NCBI RefSeq assembly: GCF_040741455.2
Contig: NZ_CP160328.2
Location: 1,488,001-1,552,000, forward strand
DNA: 64,000 nt
Direction of reading: 5' to 3'
Origin: Snodgrassella alvi
GTDB taxonomy: Bacteria; Pseudomonadota; Gammaproteobacteria; Burkholderiales; Neisseriaceae
Below, piece by piece: positions 1-64,000 of the stretch. The notes under the pieces were generated by a model. That model saw nothing but the letters and a program-made list of their open reading frames with translations. It was not told the DNA's origin and did not search any database. The translations under genes and the position numbers were made by a program. Positions within the stretch are counted from its first letter, which is position 1, and every line of letters begins with the position of its first letter.

Positions 1-49
1 TTTGCCTGTGCGCATTTGTACTCTGGCTGCAATCTTTTCCGAGGAATTC

Positions 50-2410
50 ATGACAAACACTAATTTTTCCCAAACGGCTGCGTTTATCTGGTCGGTGGCA
101 GATTTACTGCGTGGAGATTTCAAGCAGTCTCAGTACGGGCGCGTGATCCTGCCCTTTACCCTGCTGCGCCGCCTAGAGTGTGTATTGGCAGAAACGAAAG
201 ATGCAGTGGTGGCAAAATATGATGAATTTCAAACCAACACACTGCCGGAAGAAAGCTTAAAAATGCTTCTGCAGCACGCCAGCGGACTTACTTTTTACAA
301 TACGTCTAAGATGGATCTAGGTAAATTGGGGCAGAACGACATCAAAGCCAACCTAGAAAGCTACGTACAGGCGTTTTCACCGGATGCGCGTGAAATCTTC
401 GATCACTTTAAATTCAGTGAGTTTATCGGCCTGCTGGAAGATGCCAACTTGCTGTATAAAGTAGTGAAAAAATTTGCCACTACCGACCTTAGTCCAAAAG
501 CGATATCCAACTATGAAATGGGGCTAGTATTCGAAGAGTTGATCCGCCGTTTTGCAGAAAGCTCAAACGAAACCGCCGGTGAGCACTTCACCCCACGTGA
601 TATCGTCCGTTTAACCACCTCTCTGGTATTAATGAAAGATGATGAAGTGCTGGTCAAGGACGGTATCATCCGCACCATTTACGACCCAACCGCCGGCACA
701 GGTGGTTTTCTCTCTGCCGGTATGGAATATGTGCACGAGCTAAATCCTAAAGCTGTCCTATGTCCTTTTGGCCAAGAGCTAAACCCAGAATCCTACGCCA
801 TCTGTAAAGGCGATATGCTCATTAAAGGTCAGGATGTCAGCCGAATTAAACTGGGCAACACCCTCTCTAACGACCAGCTATTGCTGGATAAATTTGACTA
901 TATGCTTTCTAACCCGCCATTTGGCGTAGACTGGAAAAAAATAGAGGGCGAGATTATTGATGAGCATATACAAAAAGGATTTAGCGGCCGCTTTGGCCCT
1001 GGCCTGCCGCGGGTTTCCGACGGTTCGCTATTGTTTCTACTGCACCTGATTAGCAAAATGCGCAACAGCCAAAATGTAGATGATAGCGTCAGCCACGGCA
1101 GCCGTATCGGAATTATTCTTAACGGCTCTCCACTGTTTACCGGTGGAGCGGGCAGTGGTGAAAGCGAAATCCGTCGCTACATTTTGGAAGCCGATTTGCT
1201 GGAAGGCATCATCGCATTGCCAACAGACATGTTCTACAACACTGGCATTGCCACCTACATCTGGATACTCTCCAACAAAAAAGCGCCTGAGCGTAAAGGC
1301 AAAGTACAGCTAATTGATGGCAGCAACCTGTGCGGCAAAATGCGTAAATCATTGGGTTCAAAGCGTAACCTAATACGTGAAGATGATATCAAACTAATTA
1401 CGCAAATCTTTGGTAATTTTGAAGTAGTGACTGCTACCCCCCTAAAAGAACTGGGTTTGGAAAAAGCTAAGGAGCAAAAATCCAACCGTGGCCGCCAGCC
1501 TGCCACCGCCAAAACCGAAGCGCCGAAAACCTTCGCCAGTAAAATCTTTAACAATACCGACTTTGGCTACCGCCGCCTGACCATTGAGCGCCCGCTGCGG
1601 ATATCTGCTCAGGTGACGGATGAAGCAATTGCAACCCTACGCTTTGCACCGAAACCATTTAACGCGCCGATGGAACGCCTGTATGAAGAGTTCGCGTCCC
1701 AGTGGCAGGACAACACCTACGGCGATTTCTCGGAGCTGGAAGCCGATGCGCGCGCCATCATCAAAGCTGAATTTGCCGAACTGAAAGAGAAGCAGATTAA
1801 AGACCTGCTCGACAGCAAACTGTGGCTGGTGCAGCGCACATTGATGAAAAAAGCACAGAAAATTCAAGAAGCTTTAGGGTCGCAATCGGGTGGCAAAACG
1901 CTGGTGAGCAATGACTTCAACCAGTTCCAGCTAAGCCTAAAAGAGGCCATCAAAACCGCTGGCGTGAAGCTGGATACGAAAGAAAACAAACAATTTATCG
2001 ATGCCTTCACTACCAAAAACCCAGATGCCGAACCAGTGGTCAAGAAAGTGCTGAAAAAAGCCCCTCAGCCGCTGTACGGTGCGTTTGAATATAAAGACAA
2101 GGTTGTTGAGTTTGAGCAGGATGGCGAGCTGCGCGATAACGAAAACGTGCCGCTGAACCCAGCCTTATCCACTAGCGACCTGATTGAAAATTACTTCAAA
2201 ACAGAAGTGCTGCCGCATGTGAATGACGCGTGGATCAACGCCGATAAACGTGATGCGAAAGATGGTGAAGTGGGAATTGTCGGTTACGAGATTCCGTTTA
2301 ACCGCCATTTCTATGTTTATCAGCCACCGCGCCCACTGGAGGAAATTGATGCCGATCTGGATGCGGTCAGCGCCGAGATTATGAAGCTGCTGCAGGAGGT
2401 ACATTCCTGA
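50..2410 (+). CDS. hsdM: Type I restriction-modification DNA methyltransferase subunit HsdM
   Basis: This is the N6-adenine methyltransferase (modification) subunit of a type I R-M system, working in a complex with HsdS and HsdR. From the ATG at 50 the protein is 786 aa. It shows FTPR (about residues 180-183), the SAM-binding motif DPTAGTGG (212-219) and the catalytic NPPF motif (288-291). A charged, Lys-rich C-terminal half makes it longer than the classical ~500-aa EcoKI-type subunit, as in the larger HsdM families. A purine-rich GAGG lies six bases before the ATG at 50, which I prefer to the in-frame TTG at 2. It overlaps hsdS by ATGA, implying translational coupling. The coding sequence is more GC-rich than the core genes to the right, suggesting acquisition. 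Confidence 0.95.
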
Positions 2411-3780
2411 TGGCTAAGTATAAGGCGTATCCCGAGTATAAGGATTCTGGGGTTGAGTGGCTGGGAATGGTACCATCTCACTGGAAAACCATATCCATAC
2501 ACAAATTGTTTTCTAGAGTTAAACGGACCGGATATACTGAGAAAGAATTGCTTTCCGTATATCGCGATTATGGTGTAATACCAAAATCAAGCAGAGATGA
2601 TAATAATAATAAGCCTTCGGAGGATTTATCACCCTATCAATTGGTTAAGCCAAATGATATGGTTATGAATAAGATGAAAGCTTGGCAAGGATCAATCGCA
2701 ATTTCAACGTATGAAGGAATCGTTAGTCCGGCATATTTTGTATACGAACCCAACAATGTTTTTTTTGAAGTGACACATCCAAGGTATGTGCATTATTTAC
2801 TTCGCAACCCGATTTACGTTACTCAATACCTGAGATGTTCCAAGGGAATACGAGTCAATCAATGGGATCTGGATCCTTATGAGTTTAGAAATATTGAGCT
2901 GCTGCTTCCGGACAAGACTGAACAGGAAAAAATATACCGTTTCCTCGATCACGAAACCGCAAAAATCGATAACCTCATTGAGAAGCAACAGCAACTGATT
3001 GAACTTTTGAAAGAAAAACGTCAGGCAGTGATTAGCCATGCTGTCACCAAAGGGCTAAACCCTGATGTGCCGATGAAAGATTCTGGTATTGAATGGTTGG
3101 GGGAAGTTCCGGAACATTGGATTGTTCGCAGATTAAAACATACGGCAAACCTGCAGTCAGGAATACCTAAAGGGAAAGATCTAACAGGTAAAAATAGTAT
3201 CTCAGTTCCTATGCTTCGTGTAGCTAACGTCCAAGATGGTTATCTCGATCTTGAAGATGTACATACCATAGATATTGAACCGAGCCAGCTTGAACGATAT
3301 TTGCTTCGCGATGGTGACGTATTGATGAATGAGGGTGGGGATAATGACCAATTAGGCCGTGGTGCGGTCTGGACGGCGTCAATTGATAATTGTATTTATC
3401 AAAATCATGTTTTTGCAATTCGCCCTCAAAACATTGAATCAGATTGGCTAGATATACTTACTCGAGCTGCTTATGCAAAATTCCACTTCTATCGAGTAGC
3501 GAAGCAAAGTACGAACCTTGCATCCATTTCATCAACAAATATCAAAGAAACTCCATTGCTAATTCCCCCAGTTGAAGAACGGGTGGAAATTTTAAAATTT
3601 ATAAAGCTGCAACTAGGAAGATTAAAGAAGTCTGAAGAACTGAGTGTTAACCAAGTTGCGTTACTACAGGAACGCCGCACCGCCCTAATCTCCTCCGCCG
3701 TCACCGGAAAAATCGACGTTCGCGACTGGGTTGCGCCAGACACACAGAAAGCAGAGAAACCAGAGGAGACTGCTGTATGA
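2410..3780 (+). CDS. hsdS: Type I restriction-modification specificity subunit HsdS
   Basis: This is the sequence-recognition subunit that directs HsdM and HsdR to a bipartite target. The 456-aa protein has the usual two half-subunits. Each begins with a similar block, KDSGVEWLG near residue 11 and KDSGIEWLG near 223, followed by a target recognition domain (TRD). Conserved helical regions follow: EQEKIYRFLDHETAKIDNLI before the second half, and a shorter version with LLQERRTALISSAVTGKID at the C-terminus. The two TRD stretches (about 2460-2900 and 3120-3590) are clearly more AT-rich than hsdM, hsdR and the conserved spacers, the usual sign of TRD exchange. Start and stop overlap both neighbours by ATGA. 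The recognised DNA sequence cannot be read from this. Confidence 0.95.
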   Translation: MAKYKAYPEYKDSGVEWLGMVPSHWKTISIHKLFSRVKRTGYTEKELLSVYRDYGVIPKSSRDDNNNKPSEDLSPYQLVKPNDMVMNKMKAWQGSIAISTYEGIVSPAYFVYEPNNVFFEVTHPRYVHYLLRNPIYVTQYLRCSKGIRVNQWDLDPYEFRNIELLLPDKTEQEKIYRFLDHETAKIDNLIEKQQQLIELLKEKRQAVISHAVTKGLNPDVPMKDSGIEWLGEVPEHWIVRRLKHTANLQSGIPKGKDLTGKNSISVPMLRVANVQDGYLDLEDVHTIDIEPSQLERYLLRDGDVLMNEGGDNDQLGRGAVWTASIDNCIYQNHVFAIRPQNIESDWLDILTRAAYAKFHFYRVAKQSTNLASISSTNIKETPLLIPPVEERVEILKFIKLQLGRLKKSEELSVNQVALLQERRTALISSAVTGKIDVRDWVAPDTQKAEKPEETAV

Positions 3781-6700
3781 GCATGGACTGCACCAAAGAA
3801 CATATTTTTCAAAAAGATATCATTACACAAATGAAGGCAAATGGCTGGGTTTGCGGCAAAACGGATGGCTACGATCGCGAACGTGCGCTTTACTCGCAGG
3901 ATACGCTGACCTTTGTGCAGACCACGCAGCCACAGGAGTGGGAGAAGTTTGCCAACATTTATCCCACCGATACCGAGCGTCATTTTCTCGATGCGCTGGT
4001 GGCGCAGCTAAAAAAAGCGGATATCAACGCTACCGATAGGCAGTCGCGCACCTACGGCACGCTCGGCGTGCTGCGCCATGGTATCAAAAACCATAGTGCG
4101 CGTTTTTCTTTGTGTCAGTTTAAGCCAGAACATAACCTCAACCCAGATACACTAACGCGCTACAAGCAAAATATCTTTCGTATCGTGCCGGAGCTGATTT
4201 ACAGCCCGCATGCGTCAAAAGCGGCATTGGCAGAAACGGAGGGCAAAGCCAAGAAATGGCGTATTGACCTGGTATTGTTTGTTAATGGCTTGCCAATCGC
4301 AACACTGGAACTGAAATCTGAATTTAAGCAGGCAGTACAAAACGCCATTACGCAGTATAAACAAACGCGTTTGCCCAACTCTGGTACCAATAAGTCTGAA
4401 CCACTGCTCACCTTCAAACGCGGCGCACTGGTGCATTTTGCAGTTAGCCAGTACGAAGTGTTTATGACTACCAAACTCGCGGGTGATGAAACTTTCTTTC
4501 TGCCATTTAACAAAGGCACTCATGATGGCGGGGCAGGGAACGATAGCCCGCAGAATATCAACGACTACGCCACCAGCTACCTGTGGAATGAGGTGCTGTT
4601 GCCAGACAACCTGCTGAAAATTCTGGCCAGCTTTATGCACTTGCAAATCGTTGAAAAAGAAGACGCCATTGGCGTGAAGTACAAAAGCGAAAGCCTGATT
4701 TTCCCACGCTATCATCAATGGGACGTCGTAAACAAACTCATCACCGCCGCCACAGTAGAAGGCACCGGCAATAAATACCTGATTCAGCACAGTGCGGGGT
4801 CGGGCAAATCAAACTCTATCGCCTGGACAGCCCATCAGCTTTCACGCCTGTACGATGAAGATGGCGTAAAGCTGTTTAATTCGGTAATTGTGGTAACCGA
4901 TCGTACCGTGCTTGACGATCAGCTACAGGATACCATCTATCAGTTTGAGCATCAGGATGGTGTGGTCGGCCGCATCAACAACAAAGAAGGGGACGGTTCA
5001 AAATCGGAAAAGCTGGCAAGTGCACTGGAAAATTCGCAACCAATCATTATTGTCACCATTCAAACCTTTCCATTTGTCCTAAAAGCGATTGAAAACAGCG
5101 TCAGCCTGAAGCAGCGCAAATATGCTGTGATTGCCGATGAAGCACACTCATCACAGAGTGGCTCTACAGCGCGTCAGCTAAAAGAAGTATTGATGACCGA
5201 CGCAATGGATGACGATGTAGAGATATCTACAGAAGATATTCTAGATGCCACCATTGCCGCACGTAAAGGCAGCAACAACCTTAACTTTTACGCTTTTACC
5301 GCCACACCTAAAGCCAAAACGCTGGAGTTGTTTGGCCGTCGACCAAATCCGCAAGAACCAGCTTCAAAAACCAATAAGCCACAAGCATTCCACGTTTACT
5401 CCATGCGTCAGGCCATCGAAGAAGGCTTTATTCTGGATGTACTGCAAAACTATATTAATTACAAAGTGGCCTACAAGCTGCTGCAAAAGCTGGATGATGA
5501 AGACCAAGAAGTCGACAGCAAAAAAGCCAAAATCAAACTAAATCAATGGGTCTTGCTTCACGAGCATAACGTATCACAGAAAGTGAAAGTGATAGTAGAG
5601 CATTTCCGCAAGCATGTGATGCAATTACTGGGTGGGCAGGCAAAAGCGATGGTGGTGACCAGTTCGCGTAAAGCGGCAGTGCGCTACAAGCTGGCATTCG
5701 ATAAATACATTGCCGAGCAAAAATACGACAAAATCAGAGCCATGGTGGCGTTTTCCGGTGAAGTGGAATTCCACGAAGATGACCACAATAGCTTTGCACT
5801 GCTAAATCAAAAGTTTACTGAAATCAATATGAATCCAGGCTTAAAAGGCCGGGATATGCGCAAAGCGTTTGATACCGAAGACTACCAGGTAATGCTGGTA
5901 GCCAACAAATTTCAAACTGGTTTTGACCAGCCTAAGCTATGCGCCATGTATGTGGATAAAAAGCTGGGTGGCGTCGAATGCGTACAAACGCTATCGCGGT
6001 TAAACCGCACCTATCCAGGCAAAGCGGAATCAGACATATTTGTACTTGATTTCTACAACCAGCCCGAAGATATTTTGAGTGCTTTCCAGCCGTACTACCA
6101 AACAGCAACACTCACGGATGTTAGCGATCCACAACTCGTCTTTGATTTGTTTGCAAAGCTGCGTACCAGTGGCATTTTCCAATGGAGCGAAGTAGAGCAA
6201 TTCTGCAAAGTATTTTTCAACAATCATTTACCCATTGCGGCCTTAAGCAATATCTGCAAACCAGCTGTGCAACGCTGGCAGCAACGCTACAATTCGGCGG
6301 TTGAGGCGTATGAGAATGCCAAAAAAATTGTTGAACGCACTAAGCAAACCGGCGATGTTGTGCTGATTACCAATGCGGAAAACACCTTCAAAGCATGCGA
6401 ACAAGAAAAAAGTAAGCTGCTTATTTTCAAGAAAGATCTCGGCAGTTTTGTCCGTTTTTACGAGTTTATGTCCCAAATCGTCGATTACGATGATAAAGAC
6501 TTAGAAAGGCTGAGTCTGTTTGCCCGCCATCTGCGTCCGTTGCTGCGTGAACAGCGCATTGAAGATGATAAAATTGATTTAAGCAACGTTGAAATGAGCC
6601 ATTATCGTATTTCGAAGCTCTATCAGCAAAGTTTACAGCTACAAAAAAATGCTGAAGATGGCAAAATCAATCCAAGTAATGATATTGGTACGGCAAAACC

Positions 6701-7022
6701 AAAACACAAAAAAGAAGAGTTTCTGTCAAATATCCTAAAACGTTTGAATGAGCTTTTTATCACCGATAATCTAACCGATAAAGACTTAATTAATTATGCT
6801 TTCACAGTGCGCGATAAACTGTCAGAAAACCAAACTGTAATGGCACAGATTATGAACAACTCACCAGAACAGGTGATGCTAGGTGATTTCCCGAAAGCCA
6901 TTGATAATGCCGTGTTGGAGAGCAATGACGCCCAGAAGGAAATGATGATGCAATACCTTTCTAATCCTGAACTGGCAAAGAACTTCGCTCGCGTAGTGTT
7001 TGATATGTTGAAAGGGATTTAA
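3777..7022 (+). CDS. hsdR: Type I restriction endonuclease subunit HsdR
   Basis: This is the ATP-dependent translocase and nuclease subunit of the type I system (1081 aa, full length for the family). The N-terminal PD-(D/E)xK nuclease shows D164 in RIDLVLF and E178-L-K180 in LELK. The SF2 motor follows with Walker A HSAGSGKS (338-345), the DEAH box at 454-457 (IADEAH), a motif III-like FTATPKAKTLELFG, and motifs near NKFQTGFDQPKL and LSRLNRTYPG. A helical C-terminal region, where HsdR subunits usually contact the methylase, ends the protein. All nuclease and ATPase residues I can check are present, so it looks functional. It overlaps hsdS by four bases. No terminator hairpin is visible directly downstream. 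Confidence 0.96.
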   Translation: MSMDCTKEHIFQKDIITQMKANGWVCGKTDGYDRERALYSQDTLTFVQTTQPQEWEKFANIYPTDTERHFLDALVAQLKKADINATDRQSRTYGTLGVLRHGIKNHSARFSLCQFKPEHNLNPDTLTRYKQNIFRIVPELIYSPHASKAALAETEGKAKKWRIDLVLFVNGLPIATLELKSEFKQAVQNAITQYKQTRLPNSGTNKSEPLLTFKRGALVHFAVSQYEVFMTTKLAGDETFFLPFNKGTHDGGAGNDSPQNINDYATSYLWNEVLLPDNLLKILASFMHLQIVEKEDAIGVKYKSESLIFPRYHQWDVVNKLITAATVEGTGNKYLIQHSAGSGKSNSIAWTAHQLSRLYDEDGVKLFNSVIVVTDRTVLDDQLQDTIYQFEHQDGVVGRINNKEGDGSKSEKLASALENSQPIIIVTIQTFPFVLKAIENSVSLKQRKYAVIADEAHSSQSGSTARQLKEVLMTDAMDDDVEISTEDILDATIAARKGSNNLNFYAFTATPKAKTLELFGRRPNPQEPASKTNKPQAFHVYSMRQAIEEGFILDVLQNYINYKVAYKLLQKLDDEDQEVDSKKAKIKLNQWVLLHEHNVSQKVKVIVEHFRKHVMQLLGGQAKAMVVTSSRKAAVRYKLAFDKYIAEQKYDKIRAMVAFSGEVEFHEDDHNSFALLNQKFTEINMNPGLKGRDMRKAFDTEDYQVMLVANKFQTGFDQPKLCAMYVDKKLGGVECVQTLSRLNRTYPGKAESDIFVLDFYNQPEDILSAFQPYYQTATLTDVSDPQLVFDLFAKLRTSGIFQWSEVEQFCKVFFNNHLPIAALSNICKPAVQRWQQRYNSAVEAYENAKKIVERTKQTGDVVLITNAENTFKACEQEKSKLLIFKKDLGSFVRFYEFMSQIVDYDDKDLERLSLFARHLRPLLREQRIEDDKIDLSNVEMSHYRISKLYQQSLQLQKNAEDGKINPSNDIGTAKPKHKKEEFLSNILKRLNELFITDNLTDKDLINYAFTVRDKLSENQTVMAQIMNNSPEQVMLGDFPKAIDNAVLESNDAQKEMMMQYLSNPELAKNFARVVFDMLKGI

Positions 7023-7048
7023 CGCATTTTTATCAAAGAGTAGGGTAA

Positions 7049-7474
7049 ATCCCAAATCCACTTGTGATACACCAAGCGTTAAACAAATTTAGTTTTGAGA
7101 TTGAGGCGAGAATATTCGGGCCAAACTAAGCCTCAGCACATGCACTCCGGTATAAAAAGTATTTATATGGCAAATGTTGTCAGGATGGTGTTGTTTATAA
7201 TATCTCGTTCGCTCATGCACCAAAAAACCTTGCCTCAAAAGAGGAAATTGAATTTATTACAGGCATTCACCACTGCCTTTGGGAAAAGTAAACAGCACAA
7301 CTACCGCCTTTACAAGAAAGATATAAGAATAGTGATATTCATCGTATCCGGTTTAAATCATAAGTTTCGTGCCATATTGCCTATCTGTGGCCAGACAATC
7401 CAACTCATGATGCTATAAGCGATAACAATTATTTCCTTATCGCGCTAAAGCGCCATGGTGCTGGCCATTTTTAA
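7049..7474 (+). pseudogene. Decayed small gene remnant
   Basis: One frame reads like protein but is broken by in-frame stops at 7127, 7289 and 7361 before ending at 7472-7474. Between the stops it gives plausible peptides, for example YNISFAHAPKNLASKEEIEF (about 7196-7255), TAQLPPLQERYKNSD and a segment ending in ALKRHGAGHF. The frame does not shift across about 420 bases, so point nonsense mutations rather than indels seem responsible. I do not recognise the family. It lies just after hsdR, in what looks like a worn edge of an acquired island. An overlapping 107-aa open frame (7095-7418) looks less protein-like, so I take it as a shadow. Confidence 0.4.
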
Positions 7475-7960
7475 ACAGATAAATCTAGATTTTCAACATG
7501 ATTCACATCATGGCATCTTTTATCGTTTCCTATATAGAAACCATATAAAGGCTGAGTAGGGTACGGCCTAGTGAAACATTGCATCACCATTACCAGCTCA
7601 TAAAACAAACTCAAAACCAGTATTTGGTAAGGCATGCTCTTATCGGCGAAAATTACCTTACTAATCGTTAATGTTTAAATCAGGCTTTCTGTTCACCAAC
7701 AGGCAGCCCGTGGTTTTAATGCCAAATGGAAACAATTAGATAGCGAGCGGATGAAAATCTGAAAAACATAAAATCAGCCAAAATTTATTGTTTTAGCAAG
7801 CTAAAACAAAACAGCAAACAATCCCTAGCGGAAAATATTTCAGCCTCAAATCTAAACTTATTGTTTGGATAAATATCCACCCAGTCTGGAGCAAATCAAC
7901 TTCACATTAAATGCAGTCAAACAAATGTATTGCCTGATAAATCTATCAATGAAAGCCTCA
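7475..7960. other. Noncoding, probably degenerate DNA
   Basis: No intact gene is visible. A short stretch near 7700-7762 reads QQAARGFNAKWKQLDSERMK in one frame and then stops, which could be another scrap of decayed coding sequence. No RNA gene, IS end or clear promoter was recognised. Confidence 0.4.
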
Positions 7961-7965
7961 ATAAA

Positions 7966-8000
7966 AAAACTTCCGGATTCTAAACAAATCCGGAAGTTTT
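7966..8000. terminator. Bidirectional terminator downstream of TAA1
   Basis: A 14-bp perfect inverted repeat (7966-7979 with 7987-8000, core ACTTCCGGATT) encloses a 7-base loop. A-rich sequence lies on the left and T-rich on the right, so it can act on either strand. It ends the minus-strand giant adhesin gene 23 bases after its stop. The stem resembles the one behind TAA2 (40397-40429), so the paralogues share even their terminator ancestry. Confidence 0.85.
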
Positions 8001-8022
8001 ATTCACGATTCAGCTAAAAGGT

Positions 8023-11000
8023 TTAGTTGTTGCTCCACTTGAAGCCAACACCGGCATTAAAGCCAACCTCTTTGCCAGTAGTGGAAACACCTGCACCCCA
8101 GCCGATATTACCGCTATTACTCATTGCCTTGTAGTTGGCGCCTACAGCGGTATAGCCACGATAAGTACCTACACCCACACCAACTGCCTGCTCACCGGCA
8201 TTCAGAGAAGGCAGATAAGCACCGGATAAGGCCATGGCCAGAGCAGTACCAGAATAAGCACGACGCTCAGTACGCTGAACACGCTCATTTACTTGGTTCA
8301 CATACTTATTGATGTTCGTAATCTGATTATTAACACCTTTAAGTTGAGCCACATTCACAGCATCAGTGTCAGCAGTACCAGCTGCAACACCAGTTATCTG
8401 ACGGTATACACCCTTAGATGCATCACCCACAGATACCGCTCCTTCCGTACTTCTTGTGGCACGGATTGCTGCTGCCTGCTGCGATGTTGCAGTTACTGGA
8501 ATATATCCCACTTTACCAGCAGCTGTGCTTGCTACTGATCCGGAGCCCAGAGCCACACCACCGGACTGTTTCACCTGAGCATTGCTGCCCAAAGCCACAC
8601 CATTGGCAGCAGGAGCACTAGCTGAATCACCAATCGCTATCGCTGAAGAACCACTAGCCATTGCTGCGCCACCCACTGCTATTGAATCAGCACCTTGAGC
8701 AATTGATGCAGCTTTAGCAGAGTTGATCTTCGCATACTTGGTGCCATAATTCTGAATATTTTGCAGTGCATCAGCGACATTATTTGCTGTTACATTGCCA
8801 CCAGTAGGCGTAGACGTATCGTATTTAGGCGGATTGATAGCATTCGAACCCGGTGTGTAAGATGTACCCAGACCTGATGCTATGGAAGCAATCTGGCTGC
8901 CGACAACTTGACTGATCGCGGTAGACAGACTATTCAATTGTGCGTCTGAAACCGTACCTGTTGGCAAACTATGTACCAATGTACTCAGATTATCCAAGTC
9001 TGTTTTCACATCCCACAACTGACCAGCATTAACTGCATCTAAAGAACCACGTGCAAGATTACCGGCTGCCACATTGGTAATACGCTGAGCTGTACCGCTG
9101 CCATGACTGGCATCATAAGCTCCCAACGTACCATTCCACTGCAAGGCATTCTTCGTCAGGTTAGTAATATTAGTGATCATTTCGCCTGTCGGAGTATCTT
9201 GCAAAATACTGGTGATTGTAGATAATCCGGTCGAAGTAGATGTTGATAAACTTGTCAGTCTTGATCTTTCGGTATACAGCTGGCCGCCATTTACAGCATC
9301 ATGTGAATCTTGGTCAACTAAACCATCAGCCACATTGATAATCTTGCCATATTTTCCATCAAAATCTCGAGTAAGTTTATTTGGTCTTCCAGCATCAAAC
9401 CCGTTTTTATCATCACTCCATTGCAGGCTCTTATCCTTCAGCTCTTTCACATCTTTTTGAGTATTGCCAAAGCTGGTAGACAGGCTGCTCAGGCTGGTGC
9501 TCGTGTTTGTAGCCAGCCTATCCAGACTGTCACTGGCAGTACTCAAACTACGTGACAAACTCTCATATCCGGTAGACATAGAGTTGCTGATGCTGTTGAT
9601 ACCTGAAATTACAGTTGATGAAACTACTGTTGACAGACTATTCAGACCTGTGGAAGTAGAACCAGACAATGCATACAGCTGGCTACCGTTTACCGCATCG
9701 GTAGAATCCGCTGCCACGCGGCCTGCAGCTACATTGGTAATACGCTGAGCTGTACCACTACCATGACTGGCATCATAAGCACCCAGTGTGCTATTCCACT
9801 GCAAGGCATTTTGCTGCAGGGTGGTCAGGTTCTGATTTGTGCTACTCAGACTGGATGTCAGGCTAGTCAGACCGGTTGAAGTACTGCTGCTCAGGCTGGT
9901 TAAGCCTGTGCTGGCACTAGCCAGTCCTAATTGAGTGGTGCTGGTCAGCGTATCCACTTTGTTATTAACATTAGTCAAACCTGCTGATGTGGCACTGCTC
10001 AAGCTGCTCAGTCCCGTACTACTGCTGTTCAATCCTGCCTGCGTCAAAGTAGACAGGCTGTACATCTGAGCACCGTTAATGGCATCACTAGAGCCGGCAC
10101 TGATATTTCCGTCAGCAATACCGGTCAGATTCTGCGCACGACCGCCACGAGTGGCATCATAAGCGTTCACTGCATTGTTCCATTGCAGTGCATCCTTTTG
10201 CAGATTACCTACATTGGTATTGGTATCACTCAAACCAGTTGACAGACTGCTTACACTCTTAATTACTGTACTGAGGCTATCAGTAACGATGGTAGACAGA
10301 CTACCCAACTGATTTTTGGTTACCTCATTCAGGTTAGTAGACAGGCTGCTTAGTCCGGTTGAAGTAGAACCAGACAAACTAAACAACTGGCTACCGTTAA
10401 TTGCATCAGTAGAATCCAAGGCTACCCGGCCGGCCGCTACATTAGTAATACGTTGAGCTGTACCACCGCCATGACTAGCATCGTAAGCTGTTAGCGAACT
10501 ATTCCACTGTAAGGCATTTTGCTGCAGGGTAGTCAGGTTCTGATTTGTGCTACTCAGACTGGATGTCAGACTAGTCAGACCGGTTGAAGTACTGCTGCTC
10601 AGGCTGGTTAAGCCTGTGCTGGCACTAGCCAGTCCTAATTGAGTGGTGCTGGTCAGCGTATCTACTCGTTCATTGACAGTAGACAAACCTGCCGATGTAA
10701 CACTACTTAAGCTGCTCAGCCCCGTACTGCTACTGCTCAGTCCTGCCTGTGTCAGAGTAGACAAGCTGTACATCTGGGCGCCATTGATGGCATCACTTGA
10801 AACAGCGCTAATATCTCCACCAGCAATACCGGTCAATTTCTGAGCATGGCCATTACGGGTTGCATCAAAAGCACCGCTCACACTATTCCACTGTAATGCA
10901 TTTTGCTGCAAGGCTGCTACATTAGTATTGGTTTCTCTCAGACCTGTAGACAGGCTGCTTACATTTTCCGTTACCGTACTGAGACTATTAGTCACTATAG

Positions 11001-11850
11001 TAGACAGACTACCCAGCTGATTTTTGGTTACCTCATTCAGATTAGTAGACAAGCTGCTTAGCCCAGTTGAGGTGGAGTTAGATAATGTATACAGCTGGCT
11101 TCCATTTACTGCATCGGTAGAGTCTGCAGCAAGACGTCCGGCGCTAATATTGGTAATGCGCTGTGCAGAACCGTCACGACCAGCATCATAAGCTGAAAGT
11201 GAACCATTCCATTGCAAGGTATTAGCCTTCAGCGTCGTCAGATTTTGATTGGTGCTGCTTAAGCTAGCAGTTAAACCAGCCAAGCCTGTTGCTGTACTGC
11301 TACTCAGCGTGCTCAGATTGCTATTGGTACTGTTCAAGCCTGCCGCAGTTACCGTAGACAGACTATAGAATTGCCCGCCGTTAATAGCTTCAGTTGAAGC
11401 TGCATTGACTGCACCTGCACCGATGCCACTCAGTACTTTGGCTTCTCCATTTCGACTGGCATCGTACACACCCTTGCCTGCATTCCACAGCAGCGCATTG
11501 GCCTGCAGTGAAGATACACTAGCATTAGCTGCCTGTAATCCTTTATCCAAAATCTGTAGATTGGAAGAAGTCGTACTGGTTAGGCTGCTTAGACTGTTGT
11601 TGATGCCAGTAATGCTGTTTGTCGTTGTATCAGACAACTGATTCAGCGCATCTTTAGTGCTACTCAGGCCTGTTGTAAGTGTACTCAGGCTAGTGCCATA
11701 GGCAGTAGACAGTGTATTTAACGCTACATTAGTAGAGCTCAGACTTTGATTCAACGTATTGACACTGGCTGTTGTACTGGTGGACAAGTTATACATCTGA
11801 GCACCGTTTACAGCATCAGTAGAATTTGCAGCTATGGAACCTGCAGCTAC
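8023..11850 (-). repeat. Left arm of large inverted repeat (3' third of TAA1)
   Basis: The last ~3.8 kb of TAA1 matches the last ~3.8 kb of TAA2 (about 36600-40379) in opposite orientation. Some blocks, such as 11405-11790 here against 36660-37030, differ at only a handful of bases over several hundred, including synonymous sites. Other blocks within the arm are more diverged, so it is a mosaic, as expected from gene conversion. The outer boundary is approximate. Confidence 0.75.
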
Positions 11851-14800
11851 CTGAGTAATATTCTGTGCCTGACCTGTACCATGATCAGCTACGTAAGCAC
11901 CTTTAGTTTTATTCCACTGCAACGCATCTGCCTGCAATGAAGTGACATTACCATTAATCTTACTTAAGCCGGTAGAAAGGCTGCCGATATTATCGGTTAC
12001 CGTACTGAGGCTGTTAATCACAATGGTAGACAAACTACCAAGCTGATTTTTAGTCACTTCATTCAGATTAGTAGACAAACTGCTTAGTCCGGCTGAAGTG
12101 GAGCTAGACAATGTATACAACTGGCCACCGTTTACTGCATCGGTAGAATTCAGAGCTACCAAGCCCGCAGCTACATTAGTAATACGCTGCGCTGTGCCAC
12201 CATGTCCGGCATCATAAGCTGACAGCGAATTGTTCCAAAGTAGGGCATTATCTTGTAGAGCAGAAACTTTGGCTGTCGTGGAGCTAAGATCGGTATCTAG
12301 TTTATTCAGGCTGTTCGTTGTATTAGCAGTGAAAGTATCCAGTTTACTGCTAACAGTGCTAACACTATTACCTAATATAGTAGAAAGACTTGTATAGCGA
12401 TTATCTACCGTTGTTCTGATGCCGGTAGAAAGGTTGTACAACTGAGTACCATTAACTGCATCAGTTGAATCAGGAGCTACGTTGCCGGCAGCTACATTAG
12501 TGATTTTCTGTGGCTTATCTGTACCATGATCTGCACTATAGCTACCATTTTTCCACTGAAGAGCATCCTGCTGTAATCCAGCTACGGTACTAGTAGTTGA
12601 GCTCACAGTGCTGCTCAGGCGTCCTAGTGTAGTGGATGAACTATTGTACAAACTACTCAGACTATTTTGAGTAACAGTAGAAAGATTAGCAATATTGTTT
12701 GAAACACTTGTAGATAAGCCGCTCAGCCCAGTAGAAAAGCTAGAAGACAGAATAGCTACACTGTTTGATGTCGTAGAGGACAAGCTGTTGAAAGCATTCG
12801 ATACCGTAGTAGACAAGCTACTGAAAGTAGTGGAAGTACTAGTAGACAGATTGTTTAGTTTTTCCGGCCAAGACGTAGACAGGCTATCTAATGTCTGTTG
12901 GGCTGAATTCAAACCAGATGATAGTGAGCGAGATACATTTGCCAAGCTGGTAGAATATCCTGAGGAAGCACGATACAGTTGTGCGCCAGTAATCACATCA
13001 CTTGAATCTACTGTTTCAGCACCTTCTGCAACACGGGTAATTTTAGCTGGCTTGCCAGTAGCATGGCTAGCATCATAACCTGTCAGAGCAGAATTATACT
13101 GCAACGCGTTCTGCTGCAGCTGGCTTACTTTGCCACTAATCACCTCGGTAACAGTTGAAAGACTAGATACACCACCGGCTTTGACAATCGTGCTTAAAGA
13201 AGATGAAAAATTGTCAAATCCTGTGCTAACACTGTTTGAAAGGCTAGATATTTTGGTATTGGTTGTAAACAACTGGCCAGCAGTCGCTACATCACTGGAA
13301 TCCTGCGCAAGTGTACCTGCAGCAACATTGGTAATCTTACCTAAAGCACCTGCCGTACCATGACGGGCATCGTAGGCACCACCATTACCTAAACTATCAT
13401 TCCACAGCAATGCGTTCTGCTGCAATGTATTCACATTAGCGTTAGTTAATTTCAAGCTGCTGGAAGCAGTAGTAGATAATTCAGTTAGCCTGTTATTGGT
13501 ATCGTTCAAACCAGTTGAAAGGCTGGCCAGATTATTAGTATTCATCTCAGTTAGAGAAGAAGACAAGCTGCTTAAACCATTTACCACACTGTCTGAGATT
13601 GAGCTTATGCTACCAGACAGTTTGCTAACATTAGTATTGGTTGTAAACAACTGGCCACCAGTAACTACATCACTTGAATCTGCACTTAAAATGCCATCCT
13701 TAACATTAGTAATACGCTGATAGATACCATTATGACTTGCATCATAAGCACCTTGACCACCATTCAGATCCTTATTCCACAATAAGGTATTTTGCTGCAG
13801 CACACCAATATTGGAATTGGTAGTCTGAAGAGAAGTTGAGGTTGAGGTAGTCAGATCATTCAGTTTGATATTGGTTTTATTTAATTCGTCTTTCAAACCA
13901 GCAAGACTATTGTTGCTGATATCCTGAAGCGAACTAGATAATTCACCAAATGTAGTACTAACACTTCCAGACAAAGATGTAAGATTACTATTAGTGGTAA
14001 ACAGCTGACCACCAGTAACCACATCGCTGGAACCAGCTACGGCATTTCCATCCAAAACATTAGTAATCCGCTGAGCCTGTCCATTATGAGTAGCATCATA
14101 GGCTTTCAAATCACCATTCCACAGCAATGCATTTTGCTGCAGAGTTGAAAGGCTGGTATTGGTTGCAGTCAGCTTAGCGTCAAAACTACTAGACAAACTA
14201 CTGATTTTACTATCAGCAAAATTGTTCAAAGCTGTGGATATACTACTGATACCGGTTGAGGCTGATGATGAAATCGAACCAAGAGTATTAAAAGTACTGC
14301 TAGATATATCGCTCAAAGTACTATTAGTAGTATACAACTGGCCACCAGTGACTACGTCACTTGAATTAGCTCCTAAAGAGGCATCGGCCACATTAGTGAT
14401 TTTTTCTGATCCACCTATCGCACCGTGGCTAGCATCATAAGCACTGGCAGTACTATTCCATTGTAAAGCATTCTTCTGTAATGCTGCCACATTAGCACTG
14501 GTAGAAGCCAGATTATTATCCAAAGTTGTAGATAATGATCTTAGTCCAGATTTCAGTGAGTTATCCAGAGTATTAGTCAGATCGATCAAATTATTACTAG
14601 TGGCAGTAGATAATGTATTTAATCCAGTAGACATACTAGTAGACAAGCCACTGACTGCGGTATTGGTAGTATACAACTGGCCACCGGTAACAACATCGCT
14701 GGAGCCTGCTGTGGCACTACCATCAGCTACATTGGTAATTCTCTGTTTTTCATTTGTAGCACCATGACTGGCATCATAAGCATTTACAGTATTATTCCAC

Positions 14801-17800
14801 TGCAATGCATTCTGCTTTAATGAATTTAAATTAGTATTGGTTGTAGTCAGACTGTTTTCAGCAGCAGTAGAGAGAGAAGTCAAACCTGTAGACAGGGATT
14901 TATTCAGATTTGCTGAAATATTATCTAGACCGGTAGAAGCAGAACCAGATAAGCTTTGTAGTCCATTATTCAGTTTGTCAGTCAAACTACTAACACTAGT
15001 ATTGGTTGCAAATAGCTGCTTACCTGTAACCACATCACTTGAATCAGCGCTAAGTATGCCATCTGCTACATTAGTAATTCTCTGTGTGGTATTGGCCAAA
15101 CCATGGCTAGCATCATAAGCACCAATATCATTATTCCATTGCAAAGCATCTTTTTGCAAAGCTGAAATATTTGTATTGGCAGATTGCAGACCAGTACTGA
15201 GAATAGTAGACAGACTTTGTATTCCTTTTGCAGACAAGCCTTCTAATGAAGTAGATAAGCTGTTTAGACTTTCTACCGTAGAGCTAGAAAGCGTATACAA
15301 CTGTCTACCTGTTGCTACATCTGTTGAATTAGCTGCAAGTGTGCCATCCATTACATTGGTAATACGCTGATTTTCGCCACCATTTCTGGCACTGTATGCT
15401 TTATCAGCAACACTCCATTGCAAGGCATTTTTCTGCAGATTAGCAATATCTGCCTGACTATCACCTACTGCAGACGATAAGCTGCTGATTACAGACTTAG
15501 AAGAATTCTGTAATGCAGTATTCAGGCTACTTAAACTATTCGTAGTTGATAAAGACAATGTATCTAGAGTGGTATTAGTTGTGTATAACTGAGCGCCAAT
15601 AACCACTTCACTGGAATCTGCTGTCAGATCGCCGCCTGCTACCCCTGTAATCTTCTGAGCATTACCACTGCGGCTGGCATCATAAGCAGTTTTAGTTGAA
15701 TTCCACAAAAGCGCCTGATCTTTTACAGCAGTTAATTTAGTGCTGGTATCTGCCAGACTGGAATTAACTGTTGAAGTAGTACTCGCTAATTTGCCAGCCG
15801 TAACAGTGGAAAGACTATACAGCTGACCACCGTTAATCGCATCAGTGGAAGCCTGATCAGTACTACCTGCTTTAACATGAGTGATCTTCTGATCCACATC
15901 ACCATGTCTAGCATCATACGCACCTTCTTTCCACAGCAATGCATTACTCTGCAGCCCAGTAACACTATTACTAATAGTACCAGCTACCAGAGAAACTTTA
16001 TTAATATCTGCAGTGGTTGAAGAAATTATCTGATCTGAAAGCTGAGACAATCCAGTTGAAACACTACCGGATAAAACTGTCAGATTTGAATTAGTCGTAT
16101 ATAGCTGAGCACCATTGACAGCATCAGTAGAAGCGACAGATGTAATATCACCCGCGGCAACCTGAGTAATTTTTTGAGGGCTGCTGCCACGCAGGGCACT
16201 AAATGCTTTTAAGTTATCATCCCATTGTAAAGCATCAGATTTCAGATTTTTAATACCTGTAGAAGTAGAACTCTGCACGCTTGATAAGCTAGTGCTAACA
16301 TTACCCAGATTAGTGTTGATGTTAGACACTACATTATCCACACGGCTGGATAGTGCAGTAGATAAGGTAGTAATATTAGTATCAATACTGGTTGATAAAG
16401 AAGACAAATCAGCGTTTGCAGACTGTAGGTCTGAACTTGTTGTTGATGCTAAAGTACTGATACTTTTATTAGTGGTAAATAATTGTCCGCCAGTAACCAA
16501 ATCTGATGATGTAGCCTTGCTGATGTCACCAGCAGCAACGTTAGTTACCTTACGATTTGAACCTCCATAGCTGGCATCATAAACATCACCATTAAGCTGC
16601 AAAGCCACATCACTAAGATGGCCAATACTGTTTCCAGTAGCCACAGACAATGAAGAAATAGTCTTATTAGTGGTATCCAGTACTGTACCCACAGATGTAG
16701 ATAATGAGTCTCTTTTAGTATTTGCGTCCTGAATACTTTGGCTGGTTGAAGTAGACAACCGGCTGAGACTAGAATTAGTTGTAAACAACTGCCCACCGTT
16801 AACTACATCTGTAGATGTAGCTTTAGAAATATCGCCGGCTGCAATATTGGTAATTTTTTGTGCTTCACCATTACGGCTGGCATCATACATACCGTTTTTC
16901 AATTGCAGTGCATCAATATTCAGCTGGCTCAGACTAGTGGACGTACTGGTTACAAGAGTATTCAACTGATTTACAGAAGACGACAGCGTTGTGCTAACAG
17001 AAACTGAAGTTGAATTAAAATTGGCTACTGCACTACTGATGCTGCCCAATGAAGATGTGCTTAATGAAGCTAACTCTGTATTAGTAGCGTATAATTGTCC
17101 ACCGTTCACAGCATCTGTCGAACCCGGTGCAGTAATATCACCAGCACTAACATTAATGATTCTTGCTGTTTTTGCTCCACTGGCTGCATGAGATGCATCA
17201 TAAGCCAATTCTTTTGTATTCCATTGCAACGCATCTTCCTGAAGGTGCTTAATTCCCGTAGATGCTGAAGTATTCAAGGAAGTGATATCAGAATTTGCTT
17301 GATTAAAACGAGTGGTAATACTGTTTGTCAGATCAGTTAGATTACTTGTAGTTGTACTTATTGATGTAGAAGCAGATGCCAGAAAATCAGTTAAATTACT
17401 GTTTGTAGTTGACAATCCGGTTGATGTAGACGAAGAAAGTGAACTCAGACTGGTTGATGTGGACGTGCCCAGACTTTTAAGCTGAGCTACATTCACTGCA
17501 TCTGTATCTTGTGTACCAGCAGCAAGTCCAGTAATCTGTCGAGTCAAGCCCGAAGCAACGTCCCCAATTGCTACAGCATTTGCTGTACTGTTCCATACAG
17601 GTGAAGCTGTTGCAGCATCACGGGAGACACTTGTTGATGGATTATACCCAGCCACACCTTTTGAAGTAGAAGCGACAGAACCACTACCTAAAGCAATACT
17701 ATCATCAGATTTGGCAGAAGCACCCTGACCAATTGCTACGCCATTGGTACCACTTACCTGAGTATTATTACCCAATGCCAAAGCATTGGCTGCACTTACA

Positions 17801-19086
17801 TTAGCCGTATTACCAACAATCATTGCTCCAGTGGCTTGTGCAGAAACAGTATTACTGCTACCCAGAATTCTTATGTTATCAGCTTTACTAATTCCTTCTG
17901 GATCAGTCTGGATAGTATTTTTATTACCAAAAATACCAGTATTATCAGCGGCAATCGTACCGTTCTGATTACCAAAAGAATAAGTTCCTTCACCGTTGAC
18001 TATAGTTACACCGGTTGCAGCAGTAGTCTGGGTACCATCTGTACTGTTAAAGCCTGTAGTAGTACCGGAACCACCAATAGCTCCGGAACCTTTACCATTC
18101 ACCTGATTAGCTGAACCAATACTGATACTCTGCTCCGCATTTGCCTGAGCTGAATTACCGATGGCAAGAGCAGAATCTTTTTTGGCCTGAGACTGTACAC
18201 CTAAAGCCACCGTACCATCTGCGCTGGCTTGAGACATCAAACCAGCAGCCACACTACCCACGCCATCAGACGAAGCCACAGAGCCTAAAGCCACACTAGA
18301 TACACCAGTAGCCTGAGCGCCAATACCGAAGGCAACTGCCGCGCGTCCAGAGGCAAGAGCCGCTGTACCGATAGCCATTGCACCACCAGCTGTTGCCGTA
18401 GCATTGGTACCAAAAGCTACAGAATAATTACCTGATGCATAGGCACCACAACCAGAAACAAAAGAATATACACCATATGCTACAGGCATTTTACTTTTAG
18501 CACCGCCTGTTAATAATCCCTGCATACCGGAGGTGCCTGTAGTTGTAATACCGTCTGTGCTAGCATCTACAGAAGTGGTAGTTGTACCATAAGGAGTATA
18601 CTTGGTACCTACCCCATTATTTTGAAAAGTCTGATTCTGGGCAAACCGCAGGTATTCATCTAGAGCACTGATACTTGTGCCTGAAATAGTGCGGTTTGGA
18701 TCTCCTCTTCCTACAACTTCATCTGCACCACATGTATAAGGATAGGCAGCACTACCTGTAGCGTTAAGGTCATTAGCTCCATTAATTACCATAGAACCAT
18801 GACTGCCGTATGGATAGCTTTGGGGTGCACCGTCAGTACCTCTATTAGTTCCACCAACAATTGCTGCATTAGAAGCATACGCACTTGGAACAAATATTGA
18901 TAAATTTAAAACCGCAGTAATAACACCCAGTTTGGAAAGGATATTCAGTTTAGATTTACTGCCGCCTTTGTTGGCAGCAGGTAATAAGGAAACTGTATCA
19001 GACTTGGTTTTGCTTTTAGCTAGTTCGGAAGCAGCTACCCAAGTCTGGGTCGTTTCATTCCATATAGCACGATATATTTTATTCAA
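8023..19086 (-). CDS. Giant YadA-like trimeric autotransporter adhesin TAA1
   Basis: This is a type Vc secreted surface adhesin of 3687 aa. In order: an extended signal peptide region (YRAIWNETTQTWVAASELAK, 5-24), a hydrophobic signal segment (about 53-71, cleavage after SAYA), a unique N-terminal segment, and a YadA-type left-handed beta-roll head (about 200-510) built of SVALG/AIGxxAxA repeats. A neck (ITGLAAGTQDTDAVNVAQLK, 518-537) follows. The stalk of about 2900 aa is made of some 25 modules, each a Ser/Thr/Leu-rich segment plus an LQxNALQWN...ITNVAAG...STDAVNGGQLY neck-like block. A second short head (about 3460-3510), a last neck (about 3560-3582) and a ~85-aa YadA membrane anchor close it. 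I see only two cysteines, C119 and C213. It ends FKWSNN, three residues beyond the usual terminal aromatic. The start is a TTG with an AGGAG ribosome site, conserved in TAA2. The head suggests host or cell adhesion; the ligand is unknown. Confidence 0.95.
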   Translation of the reverse strand: MNKIYRAIWNETTQTWVAASELAKSKTKSDTVSLLPAANKGGSKSKLNILSKLGVITAVLNLSIFVPSAYASNAAIVGGTNRGTDGAPQSYPYGSHGSMVINGANDLNATGSAAYPYTCGADEVVGRGDPNRTISGTSISALDEYLRFAQNQTFQNNGVGTKYTPYGTTTTSVDASTDGITTTGTSGMQGLLTGGAKSKMPVAYGVYSFVSGCGAYASGNYSVAFGTNATATAGGAMAIGTAALASGRAAVAFGIGAQATGVSSVALGSVASSDGVGSVAAGLMSQASADGTVALGVQSQAKKDSALAIGNSAQANAEQSISIGSANQVNGKGSGAIGGSGTTTGFNSTDGTQTTAATGVTIVNGEGTYSFGNQNGTIAADNTGIFGNKNTIQTDPEGISKADNIRILGSSNTVSAQATGAMIVGNTANVSAANALALGNNTQVSGTNGVAIGQGASAKSDDSIALGSGSVASTSKGVAGYNPSTSVSRDAATASPVWNSTANAVAIGDVASGLTRQITGLAAGTQDTDAVNVAQLKSLGTSTSTSLSSLSSSTSTGLSTTNSNLTDFLASASTSISTTTSNLTDLTNSITTRFNQANSDITSLNTSASTGIKHLQEDALQWNTKELAYDASHAASGAKTARIINVSAGDITAPGSTDAVNGGQLYATNTELASLSTSSLGSISSAVANFNSTSVSVSTTLSSSVNQLNTLVTSTSTSLSQLNIDALQLKNGMYDASRNGEAQKITNIAAGDISKATSTDVVNGGQLFTTNSSLSRLSTSTSQSIQDANTKRDSLSTSVGTVLDTTNKTISSLSVATGNSIGHLSDVALQLNGDVYDASYGGSNRKVTNVAAGDISKATSSDLVTGGQLFTTNKSISTLASTTSSDLQSANADLSSLSTSIDTNITTLSTALSSRVDNVVSNINTNLGNVSTSLSSVQSSTSTGIKNLKSDALQWDDNLKAFSALRGSSPQKITQVAAGDITSVASTDAVNGAQLYTTNSNLTVLSGSVSTGLSQLSDQIISSTTADINKVSLVAGTISNSVTGLQSNALLWKEGAYDARHGDVDQKITHVKAGSTDQASTDAINGGQLYSLSTVTAGKLASTTSTVNSSLADTSTKLTAVKDQALLWNSTKTAYDASRSGNAQKITGVAGGDLTADSSEVVIGAQLYTTNTTLDTLSLSTTNSLSSLNTALQNSSKSVISSLSSAVGDSQADIANLQKNALQWSVADKAYSARNGGENQRITNVMDGTLAANSTDVATGRQLYTLSSSTVESLNSLSTSLEGLSAKGIQSLSTILSTGLQSANTNISALQKDALQWNNDIGAYDASHGLANTTQRITNVADGILSADSSDVVTGKQLFATNTSVSSLTDKLNNGLQSLSGSASTGLDNISANLNKSLSTGLTSLSTAAENSLTTTNTNLNSLKQNALQWNNTVNAYDASHGATNEKQRITNVADGSATAGSSDVVTGGQLYTTNTAVSGLSTSMSTGLNTLSTATSNNLIDLTNTLDNSLKSGLRSLSTTLDNNLASTSANVAALQKNALQWNSTASAYDASHGAIGGSEKITNVADASLGANSSDVVTGGQLYTTNSTLSDISSSTFNTLGSISSSASTGISSISTALNNFADSKISSLSSSFDAKLTATNTSLSTLQQNALLWNGDLKAYDATHNGQAQRITNVLDGNAVAGSSDVVTGGQLFTTNSNLTSLSGSVSTTFGELSSSLQDISNNSLAGLKDELNKTNIKLNDLTTSTSTSLQTTNSNIGVLQQNTLLWNKDLNGGQGAYDASHNGIYQRITNVKDGILSADSSDVVTGGQLFTTNTNVSKLSGSISSISDSVVNGLSSLSSSLTEMNTNNLASLSTGLNDTNNRLTELSTTASSSLKLTNANVNTLQQNALLWNDSLGNGGAYDARHGTAGALGKITNVAAGTLAQDSSDVATAGQLFTTNTKISSLSNSVSTGFDNFSSSLSTIVKAGGVSSLSTVTEVISGKVSQLQQNALQYNSALTGYDASHATGKPAKITRVAEGAETVDSSDVITGAQLYRASSGYSTSLANVSRSLSSGLNSAQQTLDSLSTSWPEKLNNLSTSTSTTFSSLSTTVSNAFNSLSSTTSNSVAILSSSFSTGLSGLSTSVSNNIANLSTVTQNSLSSLYNSSSTTLGRLSSTVSSTTSTVAGLQQDALQWKNGSYSADHGTDKPQKITNVAAGNVAPDSTDAVNGTQLYNLSTGIRTTVDNRYTSLSTILGNSVSTVSSKLDTFTANTTNSLNKLDTDLSSTTAKVSALQDNALLWNNSLSAYDAGHGGTAQRITNVAAGLVALNSTDAVNGGQLYTLSSSTSAGLSSLSTNLNEVTKNQLGSLSTIVINSLSTVTDNIGSLSTGLSKINGNVTSLQADALQWNKTKGAYVADHGTGQAQNITQVAAGSIAANSTDAVNGAQMYNLSTSTTASVNTLNQSLSSTNVALNTLSTAYGTSLSTLTTGLSSTKDALNQLSDTTTNSITGINNSLSSLTSTTSSNLQILDKGLQAANASVSSLQANALLWNAGKGVYDASRNGEAKVLSGIGAGAVNAASTEAINGGQFYSLSTVTAAGLNSTNSNLSTLSSSTATGLAGLTASLSSTNQNLTTLKANTLQWNGSLSAYDAGRDGSAQRITNISAGRLAADSTDAVNGSQLYTLSNSTSTGLSSLSTNLNEVTKNQLGSLSTIVTNSLSTVTENVSSLSTGLRETNTNVAALQQNALQWNSVSGAFDATRNGHAQKLTGIAGGDISAVSSDAINGAQMYSLSTLTQAGLSSSSTGLSSLSSVTSAGLSTVNERVDTLTSTTQLGLASASTGLTSLSSSTSTGLTSLTSSLSSTNQNLTTLQQNALQWNSSLTAYDASHGGGTAQRITNVAAGRVALDSTDAINGSQLFSLSGSTSTGLSSLSTNLNEVTKNQLGSLSTIVTDSLSTVIKSVSSLSTGLSDTNTNVGNLQKDALQWNNAVNAYDATRGGRAQNLTGIADGNISAGSSDAINGAQMYSLSTLTQAGLNSSSTGLSSLSSATSAGLTNVNNKVDTLTSTTQLGLASASTGLTSLSSSTSTGLTSLTSSLSSTNQNLTTLQQNALQWNSTLGAYDASHGSGTAQRITNVAAGRVAADSTDAVNGSQLYALSGSTSTGLNSLSTVVSSTVISGINSISNSMSTGYESLSRSLSTASDSLDRLATNTSTSLSSLSTSFGNTQKDVKELKDKSLQWSDDKNGFDAGRPNKLTRDFDGKYGKIINVADGLVDQDSHDAVNGGQLYTERSRLTSLSTSTSTGLSTITSILQDTPTGEMITNITNLTKNALQWNGTLGAYDASHGSGTAQRITNVAAGNLARGSLDAVNAGQLWDVKTDLDNLSTLVHSLPTGTVSDAQLNSLSTAISQVVGSQIASIASGLGTSYTPGSNAINPPKYDTSTPTGGNVTANNVADALQNIQNYGTKYAKINSAKAASIAQGADSIAVGGAAMASGSSAIAIGDSASAPAANGVALGSNAQVKQSGGVALGSGSVASTAAGKVGYIPVTATSQQAAAIRATRSTEGAVSVGDASKGVYRQITGVAAGTADTDAVNVAQLKGVNNQITNINKYVNQVNERVQRTERRAYSGTALAMALSGAYLPSLNAGEQAVGVGVGTYRGYTAVGANYKAMSNSGNIGWGAGVSTTGKEVGFNAGVGFKWSNN
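9791..11206 (-). repeat. Two-copy tandem repeat, ~708-bp period, inside TAA1
   Basis: Two adjacent units of about 708 bp (about 236 aa, two stalk modules each) are closely similar. The stretch from the LTSTTQLGLASASTGLTSLS block to LTTLQQNALQWN is almost identical in both DNA copies (about 9791-9960 and 10499-10668). Such arrays change copy number by slippage or unequal recombination, which would alter fibre length. TAA2 carries the equivalent pair. Confidence 0.8.
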
Positions 19087-19203
19087 TTGGTTTACTCCTG
19101 ATTAGAAATCATGCCGTCAAACAAAATTCTGGATAACTTAAAATAAAGTTAAAACTCAAGTTAAATCTTTAAGTAATATAACATAAATATTTGTTTGGAT
19201 GTA
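19084..19203 (-). promoter_or_regulatory. Promoter and leader of TAA1
   Basis: On the minus strand a -10-like TATATT (19175-19180) lies 17 bp after a weak -35-like TACATC (19198-19203), giving a leader of roughly 80 nt before the TTG start. The block ATTTATGTTATATTACTTAA is the same or nearly so upstream of TAA2, as is the AGGAGTAAACCAATTGAAT start region. This conservation in otherwise diverged AT-rich DNA supports function; the exact start of transcription is inferred. Confidence 0.5.
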
Positions 19204-19860
19204 GTAAACGAGACCGAATAGTATTTAACAGTATAAATTAAATTATTTTTATCGCTTTATGCAACATAATGAAAATAAAGATATTTTTATATATATCACT
19301 AAGTCTCATCAAACTAAGGACTGTTGAAATACTTTGTTTAAATGTTATTATTGTCTTATTCTAACCACAGTACCCTTGTTGTTAACACTTAATAATTACA
19401 TAAATTTAGAAAAACATTTATTCCAGGAAATGAATGTTTAAATGAGGGTAAGCAAATGAAATAAGAATGATATATTGATATTGTATTTTTAATTTTGTAA
19501 TTTATATTTATTCTTCTTTATTTAACCAATTAAAAACATGTATGTATTTGATAAGCTATCTTTTTAGATTACATAAATGTTATTTGTAGATGAAATGATT
19601 TACTCATATTATAAAGTCATTTTGATTGAGAAGAACTAAGCGATGAATCTGTAATTTCACATACATCAGAGAATCTTGATTTTATATAAATAACAATGAT
19701 AATTTCAATAATATAATTTGATAGTTATGATATTAAATAAAGTGAATTTCATTTCAAGCTTACTAAATATGAACTCTATTACCAAAAATATCTGTTGATG
19801 AAATTTTTAAAAGTTTCATCATAAATTTATTTAATTATCATATTTAAATATGTAAATTTC
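19204..19860. other. AT-rich gap without recognisable genes
   Basis: About 650 bases of very AT-rich sequence upstream of the TAA1 promoter. I see no coding frame with a credible start, no tRNA and no clear repeat. It may hold upstream control sites for the adhesin but none can be named. Confidence 0.4.
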
Positions 19861-19861
19861 C

Positions 19862-19879
19862 AAAAAAACCCGAATTGGG
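19862..19879 (-). terminator. Weak terminator after the roadblock-like gene
   Basis: On the minus strand a short hairpin CCCAATTCGGG is followed by seven T residues, 26 bases beyond the stop of the 119-aa gene. The stem is only 3-4 bp, so this is a modest prediction. Confidence 0.35.
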
Positions 19880-19904
19880 ATTAATATGAATTTACCAAAT
19901 AAAA

Positions 19905-20264
19905 TCAATGTTCCATTTCTTTTTCAACATCTATTAAAGCGCGACGTGACAAAGCCAAAGTAGCACGATTACTATCCAGTACAGAATATAAAAACAGGCT
20001 ACCTAATTTTTTTAGCGGTCGGATAAGATGATATTGATGTCCGACAGTAATAAGAATATCCTCAATTTCATCGTTCAATTCCAGCATCTGCATGGTTTTG
20101 ATTTTAGAGCGGATAACTTCTGTACTGCTGGCTGCGGCAATTTCCAAATCTATTTTATTGATGGCACTGCCAGCCATCAGCATACCATTATCATAATCAA
20201 CCACTGCAGCTGCTAGTGCACCTTCTACGTTTAACAATTGTGCTACCACAGCCTGATAGTTCAT
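19905..20264 (-). CDS. Roadblock/LC7-like small protein
   Basis: A 119-aa protein that resembles the roadblock/LC7 fold. It has an alpha-beta pattern with an N-terminal helix, then GALAAAVVDYDNGMLMAG, a middle helix rich in Lys and Met, and a strand containing EDILITVGHQYHLIRPL. In bacteria such proteins often serve as small-GTPase partners or scaffold-like sensors; no specific role can be assigned here. I chose the ATG at 20264, which has AGGATAAGAG in front, over a TTG five codons upstream. It follows lpxC on the same strand after about 110 bases and may be co-transcribed. Family assignment is by pattern only. Confidence 0.65.
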   Translation of the reverse strand: MNYQAVVAQLLNVEGALAAAVVDYDNGMLMAGSAINKIDLEIAAASSTEVIRSKIKTMQMLELNDEIEDILITVGHQYHLIRPLKKLGSLFLYSVLDSNRATLALSRRALIDVEKEMEH

Positions 20265-20373
20265 TCTCTTATCCTGCAAAAATTAGAAATTAGGCCAAAT
20301 TATATCAGTTATTGTATTCAAATTTTCTTACCCATTGCAACATATTCTTTAGCTGATTTTAAATTCAGTAGTT

Positions 20374-21291
20374 TCATGCTACCTGAGGTAAGTGATGAAA
20401 TGCCGAAGGCAGTAGCCGATTATGTGGAAAAGTTACCCATTCATATGCTTCTGGCTGATTAAGTAGTTGCCGTAAAAGTGCATTATTAATAGCATGCCCA
20501 GATTTATAGCCCTCAAAAGCTCCGATAATTGGATGGCCCAGTACATACAAGTCACCAATTGCATCCAGAATCTTATGGCGTACAAATTCATCTGGATAAC
20601 GCAAGCCTTCAGGATTAAGAATATCCATATCGTCAATCACTATCGCATTGTTTAAATTTCCTCCCAATCCCAGATTGTGACTACGCATCAGTTCTACTTC
20701 CTGCATAAATCCGAAAGTTCGTGCCCGCGAAATTTCATCGATATAAGATTGCCCCGAAAAATCAATCTTAAAAGTCTGATTACTGCGGTTAAACACTGGA
20801 TGATCAAAATCTATGGTCAAAGTTACCTGAAATCCTTCATATGGAGTAAATTTCACCCATTTATCCTTTTCTACAAGTGTTACCGTCTCTTTAATACGTA
20901 AAAAGCGCTTTTCTACAGGCTGATCAACTACGCCTGCATCCTGTAATAAATAAATAAAAGGTAAACTAGACCCATCCATAATGGGAATTTCCGGTGCGTT
21001 CAACTCTACCAGAATATTATCAATTCCATAGGCAGCAAATGCGGACATGATATGCTCAATGGTACCAATACGAATGCCATCTTCTGTCACAACAGTCGAA
21101 GAAAGGCGGGTATCGTTAATCAGTTCTGGTGTCAGTTGCACAATACGGCCTTGTTCACCGGTCAAATCTATCCGCCGAAAACGTATCCCTGTATTAAAAG
21201 CAGCCGGATGTAATCCGAGTCTGACGCGCTCTCCCGAATGCAAACCCACACCAGTTACACTAATGCTTTTCGCTAATGTCCGTTGCAACAT
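20374..21291 (-). CDS. lpxC: UDP-3-O-acyl-N-acetylglucosamine deacetylase LpxC
   Basis: This zinc amidase catalyses the committed step of lipid A synthesis in the cytosol. The 305-aa length is typical. Expected zinc ligands are visible as H80 (GTIEHIMSA), H239 and D243 (FVRHKILDAIGD), and the general acid H266 lies in YKSGHAINN. The start ATG at 21291 has AGGAAAAAAT before it. The gene points away from the DnaA-box cluster immediately upstream. In many Proteobacteria lpxC ends the division gene cluster; here it is separated from ftsZ and neighbours, none of which are in the window. Confidence 0.97.
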   Translation of the reverse strand: MLQRTLAKSISVTGVGLHSGERVRLGLHPAAFNTGIRFRRIDLTGEQGRIVQLTPELINDTRLSSTVVTEDGIRIGTIEHIMSAFAAYGIDNILVELNAPEIPIMDGSSLPFIYLLQDAGVVDQPVEKRFLRIKETVTLVEKDKWVKFTPYEGFQVTLTIDFDHPVFNRSNQTFKIDFSGQSYIDEISRARTFGFMQEVELMRSHNLGLGGNLNNAIVIDDMDILNPEGLRYPDEFVRHKILDAIGDLYVLGHPIIGAFEGYKSGHAINNALLRQLLNQPEAYEWVTFPHNRLLPSAFHHLPQVA

Positions 21292-21363
21292 ATTTTTTCC
21301 TGACTAATCTGCATACCTTATGGTAACGAAATTTTCTTATGGCAGTAATGAATTCTGCCAAAC

Positions 21364-21590
21364 AGTGGATAAATTATTGCTATCAAGGTTCATTCCAATT
21401 AGTTTTCCACAGCAAACAAAAATTTCGCAAAGATTATCCACATAATCCACAAAATATTCCCAAATCAAGATTTTAACTTATCAACAATTAAACATATGAT
21501 AAATATAGATATTTTAAGTTATCCACAGAATGTATGGCTTCGTCTTTGTCTTCATCATTTTATTATTTATATTTTTATTAGAATAATAAA
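21364..21590. other. Candidate chromosomal replication origin: DnaA-box cluster
   Basis: Six 9-mers matching TTATNCACA lie in about 165 bp. Two are perfect (21434-21442 and 21519-21527). Four have one mismatch: 21364-21372 (reverse strand), 21403-21411, 21443-21451 and 21478-21486. An A+T block (about 21530-21600) adjoins the last box and could serve as the unwinding element. Genes run outward on both sides and a perfect parS lies 3.3 kb to the right. dnaA itself is not in the window. The cluster could alternatively be a DnaA-controlled promoter region of lpxC, but the number of boxes favours an origin. Confidence 0.6.
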
Positions 21591-22313
21591 TTAAGTTTCT
21601 ACGTGCTCACGTATTCCTGTTATTTCTACAATATTATCGATTACTCTGAAAAGCACATCCCAATCAAAAAGATTCACTACAAAAATCTTATTAGATTTAT
21701 ATTGATGAGCTGGTCTTGGATCATGAGCCAAACTCTGATTAATTAAATCATAATGTTTTGTATCTAAAGAAAATAATCTTACTTGTTGTAAAGCTTCTGG
21801 TGACCAGTACACTCTCAGCTGTTCATGTTCACGAGCAAAACCACAACGTGCATGAGGCTTCGCCTCAACAAAAGGAATATAAGGTTTGATATCAATAACT
21901 GGTGTCTGATCTAAAAAATCCACACCACTGATGTGTATACGAACATGTTTATTACATTCGATTCGTTCCAGTTTCACCAATGATAAACCTAGATGATTTG
22001 GTCGATGTGGGCTACGAGTCGCAAAAATCCCTTTTTTTTCTTTGCCTCCCAATTTAGGTGGACGAATTAATGGCTGCCAACCTTCTTTTACGGTGGCATG
22101 AAAAATAAACTGTACCCAGATATATTCATAATCTTCTAATCCGCGTACACAATCAGTTGTGAATTCTTTGGATAAGTCTATATATGCCAAAGCAGCTGGA
22201 ACAAGACCAGGCTGCCTGGCTACACCAAATTTCTGTTTATAGGGAGAAGTAATATATCCAATTGGCTGGATTGACCAATATCCTTTGGATACTTCAGAAG
22301 AATGAGAAATCAT
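21591..22313 (-). CDS. trmO: tRNA N6-threonylcarbamoyladenosine37 methyltransferase TrmO (TsaA/YaeB family)
   Basis: A SAM-dependent enzyme of the TsaA/UPF0066 family that methylates t6A37 in a subset of tRNAs. The protein shows the family's opening IGYITSPYKQKFGVARQPG, the central motif ATRSPHRPNHLGLS, and DIKPYIPFVE further on, ending with the C-terminal region that follows the beta-barrel. I place the start at the ATG at 22313 (240 aa); an in-frame GTG at 22334 would add seven residues, and neither has a strong ribosome site. It is minus strand, pointing away from the noncoding 22.3-23.1 kb region. Confidence 0.9.
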   Translation of the reverse strand: MISHSSEVSKGYWSIQPIGYITSPYKQKFGVARQPGLVPAALAYIDLSKEFTTDCVRGLEDYEYIWVQFIFHATVKEGWQPLIRPPKLGGKEKKGIFATRSPHRPNHLGLSLVKLERIECNKHVRIHISGVDFLDQTPVIDIKPYIPFVEAKPHARCGFAREHEQLRVYWSPEALQQVRLFSLDTKHYDLINQSLAHDPRPAHQYKSNKIFVVNLFDWDVLFRVIDNIVEITGIREHVET

Positions 22314-22334
22314 ACTAAATACATATTTATTCAC

Positions 22335-23126
22335 TTGAGCATATTGTACGGGAATCAGTGTATATATCTGTATATAAGTTGTGGATATTGATATAATAAA
22401 TTGTTTTATTTATATATTTTTGTAATAAATAGAAAATAGCTAGCCTGTTTCCGATGTACATAGCCAATTCAAATTATTTGAATAAAATGTTATGCTATAA
22501 GTCTGAAGTTTTCCAATATAACTTAAACAAATTCAATGTAATATAGATAATTTATTATCTATGCTGACTGATGGATTCTTAGCTAAATTCAGTTCTGATT
22601 AATAAAATAAAAAGTATCAGCCTTCTAAAATCAAAGCTTTGATTTTGGGAAATAAGGATAATGATTGAATACTATATGTTGATAAATAAAAAGAGTAGGG
22701 TAGAGGTTGAATACTAAATTTATATTAGAAAATTATTTCCCAAATTATGATTTTGTTTGTGGATGTAGGTAACAAACTTGGACATAAAAATTTTCTATTA
22801 TTTAATGTTAAACGATGCCACTTTATTTGTGATTAAAAGGGAAATTTTTTAAAGTAATAAACACTCAAAATTTAATAAAATCTCAGAAATAAAATTCTAT
22901 TAAATTCTATTAGATTCTGTTCATTGCCAGACAAACAGGTAGTTAATAGTGGTTTATCGGCAGTGTGTTTATATTTCTGATACCATGTCGAGTTATTAGG
23001 AAAGAAGATAGCAGTATAATTATTTAATTTGACTGATTTATCCATTTTAAGATGGTTATTCTGTAATCAGAATGCTGGTAACACCTAAGATTGTTGCTGG
23101 TTTTGATTAATCTAGGGATAGTTCTG
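22335..23126. other. Divergent AT-rich intergenic region between trmO and etfB
   Basis: About 790 bases with no gene that I can support. This is where gene direction changes from all minus to all plus. One 9-mer at 22380-22388 matches a DnaA box with one mismatch on the reverse strand. It presumably holds promoters for trmO and etfB, and it could belong to the origin region with the box cluster at 21.36-21.53 kb. No clear hairpin or RNA gene is seen. Confidence 0.45.
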
Positions 23127-23876
23127 ATGAAAATATTGGTAGCAATAAAGCGTGTTGTTGACTATAACGTAAAGGTACGCGTTAAAGCTGATGAATCAGA
23201 TGTGGATATTGGCAATGTTAAAATGTCAATGAATCCTTTTGATGAAATTGCTGTTGAAGAAGCAGTGCGTTTAAAAGAAGCAGGAAAAGCCTCTGAAGTA
23301 GTGGCGGTATCAATTGGGGTAAAGCAATGTGAAGAAACCTTGCGAACAGCTTTAGCAATGGGCGTTGATCGTGCCATACATATTGAAACCGATGAAAAAC
23401 TTCAGCCACTTGCAGTGGCCAAGTTGTTAAAAGCTGTAGCAGACAAAGAACAGCCGCAATTGTTTTTGCTGGGAAAACAGGCAATAGATGATGATGCCAA
23501 CCAGACGGCACAAATGCTATCAGCTTTAATGCAGGTTTCTCAGGGTACGTTTGCCAGTAAAATTGAATTAAATTCTGATGAAGTATTGGTAACGCGTGAA
23601 ATTGATGGTGGGCAGGAAGAAGTGGCACTTACATTGCCAGCCGTAATTAGCGTTGATTTGCGCCTGAATGAACCTCGCTATATTAAATTACCTAACATTA
23701 TGCAGGCTAAAAAGAAACCGCTGGAGAAAAAAACGGTAGTCGAACTAGGTGTGGATATTTCTTCGCGGCTGATTCAGCTGAAAGTAACCGAACCGCCAGA
23801 GCGTAAGGCGGGTATTAAAGTAGCTGATGTAAGTGAATTAGTTGATAAACTGCATCATGAAGCTAAGGTTATTTAA
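23127..23876 (+). CDS. etfB: Electron transfer flavoprotein beta subunit
   Basis: This subunit of the ETF heterodimer carries electrons from acyl-CoA and related dehydrogenases to ETF-quinone oxidoreductase. From the ATG at 23127 it is 249 aa, the standard size, starting [19 protein letters not shown]. The beta-ETF signature region is visible as [25 protein letters not shown] nine bases upstream supports this start over a TTG 36 bases earlier. etfA follows after 11 bases, so the two form an operon. Confidence 0.96.
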
Positions 23877-23887
23877 AGGAGATATAA

Positions 23888-24832
23888 ATGTCTGTATTAA
23901 TTATTGCTGAACATCAGCAGTCATGTATAGATGAAGCTACGTTGCATGCCGTAACAGCAGGAAAGCAATTGGGCGATGTGGATATTTTAGTTGCGGGATA
24001 TGAAGTAGCAGATGTTGTGGCTCAGGCACAGAAAATCTGTGGTGTACGAAAAGTGATATTTGCAGATGCCTGTATTTATGCTCATCCACTGGCAGAAACT
24101 TTAGCTCCTTTAATAGTACAACTTTCTGAGTCTTATAGTCATATAATAGCTTCTGCCACTAGTTTTGGTAAAAATTTACTGCCTCGCGTGGCTGCATTAT
24201 TAGATTGTGAGCCCATATCTGATGTGACAGAAATCATTGACTCTTCCACTTTCGTCCACCCAGTTTACGCCGGTAATGCTTATCAGACCATACGAAGTGA
24301 ACAGCTCAAACAGATCCTCACCATTCGAACCACTGCTTTTCCATTGGCTGAAGCAACTGGAGGACAAGCGCTCAAAGAACAGATCTCACCGGTGGAAGTA
24401 CCAAACCTAAGCCGTTTTATTGGCCGAAAGTTAACAAAATCTGAACATCCAGATCTCACCACTGCTAAAATAGTTGTTAGTGGCGGGAGAGGCTTAGGTA
24501 GTGAAGAAAATTTTGCTCGTCTTTTGAATCCGTTAGCAGATATTTTGAATGCAGCTATTGGTGCTTCACGTGCTGCTGTGGATGCTGGCTATGCGCCAAA
24601 TGATTATCAGGTAGGGCAAACGGGTAAAGTAGTTGCTCCTGATTTGTATATAGCTATCGGCGTATCGGGTGCTATTCAACATCTGGCTGGTATGAAGGAC
24701 AGTAAAATTATTGTTGCCATTAATAAAGATACAGAAGCTCCTATTTTTAATGTAGCAGATTATGGTTTGGTTGCTGATTTGAATACAGCTGTTCCAGAAT
24801 TAATTGCACAGTTAAAATCAATTTTGCATTAA
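23888..24832 (+). CDS. etfA: Electron transfer flavoprotein alpha subunit
   Basis: This is the FAD-binding partner of EtfB (314 aa). The C-terminal FAD domain is clear: VSGGRGLGSEENF, ASRAAVDAGYAP, VGQTGKVVAPDLYIAIGVSG, then IQHLAGM and NKDTEAPIFNVADYGLV. The N-terminal domain is the weakly conserved ETF alpha domain. A strong AAGGAGATATAA ribosome site precedes the ATG. It is second in the etfBA operon, which ends in the hairpin at 24956-24990; a parS site lies between the stop and that hairpin. Confidence 0.96.
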   Translation: MSVLIIAEHQQSCIDEATLHAVTAGKQLGDVDILVAGYEVADVVAQAQKICGVRKVIFADACIYAHPLAETLAPLIVQLSESYSHIIASATSFGKNLLPRVAALLDCEPISDVTEIIDSSTFVHPVYAGNAYQTIRSEQLKQILTIRTTAFPLAEATGGQALKEQISPVEVPNLSRFIGRKLTKSEHPDLTTAKIVVSGGRGLGSEENFARLLNPLADILNAAIGASRAAVDAGYAPNDYQVGQTGKVVAPDLYIAIGVSGAIQHLAGMKDSKIIVAINKDTEAPIFNVADYGLVADLNTAVPELIAQLKSILH

Positions 24833-24853
24833 AGCATTAAAAAAATTTGCTAA

Positions 24854-24869
24854 TGTTTCACGTGAAACA
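24854..24869. other. parS: parS centromere-like site (perfect)
   Basis: The 16-bp palindrome TGTTTCACGTGAAACA matches the bacterial parS consensus at every position. ParB binds such sites and loads SMC to segregate newly copied origins; parS sites usually cluster near oriC. It lies between the etfA stop and the etfBA terminator, 3.3 kb from the DnaA-box cluster. parA and parB are not in the window. Confidence 0.9.
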
Positions 24870-24955
24870 TTACTGTATTGTGTGAATAAAGCAGAATTAA
24901 TGGAAACTATCTTGAATTAATGCTATTTTAGGATAGATAAGATTGTCTGATTCTA

Positions 24956-24990
24956 AAAATTGCCTGAATAGAAACTATTCAGGCAATTTT
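24956..24990 (+). terminator. Terminator of etfBA
   Basis: A 16-bp perfect stem (24956-24971 with 24975-24990, core TTGCCTGAATAG) with a three-A loop, closing in TTTT and flanked by A-rich sequence on the left. It is strong and could work in both directions. Confidence 0.9.
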
Positions 24991-25025
24991 AATGAGATAT
25001 CAAAGAAATTAATAGGCTATATAGG

Positions 25026-26078
25026 ATGAATTGTTTACATGATAAACAAAGTTTTGCCTTTGCTTCAGATAATTATGCAGGCGTACACCCAGAAATTATG
25101 CAGGCTTTGCTAGTGGCTAATGATGGACATCAGCCAGCATATGGAGCTGATGTTTATACCCTAGCTCTTCAACAAAAAATAAAACAGTTATTTGGGGAAA
25201 CGGCTGAAGCATTCCCCGTTTTTAATGGAACGGGGGCCAACGTAACTGCATTGCAGTCGCTATTGCCTCGCTGGGGTGCGGTGATATGTGCCGAAAGTGC
25301 ACATATTCAGTGTGACGAAGGCGTGGCACCAGAACATTTGGCCGGTGTAAAGTTGCTAACAATTCCTACTGCAGATGGTAAATTAACCCCGCAATTGGTA
25401 TCCAAACAGGCATGGGGTTTTGGTGTAGAGCATCGAGCGCAACCAGCAGTGGTATACATCAGCCAGTCCACTGAATTGGGGACTTGTTATAGTGTGGCTG
25501 AGATTCGGGCTTTATCTGATTACTGTCATCAGCATAATATGAAATTATATGTTGATGGTGCGCGTCTGGCGAATGCACTGGTTGCAGAAAATACAGATGT
25601 TAAAACCATGATTACGGCTACTGGTGTAAATATGCTTAATCTGGGCGGGACTAAAAATGGCCTGTTACAGGGAGAGTGTATTATCAGTATGCATCCAGAT
25701 ACACATGCATCTATGCCATATCTGCGTAAAATTAATGCTCAGCTGGGTGCTAAAATGCGGTTTATTTCTGCTCAGTTTTTGGCATGGTTTGAGTATGATC
25801 TGTGGCTGAATCTGGCTGCTAATAGTAATCAGATGGCTACCCGTCTAGCGAATGCACTAGATGAAATTGAGGAAATTACTGTTACTCAGCAGACGCAGGC
25901 CAATGCTGTGTTTGCTGTGTTACCTGCACATGCACGTGCCAAGCTACATCAACAATTTCATTTTTATGATTGGGATGAAAGTAAAGGTGAAGTACGGTGG
26001 ATGACCAGTTTTGATACAACAGAAAAACAAGTGGATACCTTTATCGCTGCTATTAAACAGGCTTTGGTACAGACATGA
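25026..26078 (+). CDS. ltaE: Low-specificity threonine aldolase-like PLP enzyme
   Basis: A 350-aa PLP-dependent enzyme of the beta-eliminating lyase/threonine aldolase group, which cleaves L-threonine or allo-threonine to glycine and acetaldehyde. It has FASDNYAGVHPEIM at the N-terminus, the cofactor region VFNGTGANVTALQSL, ESAHIQCDEG, LYVDGARLANAL, and the likely PLP lysine K210 in NLGGTKNGLL. The start ATG has little ribosome-site sequence before it. Its stop overlaps the next gene by ATGA. Substrate range is inferred from the family; another aldolase or lyase activity is possible. Confidence 0.85.
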   Translation: MNCLHDKQSFAFASDNYAGVHPEIMQALLVANDGHQPAYGADVYTLALQQKIKQLFGETAEAFPVFNGTGANVTALQSLLPRWGAVICAESAHIQCDEGVAPEHLAGVKLLTIPTADGKLTPQLVSKQAWGFGVEHRAQPAVVYISQSTELGTCYSVAEIRALSDYCHQHNMKLYVDGARLANALVAENTDVKTMITATGVNMLNLGGTKNGLLQGECIISMHPDTHASMPYLRKINAQLGAKMRFISAQFLAWFEYDLWLNLAANSNQMATRLANALDEIEEITVTQQTQANAVFAVLPAHARAKLHQQFHFYDWDESKGEVRWMTSFDTTEKQVDTFIAAIKQALVQT

Positions 26079-26683
26079 AAGAAGTTTATCAGTATACAAC
26101 GCTGGCCACACCGGCTCAGGCAGAATTTAAAGATAAAGGCAGTCGCTTTCTGGGGTTTGCTTGGCCCGTGCAAGATGAAGCAGAAATTCGTCAGCATGTA
26201 CAGATATTAAGAGAGCAGCACCATAAAGCACGACATTGCTGTTATGCATGGCGTCTAGGTGTGGATGGCAACCGATACCGTGCCAATGATGATGGAGAAC
26301 CTGCTGGCAGTGCTGGTAGGCCCATTCTCGGACAAATTGATTCTGCGGCAGTGACTGATGTTTTAGTCGCTGTTGTACGCTATTTTGGTGGTACCTTACT
26401 TGGGGTGCCTGGTTTAATTCATGCATATAAAACCGTTACAGCAGCTGCTATTGAGGCTGCAGAAAAAATACAACAAGATATCTGCCGGCAATTACAGCTT
26501 CATTGTGAATATGCTCATTTAAGTGAAGCCCTGCGCTGGTGTAAGCAGCATCAGGCACAGGTTTTGAAACAGGACTTACAGCAGAATTGCTCGCTACAGG
26601 TGTGTATACCGCTTAGACGGCTGGAAAATGCTCTGGCTGTTTTGCGTAAGATGCGCATAATTGATGTTAAACTGGAGAATTAA
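26075..26683 (+). CDS. YigZ/IMPACT family protein (UPF0029)
   Basis: A 202-aa protein of the IMPACT/YigZ family. The N-terminal UPF0029 domain contains FKDKGSRFLGFAWPV, CYAWRLG and the family signature DDGEPAGSAGRPIL, followed by VRYFGGTLLGVPGL. A smaller C-terminal domain resembles those placed in DUF1949. Eukaryotic IMPACT modulates Gcn2; the bacterial role is not settled. Its ATG overlaps the stop of the threonine-aldolase-like gene, so the two are translationally coupled. Confidence 0.9.
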   Translation: MKEVYQYTTLATPAQAEFKDKGSRFLGFAWPVQDEAEIRQHVQILREQHHKARHCCYAWRLGVDGNRYRANDDGEPAGSAGRPILGQIDSAAVTDVLVAVVRYFGGTLLGVPGLIHAYKTVTAAAIEAAEKIQQDICRQLQLHCEYAHLSEALRWCKQHQAQVLKQDLQQNCSLQVCIPLRRLENALAVLRKMRIIDVKLEN

Positions 26684-26753
26684 ATGATATATTGATGCTT
26701 ATAATAGTTAGTATTTTCTGACTAATTGTAATGATATTAAGCGAGAAATAAGT

Positions 26754-28031
26754 ATGAAATTATTGGTTATTGGTAGTGGAGGACGTGAGCATGCTTTAGC
26801 ATGGCGTCTGGCTCAGTCGCCTAAAGTCAGTACTGTTTATGTAGCACCGGGAAATGCCGGTACAGCTACCGAACCAAAACTGCAAAATATTGACTTCACT
26901 AATCATCAACAGCTAATTGATTTTTGTCGGCAGCAGCATATTGAGTTTACCGTAATTGGTCCAGAAGCGCCTTTGGCTGCAGGCATTGTGGATGATTTTA
27001 TTGCTGCTGGTCTGGCGGTTTTTGGTCCAAGCCGTTATTGCGCTCAGCTAGAAAGTTCCAAGGATTTTGCTAAGGAATTTATGATCAGGGAAGGTATTCC
27101 CACCGCAGCATATCAAACATTCACTGATGCTAAGCAAGCACACCAGTATGTTAGCCAGAAAGGTGCACCGATTGTGATTAAAGCTGATGGTCTGGCATCA
27201 GGTAAAGGTGTAATAGTTGCCATGACTCTGGCTGAAGCCCATCAGGCAATAGATGATATGCTATTGGACAATGCTTTGGGTACAGCTGGTGCCAGAGTTG
27301 TTATCGAAGAGTATCTTCAGGGAGAAGAAGCCAGTTTCATTGTGATGGTAGATGGTGAACATGTCTTACCTATGGCAACTAGCCAGGATCACAAACGTTT
27401 ACTTGACCATGATAACGGGCCCAACACTGGCGGGATGGGTGCCTATTCTCCGGCTCCTGTGGTCTCTGCTGCTGTGCATCAACGAGTAATGGATGAAATT
27501 ATTCTGCCGGTAGTTCGGTCTATGCAAAGAGCCGGTCATCCGTATCGTGGTTTTTTATATGCTGGTCTGATGATTGATCAATCTGGTGCGCCCTATACGA
27601 TTGAATTCAATTGTAGATTTGGTGACCCGGAAACTCAGCCTATTATGTGTCGTTTGCAGAGTGATTTGGTAGAACTAATACAAGCAGCTTTAGCAGGAAA
27701 ACTAAATAACATTGCTGCATCATGGAGCGAACAGGCAGCTGTGGGTGTGGTGCTGGCTGCTGATGGTTATCCACAAGCGCCACTTAAAGGTGCTGTAATT
27801 TCAGGTATAGAAGTAGCTAATCAGTTTGGCAAAGTTTTTCATGCTGGTACAAAATTGAATGCACAAGGTGAAACGATTACTAATGGTGGCCGCGTATTGT
27901 GTGTAGTGGGAATGGGATCAGATATTCATACCGCACAAAAACAAGCCTATACAGCTGTAAACTCTATCCATTTTGATGGAATGCAATATCGACATGATAT
28001 TGGATCTAAAGCAATAAAGTATGACATTTAA
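26754..28031 (+). CDS. purD: Phosphoribosylamine-glycine ligase PurD
   Basis: An ATP-grasp enzyme making glycinamide ribonucleotide in de novo purine synthesis (425 aa, full length). It begins MKLLVIGSGGREHALAWRLA, has VIKADGLASGKGVIV in the ATP-grasp fold, the family signature DNGPNTGGMGAYSP, and FNCRFGDPETQ in the metal/ATP site. It uses glycine as substrate, and the threonine-aldolase-like gene two places upstream could supply glycine, although a 70-base gap suggests its own promoter. purB lies 31 kb away in the same window. Confidence 0.96.
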   Translation: MKLLVIGSGGREHALAWRLAQSPKVSTVYVAPGNAGTATEPKLQNIDFTNHQQLIDFCRQQHIEFTVIGPEAPLAAGIVDDFIAAGLAVFGPSRYCAQLESSKDFAKEFMIREGIPTAAYQTFTDAKQAHQYVSQKGAPIVIKADGLASGKGVIVAMTLAEAHQAIDDMLLDNALGTAGARVVIEEYLQGEEASFIVMVDGEHVLPMATSQDHKRLLDHDNGPNTGGMGAYSPAPVVSAAVHQRVMDEIILPVVRSMQRAGHPYRGFLYAGLMIDQSGAPYTIEFNCRFGDPETQPIMCRLQSDLVELIQAALAGKLNNIAASWSEQAAVGVVLAADGYPQAPLKGAVISGIEVANQFGKVFHAGTKLNAQGETITNGGRVLCVVGMGSDIHTAQKQAYTAVNSIHFDGMQYRHDIGSKAIKYDI

Positions 28032-28508
28032 TATAGTTGTTGAAAAGTAAGCTAATCCTTGCTTCAGGCTTGTTAGGATGGATTACAAACGATTGAATTT
28101 TATATTCAGAATACAAAAAAATTCATATGAACAAAATATAATAGGTAGTTAGTATGCTTAAATTTTAAGCTTATTGCTTTTTATAAATTAGCGAATGTAT
28201 ATAATTTATTATGTATTACACATATAAAATTGGTCTACAATAAACTTTAATTTTTAGTAGATACATAAATGTATAAAATTTTGGTATTTGGCTATCAGCG
28301 AATAAATATGTACTAAAAGTATAAATACTATGCTTACCTAATTGATTAATTATTTACAAATGGAATTTATCTGGACTTATTTGTATATATAGAAAATACT
28401 AGTCATAAAGCCTGATATAAATGTTGATGATTTCCTGATGATAAAAGAGTATAAATTGTATTACACTGATCTGAAGTATGTGAGTTAATAAAGCTGTAAA
28501 AAATTTTT
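28032..28508. other. AT-rich gap between purD and tRNA-Gly
   Basis: About 480 bases with no coding frame I would defend. A promoter for the tRNA is expected near its right end but no strong -35/-10 pair stands out. Confidence 0.4.
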
Positions 28509-28582
28509 GCGGATATGATGTAGTGGTAGCATAACTGCTTCCCAAGCAGTTCGGACGGGTTCGAGTCCCGTTATCCGCTCCA
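28509..28582 (+). tRNA. tRNA-Gly (anticodon CCC)
   Basis: The 74-base sequence folds as a complete cloverleaf. The acceptor GCGGATA (28509-28515) pairs with TATCCGC (28572-28578). The anticodon stem ACTGC/GCAGT encloses loop TTCCCAA with anticodon CCC at 28541-28543. The T arm contains GGTTCGAGTCC. The discriminator T is followed by encoded CCA. It reads GGG glycine codons. tRNA genes are common integration sites but no duplicated 3' end is visible nearby. Confidence 0.96.
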
Positions 28583-29225
28583 AAGAATATATTCAGTATT
28601 TATTTGTAATATTAAAAATGTATCTGCTAATCTAAAAACTAAAGTATTTGCATCAGTTGATAAAAAAATAAACTAGGTCACGTGCTTGTTCTTAATAAAA
28701 TACCTCAGCAGATATTGATTGTTCTGAAAGTCGCCTTTATTGAATTCTTAATAAACTATTGGTTATGTTTGGATGAAGTCTGATAAGGTGAAATTTTTTA
28801 TAAGCTAATCAAAGCATACAAAAAGTAAAATACAGCAGCGTAAAAGTTGGATGCAGGATAAAGTAAAATTTTATTAACTAAAACATAAAAGATTACTTGC
28901 TTTGAATATTGCTTTTTTACCTGATTAATAACTTACCAAATAAAAAATTTTAAAACCCTTATAAATATATATAAACCAATTAATTGTTAAGAATATGTAT
29001 TCTAAGGCAAGACTCAATAAAAATTAACAATGCTAAAAAAGAATTTTATTAAAGATTGTCGCTTTTATAAGACATTCAATAACAGATAAACAAACAATGT
29101 ATTAGCTATGTAAAACCATTGCAGAACCAATAAAATCATATAACTTATTGTATTTTATTAATTTAATATAAAACAAGTACGCGTTTTTTTCATATGGGTT
29201 CTATTCGGAACTATCTCTGATTAAC
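28583..29225. other. AT-rich gap upstream of TAA2
   Basis: About 640 bases, very AT-rich, with no defensible gene, RNA or repeat. It mirrors the equally empty region upstream of TAA1. Confidence 0.4.
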
Positions 29226-29348
29226 TACATTTATACAAACATTTATGTTATATTACTTAATAATTTAACTTAATTTTAACCTTTCTTTAAGTTATCAAGA
29301 TATTTTTGATAAACGCATGATTTTAAAAAATTAGGAGTAAACCAATTG
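29226..29348 (+). promoter_or_regulatory. Promoter and leader of TAA2
   Basis: A -10-like TATATT (29249-29254) lies 17 bp after TACATT (29226-29231), with a leader of about 85 nt. The block around the -10 (ACATTTATGTTATATTACTT) and the ribosome site AGGAGTAAACCAATTG match the TAA1 upstream region. The translation start is TTG at 29346. Confidence 0.5.
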
Positions 29349-32300
29349 AATAAAATATATCGTGCGATATGGAACGAATCCACTCAAACTTGGGTGGCTG
29401 CTTCTGAGCTAGCTAAAAGCAAAACCAAAGCGAATACAGTTTCCTGTCAGATGCCTGTTGTATCTACAGTACTAAGTAAGTTTGGTTCTAAAGTATTTAA
29501 AATCGGATTAATTGCTTCAATCGTGAATATGACTTTAGGGATGCCTATTGCATATGCTGCTGGTCGTGCAGCAATAATAGGTGGAGATCCGGGTCGAGGT
29601 TCTGATAATAGAACAGGTAGTTACCTTAACACATCAAGCATCAATGCAGTTCAGATAATGGGAGATAATAGTGATTTTTGTGGTTATGATAGGGTTGCAG
29701 GACGAGATATAAACGGTGCTCAGCGTAATCAAGGCCCCTCAGGGCTTCCTGCTATTTCAGCAATGGAAGAATATTTGCGGTTTGCTCAAAATTATACAGT
29801 AACCGGTACCAGAGGAGCTGTTAATGGTAGAACCCTCAATCCATATGGTACAACTAACCATGTTGAAAATTGGGGTGGCCAAGGATGGACAACTGACCCC
29901 ACTAATGGTTCAAATGGGTTGCCTTACAATCCTCCCAAACCTCCTATATCAGGTTATATGGATCAATATGCTACAGGGGGATATCAAAATGGTTTAGGGA
30001 GTGCCTTTGGTGTAAATTCATTTGTTATGGGATGTGGTTCCTATGCTTCTGGTAATCATTCATTATCATTCGGGACTGGTGCGTTTAATACTGGCGGCGG
30101 GGCACAGGCTGTAGGTAATTTTGCTTTGGCTGGTGGACGAGCTTCCAATGCGATTGGTATCTCATCGCAAGCTACTGGAGTTTCTAGCGTAGCTTTAGGT
30201 TCCGTTGCTAATTCAGATGGCGTAGGAAGTGTGGCACTTGGTTTGATGTCACAGGCTTCTATAGATGGAGCAGTTGCTGTTGGGGTGAAATCTCAGGCAA
30301 GTGGCGACTCTTCAGTGGCCATCGGTAATGACACTATTGCTACTGGTAAACAAGGTATTAGCATTGGTAATGGTAATGTGGTTTATGGAGAACAATCCAT
30401 TGCCATAGGTGGCTCTACCACACCTACTGCATACAAAAAAGATGATGGAACGGAAGCATCTGGTCCGGATGGCTATACCTTTATTAATGCAAACAATACT
30501 TTATCTTTGGGTAATAGTAATAAAAGTACAAGCCCAAATAACGATATTACTGCAGCCAATACGGCTATATTTGGTAACCAAAACACCATTATCAATGCTA
30601 TTTATGATGTTCATGTAATTGGTAGTGGCAATACAGTTGGTAGCACTGATAGCAGCGGTATTGGAGCAACCATAATCGGTAACAATGCTTCTGTTACCAC
30701 AGATAATGGCTTGGCACTCGGTAACAATACTATTGTGAATGGTACTGGCGCCATTGCTGTAGGTACAAATGCCAAAGCTATGGCAGATGGTTCCGTAGCT
30801 TTGGGATCGGATTCAATAGCTAATACAGCTGGTAATGTTTCTGGCTATAATCCAGATACCAATGTGGCTGCTACTGATCCTTCCCTTAGTACGTCCACAT
30901 GGAAAAGCACTACCGGGGCGGTAGCAGTAGGTAACTCTGCTAAGAATATTACCCGTCAAATTACGGATTTGGCTGCTGGTACGCTGGATACTGATGCTGT
31001 CAATGTGGCGCAGCTAAAGAGTTTGTATTCATCTATCTCTGGCAGTGCATCCAGTCTTTCAACAGCGATAGATGCCAATGTATCTGTGGTAAAAACTAAG
31101 ATTAATAGTGCTTCTATTTCAACATCTGATGTTATAACTAATCTTAATCAAAATATTACAAAGGCTTCTGGCGATGCTGATGATAAATTAGCACAAATAA
31201 ATACCGATATTTCTTCTTTAAGTACCTCTACATCTAGCTCTATTGGTGCATTACAAACCAGTGCTTTGGTATTTAAAAATGGTGTTTATAATGTCGGTTC
31301 GGACGATGGCAGAGAAACTAAAAAAATAACAAATCTGACAGATGCTCGTCTTACTGACGACTCCACTGATATGGTTAATGGTGGCCAGTTATTCAGTACC
31401 AATTCTTCGCTGAGTTCTATCTCTACTGCTATTTATACTAATATCAGTAACCTTAACGAAGGTACTTCTAATTTAGTATCTGTCGTTAATACATCGGTAT
31501 CAACAATTGATAGCAATATTAATAGCTTTACTACAACTACTGATAAAGGTATAAAAGATTTACGTGCAGCCATACTCAAATGGAATGGTTCGGATGCATT
31601 TGATGCGGGTAATGAAAAGAAAATAACGAATGTAGAAGCAGGTAGTATTGACAGCGCAGATTCTACTGATGCTGTAACGGGTGCACAGCTGCGTGCCACC
31701 AATATGAAGCTTAATAAGCTGGATAGTGATATTCAGGATAGCCTTACAGACAACAATCTTAAAATTGATAAATTTGTAACCGATACAAATATAGCGTTAT
31801 CAAGTTCGAATAAGTCATTAGATGGTCTGTCTACTTCAATTTCGACTGGATTAAGCCAGATTACACGGAATGCTCTTTTATATGATGCCACTACAGGGGC
31901 ATTTGTTGAAGATAAAAACAAGACGCCGCAAAAAATCTCAAATGCTGCAGAAGGTGATGTTATTGCGGATTCTGATGATGCAATTACAGGTGGCCAGTTA
32001 TACACTGTAAACTCCAATCTAGCGAGTCTTTCTGTATCTGCTTCCACTGGCTGGCTCAATATAAGTGGTAAACGCAGCAGCTTGACAACAGACACTGCCA
32101 ATAGTCTTACTAATCTTTCAACTGCAATAACAAATAACTTAAACAGTTTAACAACTTCGGCTAATTCTAGTCTGAGCACATTAAGTAATTATTTACAAAT
32201 ATTGTCAGATTCTGCATCTACTGCTATCAGCGGTTTGCAGGAAAGTACCATATTGCGTGGTGAAGACGGCTATTTTCATGCCACTCATGATGGTACAGCG

Positions 32301-35300
32301 CAAAAAATCACCGGTGTTGCACCTGGTGATATAAGCAGTCCTAATTCAACAGATATGGTTAATGGTGGCCAGTTATTCAGTACCAATACTGCAATCACTA
32401 ATTTATCTAGTACTGTAAATACGCAATTTGGTAGTTTGTCTGTTTCGGCTTCTCTGTCAGTCGGCCAGAGTCTTGATAAGTTGTCTACGAGCCTGGCTAC
32501 AACTGGCAGTAAAGTTGCTGCATTGCAAGAAGATGCTTTGCAATGGAACGATGATGACGCAGCATATAGTGCCAGTCATGGTGATGCAGATACAAAAATT
32601 ACACATGTCAGTGCAGGTGACATTACCAGTGCAACTTCAACTGATGCAGTTGTCGGCAGCCAGTATTATGATTTGAATACTTCAATAGATGCACGAGTAA
32701 GTACGCTGACCACATCAGCTTTAAGTACTGTGGGAGAAATTAATAGCAGTATTTCCTCTTTGCAACAACAAATGCTCCAGTATACAGATGGTAAATATAA
32801 TGCTAAAAGAGTAGAAAAAGAGCAGAAAATTACAGGTGTTGCTGATGCTGCTTTAAATAGTGCTTCAACCGATGCTATTAATGCTAAGCAGTTATATACT
32901 ACCAATTCAACCTTGGATACAGTTTCAACCACTATTTCCAGCGGTTTATCCACCTTGGCTGGTAATATAAATCAGACAGCAGTAAATACTCTGCAAAGTG
33001 GCATGGTTCTGGTTAATGGACTGAATTCAAGTATCAGTACTTTGAAGAATAATGCTCTGCTGTGGAATGAAACTGATAAGGCATTTAGTGCTACTCATGA
33101 TATTGACGGTAATACTAAAATTACTAATGTGGCCAATGGTTATGTAGCAGCTGGTTCTACAGATGCAATCAATGCCGGCCAGATTTTTTCGTTTTCTACA
33201 TCTGCTTCCACAGGAATACAATCTTTAAGCACTGGATTGAATGGGTTATCAGTACAAAAAATCAAAGAATTATCTAGTTCTATTCAGGCCGGTGTCACTG
33301 GAACTAATAATAAAATTGCAACGTTAAAGCAGAATGTTCTGCTCTGGAATGCTGATGCATATGATGCTAGCCATGGCAGCAGTAGAGGTAAAATTACACA
33401 TGTAGCTGATGGCAATTTGCAATCTAATTCAACTGATGCTGTAACCATGGGGCAGTTATACACCACCAGCACTAGTATCAGTACATTGAATACTGATGTG
33501 GTGACAAAACCAGCTGAGTTATCCTCAAAATTAGATGTTGCTATGGCTGCTACTAATACCAGTCTGAATAATACTATTTCAGGTAGTATCAGCAGCCTGT
33601 CAGATAAAATTAATACCGATATTGGCACAGCCAATTCCAATATTAATGCACTAAAACAGACTGTATTGCAATGGAATGGTAGTTCTTATGATGCCAGCCA
33701 TGGCCAAGTTGGCGGTAAAAATAAAATTATTAACGCTGCACAAGGCAATGTGAATGATAAATCATCCGATGCGGTAATTGGTGACCAGTTGTCAATGACA
33801 AATACCAAAATCTCTGGGCTGACTTCAGATTTAACGTCGCAGCTTCAGAGTTTGTCTGGTTCTTTATCTGGAAGTCTGGCTAGTGTTTCAACCACCATGG
33901 ATAGGTCACTTTCTAGTGGTTTGAATACTTTTGCCTCAACCATTGATACCAGTTTGGTTCCTGTAAATGCTAGTCTAAGTACTATTAAACAGAATGCATT
34001 GCAATGGAATGGCAGCGCTTATGATGCCGGTGGTACTCAAGGTATAAAACGAAAGATTATAAATGTGGATAAAGCTGATTTACAGGCTAAGTCCAGTGAT
34101 GCGGTAATTGGTGCTCAGTTGTTTAGCACTAACAGTCAGATTAGTGCATTATCTTCTTCGTTTGATAACAAAGTATCGGATTTTACAAGTGCAACTTCTA
34201 GTAGTCTAAATAGTCTATCTACAGCATTAGAGAATTCTTCTTTTTCTGGACTAGAAAGCCTTTCTACTACAACAGAGCAACGCCTTCAAGGAATTAACGG
34301 CAAACTCCCTGCCCTTCTGCAGAATGCATTGCAATGGAAAAATGGAGCATATGATGCCAGTCATGGTGTAGTAAATGGTAAAAACCGGATCACCAATGCT
34401 GCAGATGGATCTTTAGTTAAGGGCTCAAAAGATGCGATTACAGGTAATCAGCTGTATAACACCAATTCTGCCATCAATGATCTGGCTAATGAGGTCAAAA
34501 GTGGCATTGGAAATTTATCCAGTGCTCTGAGTACCATATCTGATAAAAATATCTCTACTTTAACTGGGTTGCTTGCTCAGACAAATACCAAAGTTAGTAG
34601 TCTTTCTACAGCAGCAGGAACACAATTAGGTGTGATTAATAATGGTGTATCTGATTTGCAGAAAGACGCTTTACAATGGAAGCGTTTAGATGATTCAGGT
34701 GCAGGAGCATATGATGCCAGCCATGGCATTGCAAATGCTAAAAATACACTGACACATGTATTTTCAGGTAATGTGAAAGAGGGATCGTCTGATGCGATAA
34801 TCGGTGCACAGCTATATAGTACAAACAACAGTATTTCTGTTTTAAACAATAAATTAGCCGATGTATCGGGCAGTATGCAAGCCGGTATCAGTAGTTTATC
34901 AACTTCTTTGGATCAGGTAACCGGTTCTAATTTGGCCAAACTGACTCAAAGCAGAAGTACTATTGAAAACAATATAACTAGCCTGTCTTCAAGTATTTCT
35001 TCAGCTTTAAGTACGGCCGACGGAAGTTTGGGTACTCTCAAAACGAATGCCTTGCAGTGGAAAGACGGAGCCTACGATGCAAGTCGTAATGATAAAAATA
35101 GCCGTATAACCAATGTTGCTAAAGCTGATATTTATGATGGTTCAACAGATGCCATCACTGCAGGACAGCTGTATAGTACCGAAAATAGTTTTGACACTTT
35201 GAACAGTGATATTAATAAGCGTTTTGAAAGTTTTTCAACGACTTTAAGCAGCCTTGTTGATATTGGTATAAGCAGTCTGTCAGCAGGTATAACGGGTATT

Positions 35301-38300
35301 AATACCGGAGTAAGCACATTGCAGCAGAATGCGTTACAATGGGATGCGAGTATTAGTGCTTATGATGCCGGTTCTGCAACTGGTGCCAGAGCTAAAATTA
35401 CTCAGGTTGCCGCCGGTCAGGTAGGAGAAAGCTCGTCAGATGCTGTTATTGGTGCACAGCTGTACAGCCTGTCCACGGTGTCTGATGCAAATCTGACCAG
35501 TTCCTCCAATTTAATGTCTTCCAGCTTAAGTACAATACAATCTTCATTAACGGGTATTTCTGATAAATACTTTACCCAACTCAGTTCTTTGTCAGACAGT
35601 ATTCTAAGCAGTACTATTAATCTGTCAGGAGCATCTGCAAATAGCTTATCAACTCTTTCTGATACTCTGTCCAATAGTATTACCAGTTTATCCAACAGCA
35701 CGAATACTGGCCTGAATAGCCTGACTGCTGATGCCGCAAACAGCCTGAGTAGTCTATCCACGGTGGCTGAATCTGGTATAAGTAGCCTGTCGCAAAGTAT
35801 TTCAACTTCAGCAGGCACTCTGATAACTTCTCTGTCTACAGTTAATCATGATGCAGGCTCATTGAAACAAAATGCACTTCAATGGAATGATTATGCAGCT
35901 GCGTATAATGCTGATCATGGAACGGGTACTGCTCAAAAAATTACAAATGTGTCTACTGGTTTGATAGCATCAGGTTCAAACGATGCTGTGAATGGTGCCC
36001 AGTTGTACAGCTTGTCTACCAGTATGGAAAACACAGCTAATACAGCGTTCACCGGTTTATCAGATGCACTGGTTAGCAGTATTTCCACTGTTGATAGTAA
36101 TTTGCAGAGCTTTTCTGACACTACAACTAGCAATTTGAGCAGATTGGATACCAATCTGCGTACAGCCACAGCTCGTGTAACTACCTTGCAGGCTAATACC
36201 TTGCAGTGGAATGGTAGTGTTTATGATGCCGGCAAAAATGGCACTCCACAGCGTATTACCAATGTTAGCGGTGCTGCTAGTGTGGCTGCAAATTCCACTG
36301 ATGTGATTAATGGTGGTCAATTGTTTAGTCTTTCTAGTTCTACTTCAACTGGTTTAAGTAGTCTTGCAAGTAACCTGAGTGAGATGAGCAAGAATCAGCT
36401 AGGCAGTCTGTCTACCGTCGTTACTAACAGCCTCAGTAGTATCACCAACAATATAGATAGTCTTTCTACTGGCTTGAGTTCTACTACCAACAATGTTGCT
36501 GCATTGCAAAGAGATGCGCTGCAATGGAACAGCGCTAAAGGAGCTTATAGTGCGGATCACGGTACCAATACAGCTCAGCTGATTACCAGTGTAGCTGCAG
36601 GTTCCATAGCTGCAGATTCTACAGATGCTGTAAACGGTGCTCAGATGTATAACTTGTCCACCAGTACAACAGCCAGTGTCAATACTTTGAATCAAAGTCT
36701 GAGCTCTACTAATGTAGCGTTAAATACACTGTCTACTGCCTATGGCACTAGTCTGAGTACACTTACAACAGGCCTGAGTAGCACTAAAGATGCGCTGAAT
36801 CAGTTGTCCGATACAACGACAAACAGCATTACTGGCATCAACAACAGTCTAAGCAGCCTAACCAGTACGACTTCTTCCAATCTACAGATTTTGGATAAAG
36901 GATTACAGGCAGCTAATGCTAGTGTATCTTCACTGCAGGCCAATGCGCTGCTGTGGAATGCAGGCAAGGGTGTGTATGATGCTAGTCGAAATGGAGAAGC
37001 TAAAGTACTGAGTGGCATCGGTGCAGGTGCAGTAAGTGTTGGCTCTACCGAAGCTATTAACGGCGGACAATTCTATAGTTTGTCTACGGTAACTGCGGCA
37101 GGCTTGAACAGTACCAATAGCAATCTGAGCACGCTGAGTAGTAGTACATCATCAGCTCTAGCTGGTTTGACGGGCAGCCTAAGCAGTATCAATCAGAGCA
37201 TGAATAACCTGCAGACAACTGCTTTACAATGGAATGGTAGTTTTTATGATGCTGGTCGTGACGGTTCTGCACAGCGCATTACCAATATTAGTGCCGGACG
37301 TCTTGCTGCAGACTCTACCGATGCAGTAAATGGAAGCCAGCTGTATACATTATCTAACTCCACCTCAACCGGACTAAGCAGCTTGTCTACTAATCTGAAT
37401 GAGGTGACAAAAAATCAGCTGGGTAGTCTGTCTACTATAGTGACAAACAGTCTCAGTACGGTAACGGAAAATGTAAGCAGCCTGTCTACAGGTCTGAGAG
37501 AAACCAATACTAATGTAGCAGCCTTGCAGCAAAATGCATTACAGTGGAATAGTACTAGTAACGCATATGATGCAATACGCAGTAATCGTGCTCAAAGACT
37601 GACCGGAATTATTGGTGGCGATATAAGCCTCACTTCAACTGATGCCATCAATGGCGCCCAGATGTACAGCCTGTCTACTCTGACACAGGCAGGACTGAGC
37701 AGTAGCAGTACGGGGCTGAGCAGCTTAAGTAATGCTTCATCAGCAGCTTTGACTACTGTCAATGATCGCGTGGATACGCTGACCAGCACCACTCAATTAG
37801 GACTGGCTAGTGCCAGCACAGGCTTAACCAGCCTGAGCAGCAGTACTTCAACCGGTCTGACCAGTCTGACATCCAGTCTGAGTAGCACAAATCAGAACCT
37901 GACTACCCTGCAGCAAAATGCTCTGCAATGGAATGGTAGTGCTTATGATGCCGGTAGAAATGGTGCGCCTCAGCTTATTACAAATGTAGCGGCTGGCCGT
38001 GTTTCAGTGGATTCTACTGATGTAGTTAATGGTGGTCAGTTGTTCAGTCTGTCTAGCTCCACTTCAACCGGACTAAGCAGCCTGTCTACTAATCTGAATG
38101 AGGTCACAAAAAATCAGCTGGGTAGCCTATCTACTATTGTTAATGACAGTCTCAGTACGGTAACGAAAAATGTAAGCAGTCTGTCAACTGGTTTAATTGA
38201 AACCAATAGTAATGTGACAGCATTACAGCAGAATGCTTTGCTGAGAAATAGGATAAGTGGTAATTTCGATGCCAGCCGTGAGGGTAAGGATCAAAGACTG

Positions 38301-40379
38301 ACCGGTATTGCAGCTGGAGACATCAATATTACTTCAAGTGATGCTATCAACGGTACTCAGATGTACAGCCTGTCTACTCTGACGCAGGCAGGACTGAGTA
38401 GTACTAGTACCGGACTAAGCAGCTTGAGCAGTGCCTCATCAGCAGCTTTGACTACGGTCAATGATCGCGTGGATACGTTGACCAGCACCACTCAATTAGG
38501 ACTGGCTAGCGCCAGCACAGGCTTAACCAGCCTGAGCAGCAGTACTTCAACCGGTCTGACCAGTCTGGCATCCAGTCTGAGTAGCACAAATCAGAACCTG
38601 ACCACCCTGCAGCAAAATGCCTTGCAGTGGAATAGCACACTGGGTGCTTATGATGCTGGTCATGGTAGCGGTACAGCTCAGCGTATTACCAATGTAGCAG
38701 CTGGTAGCGTGACAGTAGATTCTACCGATGCGGTAAACGGTAGCCAGCTGTATGCATTGTCTGGTTCTACTTCCACTGGTCTGAGCAGTCTGTCGACTGT
38801 AGTTTCATCAACTGTGATTTCAGGTATCAATAGTATCAGTAGCTCTATGTCTACCGGATATGAGAGTCTGTCACGCAGTATGAGTACAACAAGCGATAGC
38901 CTGAACAAACTAACTTCTAGCACGAGTACAGCTTTAAGCAGTCTGTCTACCAGCTATGATCTGACTCAGAAAGATGTGAAACAGCTGAAGGATAAGAGCC
39001 TGCAATGGGATGAGGATAAAGGTGGATTTGATGCTGGAAAGACAAATAGTCTGACCCGAGCTGCTACTTATGGCAAGGTTATCAATTTAGCTGATGGCTC
39101 GGTTGATCAGGGCTCACATGATGCAATTAATGGTGGACAGCTATACTTACTGAAAAATGATGTGACCAGCCTTTCTACAGGTACCAGCACTAGCTTGTCT
39201 TCATTAAACAGTGCTTTAAGTGAGTTATCCACAGGTAATATTATTACTAACATTACCAACCTGACTCAAAATGCCTTACTGTGGAATGGTAGTGCATATG
39301 ATGCTAGTCATGGCAGTGCTACGGCACAACATATTACCAATGTGGCTGACGGTAATATGGCCAAAGGGTCTTTAGATGCTATTAATGCTGGTCAGCTGTG
39401 GGCTGTAAGACAAGATTATAATAATTTGTCTACAATGGTTAATAGCCTGCCAACCAGTAATGTTTCTGATGATTCGCTGAATAGTCTGTCTACATCAGTT
39501 AGCACAATTGTTGCTAGCCAGATTGCATCGATAGCTTCGGCTCTTGGTACTTCACGAAATTCAGCAGGAAGTATCAATCCACCCAAGTATGATATTTCTA
39601 CACCTACAGGTGGTAATGTATCAGCAGATAATGTCGCTGATGCACTGCAAAATCTGGAGAATTATGGTACGAAATATGTGAAGATCAACTCTGCTAAAGC
39701 TGGATCAATTGCTCAAGGTGCTAATTCAATTGCAGTGGGCGGAGCAGCAATGGCCAGTGGTACATCAGCGATTGCGATTGGTGATTCAGCCAGTGCTCCC
39801 GCAGCTAATGGTGTGGCTCTGGGTAGCAATGCTCAGGTGAAACAGACCGGAGGTATAGCACTAGGAGCTGGATCAGTTGCGAGTGTTGCTGCCGGACAAG
39901 AAGGATATATTCCAGTAACCGCAACGTCGCAGCAGGCAGCGGCAATCCGTGCCACAAGAAGTACGGAAGGAGCGGTATCTGTGGGTGATGCATCTAAAGG
40001 TGTATACCGTCAGATAACCGGTGTGGCAGCAGGTACTGCTGACACTGATGCTGTGAATGTAGCTCAGCTTAAAGGTGTGGATAATCAGGTTACCAGAGTT
40101 AATGAATATGTTAATCAGCTGAATGATAATATTCATCATGTTGAGCGCAGAGCTTATTCAGGTACAGCCATGGCCATGGCGCTGTCTGGGGCTTATTTGC
40201 CTTCACTGAGTTCTGGTGAGCAGACTGTCGGTATTGGGGTAGGTGCATATCGTAGCTATGGTGCCGTTGGTGTAAACTATAAGGCAGCCAGCAAAAACGG
40301 CAAAGTTACGTGGGGTGCAGGTGTTTCCACTACTGGTAAAGAAGTTGCTTTCAATTCAGTACTTGGCTTTAAGTGGTAA
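29346..40379 (+). CDS. Giant YadA-like trimeric autotransporter adhesin TAA2
   Basis: A paralogue of TAA1, 3677 aa. It has the same plan: ESPR (5-24), hydrophobic signal segment (about 53-71, ending IAYA), a variable N-terminal segment with a Pro/Gly-rich insert (about 180-215), a beta-roll head (about 220-530), a neck with DTDAVNVAQLK, about 25 stalk modules, a second head (about 3457-3505), a neck near 3552, and a YadA anchor from about 3601 ending in a terminal Trp (GFKW). The mature protein shows only two cysteines, C112 and C230, placed as in TAA1. The head and first two thirds of the stalk differ from TAA1, while the last third is closely similar. It starts with TTG behind AGGAG. Three DUF2827 genes follow on the same strand, possible modifiers of the Ser/Thr-rich stalk. 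The adhesion target is unknown. Confidence 0.95.
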   Translation: MNKIYRAIWNESTQTWVAASELAKSKTKANTVSCQMPVVSTVLSKFGSKVFKIGLIASIVNMTLGMPIAYAAGRAAIIGGDPGRGSDNRTGSYLNTSSINAVQIMGDNSDFCGYDRVAGRDINGAQRNQGPSGLPAISAMEEYLRFAQNYTVTGTRGAVNGRTLNPYGTTNHVENWGGQGWTTDPTNGSNGLPYNPPKPPISGYMDQYATGGYQNGLGSAFGVNSFVMGCGSYASGNHSLSFGTGAFNTGGGAQAVGNFALAGGRASNAIGISSQATGVSSVALGSVANSDGVGSVALGLMSQASIDGAVAVGVKSQASGDSSVAIGNDTIATGKQGISIGNGNVVYGEQSIAIGGSTTPTAYKKDDGTEASGPDGYTFINANNTLSLGNSNKSTSPNNDITAANTAIFGNQNTIINAIYDVHVIGSGNTVGSTDSSGIGATIIGNNASVTTDNGLALGNNTIVNGTGAIAVGTNAKAMADGSVALGSDSIANTAGNVSGYNPDTNVAATDPSLSTSTWKSTTGAVAVGNSAKNITRQITDLAAGTLDTDAVNVAQLKSLYSSISGSASSLSTAIDANVSVVKTKINSASISTSDVITNLNQNITKASGDADDKLAQINTDISSLSTSTSSSIGALQTSALVFKNGVYNVGSDDGRETKKITNLTDARLTDDSTDMVNGGQLFSTNSSLSSISTAIYTNISNLNEGTSNLVSVVNTSVSTIDSNINSFTTTTDKGIKDLRAAILKWNGSDAFDAGNEKKITNVEAGSIDSADSTDAVTGAQLRATNMKLNKLDSDIQDSLTDNNLKIDKFVTDTNIALSSSNKSLDGLSTSISTGLSQITRNALLYDATTGAFVEDKNKTPQKISNAAEGDVIADSDDAITGGQLYTVNSNLASLSVSASTGWLNISGKRSSLTTDTANSLTNLSTAITNNLNSLTTSANSSLSTLSNYLQILSDSASTAISGLQESTILRGEDGYFHATHDGTAQKITGVAPGDISSPNSTDMVNGGQLFSTNTAITNLSSTVNTQFGSLSVSASLSVGQSLDKLSTSLATTGSKVAALQEDALQWNDDDAAYSASHGDADTKITHVSAGDITSATSTDAVVGSQYYDLNTSIDARVSTLTTSALSTVGEINSSISSLQQQMLQYTDGKYNAKRVEKEQKITGVADAALNSASTDAINAKQLYTTNSTLDTVSTTISSGLSTLAGNINQTAVNTLQSGMVLVNGLNSSISTLKNNALLWNETDKAFSATHDIDGNTKITNVANGYVAAGSTDAINAGQIFSFSTSASTGIQSLSTGLNGLSVQKIKELSSSIQAGVTGTNNKIATLKQNVLLWNADAYDASHGSSRGKITHVADGNLQSNSTDAVTMGQLYTTSTSISTLNTDVVTKPAELSSKLDVAMAATNTSLNNTISGSISSLSDKINTDIGTANSNINALKQTVLQWNGSSYDASHGQVGGKNKIINAAQGNVNDKSSDAVIGDQLSMTNTKISGLTSDLTSQLQSLSGSLSGSLASVSTTMDRSLSSGLNTFASTIDTSLVPVNASLSTIKQNALQWNGSAYDAGGTQGIKRKIINVDKADLQAKSSDAVIGAQLFSTNSQISALSSSFDNKVSDFTSATSSSLNSLSTALENSSFSGLESLSTTTEQRLQGINGKLPALLQNALQWKNGAYDASHGVVNGKNRITNAADGSLVKGSKDAITGNQLYNTNSAINDLANEVKSGIGNLSSALSTISDKNISTLTGLLAQTNTKVSSLSTAAGTQLGVINNGVSDLQKDALQWKRLDDSGAGAYDASHGIANAKNTLTHVFSGNVKEGSSDAIIGAQLYSTNNSISVLNNKLADVSGSMQAGISSLSTSLDQVTGSNLAKLTQSRSTIENNITSLSSSISSALSTADGSLGTLKTNALQWKDGAYDASRNDKNSRITNVAKADIYDGSTDAITAGQLYSTENSFDTLNSDINKRFESFSTTLSSLVDIGISSLSAGITGINTGVSTLQQNALQWDASISAYDAGSATGARAKITQVAAGQVGESSSDAVIGAQLYSLSTVSDANLTSSSNLMSSSLSTIQSSLTGISDKYFTQLSSLSDSILSSTINLSGASANSLSTLSDTLSNSITSLSNSTNTGLNSLTADAANSLSSLSTVAESGISSLSQSISTSAGTLITSLSTVNHDAGSLKQNALQWNDYAAAYNADHGTGTAQKITNVSTGLIASGSNDAVNGAQLYSLSTSMENTANTAFTGLSDALVSSISTVDSNLQSFSDTTTSNLSRLDTNLRTATARVTTLQANTLQWNGSVYDAGKNGTPQRITNVSGAASVAANSTDVINGGQLFSLSSSTSTGLSSLASNLSEMSKNQLGSLSTVVTNSLSSITNNIDSLSTGLSSTTNNVAALQRDALQWNSAKGAYSADHGTNTAQLITSVAAGSIAADSTDAVNGAQMYNLSTSTTASVNTLNQSLSSTNVALNTLSTAYGTSLSTLTTGLSSTKDALNQLSDTTTNSITGINNSLSSLTSTTSSNLQILDKGLQAANASVSSLQANALLWNAGKGVYDASRNGEAKVLSGIGAGAVSVGSTEAINGGQFYSLSTVTAAGLNSTNSNLSTLSSSTSSALAGLTGSLSSINQSMNNLQTTALQWNGSFYDAGRDGSAQRITNISAGRLAADSTDAVNGSQLYTLSNSTSTGLSSLSTNLNEVTKNQLGSLSTIVTNSLSTVTENVSSLSTGLRETNTNVAALQQNALQWNSTSNAYDAIRSNRAQRLTGIIGGDISLTSTDAINGAQMYSLSTLTQAGLSSSSTGLSSLSNASSAALTTVNDRVDTLTSTTQLGLASASTGLTSLSSSTSTGLTSLTSSLSSTNQNLTTLQQNALQWNGSAYDAGRNGAPQLITNVAAGRVSVDSTDVVNGGQLFSLSSSTSTGLSSLSTNLNEVTKNQLGSLSTIVNDSLSTVTKNVSSLSTGLIETNSNVTALQQNALLRNRISGNFDASREGKDQRLTGIAAGDINITSSDAINGTQMYSLSTLTQAGLSSTSTGLSSLSSASSAALTTVNDRVDTLTSTTQLGLASASTGLTSLSSSTSTGLTSLASSLSSTNQNLTTLQQNALQWNSTLGAYDAGHGSGTAQRITNVAAGSVTVDSTDAVNGSQLYALSGSTSTGLSSLSTVVSSTVISGINSISSSMSTGYESLSRSMSTTSDSLNKLTSSTSTALSSLSTSYDLTQKDVKQLKDKSLQWDEDKGGFDAGKTNSLTRAATYGKVINLADGSVDQGSHDAINGGQLYLLKNDVTSLSTGTSTSLSSLNSALSELSTGNIITNITNLTQNALLWNGSAYDASHGSATAQHITNVADGNMAKGSLDAINAGQLWAVRQDYNNLSTMVNSLPTSNVSDDSLNSLSTSVSTIVASQIASIASALGTSRNSAGSINPPKYDISTPTGGNVSADNVADALQNLENYGTKYVKINSAKAGSIAQGANSIAVGGAAMASGTSAIAIGDSASAPAANGVALGSNAQVKQTGGIALGAGSVASVAAGQEGYIPVTATSQQAAAIRATRSTEGAVSVGDASKGVYRQITGVAAGTADTDAVNVAQLKGVDNQVTRVNEYVNQLNDNIHHVERRAYSGTAMAMALSGAYLPSLSSGEQTVGIGVGAYRSYGAVGVNYKAASKNGKVTWGAGVSTTGKEVAFNSVLGFKW
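36600..40379 (+). repeat. Right arm of large inverted repeat (3' third of TAA2)
   Basis: Inverted counterpart of the TAA1 arm (8023 to about 11850). The 36660-37030 block differs from its partner by only a few bases; for example the peptide segment around TTNSITGINNSLSSLTSTT is identical in both. The left boundary near 36600 is approximate, where similarity falls to ordinary paralogue level. Confidence 0.75.
37209..38606 (+). repeat. Two-copy tandem repeat, 699-bp period, inside TAA2
   Basis: CTGCAG-led junctions recur at 37209, 37908 and 38607, a period of 699 bp (233 aa, two stalk modules). The DTLTSTTQLGLASASTGL block is nearly identical in the two copies. It is equivalent to the 708-bp pair of TAA1, so the duplication predates the split or has been copied between the genes. 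Confidence 0.8.
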
Positions 40380-40396
40380 TTAATCCTGACTAAACA

Positions 40397-40440
40397 GACT
40401 TCTGGACTTCCGTGTGAAGTCCGGAAGTCTTATTTATTCA
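40397..40440 (+). terminator. Terminator after TAA2
   Basis: A 14-bp stem with one G-U pair (40397-40410 with 40416-40429) and a CGTGT loop, followed by TTATTTATT. It lies between TAA2 and the first DUF2827 gene, so the modification genes probably depend on read-through or their own promoter. Confidence 0.8.
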
Positions 40441-40476
40441 TCATTGACAGTATTTTTAATAAGAATACGGGATAAT

Positions 40477-41622
40477 ATGCGCATCGGTATTTCTGTTATT
40501 ACTCATGCCAACCAGAACATCTGGGAAAATGGTATGGGTCAGAATGTTATATTTTTGGTTCAAAGCCTGAAGGCTATACCTTTTGTTAAATCAGTGGATT
40601 TAATTAATGTTGGTGGTCAGCCCCGTATGGCTGAACAAATTGATTTGAATCTGTTTGATCTGCGATTGATGTCAGAACAGGAAGCTATAGATGCTTTTGA
40701 TGTCATTATTGAACTGGCTGGTGCGCTATCTCCACAATGGTTAGCCTTGCAGCGTGCTCGTGGTAAAAAGGTGGTATTTTATTGTGTTGGCCAGCCTTAT
40801 GTGGGATTATCAGAATATAATGTGTTTGAAAAACCAACTAGTTTTCCGCCAGTAGATCGTTGTGATGAAGTATGGCTTTTGCCAAAAGACAAAGCTTATA
40901 TTCCCATGCTGCGGACAATGTATCGTTGCCCGATATACATTACGCCTCATTTATGGGATCCAATGTTTGTTTCCAGACGCAAACAGGAAATCAGTGAACA
41001 AGGTCTTAATTACGGCTGGCATAGCAATGTGCATGATGAGGTAAAAACACCTCTGAGTGTAGCTATATTTGAGCCCAATATTTCAGTTGTTAAAACTTCT
41101 TCTATTCCCATGTTAGCTTGTGATGAAGCTTATCGTCACGAACCGCAATCAATTGAAATGATGCATGTGCTTAACACTTTGCACATGAAAGATCATTTAA
41201 CCATGCTACATCTGGCCAATTCTCTGAATCTTGTTAAAGATCATAAGGCATGTTTTTATGGCCGTCACGATATAGTCGGTTTTATGGCGCAGCACGCCAA
41301 TGCTGTGATTTCACATCAATGGTGTAATGATCACAATAATCTTTATATGGACGTACTGTATGGAGATTATCCATTGATTCATAATACTCCATGGTTAAAA
41401 GAGTTCGGTGCTGGATATTATTATCCAGATTTTGATGCACTTGAAGGTGGTAGACAAATAATCCAGGCTTGGCTACATCATGAAGAAAATTTGAGTAGTC
41501 AGCGTCAAGCTTCACAGGCACTTTTTAAAGCAACGGATCCTTTATCAGATGCCAATATTAAAGCCCATGTACAACTATTATCTAATTTGTGTGCTGATCG
41601 TCCAGAATTATTAAGAGGTTAA
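40477..41622 (+). CDS. DUF2827 family protein, copy 1
   Basis: A 381-aa protein of the DUF2827 family, whose alternating alpha-beta pattern resembles GT-B glycosyltransferases. It starts MRIGISVITHANQNIWENG (ATG at 40477; the 21 residues readable upstream lie over the TAA2 terminator and are rejected). Conserved blocks are WENGMGQN (16-23), EPNISVVKTSSIPML, SHQW and YPLIHNTP. No signal peptide or membrane segment is seen, so it should be cytosolic. The next family member begins 3 bases after its stop. Placement behind a giant Ser/Thr-rich autotransporter suggests protein glycosylation before export; this is inference. Confidence 0.85.
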   Translation: MRIGISVITHANQNIWENGMGQNVIFLVQSLKAIPFVKSVDLINVGGQPRMAEQIDLNLFDLRLMSEQEAIDAFDVIIELAGALSPQWLALQRARGKKVVFYCVGQPYVGLSEYNVFEKPTSFPPVDRCDEVWLLPKDKAYIPMLRTMYRCPIYITPHLWDPMFVSRRKQEISEQGLNYGWHSNVHDEVKTPLSVAIFEPNISVVKTSSIPMLACDEAYRHEPQSIEMMHVLNTLHMKDHLTMLHLANSLNLVKDHKACFYGRHDIVGFMAQHANAVISHQWCNDHNNLYMDVLYGDYPLIHNTPWLKEFGAGYYYPDFDALEGGRQIIQAWLHHEENLSSQRQASQALFKATDPLSDANIKAHVQLLSNLCADRPELLRG

Positions 41623-41625
41623 CCC

Positions 41626-42756
41626 ATGTCGTCCGTGTCTTCACTTCGTGTAGGTGTTTCGATTTATGTACGTAAAGGAGCTCAGTCGCTTTGGGAAAAT
41701 GGAATTTTCCAGAATTGTCTGTTTCTGGCAATGTTGTTAAAAAAATCTCCAATTGTCAGTAACGTGGTTCTGGTAGCTGGATCAGGTGATGGGGATATGC
41801 AGGATGCTATGAATTTTCTGCAGGATTCACCAGTACCGGTAATTGATATGGCCACTGGTTTGAATGAGTTGGATGTCATGATAGAGATGAGTGCCCAGCT
41901 TTCCAAAGAATGGATGATAGAGTTCAAAGCCAAAGGTGGAAAAGTAGTCAGTATGCGCGTAGGTAATGATTATGTAATTGATATTGAGCGTATGCTGTTT
42001 GATAAGCCGCCTGCCTTGCTGATTACCGGTGCGCCTTACGATGAAGTATGGACATTGCCAGAGTATGAAAAAACCTGTAAGCCATATTTTGCCAGTACAT
42101 TTCGCACGCCGGTAAAGATCATGCCGCATTTATGGAGTCCGGTTATTCTTAATCGTGCTTGTGAAAAATTGCCAAAAGGCGAGCAGTTTGAATACCAGCC
42201 AGGCCGCAATCGCTGGCGTATTGGTATGTTTGAGCCAAATATGTGTATGGTGAAAACCAGTTATATTCCTATGCTGGTATGTGAAAATGCACATCGGCTG
42301 AACCCCAATTTCATCGAACATATCTATGCGTGCAATACTATGAATTTGAAGGATCAGACAGCTTTTAATCTGTTTGCTCAAAGTCTGGATATTGTCCGCC
42401 ATGGCTTGACTTCGTTTGAAGGTCGCTACCCGATCTGGCAGGTGGTATCTATCTATTGTGATGCAATTGTTTGCCATCAATGGGAAAATGCTCAGAATTA
42501 TATTTACTATGAGGCCTTATATGGTGGCTACCCGCTAATTCATAATTCGCATTTGATTGGTGACTGTGGCTATCGTTATCACGATTTTGATTGTGAAGAG
42601 GGTGGCAAAGTATTGGCAGAAGCCTATAAAATGCATGATGAAAATTTGAGTACTTACCGCGAGCGTGCAAAAGTTTTTCTGGCTACACTAGATCCTGAGG
42701 CAGAAAGTAATGTCCGCTGTTATACTGATGCTCTTGAGTCATTGTTTAAAGCCTAG
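41626..42756 (+). CDS. DUF2827 family protein, copy 2
   Basis: A 376-aa paralogue of the preceding gene with the same blocks: WENGIFQN (23-30), DVMIEMSAQLSKEW, YDEVWTLPEY, MFEPNMCMVKTSYIPMLV, CHQWENAQNYIYYEALYGGY and PLIHNSH. It starts 3 bases after copy 1, so the two are surely co-transcribed. The duplicates have diverged well beyond recent duplication, suggesting distinct acceptor or donor roles, or successive steps. No membrane segments are visible. Confidence 0.85.
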   Translation: MSSVSSLRVGVSIYVRKGAQSLWENGIFQNCLFLAMLLKKSPIVSNVVLVAGSGDGDMQDAMNFLQDSPVPVIDMATGLNELDVMIEMSAQLSKEWMIEFKAKGGKVVSMRVGNDYVIDIERMLFDKPPALLITGAPYDEVWTLPEYEKTCKPYFASTFRTPVKIMPHLWSPVILNRACEKLPKGEQFEYQPGRNRWRIGMFEPNMCMVKTSYIPMLVCENAHRLNPNFIEHIYACNTMNLKDQTAFNLFAQSLDIVRHGLTSFEGRYPIWQVVSIYCDAIVCHQWENAQNYIYYEALYGGYPLIHNSHLIGDCGYRYHDFDCEEGGKVLAEAYKMHDENLSTYRERAKVFLATLDPEAESNVRCYTDALESLFKA

Positions 42757-42833
42757 ATTTTACTAATTTTGCTTACACTTTAGTATAATGTATACATAAA
42801 ACCTGCCAGCAATCAAACATTTCTAATGAAATT

Positions 42834-44021
42834 ATGAACTTATCTAATACTCCGAATTTAATTTCCAGCCATGGACAGGACGCTGCACCAGCACGTTTGC
42901 GTATTGGCATTACCATTGGTCTGAGTCACCCAAAAGAAACATTGTGGAATAATGGTATCAAGCAGAACGCAGTTTTTCTTGCTGACGCACTGAAAAATTG
43001 TCCTAATGTTGATTCTGTGGTGTTGGTAAACACAACTGATGTACCAATTACATCAAGTTTGCCATGGGATTTGGAGATATGGCCAACTAAGAGCTTCTTA
43101 GAGGCCAAAGATCAGATAGATGTTTTGATTGAGCTGGGTGGGCAAATTGGTGCTGAGCAGACGGCCTATATCAAAGACAGAGGAGTACGCTTAATATCTT
43201 ACTGCTGTGGCTTTGAATATATCCATATGATGGAGTCGGTTTTATTCTCTCGTAATATGGGTGGCGGTAATCTATTTATCAACCAGCGTTATGATGATAT
43301 TTGGATGATTCCGCAGGTAGCCAATTGCAGCAAGGCATATTTTGAAGTATTCCGACGTCATGATGCGCGTGTGGTGCCATTTGTCTGGAGCCCAGTATTT
43401 CTGATTCAGAAAACCGCTGCAATGCCATTTCAGGGCTTATGGCAGGTGCCGGTATCTCGTAAGGGCTGGCGCCTGTCTGTAATGGAACCGAATATCGATG
43501 TTGTGAAGTTCTGTTTATATCCGATTTTGATTGCGGAAATGGCTTATCGTTCTGAACCGGAAGCTATTAATATTCTGCAGGTATGCAACACATTGCCGAT
43601 GGCTCAAAAATCCATGGAATTCATTGCTTTGATGAATCAGCTGGATATTGTGAAAAATCGAAAATCTGTTTTTCTGGGTCGTTATGATACACCAACTTTT
43701 CTGGCAACCAATACTGATGCAGTAATTTCTCATCAATGGGAAAATCCGCTTAACTATTTCTATTTGGAAGTATGTTGGCAAGGTTATCCGTTAATTCACA
43801 ATGCTGAGCTGATTTCAGATTTGGGTTATTATTATGCTGGTAATGATGTGGAAGCTGGTGCAAAACAATTATTTGCAGCAATGAGCGATCATGCTTATAA
43901 CGCTGCTCATTATGTATATGACCAGCGTCAACAGATTGCTCGCTTTTTACCAAATAATACTGATCTGGTGGCCAGTTATTCTGCATTGCTGACAGAAGTA
44001 ATGGCCAGACCATTGCGTTAA
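42834..44021 (+). CDS. DUF2827 family protein, copy 3
   Basis: The third and most divergent member (395 aa). It has an N-terminal extension of about 20 residues, WNNG instead of WENG (38-41), GGQIGAEQTAYIKDRG, MEPNIDVVKFCLYPILI, SHQWENPLNYFYLEVCWQGY and PLIHNAE. A 77-base gap separates it from copy 2 and contains a TATAAT-like sequence near 42783, so it may have its own promoter. It ends 6 bases before the convergent dehydrogenase gene. Confidence 0.83.
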   Translation: MNLSNTPNLISSHGQDAAPARLRIGITIGLSHPKETLWNNGIKQNAVFLADALKNCPNVDSVVLVNTTDVPITSSLPWDLEIWPTKSFLEAKDQIDVLIELGGQIGAEQTAYIKDRGVRLISYCCGFEYIHMMESVLFSRNMGGGNLFINQRYDDIWMIPQVANCSKAYFEVFRRHDARVVPFVWSPVFLIQKTAAMPFQGLWQVPVSRKGWRLSVMEPNIDVVKFCLYPILIAEMAYRSEPEAINILQVCNTLPMAQKSMEFIALMNQLDIVKNRKSVFLGRYDTPTFLATNTDAVISHQWENPLNYFYLEVCWQGYPLIHNAELISDLGYYYAGNDVEAGAKQLFAAMSDHAYNAAHYVYDQRQQIARFLPNNTDLVASYSALLTEVMARPLR

Positions 44022-44027
44022 TAGTTT

Positions 44028-44960
44028 TTATTCACGCATAAATGTATTGATATTATTTTCAAGCATGGTGCAGATACGCTGTATAGCTTCTTCACTGCCC
44101 CATGCCATATGCGGAGTAATAATCAGATTGGGCAGGCGGGCACTCAATAAGGGATTGCCATGTACCGGCGGTTCTTCACTTAGTACATCCACGCCAGCTC
44201 CGCCCAACTGCCCGTATTTCAACGCTGCTACCAATGCCTGCTCTGCCACTAGACCACCACGCCCGACATTAATCAGTACAGCCTGTGGTTTCATTGATTT
44301 CAATTCTGTTTCATCTATCATGTTACGAGTTTGCTCATTCAGCGGACAATGTAAAGAGATAACATCTGCTTGCTGTATAAGCTGGGTAAACGGTGTGTAG
44401 CCATTACGACAATCTTTTGCATTTTTATGTTCACCCCAGAGGACATGCATGCCGAAAGCTTGAGCTCGTGCTGCCAGCGCCTGCCCGATACCGCCTTTGC
44501 CGAAAATACCCAGTGTTTTACCATTCAGGTCGCGGATTGGGGCGCCGAAATGGCAAAAAAAGGGACTGCTTTGCCATAAGCCGGCGGCTACATCTCGCTG
44601 ATAAGCAGGTAATTGGCGCATTAGTGCCAGAATCAGCATCATTGCATGTTCGGCTACGGTGTCATTACCGTAGCCGCGCACATTTCGGATACCAACGTTA
44701 TGCTGTTGAGCAGCCTGTTGATCAATGTGGTCCAGTCCGGTGGCGGGTACGGCAATCAATTTCAATTGGGGGCTATTTTTGATGGCTTCTGCATTTATCC
44801 GAACTTTATTGGATATGACAATATTCGCTTGAGCAATACGGCCTGCTACCTCATCTGGATTGCTGTGGCTGTAGGTTGTGATGTGATGAGGAAAATCGAA
44901 TTTGAATGGAAAGTCTGGCAGGGTGGCGCGGTCAAGAAAAACAATTTCGCTGGTACTCAT
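44028..44960 (-). CDS. D-2-hydroxyacid dehydrogenase (glycerate/hydroxypyruvate reductase-like)
   Basis: A 310-aa NAD(P)-dependent oxidoreductase of the D-isomer 2-hydroxyacid dehydrogenase family. It shows VPATGLDHID, RGYGNDTVAEHAMMLILAL, the Rossmann motif GIFGKGGIGQALAARAQAFG, LINVGRGGLV, GGAGVDVLSEEPP and the catalytic-His region TPHMAWGS. The start is the ATG at 44960 with TAGGAGACAAC in front; upstream codons are ignored. Closest in style to HprA/GhrB-like glycerate dehydrogenases; the true substrate is not settled. It is convergent with the DUF2827 cluster. Confidence 0.88.
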   Translation of the reverse strand: MSTSEIVFLDRATLPDFPFKFDFPHHITTYSHSNPDEVAGRIAQANIVISNKVRINAEAIKNSPQLKLIAVPATGLDHIDQQAAQQHNVGIRNVRGYGNDTVAEHAMMLILALMRQLPAYQRDVAAGLWQSSPFFCHFGAPIRDLNGKTLGIFGKGGIGQALAARAQAFGMHVLWGEHKNAKDCRNGYTPFTQLIQQADVISLHCPLNEQTRNMIDETELKSMKPQAVLINVGRGGLVAEQALVAALKYGQLGGAGVDVLSEEPPVHGNPLLSARLPNLIITPHMAWGSEEAIQRICTMLENNINTFMRE

Positions 44961-45054
44961 GTTGTCTCCTAATATATGAAAAATGCTATATACAATCACA
45001 TGCATGGGTCTAATGTCTGTGTTACAGTGTACGCTAATTTGTTTGTAAGGATAA

Positions 45055-45387
45055 ATGTGTATGGATTTGGTAATTGAAGATTTAGAGCAGGGAACAGGCC
45101 CTGAGGCTGTGAAGGGTAAAGAAATTACGGTGCATTACACAGGCATGTTAGAAGATGGCACAGTTTTTGATTCTAGTATTACCCGCCAACAGCCGCTGTC
45201 GTTTACGTTGGGTGCCGGTATGGTAATTGCTGGCTGGGATGAGGGTTTTAATGGAATGAAAGTAGGCGGCAAACGTAAATTGACTATTCCTCCTCATATG
45301 GGGTATGGCAGCCGTGGAGCTGGTGGGGTGATTCCACCTAATGCTACACTGATATTTGATGTGGAATTGTTAAAGGTTGATGATTGA
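45055..45387 (+). CDS. FKBP-type peptidyl-prolyl cis-trans isomerase
   Basis: A 110-aa single-domain FKBP without signal peptide, hence cytosolic. It contains [16 protein letters not shown], the active-site region [42 protein letters not shown]. It is very like the small FKBP of pathogenic Neisseria in length and sequence. Two starts are possible, ATG at 45055 or 45061; AAGG at 45047-45050 suits either. It is followed by the inverted uptake-word terminator. Confidence 0.93.
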
Positions 45388-45409
45388 TTTGCAGTGATAT
45401 GCAGGTTTT

Positions 45410-45446
45410 GTTCAGGCAGCTTTTTTCGGCTGCCTGAACTGTTTTA
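45410..45446 (+). terminator. Terminator made of an inverted DNA-uptake-like word
   Basis: An 11-bp perfect stem (GTTCAGGCAGC at 45410-45420 with GCTGCCTGAAC at 45429-45439) precedes GTTTTATTT. The word GGCTGCCTGAA resembles Neisseriaceae DNA uptake sequence dialects, particularly the Simonsiella type, and inverted pairs of such words commonly serve as terminators in the family. Confidence 0.8.
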
Positions 45447-45465
45447 TTTAGCTGGAGTTTTGATA

Positions 45466-46839
45466 ATGGACAATAATCCGACTATTGCTGCTATTGCAAC
45501 TGCACCGGGACGCGGTGGTGTAGGGGTGGTGAGGTTATCCGGCAAAAATCTGCTTCCTATGGCTCAAAAATTAAGTGGAGGCAAAACGCTGCAACCACGT
45601 AAAGCGTTATATACCGATTTTGTTGATGTAGAAGGCACGGTTATTGATAATGGTTTGCTGCTGTATTTTGCAGCTCCGGCCAGTTTTACGGGTGAAGATG
45701 TGATTGAACTACAGGGCCATGGAGGCCCTGTGGTATTGCAGATGTTATTGCAATGCTGCCTGCAACTGGGTGCCCGATTGGCCGAACCGGGGGAATTTAC
45801 TAAACGAGCATTTTTAAATAATAAACTAGATTTGGCTCAGGCAGAAAGTGTGGCTGATTTGATTGATGCTTCTAGTCAGTCGGCAGCACGTATGGCGGTA
45901 AGGAGCTTAAAGGGTGTATTTTCACAGGAAATACACCGATTAGTGGATGATCTGATTACGTTGCGTATGTTGGTCGAAGCAACTTTAGATTTTCCGGAAG
46001 AGGATATCAATTTTCTTCAGGCTGCAGACGCTAGTGGTAAGTTAGATCATTTGTGTATTCAGTTGGATAAGGTATTGCGGCAGGCGCAACAGGGTGCGCT
46101 TTTGCGTGAAGGTATGAATGTGGTGCTGGTGGGAGCACCTAATGTGGGTAAATCCAGTTTACTTAACGCTCTGGCAGGTGATGAGGTGGCCATTGTGACT
46201 GATATTGCTGGTACCACGCGCGATACCGTCAGGGAACAGATTACGCTTGAGGGGGTGCCGGTACATATTATTGATACGGCCGGATTGCGTGAAACCGAAG
46301 ATGTAGTTGAACGGATTGGTATTGAACGAAGTCAACAGGCAGTACAGCAGGCTGATGTGGCGCTGGTGCTGGTTGACCAACGCGAAGGTATTAATACCAC
46401 TACGGCGGCGATTCTGGCGCAGTTGCCAGCCGGTTTGCATAAAATTGAAGTACATAACAAGATTGACTTAACTGGTGAAGCTGCATCCAGTGTTTCACGT
46501 GAAACTGGCGATTTAGTTGCTTTTACTGACGCCAGTCAGGTAATTGGTTTGTCTGCTAAAACCGGTGCTGGTCTGGATTTGCTGCGGCAAGCGCTGTTGC
46601 AACAGGTTGGTTGGCAGGGTGAAAGCGAAGGGCTATTTTTAGCACGCACGCGTCATATTCAAGCACTAGAGATGGCTCGGGAAGAGCTGGCCAATGCGAG
46701 TTTATGTCAGAATAATCAGATTGAATTATTTGCGGAGCATTTGCGGTTGGCACAGAACGCTTTAAACGAAATTACCGGTGAATTCAGCGCTGATGATTTG
46801 CTAGGGGTGATTTTTAGCCGCTTTTGTATAGGTAAATAA
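45466..46839 (+). CDS. mnmE: tRNA uridine-5-carboxymethylaminomethyl(34) synthesis GTPase MnmE
   Basis: A 457-aa GTPase that with MnmG modifies U34 of certain tRNAs. The N-terminal formyl-THF-binding domain ([20 protein letters not shown]) is followed by a helical domain with the inserted G domain: G1 GAPNVGKSS (223-231), G2 AGTTRDTV, G3 DTAGLRET, G4 NKID. It ends in FCIGK with the conserved Cys. Start is the ATG at 45466, with CTGGAG upstream; earlier codons overlap the terminator and are rejected. A near-perfect parS lies within the G-domain coding sequence at 46491-46506. Confidence 0.96.
46491..46506. other. parS: Second parS site, inside mnmE
   Basis: TGTTTCACGTGAAACT matches the parS palindrome at 15 of 16 positions (last base T instead of A). 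It falls in frame and encodes part of SVSRET. It is 21.6 kb from the perfect site, a spacing typical of origin-proximal parS groups. Confidence 0.75.
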
Positions 46840-46866
46840 ATATTTGACTGAATCCGTTTTTTATCG

Positions 46867-46906
46867 CACTGATTATTGCTCGTAAATAGTCAGTGTTTTT
46901 TTTTTG
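46867..46906 (+). terminator. Terminator after mnmE
   Basis: An 11-bp stem with one mismatch (CACTGATTATT 46867-46877 with AATAGTCAGTG 46885-46895) followed by about 11 T residues. Confidence 0.85.
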
Positions 46907-46912
46907 CTTCTT

Positions 46913-47122
46913 TTACAGTGGCCGGATCAGGGCAAAGCGAGGCTGTGTCTGGCCATTGTGGATGATGTTTTCGTTGAACATGCTTTTGGGACGTGCCCAG
47001 AACGAATAATCACCATATAGACACTGATAAATAACCAATTCTTCTTCGGTTTCACTATGGCGTGCGGTGCCAGTTACCTGATACAGGTTGCCTTTGTAAT
47101 GTTGGTAGATGCCACGTTGCAT
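46913..47122 (-). CDS. DUF1653 small protein
   Basis: A 69-aa protein of the DUF1653 family: [20 protein letters not shown], then [20 protein letters not shown] and a C-terminal FNENI...RFALIRPL. No biochemical role is established for the family. Convergent with mnmE, whose terminator T-run nearly touches its stop. No partner gene is obvious. Confidence 0.85.
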
Positions 47123-47254
47123 GTGTGTGTCCTGTATAGTTGATATAACTAAAATCTCTTTGATTACAACTCGGTATTCTTTTGGCTGTTTGCTGATTGA
47201 TTATACAATGTTTTGAATGAATTATAACAATATGCATATTAAGGAATACAGAAT

Positions 47255-49024
47255 ATGAATAATGATCAGCGTGCCCAAATACCGGATGCACCATTGTCGG
47301 ATAATGAGCGTCTAAAAGGAGAAAGTAACTATTTGTATGGTGAAATTGCCGCTGATTTGAATGATGGTATTACCGGTGGATTTAATGGTGATGATTTTCA
47401 GTTGATTCGTTTTCATGGTATGTATGAGCAGGACGACCGTGATGTGCGTGCTCAGCGGCAGGCAGCTAAACTGGAACCATTGAAAAATGTAATGATGCGT
47501 TGCCGGTTGCCGGGTGGCATTATTACGCCGCAACAGTGGCTGGGTATTGATGAGTTTGCTACGGCGCATACTTTGTATGGCAGTATCCGGCTGACGACAC
47601 GGCAAACATTTCAGTTTCACGGGGTGTTAAAACAGGATATCAAGCCGATGCATCAGTGGCTGCATCAGCTGGGGCTGGATTCGATTGCAACTGCCGGTGA
47701 TATCAACCGCAATGTGTTGTGTACTAGTAATCCGGTTGAAAGTAGTTTGCATCGTGAAGCTTATGAATGGGCGTGCCGGATTTCTGAGCATTTATTGCCC
47801 CGCACCCATGCGTATGCTGATATTTGGCTTGACGGAGAAAAGGTACTCAGCAGCGAACTGGATGCGCCGCTGTCTGCGGGTGTGAGCGGGGATGCGGTAG
47901 AACCGATTAATGGCAAGACTTATCTGCCGCGTAAATTCAAAACTGCACTGGTGATTCCGCCATTGAATGATGTGGATTTACATGCCAATGATTTAAATTT
48001 TGTTGCTATCGGTGAAAACGGTCATCTGGTGGGATTTAATGTGCTGGTGGGCGGTGGCTTGTCTATTGATCATGGTAATCAGCGTACTTTTCCAAATACT
48101 GCTAAGGATTTCGGTTTTATTCCGGTAGAGCAGGTATTGCGTTGTGCAGAAGCGGTGGTGACTACACAGCGCGACTGGGGTAATCGAAGCGATCGCAAGA
48201 ATGCGCGCACTCGTTATACTTTGCAGCGGGTGGGTGTGGATGTATTTAAACAAGAAGTTGAAAGGCGGCAAGGGTTTGCCTTTGCACCAAGCCGCTCGTA
48301 TACGCTCACGGAGCGCGGAGACAGGATTGGCTGGGTAGAAGGGGAAGATGGGCGCTGGCATCTGACTTTGTTTATTGAGAACGGCCGCTTGCTAGATTAT
48401 CCGGGACGGCCATTGAAAACGGGTATGCGTGAGCTGGCCAGAATTCATCAGGGTGATTTCCGCCTTACTGCCAATCAGAATGTGATAGTAGCCGGTGTGC
48501 TGCCTGAGAATAAAGAAAAAATTGAGCGCATCGCACGTGAATACCGTTTGATTGATGATGAAGTGACAGAGCAGCGCAAGAATAGTATGGCTTGTGTGGC
48601 TTTACCAACCTGTCCGCTGGCCATGGCTGAATCGGAACGTTTTTTGTCGGGCTTTATTGATCAGGTTGATGAATTAATGGCGAAAAATGGGCTGGCTAAG
48701 GAGCATATTATTCTGCGTGTGACTGGCTGTCCAAATAATTGTGGTCGTGCATTGCTGGCTGAAATCGGGCTGATTGGTAAGGCCATCGGCCGTTATAATC
48801 TGTATGTCGGTGGTAATCGTGCTGGCACACGGATTCCGCGTTTGTTCCGTGAGAATATCGACGTAGACGAAATTATGCTGATTTTGCAAGAATGGATTGC
48901 ACGCTGGGCACAAGAACGACTGGATGCTGAGGATTTTGGTGATTTTGCTATTCGTGCCGGTATTGTTAAACCGGTAGTGGATGCGGCAGTAGATTTTTGG
49001 GATCCAGATAAGGTGCCAGTATAG
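47255..49024 (+). CDS. cysI: Sulfite reductase (NADPH) hemoprotein beta subunit CysI
   Basis: A 589-aa siroheme/4Fe-4S enzyme reducing sulfite to sulfide in cysteine synthesis. The cluster cysteines have classic spacing: C447 and C453 ([12 protein letters not shown]), C492 and C496 (TGCPNNCGR). It also shows [15 protein letters not shown] and [11 protein letters not shown]. The ATG at 47255 is preceded by AAGGA at nine bases. The flavoprotein partner CysJ is not adjacent. A sulfate-binding lipoprotein gene lies convergently just downstream, so the locus is sulfur-related. Confidence 0.96.
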
Positions 49025-49061
49025 CACTCTATCTGATAGGGACAATGTAGTGTTGTTGATT

Positions 49062-49097
49062 ATGGTCTGAACTACTAAAAGATTCAGACCATTTTTG
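49062..49097 (+). terminator. Terminator after cysI
   Basis: A 10-bp perfect stem (ATGGTCTGAA 49062-49071 with TTCAGACCAT 49083-49092) followed by TTTTTGTT. It separates cysI from the convergent sulfate-binding protein gene. Confidence 0.8.
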
Positions 49098-49123
49098 TTA
49101 GTTAGAAGTATTCGGGCTTTTGT

Positions 49124-50143
49124 TTAGGGCTCTGGTTTGGCATAGAGCTGGTCAAACAGGCCGCCGTCACTGAAAAAGCGTTGTTGTGCTGCATGCCAGC
49201 CGCCAAATTCTTGATCAATACTGACCAGTTGCAGGTTGGGGAACTGGTGGCGATATTCGGCCATAATTTTCGGGTTAACCGGCCGGAAATAGCTTTGCGC
49301 TATTAGGCGCTGGGCGCTGTCACTGTACAGATGTTGCAGATAGGCGGTAGCCAATCTGCGCTTGTCGGCACTGGTGATATTGCCGTCAACTACGGCTACG
49401 GGAGGTTCGCACAGAATAGATAGTGACGGTGTGACGATTTCAAATTCATCCGGTGCCTGTTTCATGGCGAGTTGGGCTTCGTTTTCCCACGCCAGCAAGA
49501 CGTCTCCTAGTTGTCGATGGGTAAAGGTAATGGTGGCAGCTCGGGCTCCGGTGTCCATCATCGGCACATGCTGAAGCAGGGCACGTAAATAAGCTTCTGC
49601 GCTGGCATCGCTTCCACCAGGCTGGTGTTTGGCCCATGCCCAAGCTGCTAGAATATTCCAGCGTGCGCCACCGGAGGTTTTCGGATTAGGGGTGATAATC
49701 TGTACATTGTTTTGAATCAAGTCACCCCAATCGCGGATGTGTTTGGGGTTGCCTTTGCGTACTAGAAATACAATGGTTGAAGTATAAGGGGTGCTGTGGT
49801 GGGGCAAGCGCTGTTGCCAATCAGATGGCAGTAACGTTTTTTTACCACGGTTGATGGCGTTGATGTCGCCGGCCAGAGCTAAGGTCACGACATCGGCTTT
49901 TAGGCCGTTCTGTACAGCTATTGCCTGTTTGCCGGAGCCACCATTTGACTGACGAATATGTATTTTTTGCCCAGTTTGCCTGTACCAGTAATGCTGAAAA
50001 TCAGTATTGTAATGCTGATACAGTTCGCGCGTGGCATCATATGAAGCATTGAGCAAAGTAGTGTTGCTGTTGTTCTGGCTGTTGCATGCGTTCAGACCCA
50101 TTGCTACTGCCGCTAGCAGACCATAACGCCAAAATGTGTTCAT
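49124..50143 (-). CDS. sbp: Sulfate-binding ABC transporter lipoprotein
   Basis: A 339-aa periplasmic binding protein of the Sbp/CysP type, which delivers sulfate (or thiosulfate) to a CysTWA-type importer. It has a lipoprotein signal with lipobox LNAC (C20), then LLNASYDATRELYQHYNTDF, RQSNGGSGKQAIAV, ADVVTLALAGDINAI and TPNPKTSGGARWNILAAWAW, all typical. It is a solo gene; the permease and ATPase are elsewhere. Location convergent to cysI fits a sulfur assimilation neighbourhood. Confidence 0.93.
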   Translation of the reverse strand: MNTFWRYGLLAAVAMGLNACNSQNNSNTTLLNASYDATRELYQHYNTDFQHYWYRQTGQKIHIRQSNGGSGKQAIAVQNGLKADVVTLALAGDINAINRGKKTLLPSDWQQRLPHHSTPYTSTIVFLVRKGNPKHIRDWGDLIQNNVQIITPNPKTSGGARWNILAAWAWAKHQPGGSDASAEAYLRALLQHVPMMDTGARAATITFTHRQLGDVLLAWENEAQLAMKQAPDEFEIVTPSLSILCEPPVAVVDGNITSADKRRLATAYLQHLYSDSAQRLIAQSYFRPVNPKIMAEYRHQFPNLQLVSIDQEFGGWHAAQQRFFSDGGLFDQLYAKPEP

Positions 50144-50345
50144 ACTTGAAAATTTATTGTGCCGTCAAAGTTTTAATGTAGCAATGCAACTGTGGGGACG
50201 GAAATACTGTTTTTTTGTTTGTTTATAACTAAAAGCAAGTTGTTGGACGGTTTGTTGCTGCGGTAATCGGCCTAAATTTGAAAAAGTTGGCTGGGGCTGT
50301 TATAAACCGCATTTGATTTTTAATCTGTTTGATTGAGAAAGTTAG

Positions 50346-51641
50346 ATGAAGAGCGGGAATACAGAGGTTGCTGCACACAGAAAGCTGCTGACACGGGAAG
50401 ATGTGCGTACGTTGATGCTGTCATCCTTTGGTGGCGCGCTGGAATTTTATGATTTTGTAATTTACGTATTTTATGCCAAGGTGTTGTCTGAGCTGTTTTT
50501 TCCAGCTGGTATGAATCCGTTTTGGGCGATGCTGAATACTTACGGTATCTTTGCTGCCGGCTATTTGTTCCGACCGCTGGGTGGTATTGTAATGGCGCAT
50601 TTTGGCGATTTGTTTGGGCGTAAACGTTTGTTTGCCCTGTCTATCATGATGATGGCTTTGCCAACGCTGCTGCTGGGATTGATGCCTACATTTGACACCA
50701 TTGGCTATGTTGCGCCTGTGTTGCTGCTGGTATTACGCATGATACAGGGTGTGGCCATTGGCGGTGAAATTCCGGCGGCTTGGACGTTTGTATCTGAGCA
50801 TGTGCCTGAAAAACATGTGGGTATGGCCAATGGTTTTCTTACCGGCGGGCTGTCGCTGGGTATTTTATTGGGCTCGTTGATTGCACTGATGATGTCCAGA
50901 CAGTTTACCAGCGCAGCTATTCTGGATGGTGCATGGCGTATTCCTTTTATTCTGGGAGGTTTATTTGGTCTACTGACCTTGTATCTGCGTAGTTATCTGC
51001 GAGAAACACCGGTCTTCAAGGCGATGCAGCAGCGTAAGGAGCTGGCTACGGATATGCCATTAAAATTACTGGTGACTCAGCATAAGACTGCCGTGATTAT
51101 TGGTATGCTGCTTACTTGGTTTTTGACCGGATGTATCGTTGTGATTTTGCTGGCCATGCCACAATTGCTGACTGCGGGCTTTGGTTTTTCCAGTGCGCTT
51201 GCTTTTGAAATGCAGAGTATGGCGATAGTGATGCAGATGATCGGCTGTGTGCTGTATGGTGTTTTAGCCGACCGTGTAGGCAGTGGACGCATGCTGATTT
51301 GTGGGATTGTATTGACTGGTGTGATGGCAGTGTTATTCTATCCGGCACTGGGAAATAGCAGTGAAGGTATGGTTTTTGCTCTCTATATGCTGTTGGGACT
51401 GGCTGCCGGGGTAGCCGGTATTGTATCTGCTGCGATGATTAAAATGTTTCCACCCGCTATTCGCTTTACTGGTATTTCTTTTTCCTACAATGTGGCTTAT
51501 GCGATTGTCGGTGGCCTGACTCTGCCTGTCGTGCAGTGGTTAAGCAGCTATAGCCCTATTGGTGCCATGTATTACATTCTGCCATTGTGTGTGGTGGGTT
51601 TGCTGGCGGCTTTTGCATTCCAATTTCGTTATCAGCGCTAA
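50346..51641 (+). CDS. MFS transporter, metabolite:proton symporter (MHS) family
   Basis: A 431-aa inner-membrane carrier with about 12 hydrophobic segments. The family marks are GGALEFYDFVIY (29-40), the loop 2-3 motif GDLFGRKR (87-94), and GVAIGGEIPAAWTFVSEHVP. Relatives include ProP, ShiA and citrate/dicarboxylate carriers; the substrate cannot be fixed from sequence alone. It stands alone between sbp (divergent) and secB (convergent). Confidence 0.88.
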   Translation: MKSGNTEVAAHRKLLTREDVRTLMLSSFGGALEFYDFVIYVFYAKVLSELFFPAGMNPFWAMLNTYGIFAAGYLFRPLGGIVMAHFGDLFGRKRLFALSIMMMALPTLLLGLMPTFDTIGYVAPVLLLVLRMIQGVAIGGEIPAAWTFVSEHVPEKHVGMANGFLTGGLSLGILLGSLIALMMSRQFTSAAILDGAWRIPFILGGLFGLLTLYLRSYLRETPVFKAMQQRKELATDMPLKLLVTQHKTAVIIGMLLTWFLTGCIVVILLAMPQLLTAGFGFSSALAFEMQSMAIVMQMIGCVLYGVLADRVGSGRMLICGIVLTGVMAVLFYPALGNSSEGMVFALYMLLGLAAGVAGIVSAAMIKMFPPAIRFTGISFSYNVAYAIVGGLTLPVVQWLSSYSPIGAMYYILPLCVVGLLAAFAFQFRYQR

Positions 51642-51671
51642 AACTATCGCGCCAAAAATGTTAGACACAAA

Positions 51672-51724
51672 AAAACTGCTTTATCCATAAGTGTTCATCA
51701 TGTCAGGATAAAGCAGCTTTTTTA
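51672..51724. terminator. Bidirectional terminator between MFS gene and secB
   Basis: An 11-bp perfect stem CTGCTTTATCC (51676-51686) with GGATAAAGCAG (51706-51716). It has A-rich sequence on the left and T-rich on the right, serving both convergent genes. Confidence 0.85.
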
Positions 51725-51731
51725 TTAACAA

Positions 51732-52196
51732 TCAGGCGTTACCGGCATTAGCTTGTTCGGCCTGATACATGGCTTCGAAGTTAATCGGAGCCAGCATCAC
51801 TGGCGGGAAGCCTGAACGGGTGATGGTATTGGATACGGTTTCACGGGCATACGGGAACAAAATATTCGGTGCTGCTACCGCCAGCAGTAATTCCACATCA
51901 TCTTCTGGAATATTGGCAATGCGGAAAATACCGCTTTGAGCCACTTCGTTCAGAAATAGTACTTTTTCTTCGGTCATCTTGGCAGTAACTGTCACTGTTA
52001 CGGTAACATTATAGAATTCATCCTCTAGTTTCTCAGCAGCAGAAGTCACGCGCATTTCGATTTGAGGTTCTCCGCCTTCAAGAAAAATTTGTGGTGCATG
52101 GGGCACTTCCAGTGACAAATCTTTCAGGTAGATTTTTTCAATGCTGAATACCGGCTGTTGTTCGTTTTTTTCTGGTGCTTGTTCTTTTTTGCTCAT
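51732..52196 (-). CDS. secB: Protein-export chaperone SecB
   Basis: A 154-aa tetrameric cytosolic chaperone that keeps preproteins unfolded for SecA. It has the family stretch [19 protein letters not shown], followed by [15 protein letters not shown] and the C-terminal region [17 protein letters not shown]. It is likely co-transcribed with the glutaredoxin gene just upstream (85-base gap). The large autotransporters in this genome must cross the inner membrane by Sec, so SecB is relevant, though it is a general factor. Confidence 0.96.
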
Positions 52197-52281
52197 GCTT
52201 TTCTTTCAACAAAGGGATAAGGGATAGGGTGGCAGAACTATCCGGCACAGCCGGATAACGGAGAAGAGAAATAGTCTGCGC

Positions 52282-52539
52282 TTAGCCTGCCAGTAAAGGA
52301 TCTAGTTTACCTGCTTGGTTCAAAGCATTCAAATCATCAAAGCCGCCAACGTGTACTTCTCCGATATAGATCTGTGGTACGGTACGGCGACCGGTACGCT
52401 GCATCATCTGCTCGCGCGCCTGAGGATCGGTATCAATGCGGATTTCATTGATGGCTGTGACGCCTTTCTGTTTCAGTAAGGCTTTTGCCATCTGGCAATA
52501 CGGGCATACACCCGTGGTATACATGGTAATCGCTTGCAT
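52282..52539 (-). CDS. grxC: Glutaredoxin 3
   Basis: An 85-aa thiol-disulfide oxidoreductase with redox motif CPYC (C12, C15), RTVPQIYIGEVHVGGFDDL binding glutathione. The ATG at 52539 with AAGGAAAAT upstream is chosen. Paired with secB downstream, an arrangement common in Proteobacteria. Confidence 0.95.
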   Translation of the reverse strand: MQAITMYTTGVCPYCQMAKALLKQKGVTAINEIRIDTDPQAREQMMQRTGRRTVPQIYIGEVHVGGFDDLNALNQAGKLDPLLAG

Positions 52540-52683
52540 CGTATTTTCCTTGTCTGCGTACAGATACTGATTAGAATAGCCTAGCATACCGCGAACTGAA
52601 GCTACTGAACAGGTGCAGGCTTTCTTTGCGAGTATGCTGCGGTATAATTAGTGAATATTTACATCACAAACGGACACCTACAG

Positions 52684-53337
52684 ATGATTCGTTTTGAGCA
52701 GGTATCGAAAACGTATCCGGGCGGTTTCACCGCAGTGAAAAACCTTAGCTTTTCTATCAGTAAAGGGGAGATGATTTTTATTGCCGGCCATTCCGGAGCT
52801 GGTAAATCAACCATTCTGAAACTGATAAGCGGCATTGTGAAGCCTACCAAGGGAAAAGTGTGGCTAAACAATCAGGATTTGGGACGTCTGAACGACAATC
52901 AACTTGGTTATCTGCGTCAGCATATCGGTATTGTATTTCAGGACCATAAACTGCTGTTTGACCGCAATGTGTTGCAAAATGTGATGTTACCTTTGCGAAT
53001 TACCGGTTATGAACGTAAGCAGGCAGAGCACCGTGCCCGTATAGCAATTGAAAAAGTTGGCCTGAAGGGGCGAGAAATGGCCGACCCAGTGACCTTATCT
53101 GGCGGAGAGCAGCAGCGCCTGTGTATTGCTCGTGCAGTGGTGCATCAGCCTGGTTTGCTGATAGCTGATGAGCCCTCAGCCAATCTGGATCGGGCGTACG
53201 CACTGGATATTATGGAATTGTTCAAGACCTTTCATGAGGCTGGTACCACAGTAATGGTAGCCGCTCACGATGAAACTCTGATGGCTGATTACGGCCATCG
53301 CATTATTCGATTGCAGGAAGGCAGGTTATACGCATGA
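52684..53337 (+). CDS. ftsE: Cell division ATP-binding protein FtsE
   Basis: A 217-aa ABC ATPase that with FtsX couples divisome activity to cell-wall hydrolases. Walker A GHSGAGKS (35-42), Q-loop VFQDHKLL, signature LSGGEQQRLCIARAV and Walker B LLIADEPSANLD are all present. The start is the ATG at 52684 rather than the upstream GTG at 52651. It overlaps ftsX by ATGA. Confidence 0.95.
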   Translation: MIRFEQVSKTYPGGFTAVKNLSFSISKGEMIFIAGHSGAGKSTILKLISGIVKPTKGKVWLNNQDLGRLNDNQLGYLRQHIGIVFQDHKLLFDRNVLQNVMLPLRITGYERKQAEHRARIAIEKVGLKGREMADPVTLSGGEQQRLCIARAVVHQPGLLIADEPSANLDRAYALDIMELFKTFHEAGTTVMVAAHDETLMADYGHRIIRLQEGRLYA

Positions 53338-54245
53338 TTCAGTTTGTTTCCCTGCATACAGAAGCGGCGTGTAAAGCATTACGGCAGTTACTGCGCCAGC
53401 CGGTGGCCACGCTGTTGATTCTTGTTATGCTGGCAATCGCCATGACGTTACCACTGGCATTGTATCTCGGTGTACAAAGCGGACAGCAGGTGCTGGGACA
53501 GATTAACGATGCACCCACCATGACCCTGTATATGCAGATGGAAGCGAAAGCCAGTGATAATCAGGCTGTAGAAAAAGCCTTGCAGGCGAATAAACAGCTT
53601 GAAAAAGTAGTGTTTGTGAGTAAGCAGCAGGGGCTGGAAGAATTGCAGCAGAGTATGGGAAGTCAGGATCTGGTTTCTATGCTTGATAGTAACCCGCTGC
53701 CGGATGCGTTTACCGTCACGCCGCAAGTGGACACTCCAGAAGAATTGGCGGCATTACAGACGCAGCTGGCGCAGCTGCCGATGGTGGAAAGTGTGAAAAT
53801 GGATGCGGAATGGATGCAAACCCTGTATCAGATTAATCACTTTGTGCATCAATTGTTGTGGTTTCTTGCTATAACGCTGGGACTGGCGTTTGCGCTGGTG
53901 GCGTATAACACCATTCGCTTACAGATTCTTAGCCACCGTGAAGAAATAGAAATTACGAAGCTGCTCGGTGCACCAGCTTCTTTTATTCGCAGGCCTTTTC
54001 TGTATCTGGCCATCTGGCAAAGCCTACTTGCTGCCGCCATTAGTACCGGCTTGTGTTACTGGCTCTGCTATATGACTCAGCCTATAGTCAGTGCCATTCT
54101 CCAACCTTACGGCGTGCATATTGCCTGGCGGTTTTTCAACCCCTGTGAAATAGTGGTAATTTTATTGCTGGTTTGCGGACTGGGTGTTGTGGGTGCATGG
54201 CTGGCTACGCGTCAGCATCTGCTTAGCTTTAAATCCGTACGCTAA
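53334..54245 (+). CDS. ftsX: Cell division permease-like protein FtsX
   Basis: A 303-aa inner-membrane protein: one N-terminal transmembrane segment (about 22-46), a periplasmic domain (about 50-165), then three more membrane segments near 175-195, 222-248 and 270-292, with the cytoplasmic ILSHREEIEITKLLGAP motif. It partners FtsE to control amidase activators. It ends in a hairpin without a strong T tract. Confidence 0.95.
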   Translation: MIQFVSLHTEAACKALRQLLRQPVATLLILVMLAIAMTLPLALYLGVQSGQQVLGQINDAPTMTLYMQMEAKASDNQAVEKALQANKQLEKVVFVSKQQGLEELQQSMGSQDLVSMLDSNPLPDAFTVTPQVDTPEELAALQTQLAQLPMVESVKMDAEWMQTLYQINHFVHQLLWFLAITLGLAFALVAYNTIRLQILSHREEIEITKLLGAPASFIRRPFLYLAIWQSLLAAAISTGLCYWLCYMTQPIVSAILQPYGVHIAWRFFNPCEIVVILLLVCGLGVVGAWLATRQHLLSFKSVR

Positions 54246-54268
54246 ATATTTTGTCTATCAGTAACAGA

Positions 54269-54299
54269 AATCCTCAGTAAACTTGCTTTACTGAGGATT
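54269..54299 (+). terminator. Hairpin after ftsX
   Basis: A 13-bp perfect stem (AATCCTCAGTAAA with TTTACTGAGGATT) around CTTGC, 23 bases after the ftsX stop. Only a weak T-rich tail follows, so it may act as a terminator or mRNA 3' end. Confidence 0.6.
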
Positions 54300-54503
54300 A
54301 TATTCAAGAAAGTTTTCTACAATTTCTATCATAAAAAAGCCAGCATAATGTTTTGCCAAATCTAATCATGCGCTTGCACTACAATACTAACCATTACTGA
54401 ATATTCAGCAATAAGTGCTACCATTCGTTTATTCATAAATTTGTTGTCCAGTATCTAACGAAACAGATTTTTTTAATATACTCAGACATTGCGGATTAAC
54501 AGG

Positions 54504-54553
54504 CATAAAAAAGCGGCACTGATTCACCCTTAAAGTGATTCAGCAACCGCTCA
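54504..54553 (-). terminator. Terminator after the DAHP synthase gene
   Basis: On the minus strand an imperfect hairpin (AGCGG paired with CCGCT plus an inner stem around GTGATTCAG) is followed by TTTTTTATGC, about 25 bases past the stop. Confidence 0.6.
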
Positions 54554-54577
54554 TGTATATTTTCAATGTGGTAAAGG

Positions 54578-55633
54578 CTATTGATTCTGACGAGCCTGAG
54601 CTGCCTGTGCCAGTAGTTGCAGCATCGTTTCGGTTTCTTCCCAGCCAATGCAGGCGTCTGTAATACTCTGACCATAATTTTCTGGATTATCCTGCCTGCC
54701 TGCCATCAGATTGCTTTCCACCATAACGCCCATTATATGCTGCTCACCGGCCTGAATCTGTGCGGCGATATCCTGAGCCACTTCCATCTGCCGACGATAA
54801 TCTTTGCGGCTGTTAGCATGACTGCAATCAATCATCAAATATGGTGTAACCTGATGTTTGTTTAGCTCGTCTACTGCGGCCTCAACATGCTCATGGCTGT
54901 AATTAGGTTCTTTACCACCGCGCAGAATAATGTGGCAATCTGGATTACCGCTAGTACGCACAATAGCCGAATGGCCGGCTTTGGTTACCGAAAGGAAATG
55001 ATGTGGATGGCTAGATGCGCCAATGGCATCAATGGCAATTTTCAAATTACCGTCGGTACCGTTTTTAAAACCTACCGGACAGCTTAAACCAGAAGCCAGC
55101 TCGCGGTGTACCTGACTTTCCGTCGTACGGGCACCGATGGCACCCCATGAAATCAGATCGGCAAAATATTGTGGAGTAATCATGTCCAGAAATTCAGTTG
55201 CAGCAGGCATACCCATATTGTTTAATTCCAGAAGCAGTTTGCGAGCCAGACGCAGACCATAGTTAATATCGTAGGAACCATCTATTCGCGGGTCGTTAAT
55301 CAAGCCTTTCCAGCCTACAGTGGTACGTGGTTTTTCAAAGTATACACGCATCACAATCAGCAATTGATTTGCATATTTTTCGCGTAATACATTCAGCCGC
55401 CGGCCATATTCCAGTGCAGCGACTGGATCATGGATGGAGCAGGGGCCGATAATGACCAGTAAACGTTTATCATGTCCATGCACCAATGCAGCAATTTCCT
55501 CACGAGTATCGTGGACTACTTCAGCAGCTTTATCGGTAATCGGCAATTCATATAAATGGGCAATCGGTGGCAACAATTCTTTAATTTCTTTAATCCGGAC
55601 ATCATCTATTGGTCTGGTTACTGCCTGATTCAT
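54578..55633 (-). CDS. aroG: 3-deoxy-7-phosphoheptulonate synthase (class I DAHP synthase)
   Basis: A 351-aa enzyme joining erythrose 4-phosphate and PEP in the first step of the shikimate pathway. It shows IGPCSIHDPVAALEYGRRL, FEKPRTTVGWKGLINDP, GARTTESQVHRELASGL, and MIDCSHANSRK. Start ATG with AGGAAAAATT. The N-terminal ~50 residues match the feedback-regulated class I form; which aromatic amino acid inhibits it cannot be told here. Confidence 0.95.
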   Translation of the reverse strand: MNQAVTRPIDDVRIKEIKELLPPIAHLYELPITDKAAEVVHDTREEIAALVHGHDKRLLVIIGPCSIHDPVAALEYGRRLNVLREKYANQLLIVMRVYFEKPRTTVGWKGLINDPRIDGSYDINYGLRLARKLLLELNNMGMPAATEFLDMITPQYFADLISWGAIGARTTESQVHRELASGLSCPVGFKNGTDGNLKIAIDAIGASSHPHHFLSVTKAGHSAIVRTSGNPDCHIILRGGKEPNYSHEHVEAAVDELNKHQVTPYLMIDCSHANSRKDYRRQMEVAQDIAAQIQAGEQHIMGVMVESNLMAGRQDNPENYGQSITDACIGWEETETMLQLLAQAAQARQNQ

Positions 55634-55907
55634 AATTTTTCCTGTCGAATGCTATTATTTTAAATTTTAATGATTTACCTATCAGGCTATAATGAATAAG
55701 TTTAAAAAGCAAGATTCAAACTTTTGTATCGCTACAATATTGCTTAAATATCAAATTATCTAGCATATAATTATATTTCAAATCTAATATATATCGGTTA
55801 TTGGCAGAATATTTTAATAAAAACCATTATATTGTTCTGGCACCTTGATTAAAAATTTGCAAGTGCTGTTTTAAGCACGTATGGGTTTCGGGTACAATCG
55901 CCTCCCC
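55634..55907. other. Intergenic region between aroG and queF
   Basis: AT-rich divergent region holding promoters for both genes. A -10-like TACAAT at 55892-55897 is well placed to start the riboswitch transcript; its -35 is weak. A small hairpin GTGCT/AGCAC lies near 55862-55877. No gene is seen. Confidence 0.45.
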
Positions 55908-55943
55908 TGTGGTTCGTAAACCTCCCACATTAAAAAACTAGGA
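55908..55943 (+). ncRNA. preQ1-I riboswitch upstream of queF
   Basis: A stem UGUGG/CCACA encloses the loop TTCGTAAACCTC, followed by the A-rich tail TTAAAAAACTAGG, the hallmark of the preQ1 class I aptamer. Loop residues ACCU can pair with AGG of the tail, which is also the likely ribosome site 10 bases before the queF ATG. Ligand binding would therefore hide the ribosome site and turn off translation. The queF-transporter context confirms the assignment. Confidence 0.88.
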
Positions 55944-55953
55944 AATCAACTAT

Positions 55954-56424
55954 ATGCGTGCACAAAATAATCTGGGCACAGTTAGTCTGCTGGGTAATCA
56001 GCATACGCAGTATTGCAGCGATTACGCACCGGAGCTACTGGAAGCCTTTGATAATCAACATCCCGATAACGATTATTTCGTTAAATTCATCTGTCCTGAA
56101 TTCACCAGTCTGTGCCCGAAAACCGGTCAGCCAGACTTTGCCACCATTTACATCAATTACCTACCCCGCTTGCGCATGGTAGAAAGTAAATCATTGAAAC
56201 TGTATCTCTTCAGTTTTCGCAATCATGGTGATTTTCATGAAGATTGTGTCAACATCATCATGAAAGATTTGATTGCATTAATGCAGCCTAAATATATAGA
56301 AGTATATGGAGAATTTACGCCGCGGGGCGGCATTGCCATCCATCCGTATGCCAATTACGGCGAACCCAATACACGCTACAGTGACATGGCCGCTCAGCGT
56401 CTGCTGCAGTTTCAAGTGAAATAA
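55954..56424 (+). CDS. queF: NADPH-dependent 7-cyano-7-deazaguanine reductase QueF
   Basis: A 156-aa short-type QueF that reduces preQ0 to preQ1 in queuosine synthesis. The catalytic cysteine C54 sits in [11 protein letters not shown] with the general acid D61, and the substrate motif [20 protein letters not shown] is intact. It is controlled by the riboswitch directly upstream. The next gene is a queuosine-precursor transporter. Confidence 0.96.
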
Positions 56425-56517
56425 ACCTGTCACTGCTGCAAGATACTTTCTGTATGGCTAGCTCGGGTTTTCTGATGATTACCTGTTGCGCAGCCGCATA
56501 AATAAACAGGATTACCT

Positions 56518-57177
56518 ATGTATGAATTTTCCGATGCGCAGCGTTTTAAGGCGTTGCGCTGGCTGACTTTCTGGCACATGCTGGTTATCGTGGCCAGTAA
56601 TTATCTGGTGCAGTTTCCCTTTACTCTGTGGGGGCTACACAATACTTGGGGCGCATTTACTTTTCCGTTTATTTTTCTAACTACTGACTTAACCGTACGC
56701 ATATTCGGCTCAGGTCTGGCGCGAAAAATTATTTTCTGGGTGATGTTGCCTTCATTGTTGTTTTCCTATGCCATCTCCGTATTGTTTCAAAACGGACACT
56801 GGATGGGCTGGGTGGCATTAAGCCATTTTGATTTATTTGTAGCGCGTATTGCTCTTGCTAGTTTTACCGCTTACGTAGTCGGACAGCTGATGGATATTCT
56901 GGTGTTTAACCGGCTACGCCAATGCAAGCGCTGGTGGCCGGCTCCAAGTGCCTCCGCTGTGCTGGGTAGTGCCGTCGATACATTACTGTTTTTCGCAGTA
57001 GCATTCTATCATTCACCAGATGCCTTTATGGCGGCCAACTGGTTACAGATATCCTTTACAGATTATGCATTTAAAATCACTGTGGCCGCACTGTTTTTCC
57101 TGCCCACGTACGGCGTGATACTGCGTTATTTACTCTATCGGCTGACCGCCTTAGCACCGCGTGCCGTAAACGGTTAA
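56518..57177 (+). CDS. yhhQ: Queuosine precursor transporter (YhhQ/QPTR family)
   Basis: A 219-aa inner-membrane protein with about six hydrophobic segments, in the VUT-1/YhhQ family that takes up preQ0/preQ1. It shows FWHMLVIVASNYLVQFPF, FIFLTTDLTVRIFG, and ASAVLGSAVDTLLFFAVAF. It follows queF by 93 bases and probably shares the riboswitch-controlled transcript, giving the cell both synthesis and salvage of the precursor. Confidence 0.92.
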   Translation: MYEFSDAQRFKALRWLTFWHMLVIVASNYLVQFPFTLWGLHNTWGAFTFPFIFLTTDLTVRIFGSGLARKIIFWVMLPSLLFSYAISVLFQNGHWMGWVALSHFDLFVARIALASFTAYVVGQLMDILVFNRLRQCKRWWPAPSASAVLGSAVDTLLFFAVAFYHSPDAFMAANWLQISFTDYAFKITVAALFFLPTYGVILRYLLYRLTALAPRAVNG

Positions 57178-57306
57178 AACGCATCAAAAACGTTGCTACA
57201 GCGTAATATCTTACCTTCAACAGGCCGGTTGATAAGTGGCCTGATTGCCGTGAAGGCATCTGTTATAATACGCGCCTATTTTCAAATACCTGGCTGAGAG
57301 AACATC

Positions 57307-58411
57307 ATGGAAGCGGAGCAGATTAATCAGTTAAACAATATTCTGGATGATATGGCATCCCGTAGTCACGATTTACGGAGGTATCTTTGACTACGCTGGC
57401 AAAAAAGATCGTCTGGAAGAAGTAATCGGTCTGTCGGAAGACCCTGAACTCTGGAACGACCCGAAAAAAGCACAAGAAGTTGGCAAAGAGCGTAAAGTAC
57501 TGGAAGGCATTGTGCTGACGCTGGATCATCTGCACAGCGGGATTGAAGACAACCGCATACTGTTGCAAATGGCTGTTGAGGAAAACGACAGCGACGGTTT
57601 CGCAGCAGTGCAGGCTGATATCACCGCATTGCAAGAAGAGCTGGCGCAGCTAGAATTTAAGCGCATGTTCAATCAGCCAGCCGATGTGAATAATTGCTTC
57701 ATAGATATCGTGGCTGGCGCAGGTGGCACCGAGGCCGAAGATTGGGCCGGTATGTTATTGCGCATGTACGTACGCTATGGCGAACGCAAAGGTTTCAAAG
57801 TAGAAGTCCTTGAAGAAGACGAGGGCGAAATTGCAGGGGTTAACCGCGCTACCATCAAGCTAGATGGTGAATACGCCTACGGATTGCTGCGTACCGAAAC
57901 CGGTATTCACCGACTGGTGCGTTACTCACCGTTTGATTCTAATAACAAAAGACATACATCGTTTGCTTCCGTATTCGTTTATCCGGAAGTGGATGACAGC
58001 TTTGAAATTGAAATTAATCCCGCAGATTTGCGTGTCGATACCTATCGCGCTTCCGGTGCCGGCGGCCAACACATCAACAAAACCGATTCGGCTGTTCGCA
58101 TCACGCATGAACCAACTGGTATTGTCGTACAGTGTCAGAACGACCGTTCCCAGCACCGTAATCGCGAAGAGGCAATGAATATGCTCAAAGCCAAGTTGTT
58201 TGAGCTGGAAATGCGTCGCCGCAATGAGGAAAAACAGAATCTCGAAGCCAGCAAGGATGATGTAGGCTGGGGACATCAGATTCGTTCCTATGTATTCGAT
58301 TCATCGCGTATCAAGGATTTACGCACTGGTTATGAAGTAGGCAATATCAAGGCCGTAATGGATGGCGACCTTGATGGCTTTATCGAAGCCAGCTTGAAAC
58401 AAGGTGTTTAA
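57307..58411 (+). CDS. prfB: Peptide chain release factor 2 with programmed +1 frameshift
   Basis: RF2 recognises UGA and UAA. The gene begins at the ATG at 57307, runs 27 codons to CTT (57385-57387), meets an in-frame TGA at 57388-57390, and continues in the +1 frame from GAC at 57389. This is the classic autoregulatory slip site CTTTGAC, with a Shine-Dalgarno-like GGAGG (57377-57381) just upstream. The joined product is 367 aa. It has the RF2 codon-reading motif SPF (RYSPFDSNN) and catalytic GGQ (252-254, [10 protein letters not shown]). When RF2 is scarce, slow UGA reading favours the shift. Confidence 0.96.
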
Positions 58412-58423
58412 AAAATATGTCAT

Positions 58424-58453
58424 AAGGCTGCCAGCTATCAGTTAGGCGGCCTT
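58424..58453 (+). terminator. Hairpin after prfB
   Basis: A 9-bp stem with one G-U pair (AAGGCTGCC 58424-58432 with GGCGGCCTT 58445-58453) and only a modest T-rich tail (AATTGTT). Probable terminator between prfB and the glycosyltransferase gene. Confidence 0.5.
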
Positions 58454-58472
58454 AATTGTTAAGGTAGCCTGT

Positions 58473-59285
58473 ATGAAATCTATTGATGTCATTATTCCCT
58501 GCTATAACGCCGAAAATACATTGGCACGAGCAATAGACAGTGTATTGGTACAGCCGGAACTGGGCTGTCTGTGGCTGGTGGATGATGCGTCAGCAGATGG
58601 AACAGCCAGTTTGATTCGGCAGTGGCAGCAGCGCCATCCACAACTTATACGAAGTGAGTTTCTGCCCACAAACCGTGGTCCGGCTGTGGCGCGTAACTGG
58701 GCCGCCTTAATGTCTAGTCGTAACCACATAGCATTTCTGGATGCAGATGATGCCTACCAGCCGCATGCACTACAGGCAGCCAGCGCCGTGTTCAGTTTCC
58801 GGCCGCAAACCGGTTTATTGCGTTTACCGGTCAAGGGACATAATATCCCTGAACGATACCGAGAGCATGAAAAATTTGCTGTGGCATGGCGTACGTTTGA
58901 AATGATTACTGCCACCAATACAGTTTTCAACCGTGCCTATTTCCTCGCCTGTGGCGGTTTCCCAGTTGATGCTCTGTTTCGGCACCTTGGTGGCGAAGAT
59001 GGGGCGCTGGGGCTGGCCACAATAGAAAGCTGCATGGTGGCCACACTGTTTGATGAAGCTGGAATGCCTGATATCGGTGTCGATTTTTATGGCCACGATG
59101 GGATGTATGTACGCAAACTGCTTGATGCTATGCTTTATGGGCAAAAGCGGGAGGAATGCGATGATACAGCGATGCAACAGGCCGATGCGGTAACACAAAG
59201 TATTGTGCAGCGGTTACACGATTTGCATGAGATACTTGCTTACCCACACCCTGGTAAACAACCCCTGAAATTGTTTACCGATTAA
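58473..59285 (+). CDS. Family 2 glycosyltransferase
   Basis: A 270-aa GT-A fold enzyme with VIIPCYNAENTLARAIDSVL at the N-terminus, VDDASADGT (D37, D38) binding nucleotide sugar, NRGPAVARN, and the metal motif DADDAY (90-95). A likely catalytic-domain region GGEDGALGLA follows. No membrane segments. Acceptor unknown: capsule, LOS or protein glycans are all possible. It is a single gene between prfB and purB, about 14 kb from the DUF2827 cluster. Confidence 0.88.
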   Translation: MKSIDVIIPCYNAENTLARAIDSVLVQPELGCLWLVDDASADGTASLIRQWQQRHPQLIRSEFLPTNRGPAVARNWAALMSSRNHIAFLDADDAYQPHALQAASAVFSFRPQTGLLRLPVKGHNIPERYREHEKFAVAWRTFEMITATNTVFNRAYFLACGGFPVDALFRHLGGEDGALGLATIESCMVATLFDEAGMPDIGVDFYGHDGMYVRKLLDAMLYGQKREECDDTAMQQADAVTQSIVQRLHDLHEILAYPHPGKQPLKLFTD

Positions 59286-59324
59286 GCATGGCACTCAAAA
59301 TGCCAGTGCATTAACTGAATTTAG

Positions 59325-60725
<1,401 letters not shown>

Positions 60726-60740
60726 AACAATACAAGTAGA

Positions 60741-60767
60741 AGGTGGGCATAGCCCGCCTTTTTTTAT
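60741..60767 (+). terminator. Terminator after purB
   Basis: An 8-bp stem with one G-U pair (AGGTGGGC 60741-60748 with GCCCGCCT 60752-60759), three-base loop, followed by TTTTTTT. Confidence 0.88.
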
Positions 60768-60786
60768 TTATGGCCGTAAAATATTT

Positions 60787-60892
60787 TTATCCACAACTAT
60801 ACCCTTTCCGCTCAAATCTCATAGCTCAACGGTTGTTCAGCTTATTGCGGATAAATTAAAAACTAGCTCAGAATTAAGAATTTTGTGGATAA
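60787..60892. other. Minor DnaA-box group
   Basis: Two perfect TTATCCACA boxes in opposite orientation (60787-60795, and 60884-60892 on the reverse strand) plus one single-mismatch box (60846-60854, reverse). The last perfect box overlaps the 3' end of the VOC gene. It may titrate DnaA or be chance in AT-rich DNA; it lacks the density of the 21.4-kb cluster. Confidence 0.4.
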
Positions 60893-61263
60893 TTAGCCAG
60901 TTCAATCAAATTATTATCCGGATCACGAATATAAATTGAAGTCATTTTTCCACAGGCACCATGTCGGCTACTGGGTTGCTTCTCCAGCGGGATATGATGC
61001 TCCTGCAAAATAGCTATCACTTCATCCAGCGATTGTTCCACGATAAAACACAAATCTGCTGAGCCTGGCGTAGGATAAAGTGCTTTCGGATTAAACTCAT
61101 GTCCTTGCTGGTGTAAATTAATTTTCATTTCGCCAAAATGCAGAGCAGTACGATTGTCGGCAAACCTACTTTCGCGCATGCCCAGTATCTTTGTATAAAA
61201 AGCAGTTGAAGCCTGAATATCTTTAACTGTCAAAACCAGATGATCCAGCGTTTTAATTTGCAT
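60874..61263 (-). CDS. VOC family (glyoxalase-like) protein
   Basis: A 129-aa single vicinal-oxygen-chelate domain, TLDHLVLTVKDIQASTAFYT at the N-terminus, LGMRESRF, KINLHQQGHEFNPKA, ADLCFIVEQSL and SIYIRDPDNNLIELANY. Candidate metal ligands H8, a central His and the Glu of LIELANY are present. It resembles the STM3117-type lactoylglutathione-lyase-related proteins; substrate unknown. The ATG at 61263 has AAGGAG seven bases upstream and is preferred over an earlier in-frame ATG. Confidence 0.88.
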   Translation of the reverse strand: MQIKTLDHLVLTVKDIQASTAFYTKILGMRESRFADNRTALHFGEMKINLHQQGHEFNPKALYPTPGSADLCFIVEQSLDEVIAILQEHHIPLEKQPSSRHGACGKMTSIYIRDPDNNLIELANYPQNS

Positions 61264-61284
61264 TACCGGCTCCTTAAATAGCAT

Positions 61285-61558
61285 TCCACAGAATTTCTGC
61301 CGAAAAATAACTTTTAATTATTGATTATATTATAAAAAATAAAATTTTCTCAAACAGCAGATAAAGCAAAAATTATTGTATAAGGTCAAAATACCTTATT
61401 TGTAAGCAAATATTTTTATCAATTAGAATGCTATTTTTTTAATGATTATAGGCAGTGCTGCAAGCATTAAAAAATTCAAATGACTTTATCCAGAAACAAA
61501 AAAATAAACAATAATATTTTTATGCTTAAAGAATAAATGATTTGTCAGAAATTAATAA
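61285..61558. other. AT-rich gap between VOC gene and hisD terminator
   Basis: About 270 bases, very AT-rich, no gene or structured RNA recognised. Confidence 0.4.
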
Positions 61559-61560
61559 AA

Positions 61561-61588
61561 AAGCCAATGCCATTTGTAGCATTGGCTT
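61561..61588 (-). terminator. Terminator after hisD
   Basis: A 10-bp perfect stem (AAGCCAATGC 61561-61570 with GCATTGGCTT 61579-61588). On the minus strand it is followed by a TTTTTT run. Confidence 0.85.
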
Positions 61589-61604
61589 AAATAAGTCAGG
61601 TGTT

Positions 61605-62894
61605 TTATTCCATACGTAATTCTGCTGCACGAGCATGAGCCGTCAGTCCCTCACCATGCGCTAGAATACTGGCAATCTGTCCCAATTGCTTCGCTCCCTG
61701 CGCAGATACCTGAATTAGGCTGCTACGTTTCTGAAAATCGTAGACACCCAGAGGAGATGCAAAACGAGCAGTACGGCTGGTCGGTAAAACATGATTGGGC
61801 CCAGCACAATAATCGCCAAGACTTTCACTGGTATACTGACCCATAAATATAGCACCGGCATGGCGTATTTTCGGTGCCCATTCCTGCGGATTGGCTACTG
61901 AAAGCTCCAGATGTTCCGGAGCCAAATAATTGGCAATTTCACAGGCTTCTTCCAGATTCTGCACTTGAATAATGGCTCCGCGATTAGCCAGCGATGCTTC
62001 AATAATGGCTTTACGTGGCATCTCTTTCATGAGCGTCTGCATTTGTGCTTCTACTTCAGATGCATAGTTTGCATCCGTAGTAATCAGAATTGCCTGAGCG
62101 ATTTCATCATGTTCTGATTGACTAAACAAATCCATCGCCACCCATTTAGCCGGCGTGGTGCCATCGGCAATAACCAATATCTCGCTCGGGCCTGCAACCA
62201 TATCGATACCTACCACACCAAACACCCGCCGTTTGGCAGCAGCCACATAAGCATTGCCTGGGCCGGTAATTTTATCGACTTGCACAATACTTTCCGTACC
62301 ATATGCCAGCGCTGCCACAGCTTGTGCCCCGCCGATGGTAAAAACTTGTGTGACTCCGGCTACATAAGCAGCACCCAGTACAATATCATTGCGTTCCCCG
62401 TTTGGCATGGGCACGACCATAATGATTTCTTTTACTCCTGCCACATGTGCCGGCATCGCATTCATTATCACCGAGCTTGGATAAGCTGCCTTGCCGCCGG
62501 GAACATAAATACCCACTCGATCCAGCGCACTAATCTGCTGTCCCAGTAAAGTACCGTTTTCATCTTCATATTGCCATGATTGTTGTTTCTGGTGCTGGTG
62601 ATAGCTCTCAATCCGTTTTGCCGCCGTTTGCAAAGCAGACTGAACATCTGCAGGCAGCCGTGCAAATGCCGCAGCCAAATCGGCCTGACTTAAAGTCAGG
62701 TCAGCCATGGATTGTGCCTGTGTGTGGTCAAAGCGATTGGTATATTCGACTACTGCTGCATCACCACGTTTCTGTACATCTGCACATATAGCAGCCACTG
62801 CTGCATCCACTTGAGGATCCTGTGCGGTTTCAAATGCCTGAAGGGCAGTCAACTGAGCCTTAAAGTCAGTATCCTGCGAAGAAATATATTTCAT
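61605..62894 (-). CDS. hisD: Histidinol dehydrogenase
   Basis: A 429-aa zinc enzyme oxidising histidinol to histidine in two NAD-dependent steps. It shows [66 protein letters not shown] with the active-site Gln and His, [11 protein letters not shown], and the C-terminal [15 protein letters not shown]. The ATG at 62894 follows AAAGG. The remaining his genes are not adjacent in the window; the LOTUS-domain gene lies 48 bases upstream on the same strand. Confidence 0.96.
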
Positions 62895-62906
62895 ACCTTT
62901 GTATAA

Positions 62907-62926
62907 CGGGCAGCCTATGCTGCCCG
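62907..62926. other. GC-rich hairpin between the LOTUS gene and hisD
   Basis: An 8-bp perfect stem CGGGCAGC/GCTGCCCG with a four-base loop, in the 48-base gap. No T tract on either side, so it is not a standard terminator; it could be a processing or translation-control element for hisD. Confidence 0.45.
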
Positions 62927-62942
62927 ATCCTGATAGATTTAA

Positions 62943-64000
62943 TTAAATATTATTACCGAAATTATCATCATCCACATCGATAACCGGAGACTTTGTTTTA
63001 GCTGCTAGCTCATGTGCTGGAATGGTATTGCCATCTACTTCAACATCATACGGTTTGACTACCCGTACTCTCAGACCACGGCCGGCCTTGCGGCTGTCGA
63101 TCCATTCATTGCTGATGGCGGAAATAGCATTATTGGCATTATCAAAGCCATAGTCTTTAGCGTTGAACCCACCATCACTGGTTACCAGCTCTCGTGCGAC
63201 CGAGCTTACTGTTGCCCAGCCTTCAATATCACAGGTTCGTTCAATCGCTTTCTGTACCATCGGTACCAGACGGTTCCAATAATGCTGGCTGGAAGTTTCG
63301 CCAGAAGAACGATTGGATTTAGCAGTACGGCTGTTGAAACCAGTTTTAGCTGGCCGGCCGCGGCCGCGACTGTTTTCTGATGTCGTCACCGCTGTTTCAA
63401 ATACAGCTTTGCGAGGACGGCCACGGCCGCGCTTAGTCTGATCATCACGGCTTTTATCGAAGCTGGTGAATTCAGGCGCCTGAGTTTCAATTTGTACCAA
63501 TACCGGTTGAGTATTCTTCGTTTTTTCTTCCGGCTCAATCTTGACACTCACCTTTTCCGCCGGTGATGATTTGCTGACAGCCGGAATCGTAATCACCAAA
63601 GGTGCGTCATTGTTCTGCTGGAAAGCAGCCGGTTCAGCAACTGGAGCAAAAGATTTATTTTCTGTTTTCGGCAGCAGATTATTACTGCGTTTTTTCAAAC
63701 GCAGCCATAAATGATTTCCATGCATCTGCGTTTCAAAAATATCGATAGCATTAATCAGATAGGACAATTTAGTATAGCCGTAATTACGAGCATCAAAATC
63801 AGAATTAACCTTATTGATGTATTGTCCCACTACCCCCAGCGACGTCCAGCCATCATCATCAGCATGTTCCTTCACTGCATTGCGAAACAGATTCATCAAT
63901 GCTGTGTCCTGCTTCAGTTCAGTCGGAGATTTACGCTTGTTGCGGAATATAGGTGTCTGGGATTTGTCTTCACCAAGTTCTACTGTTGTATGGCTAAGCA
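62943..64000 (-). CDS. LOTUS/OST-HTH domain protein with AT-hook-like motifs (5' end outside window)
   Basis: The frame stays open to the window edge, so the gene is partial at its start; 352 residues are visible. The internal ATG near 63896 is probably not the true start. Two OST-HTH/LOTUS-like repeats are visible: one with DGWTSLGVVGQYINKVNSDF and YGYTKLSYLINA, the other with EGWATVSSVARELV and DYGFDNANNAISAIS. Between them lies a disordered Lys/Pro/Glu-rich linker with two AT-hook-like cores, GRGRPRK and GRGRPAK. In bacteria LOTUS domains usually follow an NYN (PIN-like) RNase domain, which would lie beyond 64000. RNA binding or RNA decay is the likely theme; this is inference from the family. 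Confidence 0.75.
   Translation of the reverse strand, partial: LSHTTVELGEDKSQTPIFRNKRKSPTELKQDTALMNLFRNAVKEHADDDGWTSLGVVGQYINKVNSDFDARNYGYTKLSYLINAIDIFETQMHGNHLWLRLKKRSNNLLPKTENKSFAPVAEPAAFQQNNDAPLVITIPAVSKSSPAEKVSVKIEPEEKTKNTQPVLVQIETQAPEFTSFDKSRDDQTKRGRGRPRKAVFETAVTTSENSRGRGRPAKTGFNSRTAKSNRSSGETSSQHYWNRLVPMVQKAIERTCDIEGWATVSSVARELVTSDGGFNAKDYGFDNANNAISAISNEWIDSRKAGRGLRVRVVKPYDVEVDGNTIPAHELAAKTKSPVIDVDDDNFGNNI

Follow-up and report, generated by a model that had tools for sequence, protein, structure and literature searches.

In many bacteria, the general rule is that the chromosomal replication origin lies beside dnaA. The oriC of Escherichia coli is detached from this gene and consists of an array of TTATCCACA boxes, with an AT-rich unwinding element 3′ of an R1-like box. 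In Pseudomonas, the origin is located between dnaA and rpmH, and open DNA was mapped 18–46 bp downstream of box R1 (PMC5109545). Here we analyzed a stretch of 64,000 nucleotides of the Snodgrassella alvi genome (hereafter the window, corresponding to C1:1488001-1552000, where C1 is the single contig of 2,291,622 bases that forms this genome), in which a sequence-only reading had pointed to a candidate oriC of the detached type between lpxC and trmO. The GC-skew minimum, the parS and dif sites and conservation in relatives all support this proposal, and we conclude with high confidence that the lpxC–trmO region is very probably the origin of this chromosome, an oriC of the ordinary DnaA-box type, detached from dnaA. 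As in E. coli oriC, a TTATCCACA array, an AT-rich element 3′ of an R1-like box and separation from dnaA are present, while the flanks are lpxC and trmO rather than gidA and mioC, GATC and a conserved IHF site are lacking, and parS is nearby. The locus shares with the Pseudomonas origin its polarity and a similar distance, the AT block beginning 27 bp 3′ of the R1-like box, but is linked to neither dnaA nor rpmH. In the part of the open literature that could be searched, we found no paper on Snodgrassella and oriC, and, with the same partial coverage, no description of the lpxC link or of the box-spacing signature across Neisseriaceae. The features of the locus, in window coordinates, are as follows.

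20374–21291, minus strand: lpxC (TIGR00325), which stays linked to the cluster across the family (synteny)
21292–21590, no strand: proposed oriC, whole unit, equal to the lpxC–trmO intergenic region (GC-skew minimum, box cluster, kept in relatives)
21364–21372, minus strand: DnaA box TTATCCACT, 1 mismatch; aligned near-box in most Snodgrassella
21403–21411, plus strand: DnaA box TTTTCCACA, 1 mismatch; starts the conserved 31-bp pair
21434–21442, plus strand: DnaA box TTATCCACA, perfect; pairs with the box at 21403 at the conserved 31-bp spacing
21443–21451, plus strand: DnaA box TAATCCACA, 1 mismatch; directly abuts the box at 21434
21478–21486, plus strand: weak DnaA box TTATCAACA, 1 mismatch; only partially conserved
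21519–21527, plus strand: DnaA box TTATCCACA, perfect, R1-like; adjacent to the AT block and 85 bp on from the box at 21434
21554–21598, no strand: candidate DNA unwinding element, 93% AT; starts 27 bp past the end of the R1-like box and overlaps the trmO stop codon
21591–22334, minus strand: trmO (TIGR00104), right-hand neighbour, transcribed toward the cluster
24854–24869, no strand: parS TGTTTCACGTGAAACA (consensus search)
46491–46506, no strand: second parS-like site TGTTTCACGTGAAACT (consensus search)

The six DnaA boxes initially described, two perfect and four with one mismatch, are all in place within a span of 164 bp (21364–21527), and the spacings of 31, 9, 35 and 41 bp given for the direct boxes are exact. 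Against these six boxes, 5000 shuffles of the 299-bp intergenic sequence that preserved its dinucleotides gave a mean of 0.165 and a maximum of 2 (≤1 mismatch); not one of the 5000 reached six, showing that the cluster is beyond chance. Moreover, when 810 kb of the same genome were scanned in 250-bp stretches, the cluster upstream of lpxC scored highest, the runner-up stretches holding four boxes. The motif TTWTNCACA is itself enriched genome-wide, with 336 copies versus 159 for the reversed control pattern in the whole genome.

The adjacent A+T block that had been reported also stood up to analysis, as few 45-mers in the window are richer in A+T; in the alignment of relatives, a TCATC-TTTTATTATT block is conserved at this element. 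By eye, DnaA-trio repeats in the AT block were indistinguishable from plain AT-richness, and we discarded them. Control features of the E. coli type (Dam/SeqA and IHF) were likewise rejected, given that there are no GATC sites at the proposed oriC and that the single IHF consensus match, at 21463, is absent from that place in ten relatives and thus does not represent a conserved site.

Genes had been described as running outward on both sides of the cluster, which holds for lpxC on the left, whereas trmO, also on the minus strand, points toward the cluster; on the right side, outward-pointing genes start at 23091. An adjoining trmO is found in Snodgrassella and a few others, and not in most Neisseria loci. 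In beta- and gammaproteobacteria, the gene dciA, a helicase operator, has been reported to lie between lpxC and secA (PMC5109545). Here, the ORF at 19905–20279 beside lpxC has no Pfam match, leaving its assignment as dciA unsupported. Farther out, two giant YadA-like trimeric autotransporter adhesins of 3687 and 3677 aa (8023–19086, minus strand, and 29346–40379, plus strand), 56% identical as proteins, face outward on either side of the origin, and their DNA forms an inverted repeat of ~4.5 kb with 81% identity (8035–12540 versus 35904–40376) that could mediate inversion across the origin. Type I restriction-modification genes (window 2410–7022; hsdS 2410–3780, hsdR 3777–7022), with matches below curated cut-offs, lie ~14 kb from the origin.

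We then placed the cluster on the chromosome. Genome-wide cumulative GC skew, sampled as 10 kb per 38 kb, is lowest at the samples flanking the cluster: it drops from ~380 kb to ~1.49 Mb, with some interruptions, and climbs from ~1.515 Mb onward. In a contiguous 190-kb profile, GC skew reaches its local low at window position 22154, no more than about 0.6 kb from the cluster, with positions 20273–23606 within 100 units of this minimum, and keto skew is lowest at 22229. A skew minimum elsewhere in the genome had been named beforehand as an outcome that would refute the proposal; the proposal withstood this check. Two parS-like sites only were found genome-wide (≤2 mismatches to the searched consensus), 3.3 and 25 kb from the cluster, the nearer one (24854–24869) bearing out the earlier mention of a close parS. 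A dif-like site with 1 mismatch to the searched XerCD core, at C1:265,453, is nearly opposite the cluster, defining arms of 1,048 and 1,244 kb (46/54%). Counting against the origin reading, the sampled skew maximum (about 342–380 kb) is ~100 kb away from dif. As the sequence-only reading had supposed, dnaA is not adjacent, being at C1:1,201,601, 308 kb off; parB is at C1:1,306,165, 203 kb from the cluster, and no box cluster was found in the 20 kb around each of these two genes. Around dnaA, GC skew is zero or positive in the samples from C1:1,140,000–1,226,000 and strongly negative on either side, as if this segment had been inverted or inserted; one sample of the segment has a TA skew of +0.31.

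Based on this arrangement and on how DnaA works in general, we propose a model in which DnaA would bind the boxes between 21364 and 21527, and the resulting complex, with the R1-like box (21519) as its anchor, would engage the AT block at 21554–21598. Melting of this block would then allow helicase loading, and forks would depart in both directions, to meet near dif at C1:265,453, while ParB on the two parS sites (24854 and 46491) would segregate the new origins.

The locus is kept in close relatives. LpxC matches the protein of Snodgrassella alvi wkB298 at 100% identity and those of other Snodgrassella at 81–90%, which places the genome in this genus of Neisseriaceae, and the intergenic region was matched by DNA similarity in 10 of the 12 other genomes of the genus (73–79% identity), with near-invariant alignment columns at the equivalents of the boxes at 21403, 21434 and 21519. 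The single-contig relative G006 (2,527,978 bases) has the same intergenic region with six boxes in the same order and at near-identical spacing (74, 113, 144, 153, 188 and 230 from lpxC), without any difference of substance from our genome. Its base 1 falls inside the region upstream of lpxC, the lpxC match stopping 30 bases before the last base and the six-box cluster being at 44–208, which suggests that the depositors probably had already chosen this region as origin.

Across the family Neisseriaceae, the pair of boxes 31 bp apart is found in Snodgrassella, ESL0693, Stenoxybacter, G015 and one Neisseria MAG, with a third box 85–89 bp farther on. This 31 + 85–89 bp pattern is present in 13 of 83 family genomes, from four genera, exactly once each, while the reversed-pattern control gave no match; our own genome escaped the pattern solely on account of its first box, which reads TTTTCCACA. 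In most Neisseria loci, the boxes are fewer or spaced differently, yet still directly upstream of lpxC, and no cluster was found upstream of lpxC in the loci of other Betaproteobacteria. The chromosome-scale marks follow lpxC as well: in G006, G014, G015 (where the skew is weak) and G017, the skew has a local minimum no more than about 2 kb from the 5′ end of lpxC, a perfect parS is 3–9 kb from lpxC in these four genomes and G013, and in G006, G013, G014 and G017 dif is reached after 45–52% of the circle, counted from lpxC. In G017, 377 kb separate dnaA from this locus, and the skew arm in which dnaA lies is still negative. G013 fits less well, with one perfect box upstream of lpxC and a skew minimum 17 kb away. 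It thus appears that the spot upstream of lpxC serves as the origin for most of the family. In G025, an outgroup within the order, some 60 kb separate parS from dnaA and 510 kb separate it from lpxC, and this greater proximity to dnaA is only suggestive of a derived state of the lpxC-linked origin in Neisseriaceae, a polarity limited by G022, where parS is near neither gene. That the Neisseriaceae ancestor shifted its origin from dnaA to the lpxC promoter region, and that bound DnaA would also tune lpxC and in this way tie lipid A synthesis to the initiation of replication, is a speculation that we regard as rather unlikely.

The position of the boxes directly upstream of the lpxC start, and the fact that the cluster follows lpxC, not trmO, across the family, would also suit a DnaA-regulated promoter or titration site for lpxC (or trmO), with the true origin elsewhere nearby. 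We hold this to be very improbable, as the skew minimum, parS and dif all indicate the spot of the cluster, and no stronger cluster is found nearby; origin and promoter or titration roles could however coexist. Weaker box clusters elsewhere in the genome count against the oriC reading, and two of them, one between purB and a glyoxalase-like gene (window 60787–60954) and one at C1:1484742–1484949, each contain four boxes, two of them perfect. Despite this, it is exceedingly improbable that either is the origin, since they are about 39 kb and 25 kb, respectively, from the skew minimum, score lower and are partly inside genes. Finally, an origin adjoining dnaA, for which the case comes from the established rule in other bacteria only, is scarcely credible in this genome, where dnaA is 308 kb from the skew minimum, lacks a box cluster in its surrounding 20 kb, and would divide the chromosome at dif into arms of 59/41%. 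The dnaA neighbourhood was thus rejected on both skew and the absent cluster, and the dnaA neighbourhoods of G006, G013, G014 and G017 have no box cluster either.

An oriC between lpxC and trmO would locate the replication origin of a bee-gut symbiont, and predicts that a whole family, Neisseria included, has its origin upstream of lpxC, where a searchable box-spacing signature marks it. In this family, some genome records begin at dnaA (e.g., G014 and G015), so that position-dependent analyses which equate base 1 with the origin would there carry an error of about 180–590 kb; read-depth growth rates, gene dosage and replichore strand bias would be affected.

Smaller DnaA-box clusters were observed in our genome at window 60787–60954, C1:1484742–1484949, C1:1477444–1477572 and C1:1182742–1182846, several of which contain a pair of perfect boxes spaced by 12 bp, inside intergenic regions or at their edge (e.g., TTATCCACAGAATTATCCACAG); these are possible DnaA titration or reactivation sites. 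In three loci of other Neisseriaceae (L085, L087 and L173), the box array occurs twice, at about 165–281 and 473–592 from the lpxC start codon, with nearly the same 62/54-bp spacing, which suggests a duplicated or bipartite origin in some members of the family.

Follow-up and report, generated by a model that had tools for sequence, protein, structure and literature searches.

DUF2827 trios as candidate cytosolic glycosyltransferases for the SLST-repeat stalks of trimeric autotransporters in Snodgrassella alvi

In Snodgrassella alvi, three DUF2827 proteins (A, B, and C), encoded directly behind a giant trimeric autotransporter (TAA), are most probably cytosolic GT-B enzymes that jointly O-glycosylate TAA stalks of the SLST type before Sec export. 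By computation, models of A and B have a GT-B fold, the three genes form three orthologue groups and are linked to TAA genes, and the SLST repeat of the stalks is nearly restricted to genomes carrying DUF2827. The link between DUF2827 and SLST is new: in the literature searched, which covered few subscription papers, DUF2827 appears by name in a single database paper, no function was linked to it, and no enzyme was named for SLST glycosylation.

The locus in Snodgrassella alvi

The window, i.e., the whole stretch of 64,000 nucleotides that was analysed, covers positions 1488001-1552000 of a 2.29-Mb single-contig genome. Of the named relatives, Snodgrassella alvi wkB298 is the closest, with 99% identity in DUF2827-B. 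Three complete ORFs on the forward strand match PF10933 (DUF2827) over its full length (span 1-362), with scores far beyond the gathering score of 25 bits: DUF2827-A (40477..41622, 381 aa; E 1.9e-109, 366 bits), DUF2827-B (41626..42756, 376 aa; E 1.1e-142, 476 bits), and DUF2827-C (42834..44021, 395 aa; E 4e-136, 454 bits). B starts 3 bp past the stop codon of A, the pairwise identity of the three proteins is 33-35%, and no further DUF2827 gene was found elsewhere in the host genome. Between Snodgrassella species, dN/dS is 0.05-0.11 for A, B, and C, which indicates that all three genes are kept by purifying selection. No signal peptide is evident in any of them, and the peak hydrophobicity in 19-residue windows is 1.25-1.70, the peak of B being a core helix of its AlphaFold model. 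The initial annotation, made from the sequence alone, had described three diverged paralogues directly behind the autotransporter TAA2, lacking signal peptides and membrane segments and GT-B-like in their fold pattern; these descriptions were borne out, the last by structure prediction for A and B (see below). C, and C only, also gave a match to the CBASS Cap12 TIR family of NCBIfam, which at 19.6 bits, against a curated cut-off of 450, was taken as chance. The phage records searched contained no match.

TAA2 (29346..40379, forward strand; 3,677 aa), the presumed acceptor, begins with a TTG start codon preceded by AGGAG, carries ESPR, YadA_head, and 22 YadA_stalk stretches, and ends 97 bp before the start of A. 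A terminator-like hairpin lies between the two genes on the forward strand (40396..40430; a 15-pair stem, then TATTTATT), and a similar hairpin occupies the same place in 5 other Snodgrassella loci. This hairpin, which the initial annotation had not mentioned, is possibly a partial terminator, in which case transcription of the trio may be weaker than that of the fibre gene. The second giant TAA of the window, TAA1 (8023..19086, reverse strand; 24 YadA_stalk stretches, YadA_anchor, and ESPR), has no DUF2827 gene adjoining. SLST is the commonest 4-mer of both proteins, with 34 copies in TAA2 and 38 in TAA1 (31-fold and 28-fold above composition, respectively). The part of the TAA2 stalk bearing SLST or SIST, delimited by motif positions and SLST-profile matches, spans residues 513-3383 (30882..39495, forward strand). 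Sharing this stalk motif, TAA1 is a likely acceptor in trans.

Orthologue groups, gene order, and spread

The 213 DUF2827 proteins of the tree set, drawn from the window and 80 further loci (genome records; those with names belong to Neisseriaceae, mostly Snodgrassella, or to Burkholderiales), form three clades, of which A has 80 members, B 82, and C 51. Each clade has a long stem and contains both Snodgrassella and Burkholderiales, so that A, B, and C are, as judged from the tree, three ancient, non-redundant orthologue groups common to both; the proteins called A and C in the window belong to groups A and C. The commonest arrangements are TAA-A-B-C and TAA-A-B, with 25 loci each, and A-B-C-TAA is found in 9. 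All 24 of the genomes that were re-searched hold at least three DUF2827 copies, including Variovorax, in which just A-B adjoin the TAA. A and B adjoin nearly always and the position of C moves, which suggests a unit of A and B and a separate step for C. The B. cenocepacia locus (L133) comes from a record without annotation.

Apart from DUF2827, the only widely recurring neighbour is a cluster of shadow ORFs on the opposite strand; among the genes next to the trio, no flippase, polymerase, ligase, or sugar-nucleotide gene is found repeatedly. Some Paraburkholderia loci contain TPR proteins between the TAA and A, several of them with a weak GT9-like match at the C-terminus, and the addition of further sugars by these proteins would fit. 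Within a few small genomes (L211-L214), DUF2827 genes lie amid other genes, some of them GT-like in appearance, and no TAA is nearby.

In the Neisseriaceae searched, DUF2827 was found in 11 of 14 genomes of the genus Snodgrassella, the host included, and in one genome of another genus only. In the tree, Snodgrassella A is nested (99% support) inside Comamonadaceae sequences, and the closest grouping of C is with Xenophilus; the module was thus probably acquired horizontally. It is also found on Burkholderia glumae plasmids, one of which, read here, was typed as conjugative.

Predicted fold and candidate active site

AlphaFold2 models, obtained with deep family alignments, cover A (pLDDT 94.3, pTM 0.92) and B (pLDDT 94.4, pTM 0.92), and C is predicted to be a GT-B glycosyltransferase by homology only. 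Foldseek assigned both models to the GT-B fold of two Rossmann-like domains with probability 1.00 and E down to 6.9e-10. A matched MshA (2.7e-9), BshA, WaaG, GtfA, and an OGT homologue, and B matched 7qsg (6.9e-10), BshA, HepE, MshA, WaaG, and GtfA. Nearly all of the top solved structures are GT-B enzymes acting on sugar nucleotides, among them a mannosyltransferase, SenB, OGT homologues, and GtfA, the O-GlcNAc transferase of streptococcal adhesins. TM-scores of about 0.6 at 10-15% identity indicate a shared fold and not membership of a known family. In sequence searches, neither B alone nor a 115-row profile retrieved anything relevant from the PDB, with no glycosyltransferase at E<=10 and no similarity to TibC in the profile search; a Pfam scan of the 115 members gave no relevant match outside PF10933, not even to a weak glycosyltransferase family; and no GT41 domain, the type of HMW1C/NGT and OGT, was found among them by Pfam or PDB sequence search. 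Sugar-nucleotide 2-epimerases also have GT-B folds, which counts against a reading of the proteins as glycosyltransferases.

The residues invariant in groups A, B, and C include W23, N25, G26, Q29, N30, D83, E87, G113, E203, N205, K210, N288, N291, H306, and N307, and position 296 is Glu or Asp throughout. When the alignment is read against GT-B motifs, several of the invariant residues would lie in donor-site loops. Retaining GT-B enzymes carry an EX7E donor motif. Inspection of the alignment places N288-X7-E/D296, in which Asn replaces the first Glu, at the corresponding position, and makes the conserved K210 a candidate for the diphosphate-binding Lys/Arg. These residues bear on the proposal that one or two of the trio are pseudo-enzymes acting as a chaperone or acceptor-binding subunit, as GtfB does for GtfA, and that only one member catalyses; this would be a variant of the mechanism preferred here and is compatible with it. 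The near-constant adjacency of A and B and the presence of GtfA among the structural matches would suit such an arrangement, but the donor-side residues K210, N205, N288, and E/D296 are conserved across the three groups, as would seldom be the case for a subunit without activity, and we consider it unlikely.

Association with trimeric autotransporters and with the SLST repeat

A dedicated adhesin glycosylation system is expected to have its genes linked to the modified adhesin, and a TAA is present in 72 of the 80 loci. Among 200 Burkholderiaceae genomes, YadA_anchor was found in 52 of 55 with DUF2827 vs 70 of 145 lacking it (Fisher 1.4e-10; the genomes are related, so the p-values given here are inflated, overstate independence, and serve as descriptions). 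The three exceptions with DUF2827 and no YadA_anchor hold a single copy or weak DUF2827 matches only. The co-occurrence that the initial annotation had proposed to look for by genome survey was found, and neither this survey nor the structure prediction, both named there as possible refutations, refuted its interpretation. Its claim of extraordinary Ser and Thr richness of the stalks suits the Burkholderiales partners, which reach 53% S+T, but is overstated for the present genome, with 28% in TAA2 and 30% in TAA1. Plain Ser+Thr richness was tried as the linking trait; the difference was significant (p 2.8e-4), but the distributions overlapped, and the SLST motif was used instead.

An acceptor motif should be present in the partner protein and should track the enzyme. 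Every one of the 55 TAAs taken from loci with a triad (53 of the retrieved loci, plus TAA1 and TAA2 of the window) contains SLST, at a median of 35 per 1000 residues vs about 1 expected by composition. The other TAAs of genomes with DUF2827 are bimodal, 18 of 39 having 9-43 SLST per 1000 and the rest essentially none, and among TAAs sampled from Burkholderiaceae lacking DUF2827 none of 40 exceeds 1 per 1000, both comparison sets being drawn from the strongest anchor matches and counted by longest ORF. A stricter selection gave 8/27 vs 0/39 (p 3.9e-4), in the same direction; selection of ORFs by C-terminal residue lost several TAA ORFs. A repeat profile, built with one segment of the window and perhaps favouring the close relatives of the latter, matched 46 of the 200 Burkholderiaceae genomes, 43 of which carry DUF2827; counted over genomes bearing a TAA, this is 43/52 with DUF2827 vs 3/70 without (Fisher p 2e-20). 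Across 369 genomes of the class, the host genome was the sole match. Within Snodgrassella, the nine genomes that carry A, B, and C all have the repeat, and the other five, two of which have A and B only, have no SLST TAA.

The SLST repeat is thus nearly restricted to DUF2827 genomes. The genomes with SLST-like TAAs and no DUF2827 are three (G539, G625, and G650), and in one of them the SLST-bearing pieces flank another ORF. Several genomes with DUF2827 lack the repeat; their TAAs are truncated or were not found nearby. The motif is spaced at 7, 11, 14, and 18 residues (heptad/hendecad), as in coiled coils; Leu falls in the core, and most of the remaining positions are Ser or Thr, on the outside. 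Burkholderiales TAAs carry SLST at about four times the density seen in Snodgrassella, where the stalk is more diverged.

A second pairing was found in a distant Neisseriaceae genome of another genus (G423). Its single DUF2827 protein branches deeply, outside groups A, B, and C, and the adjoining TAA has 221 SSAT in AGSSATA heptads, 39% S+T, and no SLST; another TAA of the same genome has 18% S+T. A different DUF2827 thus accompanies a different Ser/Thr heptad.

These associations bear on two further explanations. The trio could consist of glycosyltransferases for a surface polysaccharide, LPS, or another glycan, with the TAA link reflecting shared ecology or a mobile element. WaaG and HepE among the structural matches, the small-genome trios amid partly GT-like genes with no local TAA, and the module on conjugative Burkholderia glumae plasmids all point this way. 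Such an assignment is nevertheless very unlikely: none of the flippase, polymerase, ligase, or sugar-nucleotide genes recurs beside the trio, nearly all of the loci sampled have a linked TAA, and one stalk repeat tracks the enzymes. Inheritance of SLST TAAs together with DUF2827 through linkage alone, with another protein as the target of the enzymes and the repeat as a neutral marker of that TAA lineage, is likewise very unlikely, for although the two could travel as one mobile unit, and the placement of Snodgrassella A within Comamonadaceae and of C with Xenophilus suggests that the module moved as a unit, the repeat also occurs in non-adjacent TAAs of DUF2827 genomes, is absent from the TAAs sampled from genomes lacking DUF2827, and gives way to a different Ser/Thr heptad beside the independent, deep DUF2827 of G423.

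Proposed mechanism and relation to known systems

For O-glycosylation of SLST-type stalks by the trio, which we prefer, the following course is proposed. From the absence of an evident export signal together with a sugar-nucleotide fold, we infer that A, B, and C modify the chain in the cytosol, before it is exported. Sugars would be attached to the Ser/Thr that point outwards in each stalk heptad. The targets would be the adjoining TAA and, in trans, any further SLST TAA made by that cell, e.g., TAA1, since non-adjacent TAAs can be SLST-positive. A and B would probably act as a pair, for priming or as a complex, and C would add a further step, moving independently of A-B. The donor may be a housekeeping nucleotide sugar, because sugar-nucleotide genes do not recur beside the trio. 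The gene linkage, the models, and the repeat together support the dedicated fibre-glycosylation system suggested by the initial annotation, and three ancient, non-redundant orthologues would fit its idea of sequential sugars or different acceptors. The tie of DUF2827 to a single kind of Ser/Thr repeat goes beyond what that annotation had to go on.

DUF2827 shares the logic, and not the sequence families, of known adhesin glycosylation systems. The heptosyltransferases TibC/AAH (BAHT) are cytosolic and hyperglycosylate Ser in the repeats of AIDA-I type autotransporters before export (PMC4358343). As here, the gene of a cytosolic GT-B-like enzyme adjoins an autotransporter gene; however, TibC works as a single enzyme that forms a 12-mer and has an iron finger and a beta-barrel (PMC4358343), and DUF2827 proteins are three paralogues. 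HMW1C/NGT (GT41) places N-linked sugars on Asn sequons of two-partner-secreted adhesins (PMC3012730). It is likewise a neighbouring GT-B enzyme modifying an adhesin in the cytosol, but has no sequence match to DUF2827. In Gram-positive streptococci, GtfA/GtfB and extender enzymes modify serine-rich repeat adhesins exported by accessory Sec (PMC5207161). This is also a cluster of several enzymes dedicated to one Ser-rich adhesin, and GtfA is a structural match, although the Gtf systems mix GT families, whereas the trio comprises three members of one family and serves a trimeric autotransporter. TPR glycosyltransferases of the FlmG type carry out cytoplasmic O-glycosylation of flagellin (PMC7591256) and recall the TPR proteins with weak GT9-like matches in some Paraburkholderia trio loci, but their target is flagellin, and no such TPR protein lies beside the Snodgrassella trio. 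On the acceptor side, TAAs with SLST repeats are known, namely BoaA/BoaB (PMC2955633), BMA1027 (PMC4021183), and BCAM2418 (PMC7142374), and O-glycosylation of BCAM2418 was suggested from its Ser/Thr enrichment (PMC7142374). They have the same repeat signature as the trio-linked TAAs, and the papers name no enzyme.

Implications

A broader proposal, about as likely as not, is that DUF2827 is a new glycosyltransferase family forming a two- or three-step O-glycan line, which would read a coiled-coil heptad (SLST or SSAT) as acceptor code and make giant TAA stalks into mucin-like rods, the module spreading horizontally, conjugative plasmids included, among plant, soil, and insect-gut bacteria. For a family that Pfam lists as of unknown function, the analysis proposes a role that can be tested. 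It also offers candidate enzymes for the SLST repeats, known from Burkholderia adhesins since 2010 but so far lacking any. Whether and by what TAA stalks are glycosylated becomes testable in a harmless, genetically tractable bee symbiont. If the proposed function is true, DUF2827 would be a protein O-glycosyltransferase family with a simple heptad acceptor.

Genes accompanying the DUF2827 trio

In some Paraburkholderia and Burkholderia loci, the interval between the trimeric autotransporter (TAA) gene and A, the first of the three genes for DUF2827 proteins (predicted GT-B glycosyltransferases), holds genes for TPR proteins of 555–642 aa, several of which have a weak GT9-like match at the C-terminus (L064, 1768–5312; L092, 5134–8771; L096, 4668–6335; L106, 2406–4274; L107, 3904–5760). 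The same interval in Neisseriaceae bacterium ESL0693 is occupied by a 915-aa ORF (L039, 6031–8778) with no Pfam or NCBIfam match. A conserved protein of about 200 aa with a hydrophobic N-terminus adjoins the trio at L095 (12768–13388) and at nine other loci, in several genera; no family match was found for it. The module is also carried by the conjugative Burkholderia glumae plasmid p76s2p (L134), which in addition encodes more YadA-like proteins, an OmpA-family protein, a response regulator and a peptidylprolyl isomerase.

Separation of the trio and the TAA

DUF2827 trios with no TAA close by were found in small genomes of 2.1–2.7 Mb (L211–L214), surrounded by other genes, some GT-like in appearance. 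One of these genomes, G515, has a TAA rich in SLST, the Ser/Thr stalk repeat, at a separate locus (L233). At L230 and L231, short and apparently truncated TAA genes adjoin DUF2827 genes. Three DUF2827-negative genomes have SLST-like TAAs. In one, a gene about 6 kb downstream of the TAA (L225, 15418–16287) has a start that by eye resembles family-25 glycosyltransferases. In one DUF2827-negative genome, a 526-aa ORF is flanked on both sides by SLST-bearing TAA pieces (L226, 5780–13250), which look like a broken gene.

Possible expression signals

Both giant TAAs of the window apparently start with TTG (TAA1 at 19086, TAA2 at 29346), and AGGAG lies immediately 5′ of the TAA2 start. Between TAA2 and A, a conserved terminator-like hairpin of 15 pairs (40396–40430), similar to those at five other Snodgrassella loci, could determine how much fibre is made relative to the enzymes.
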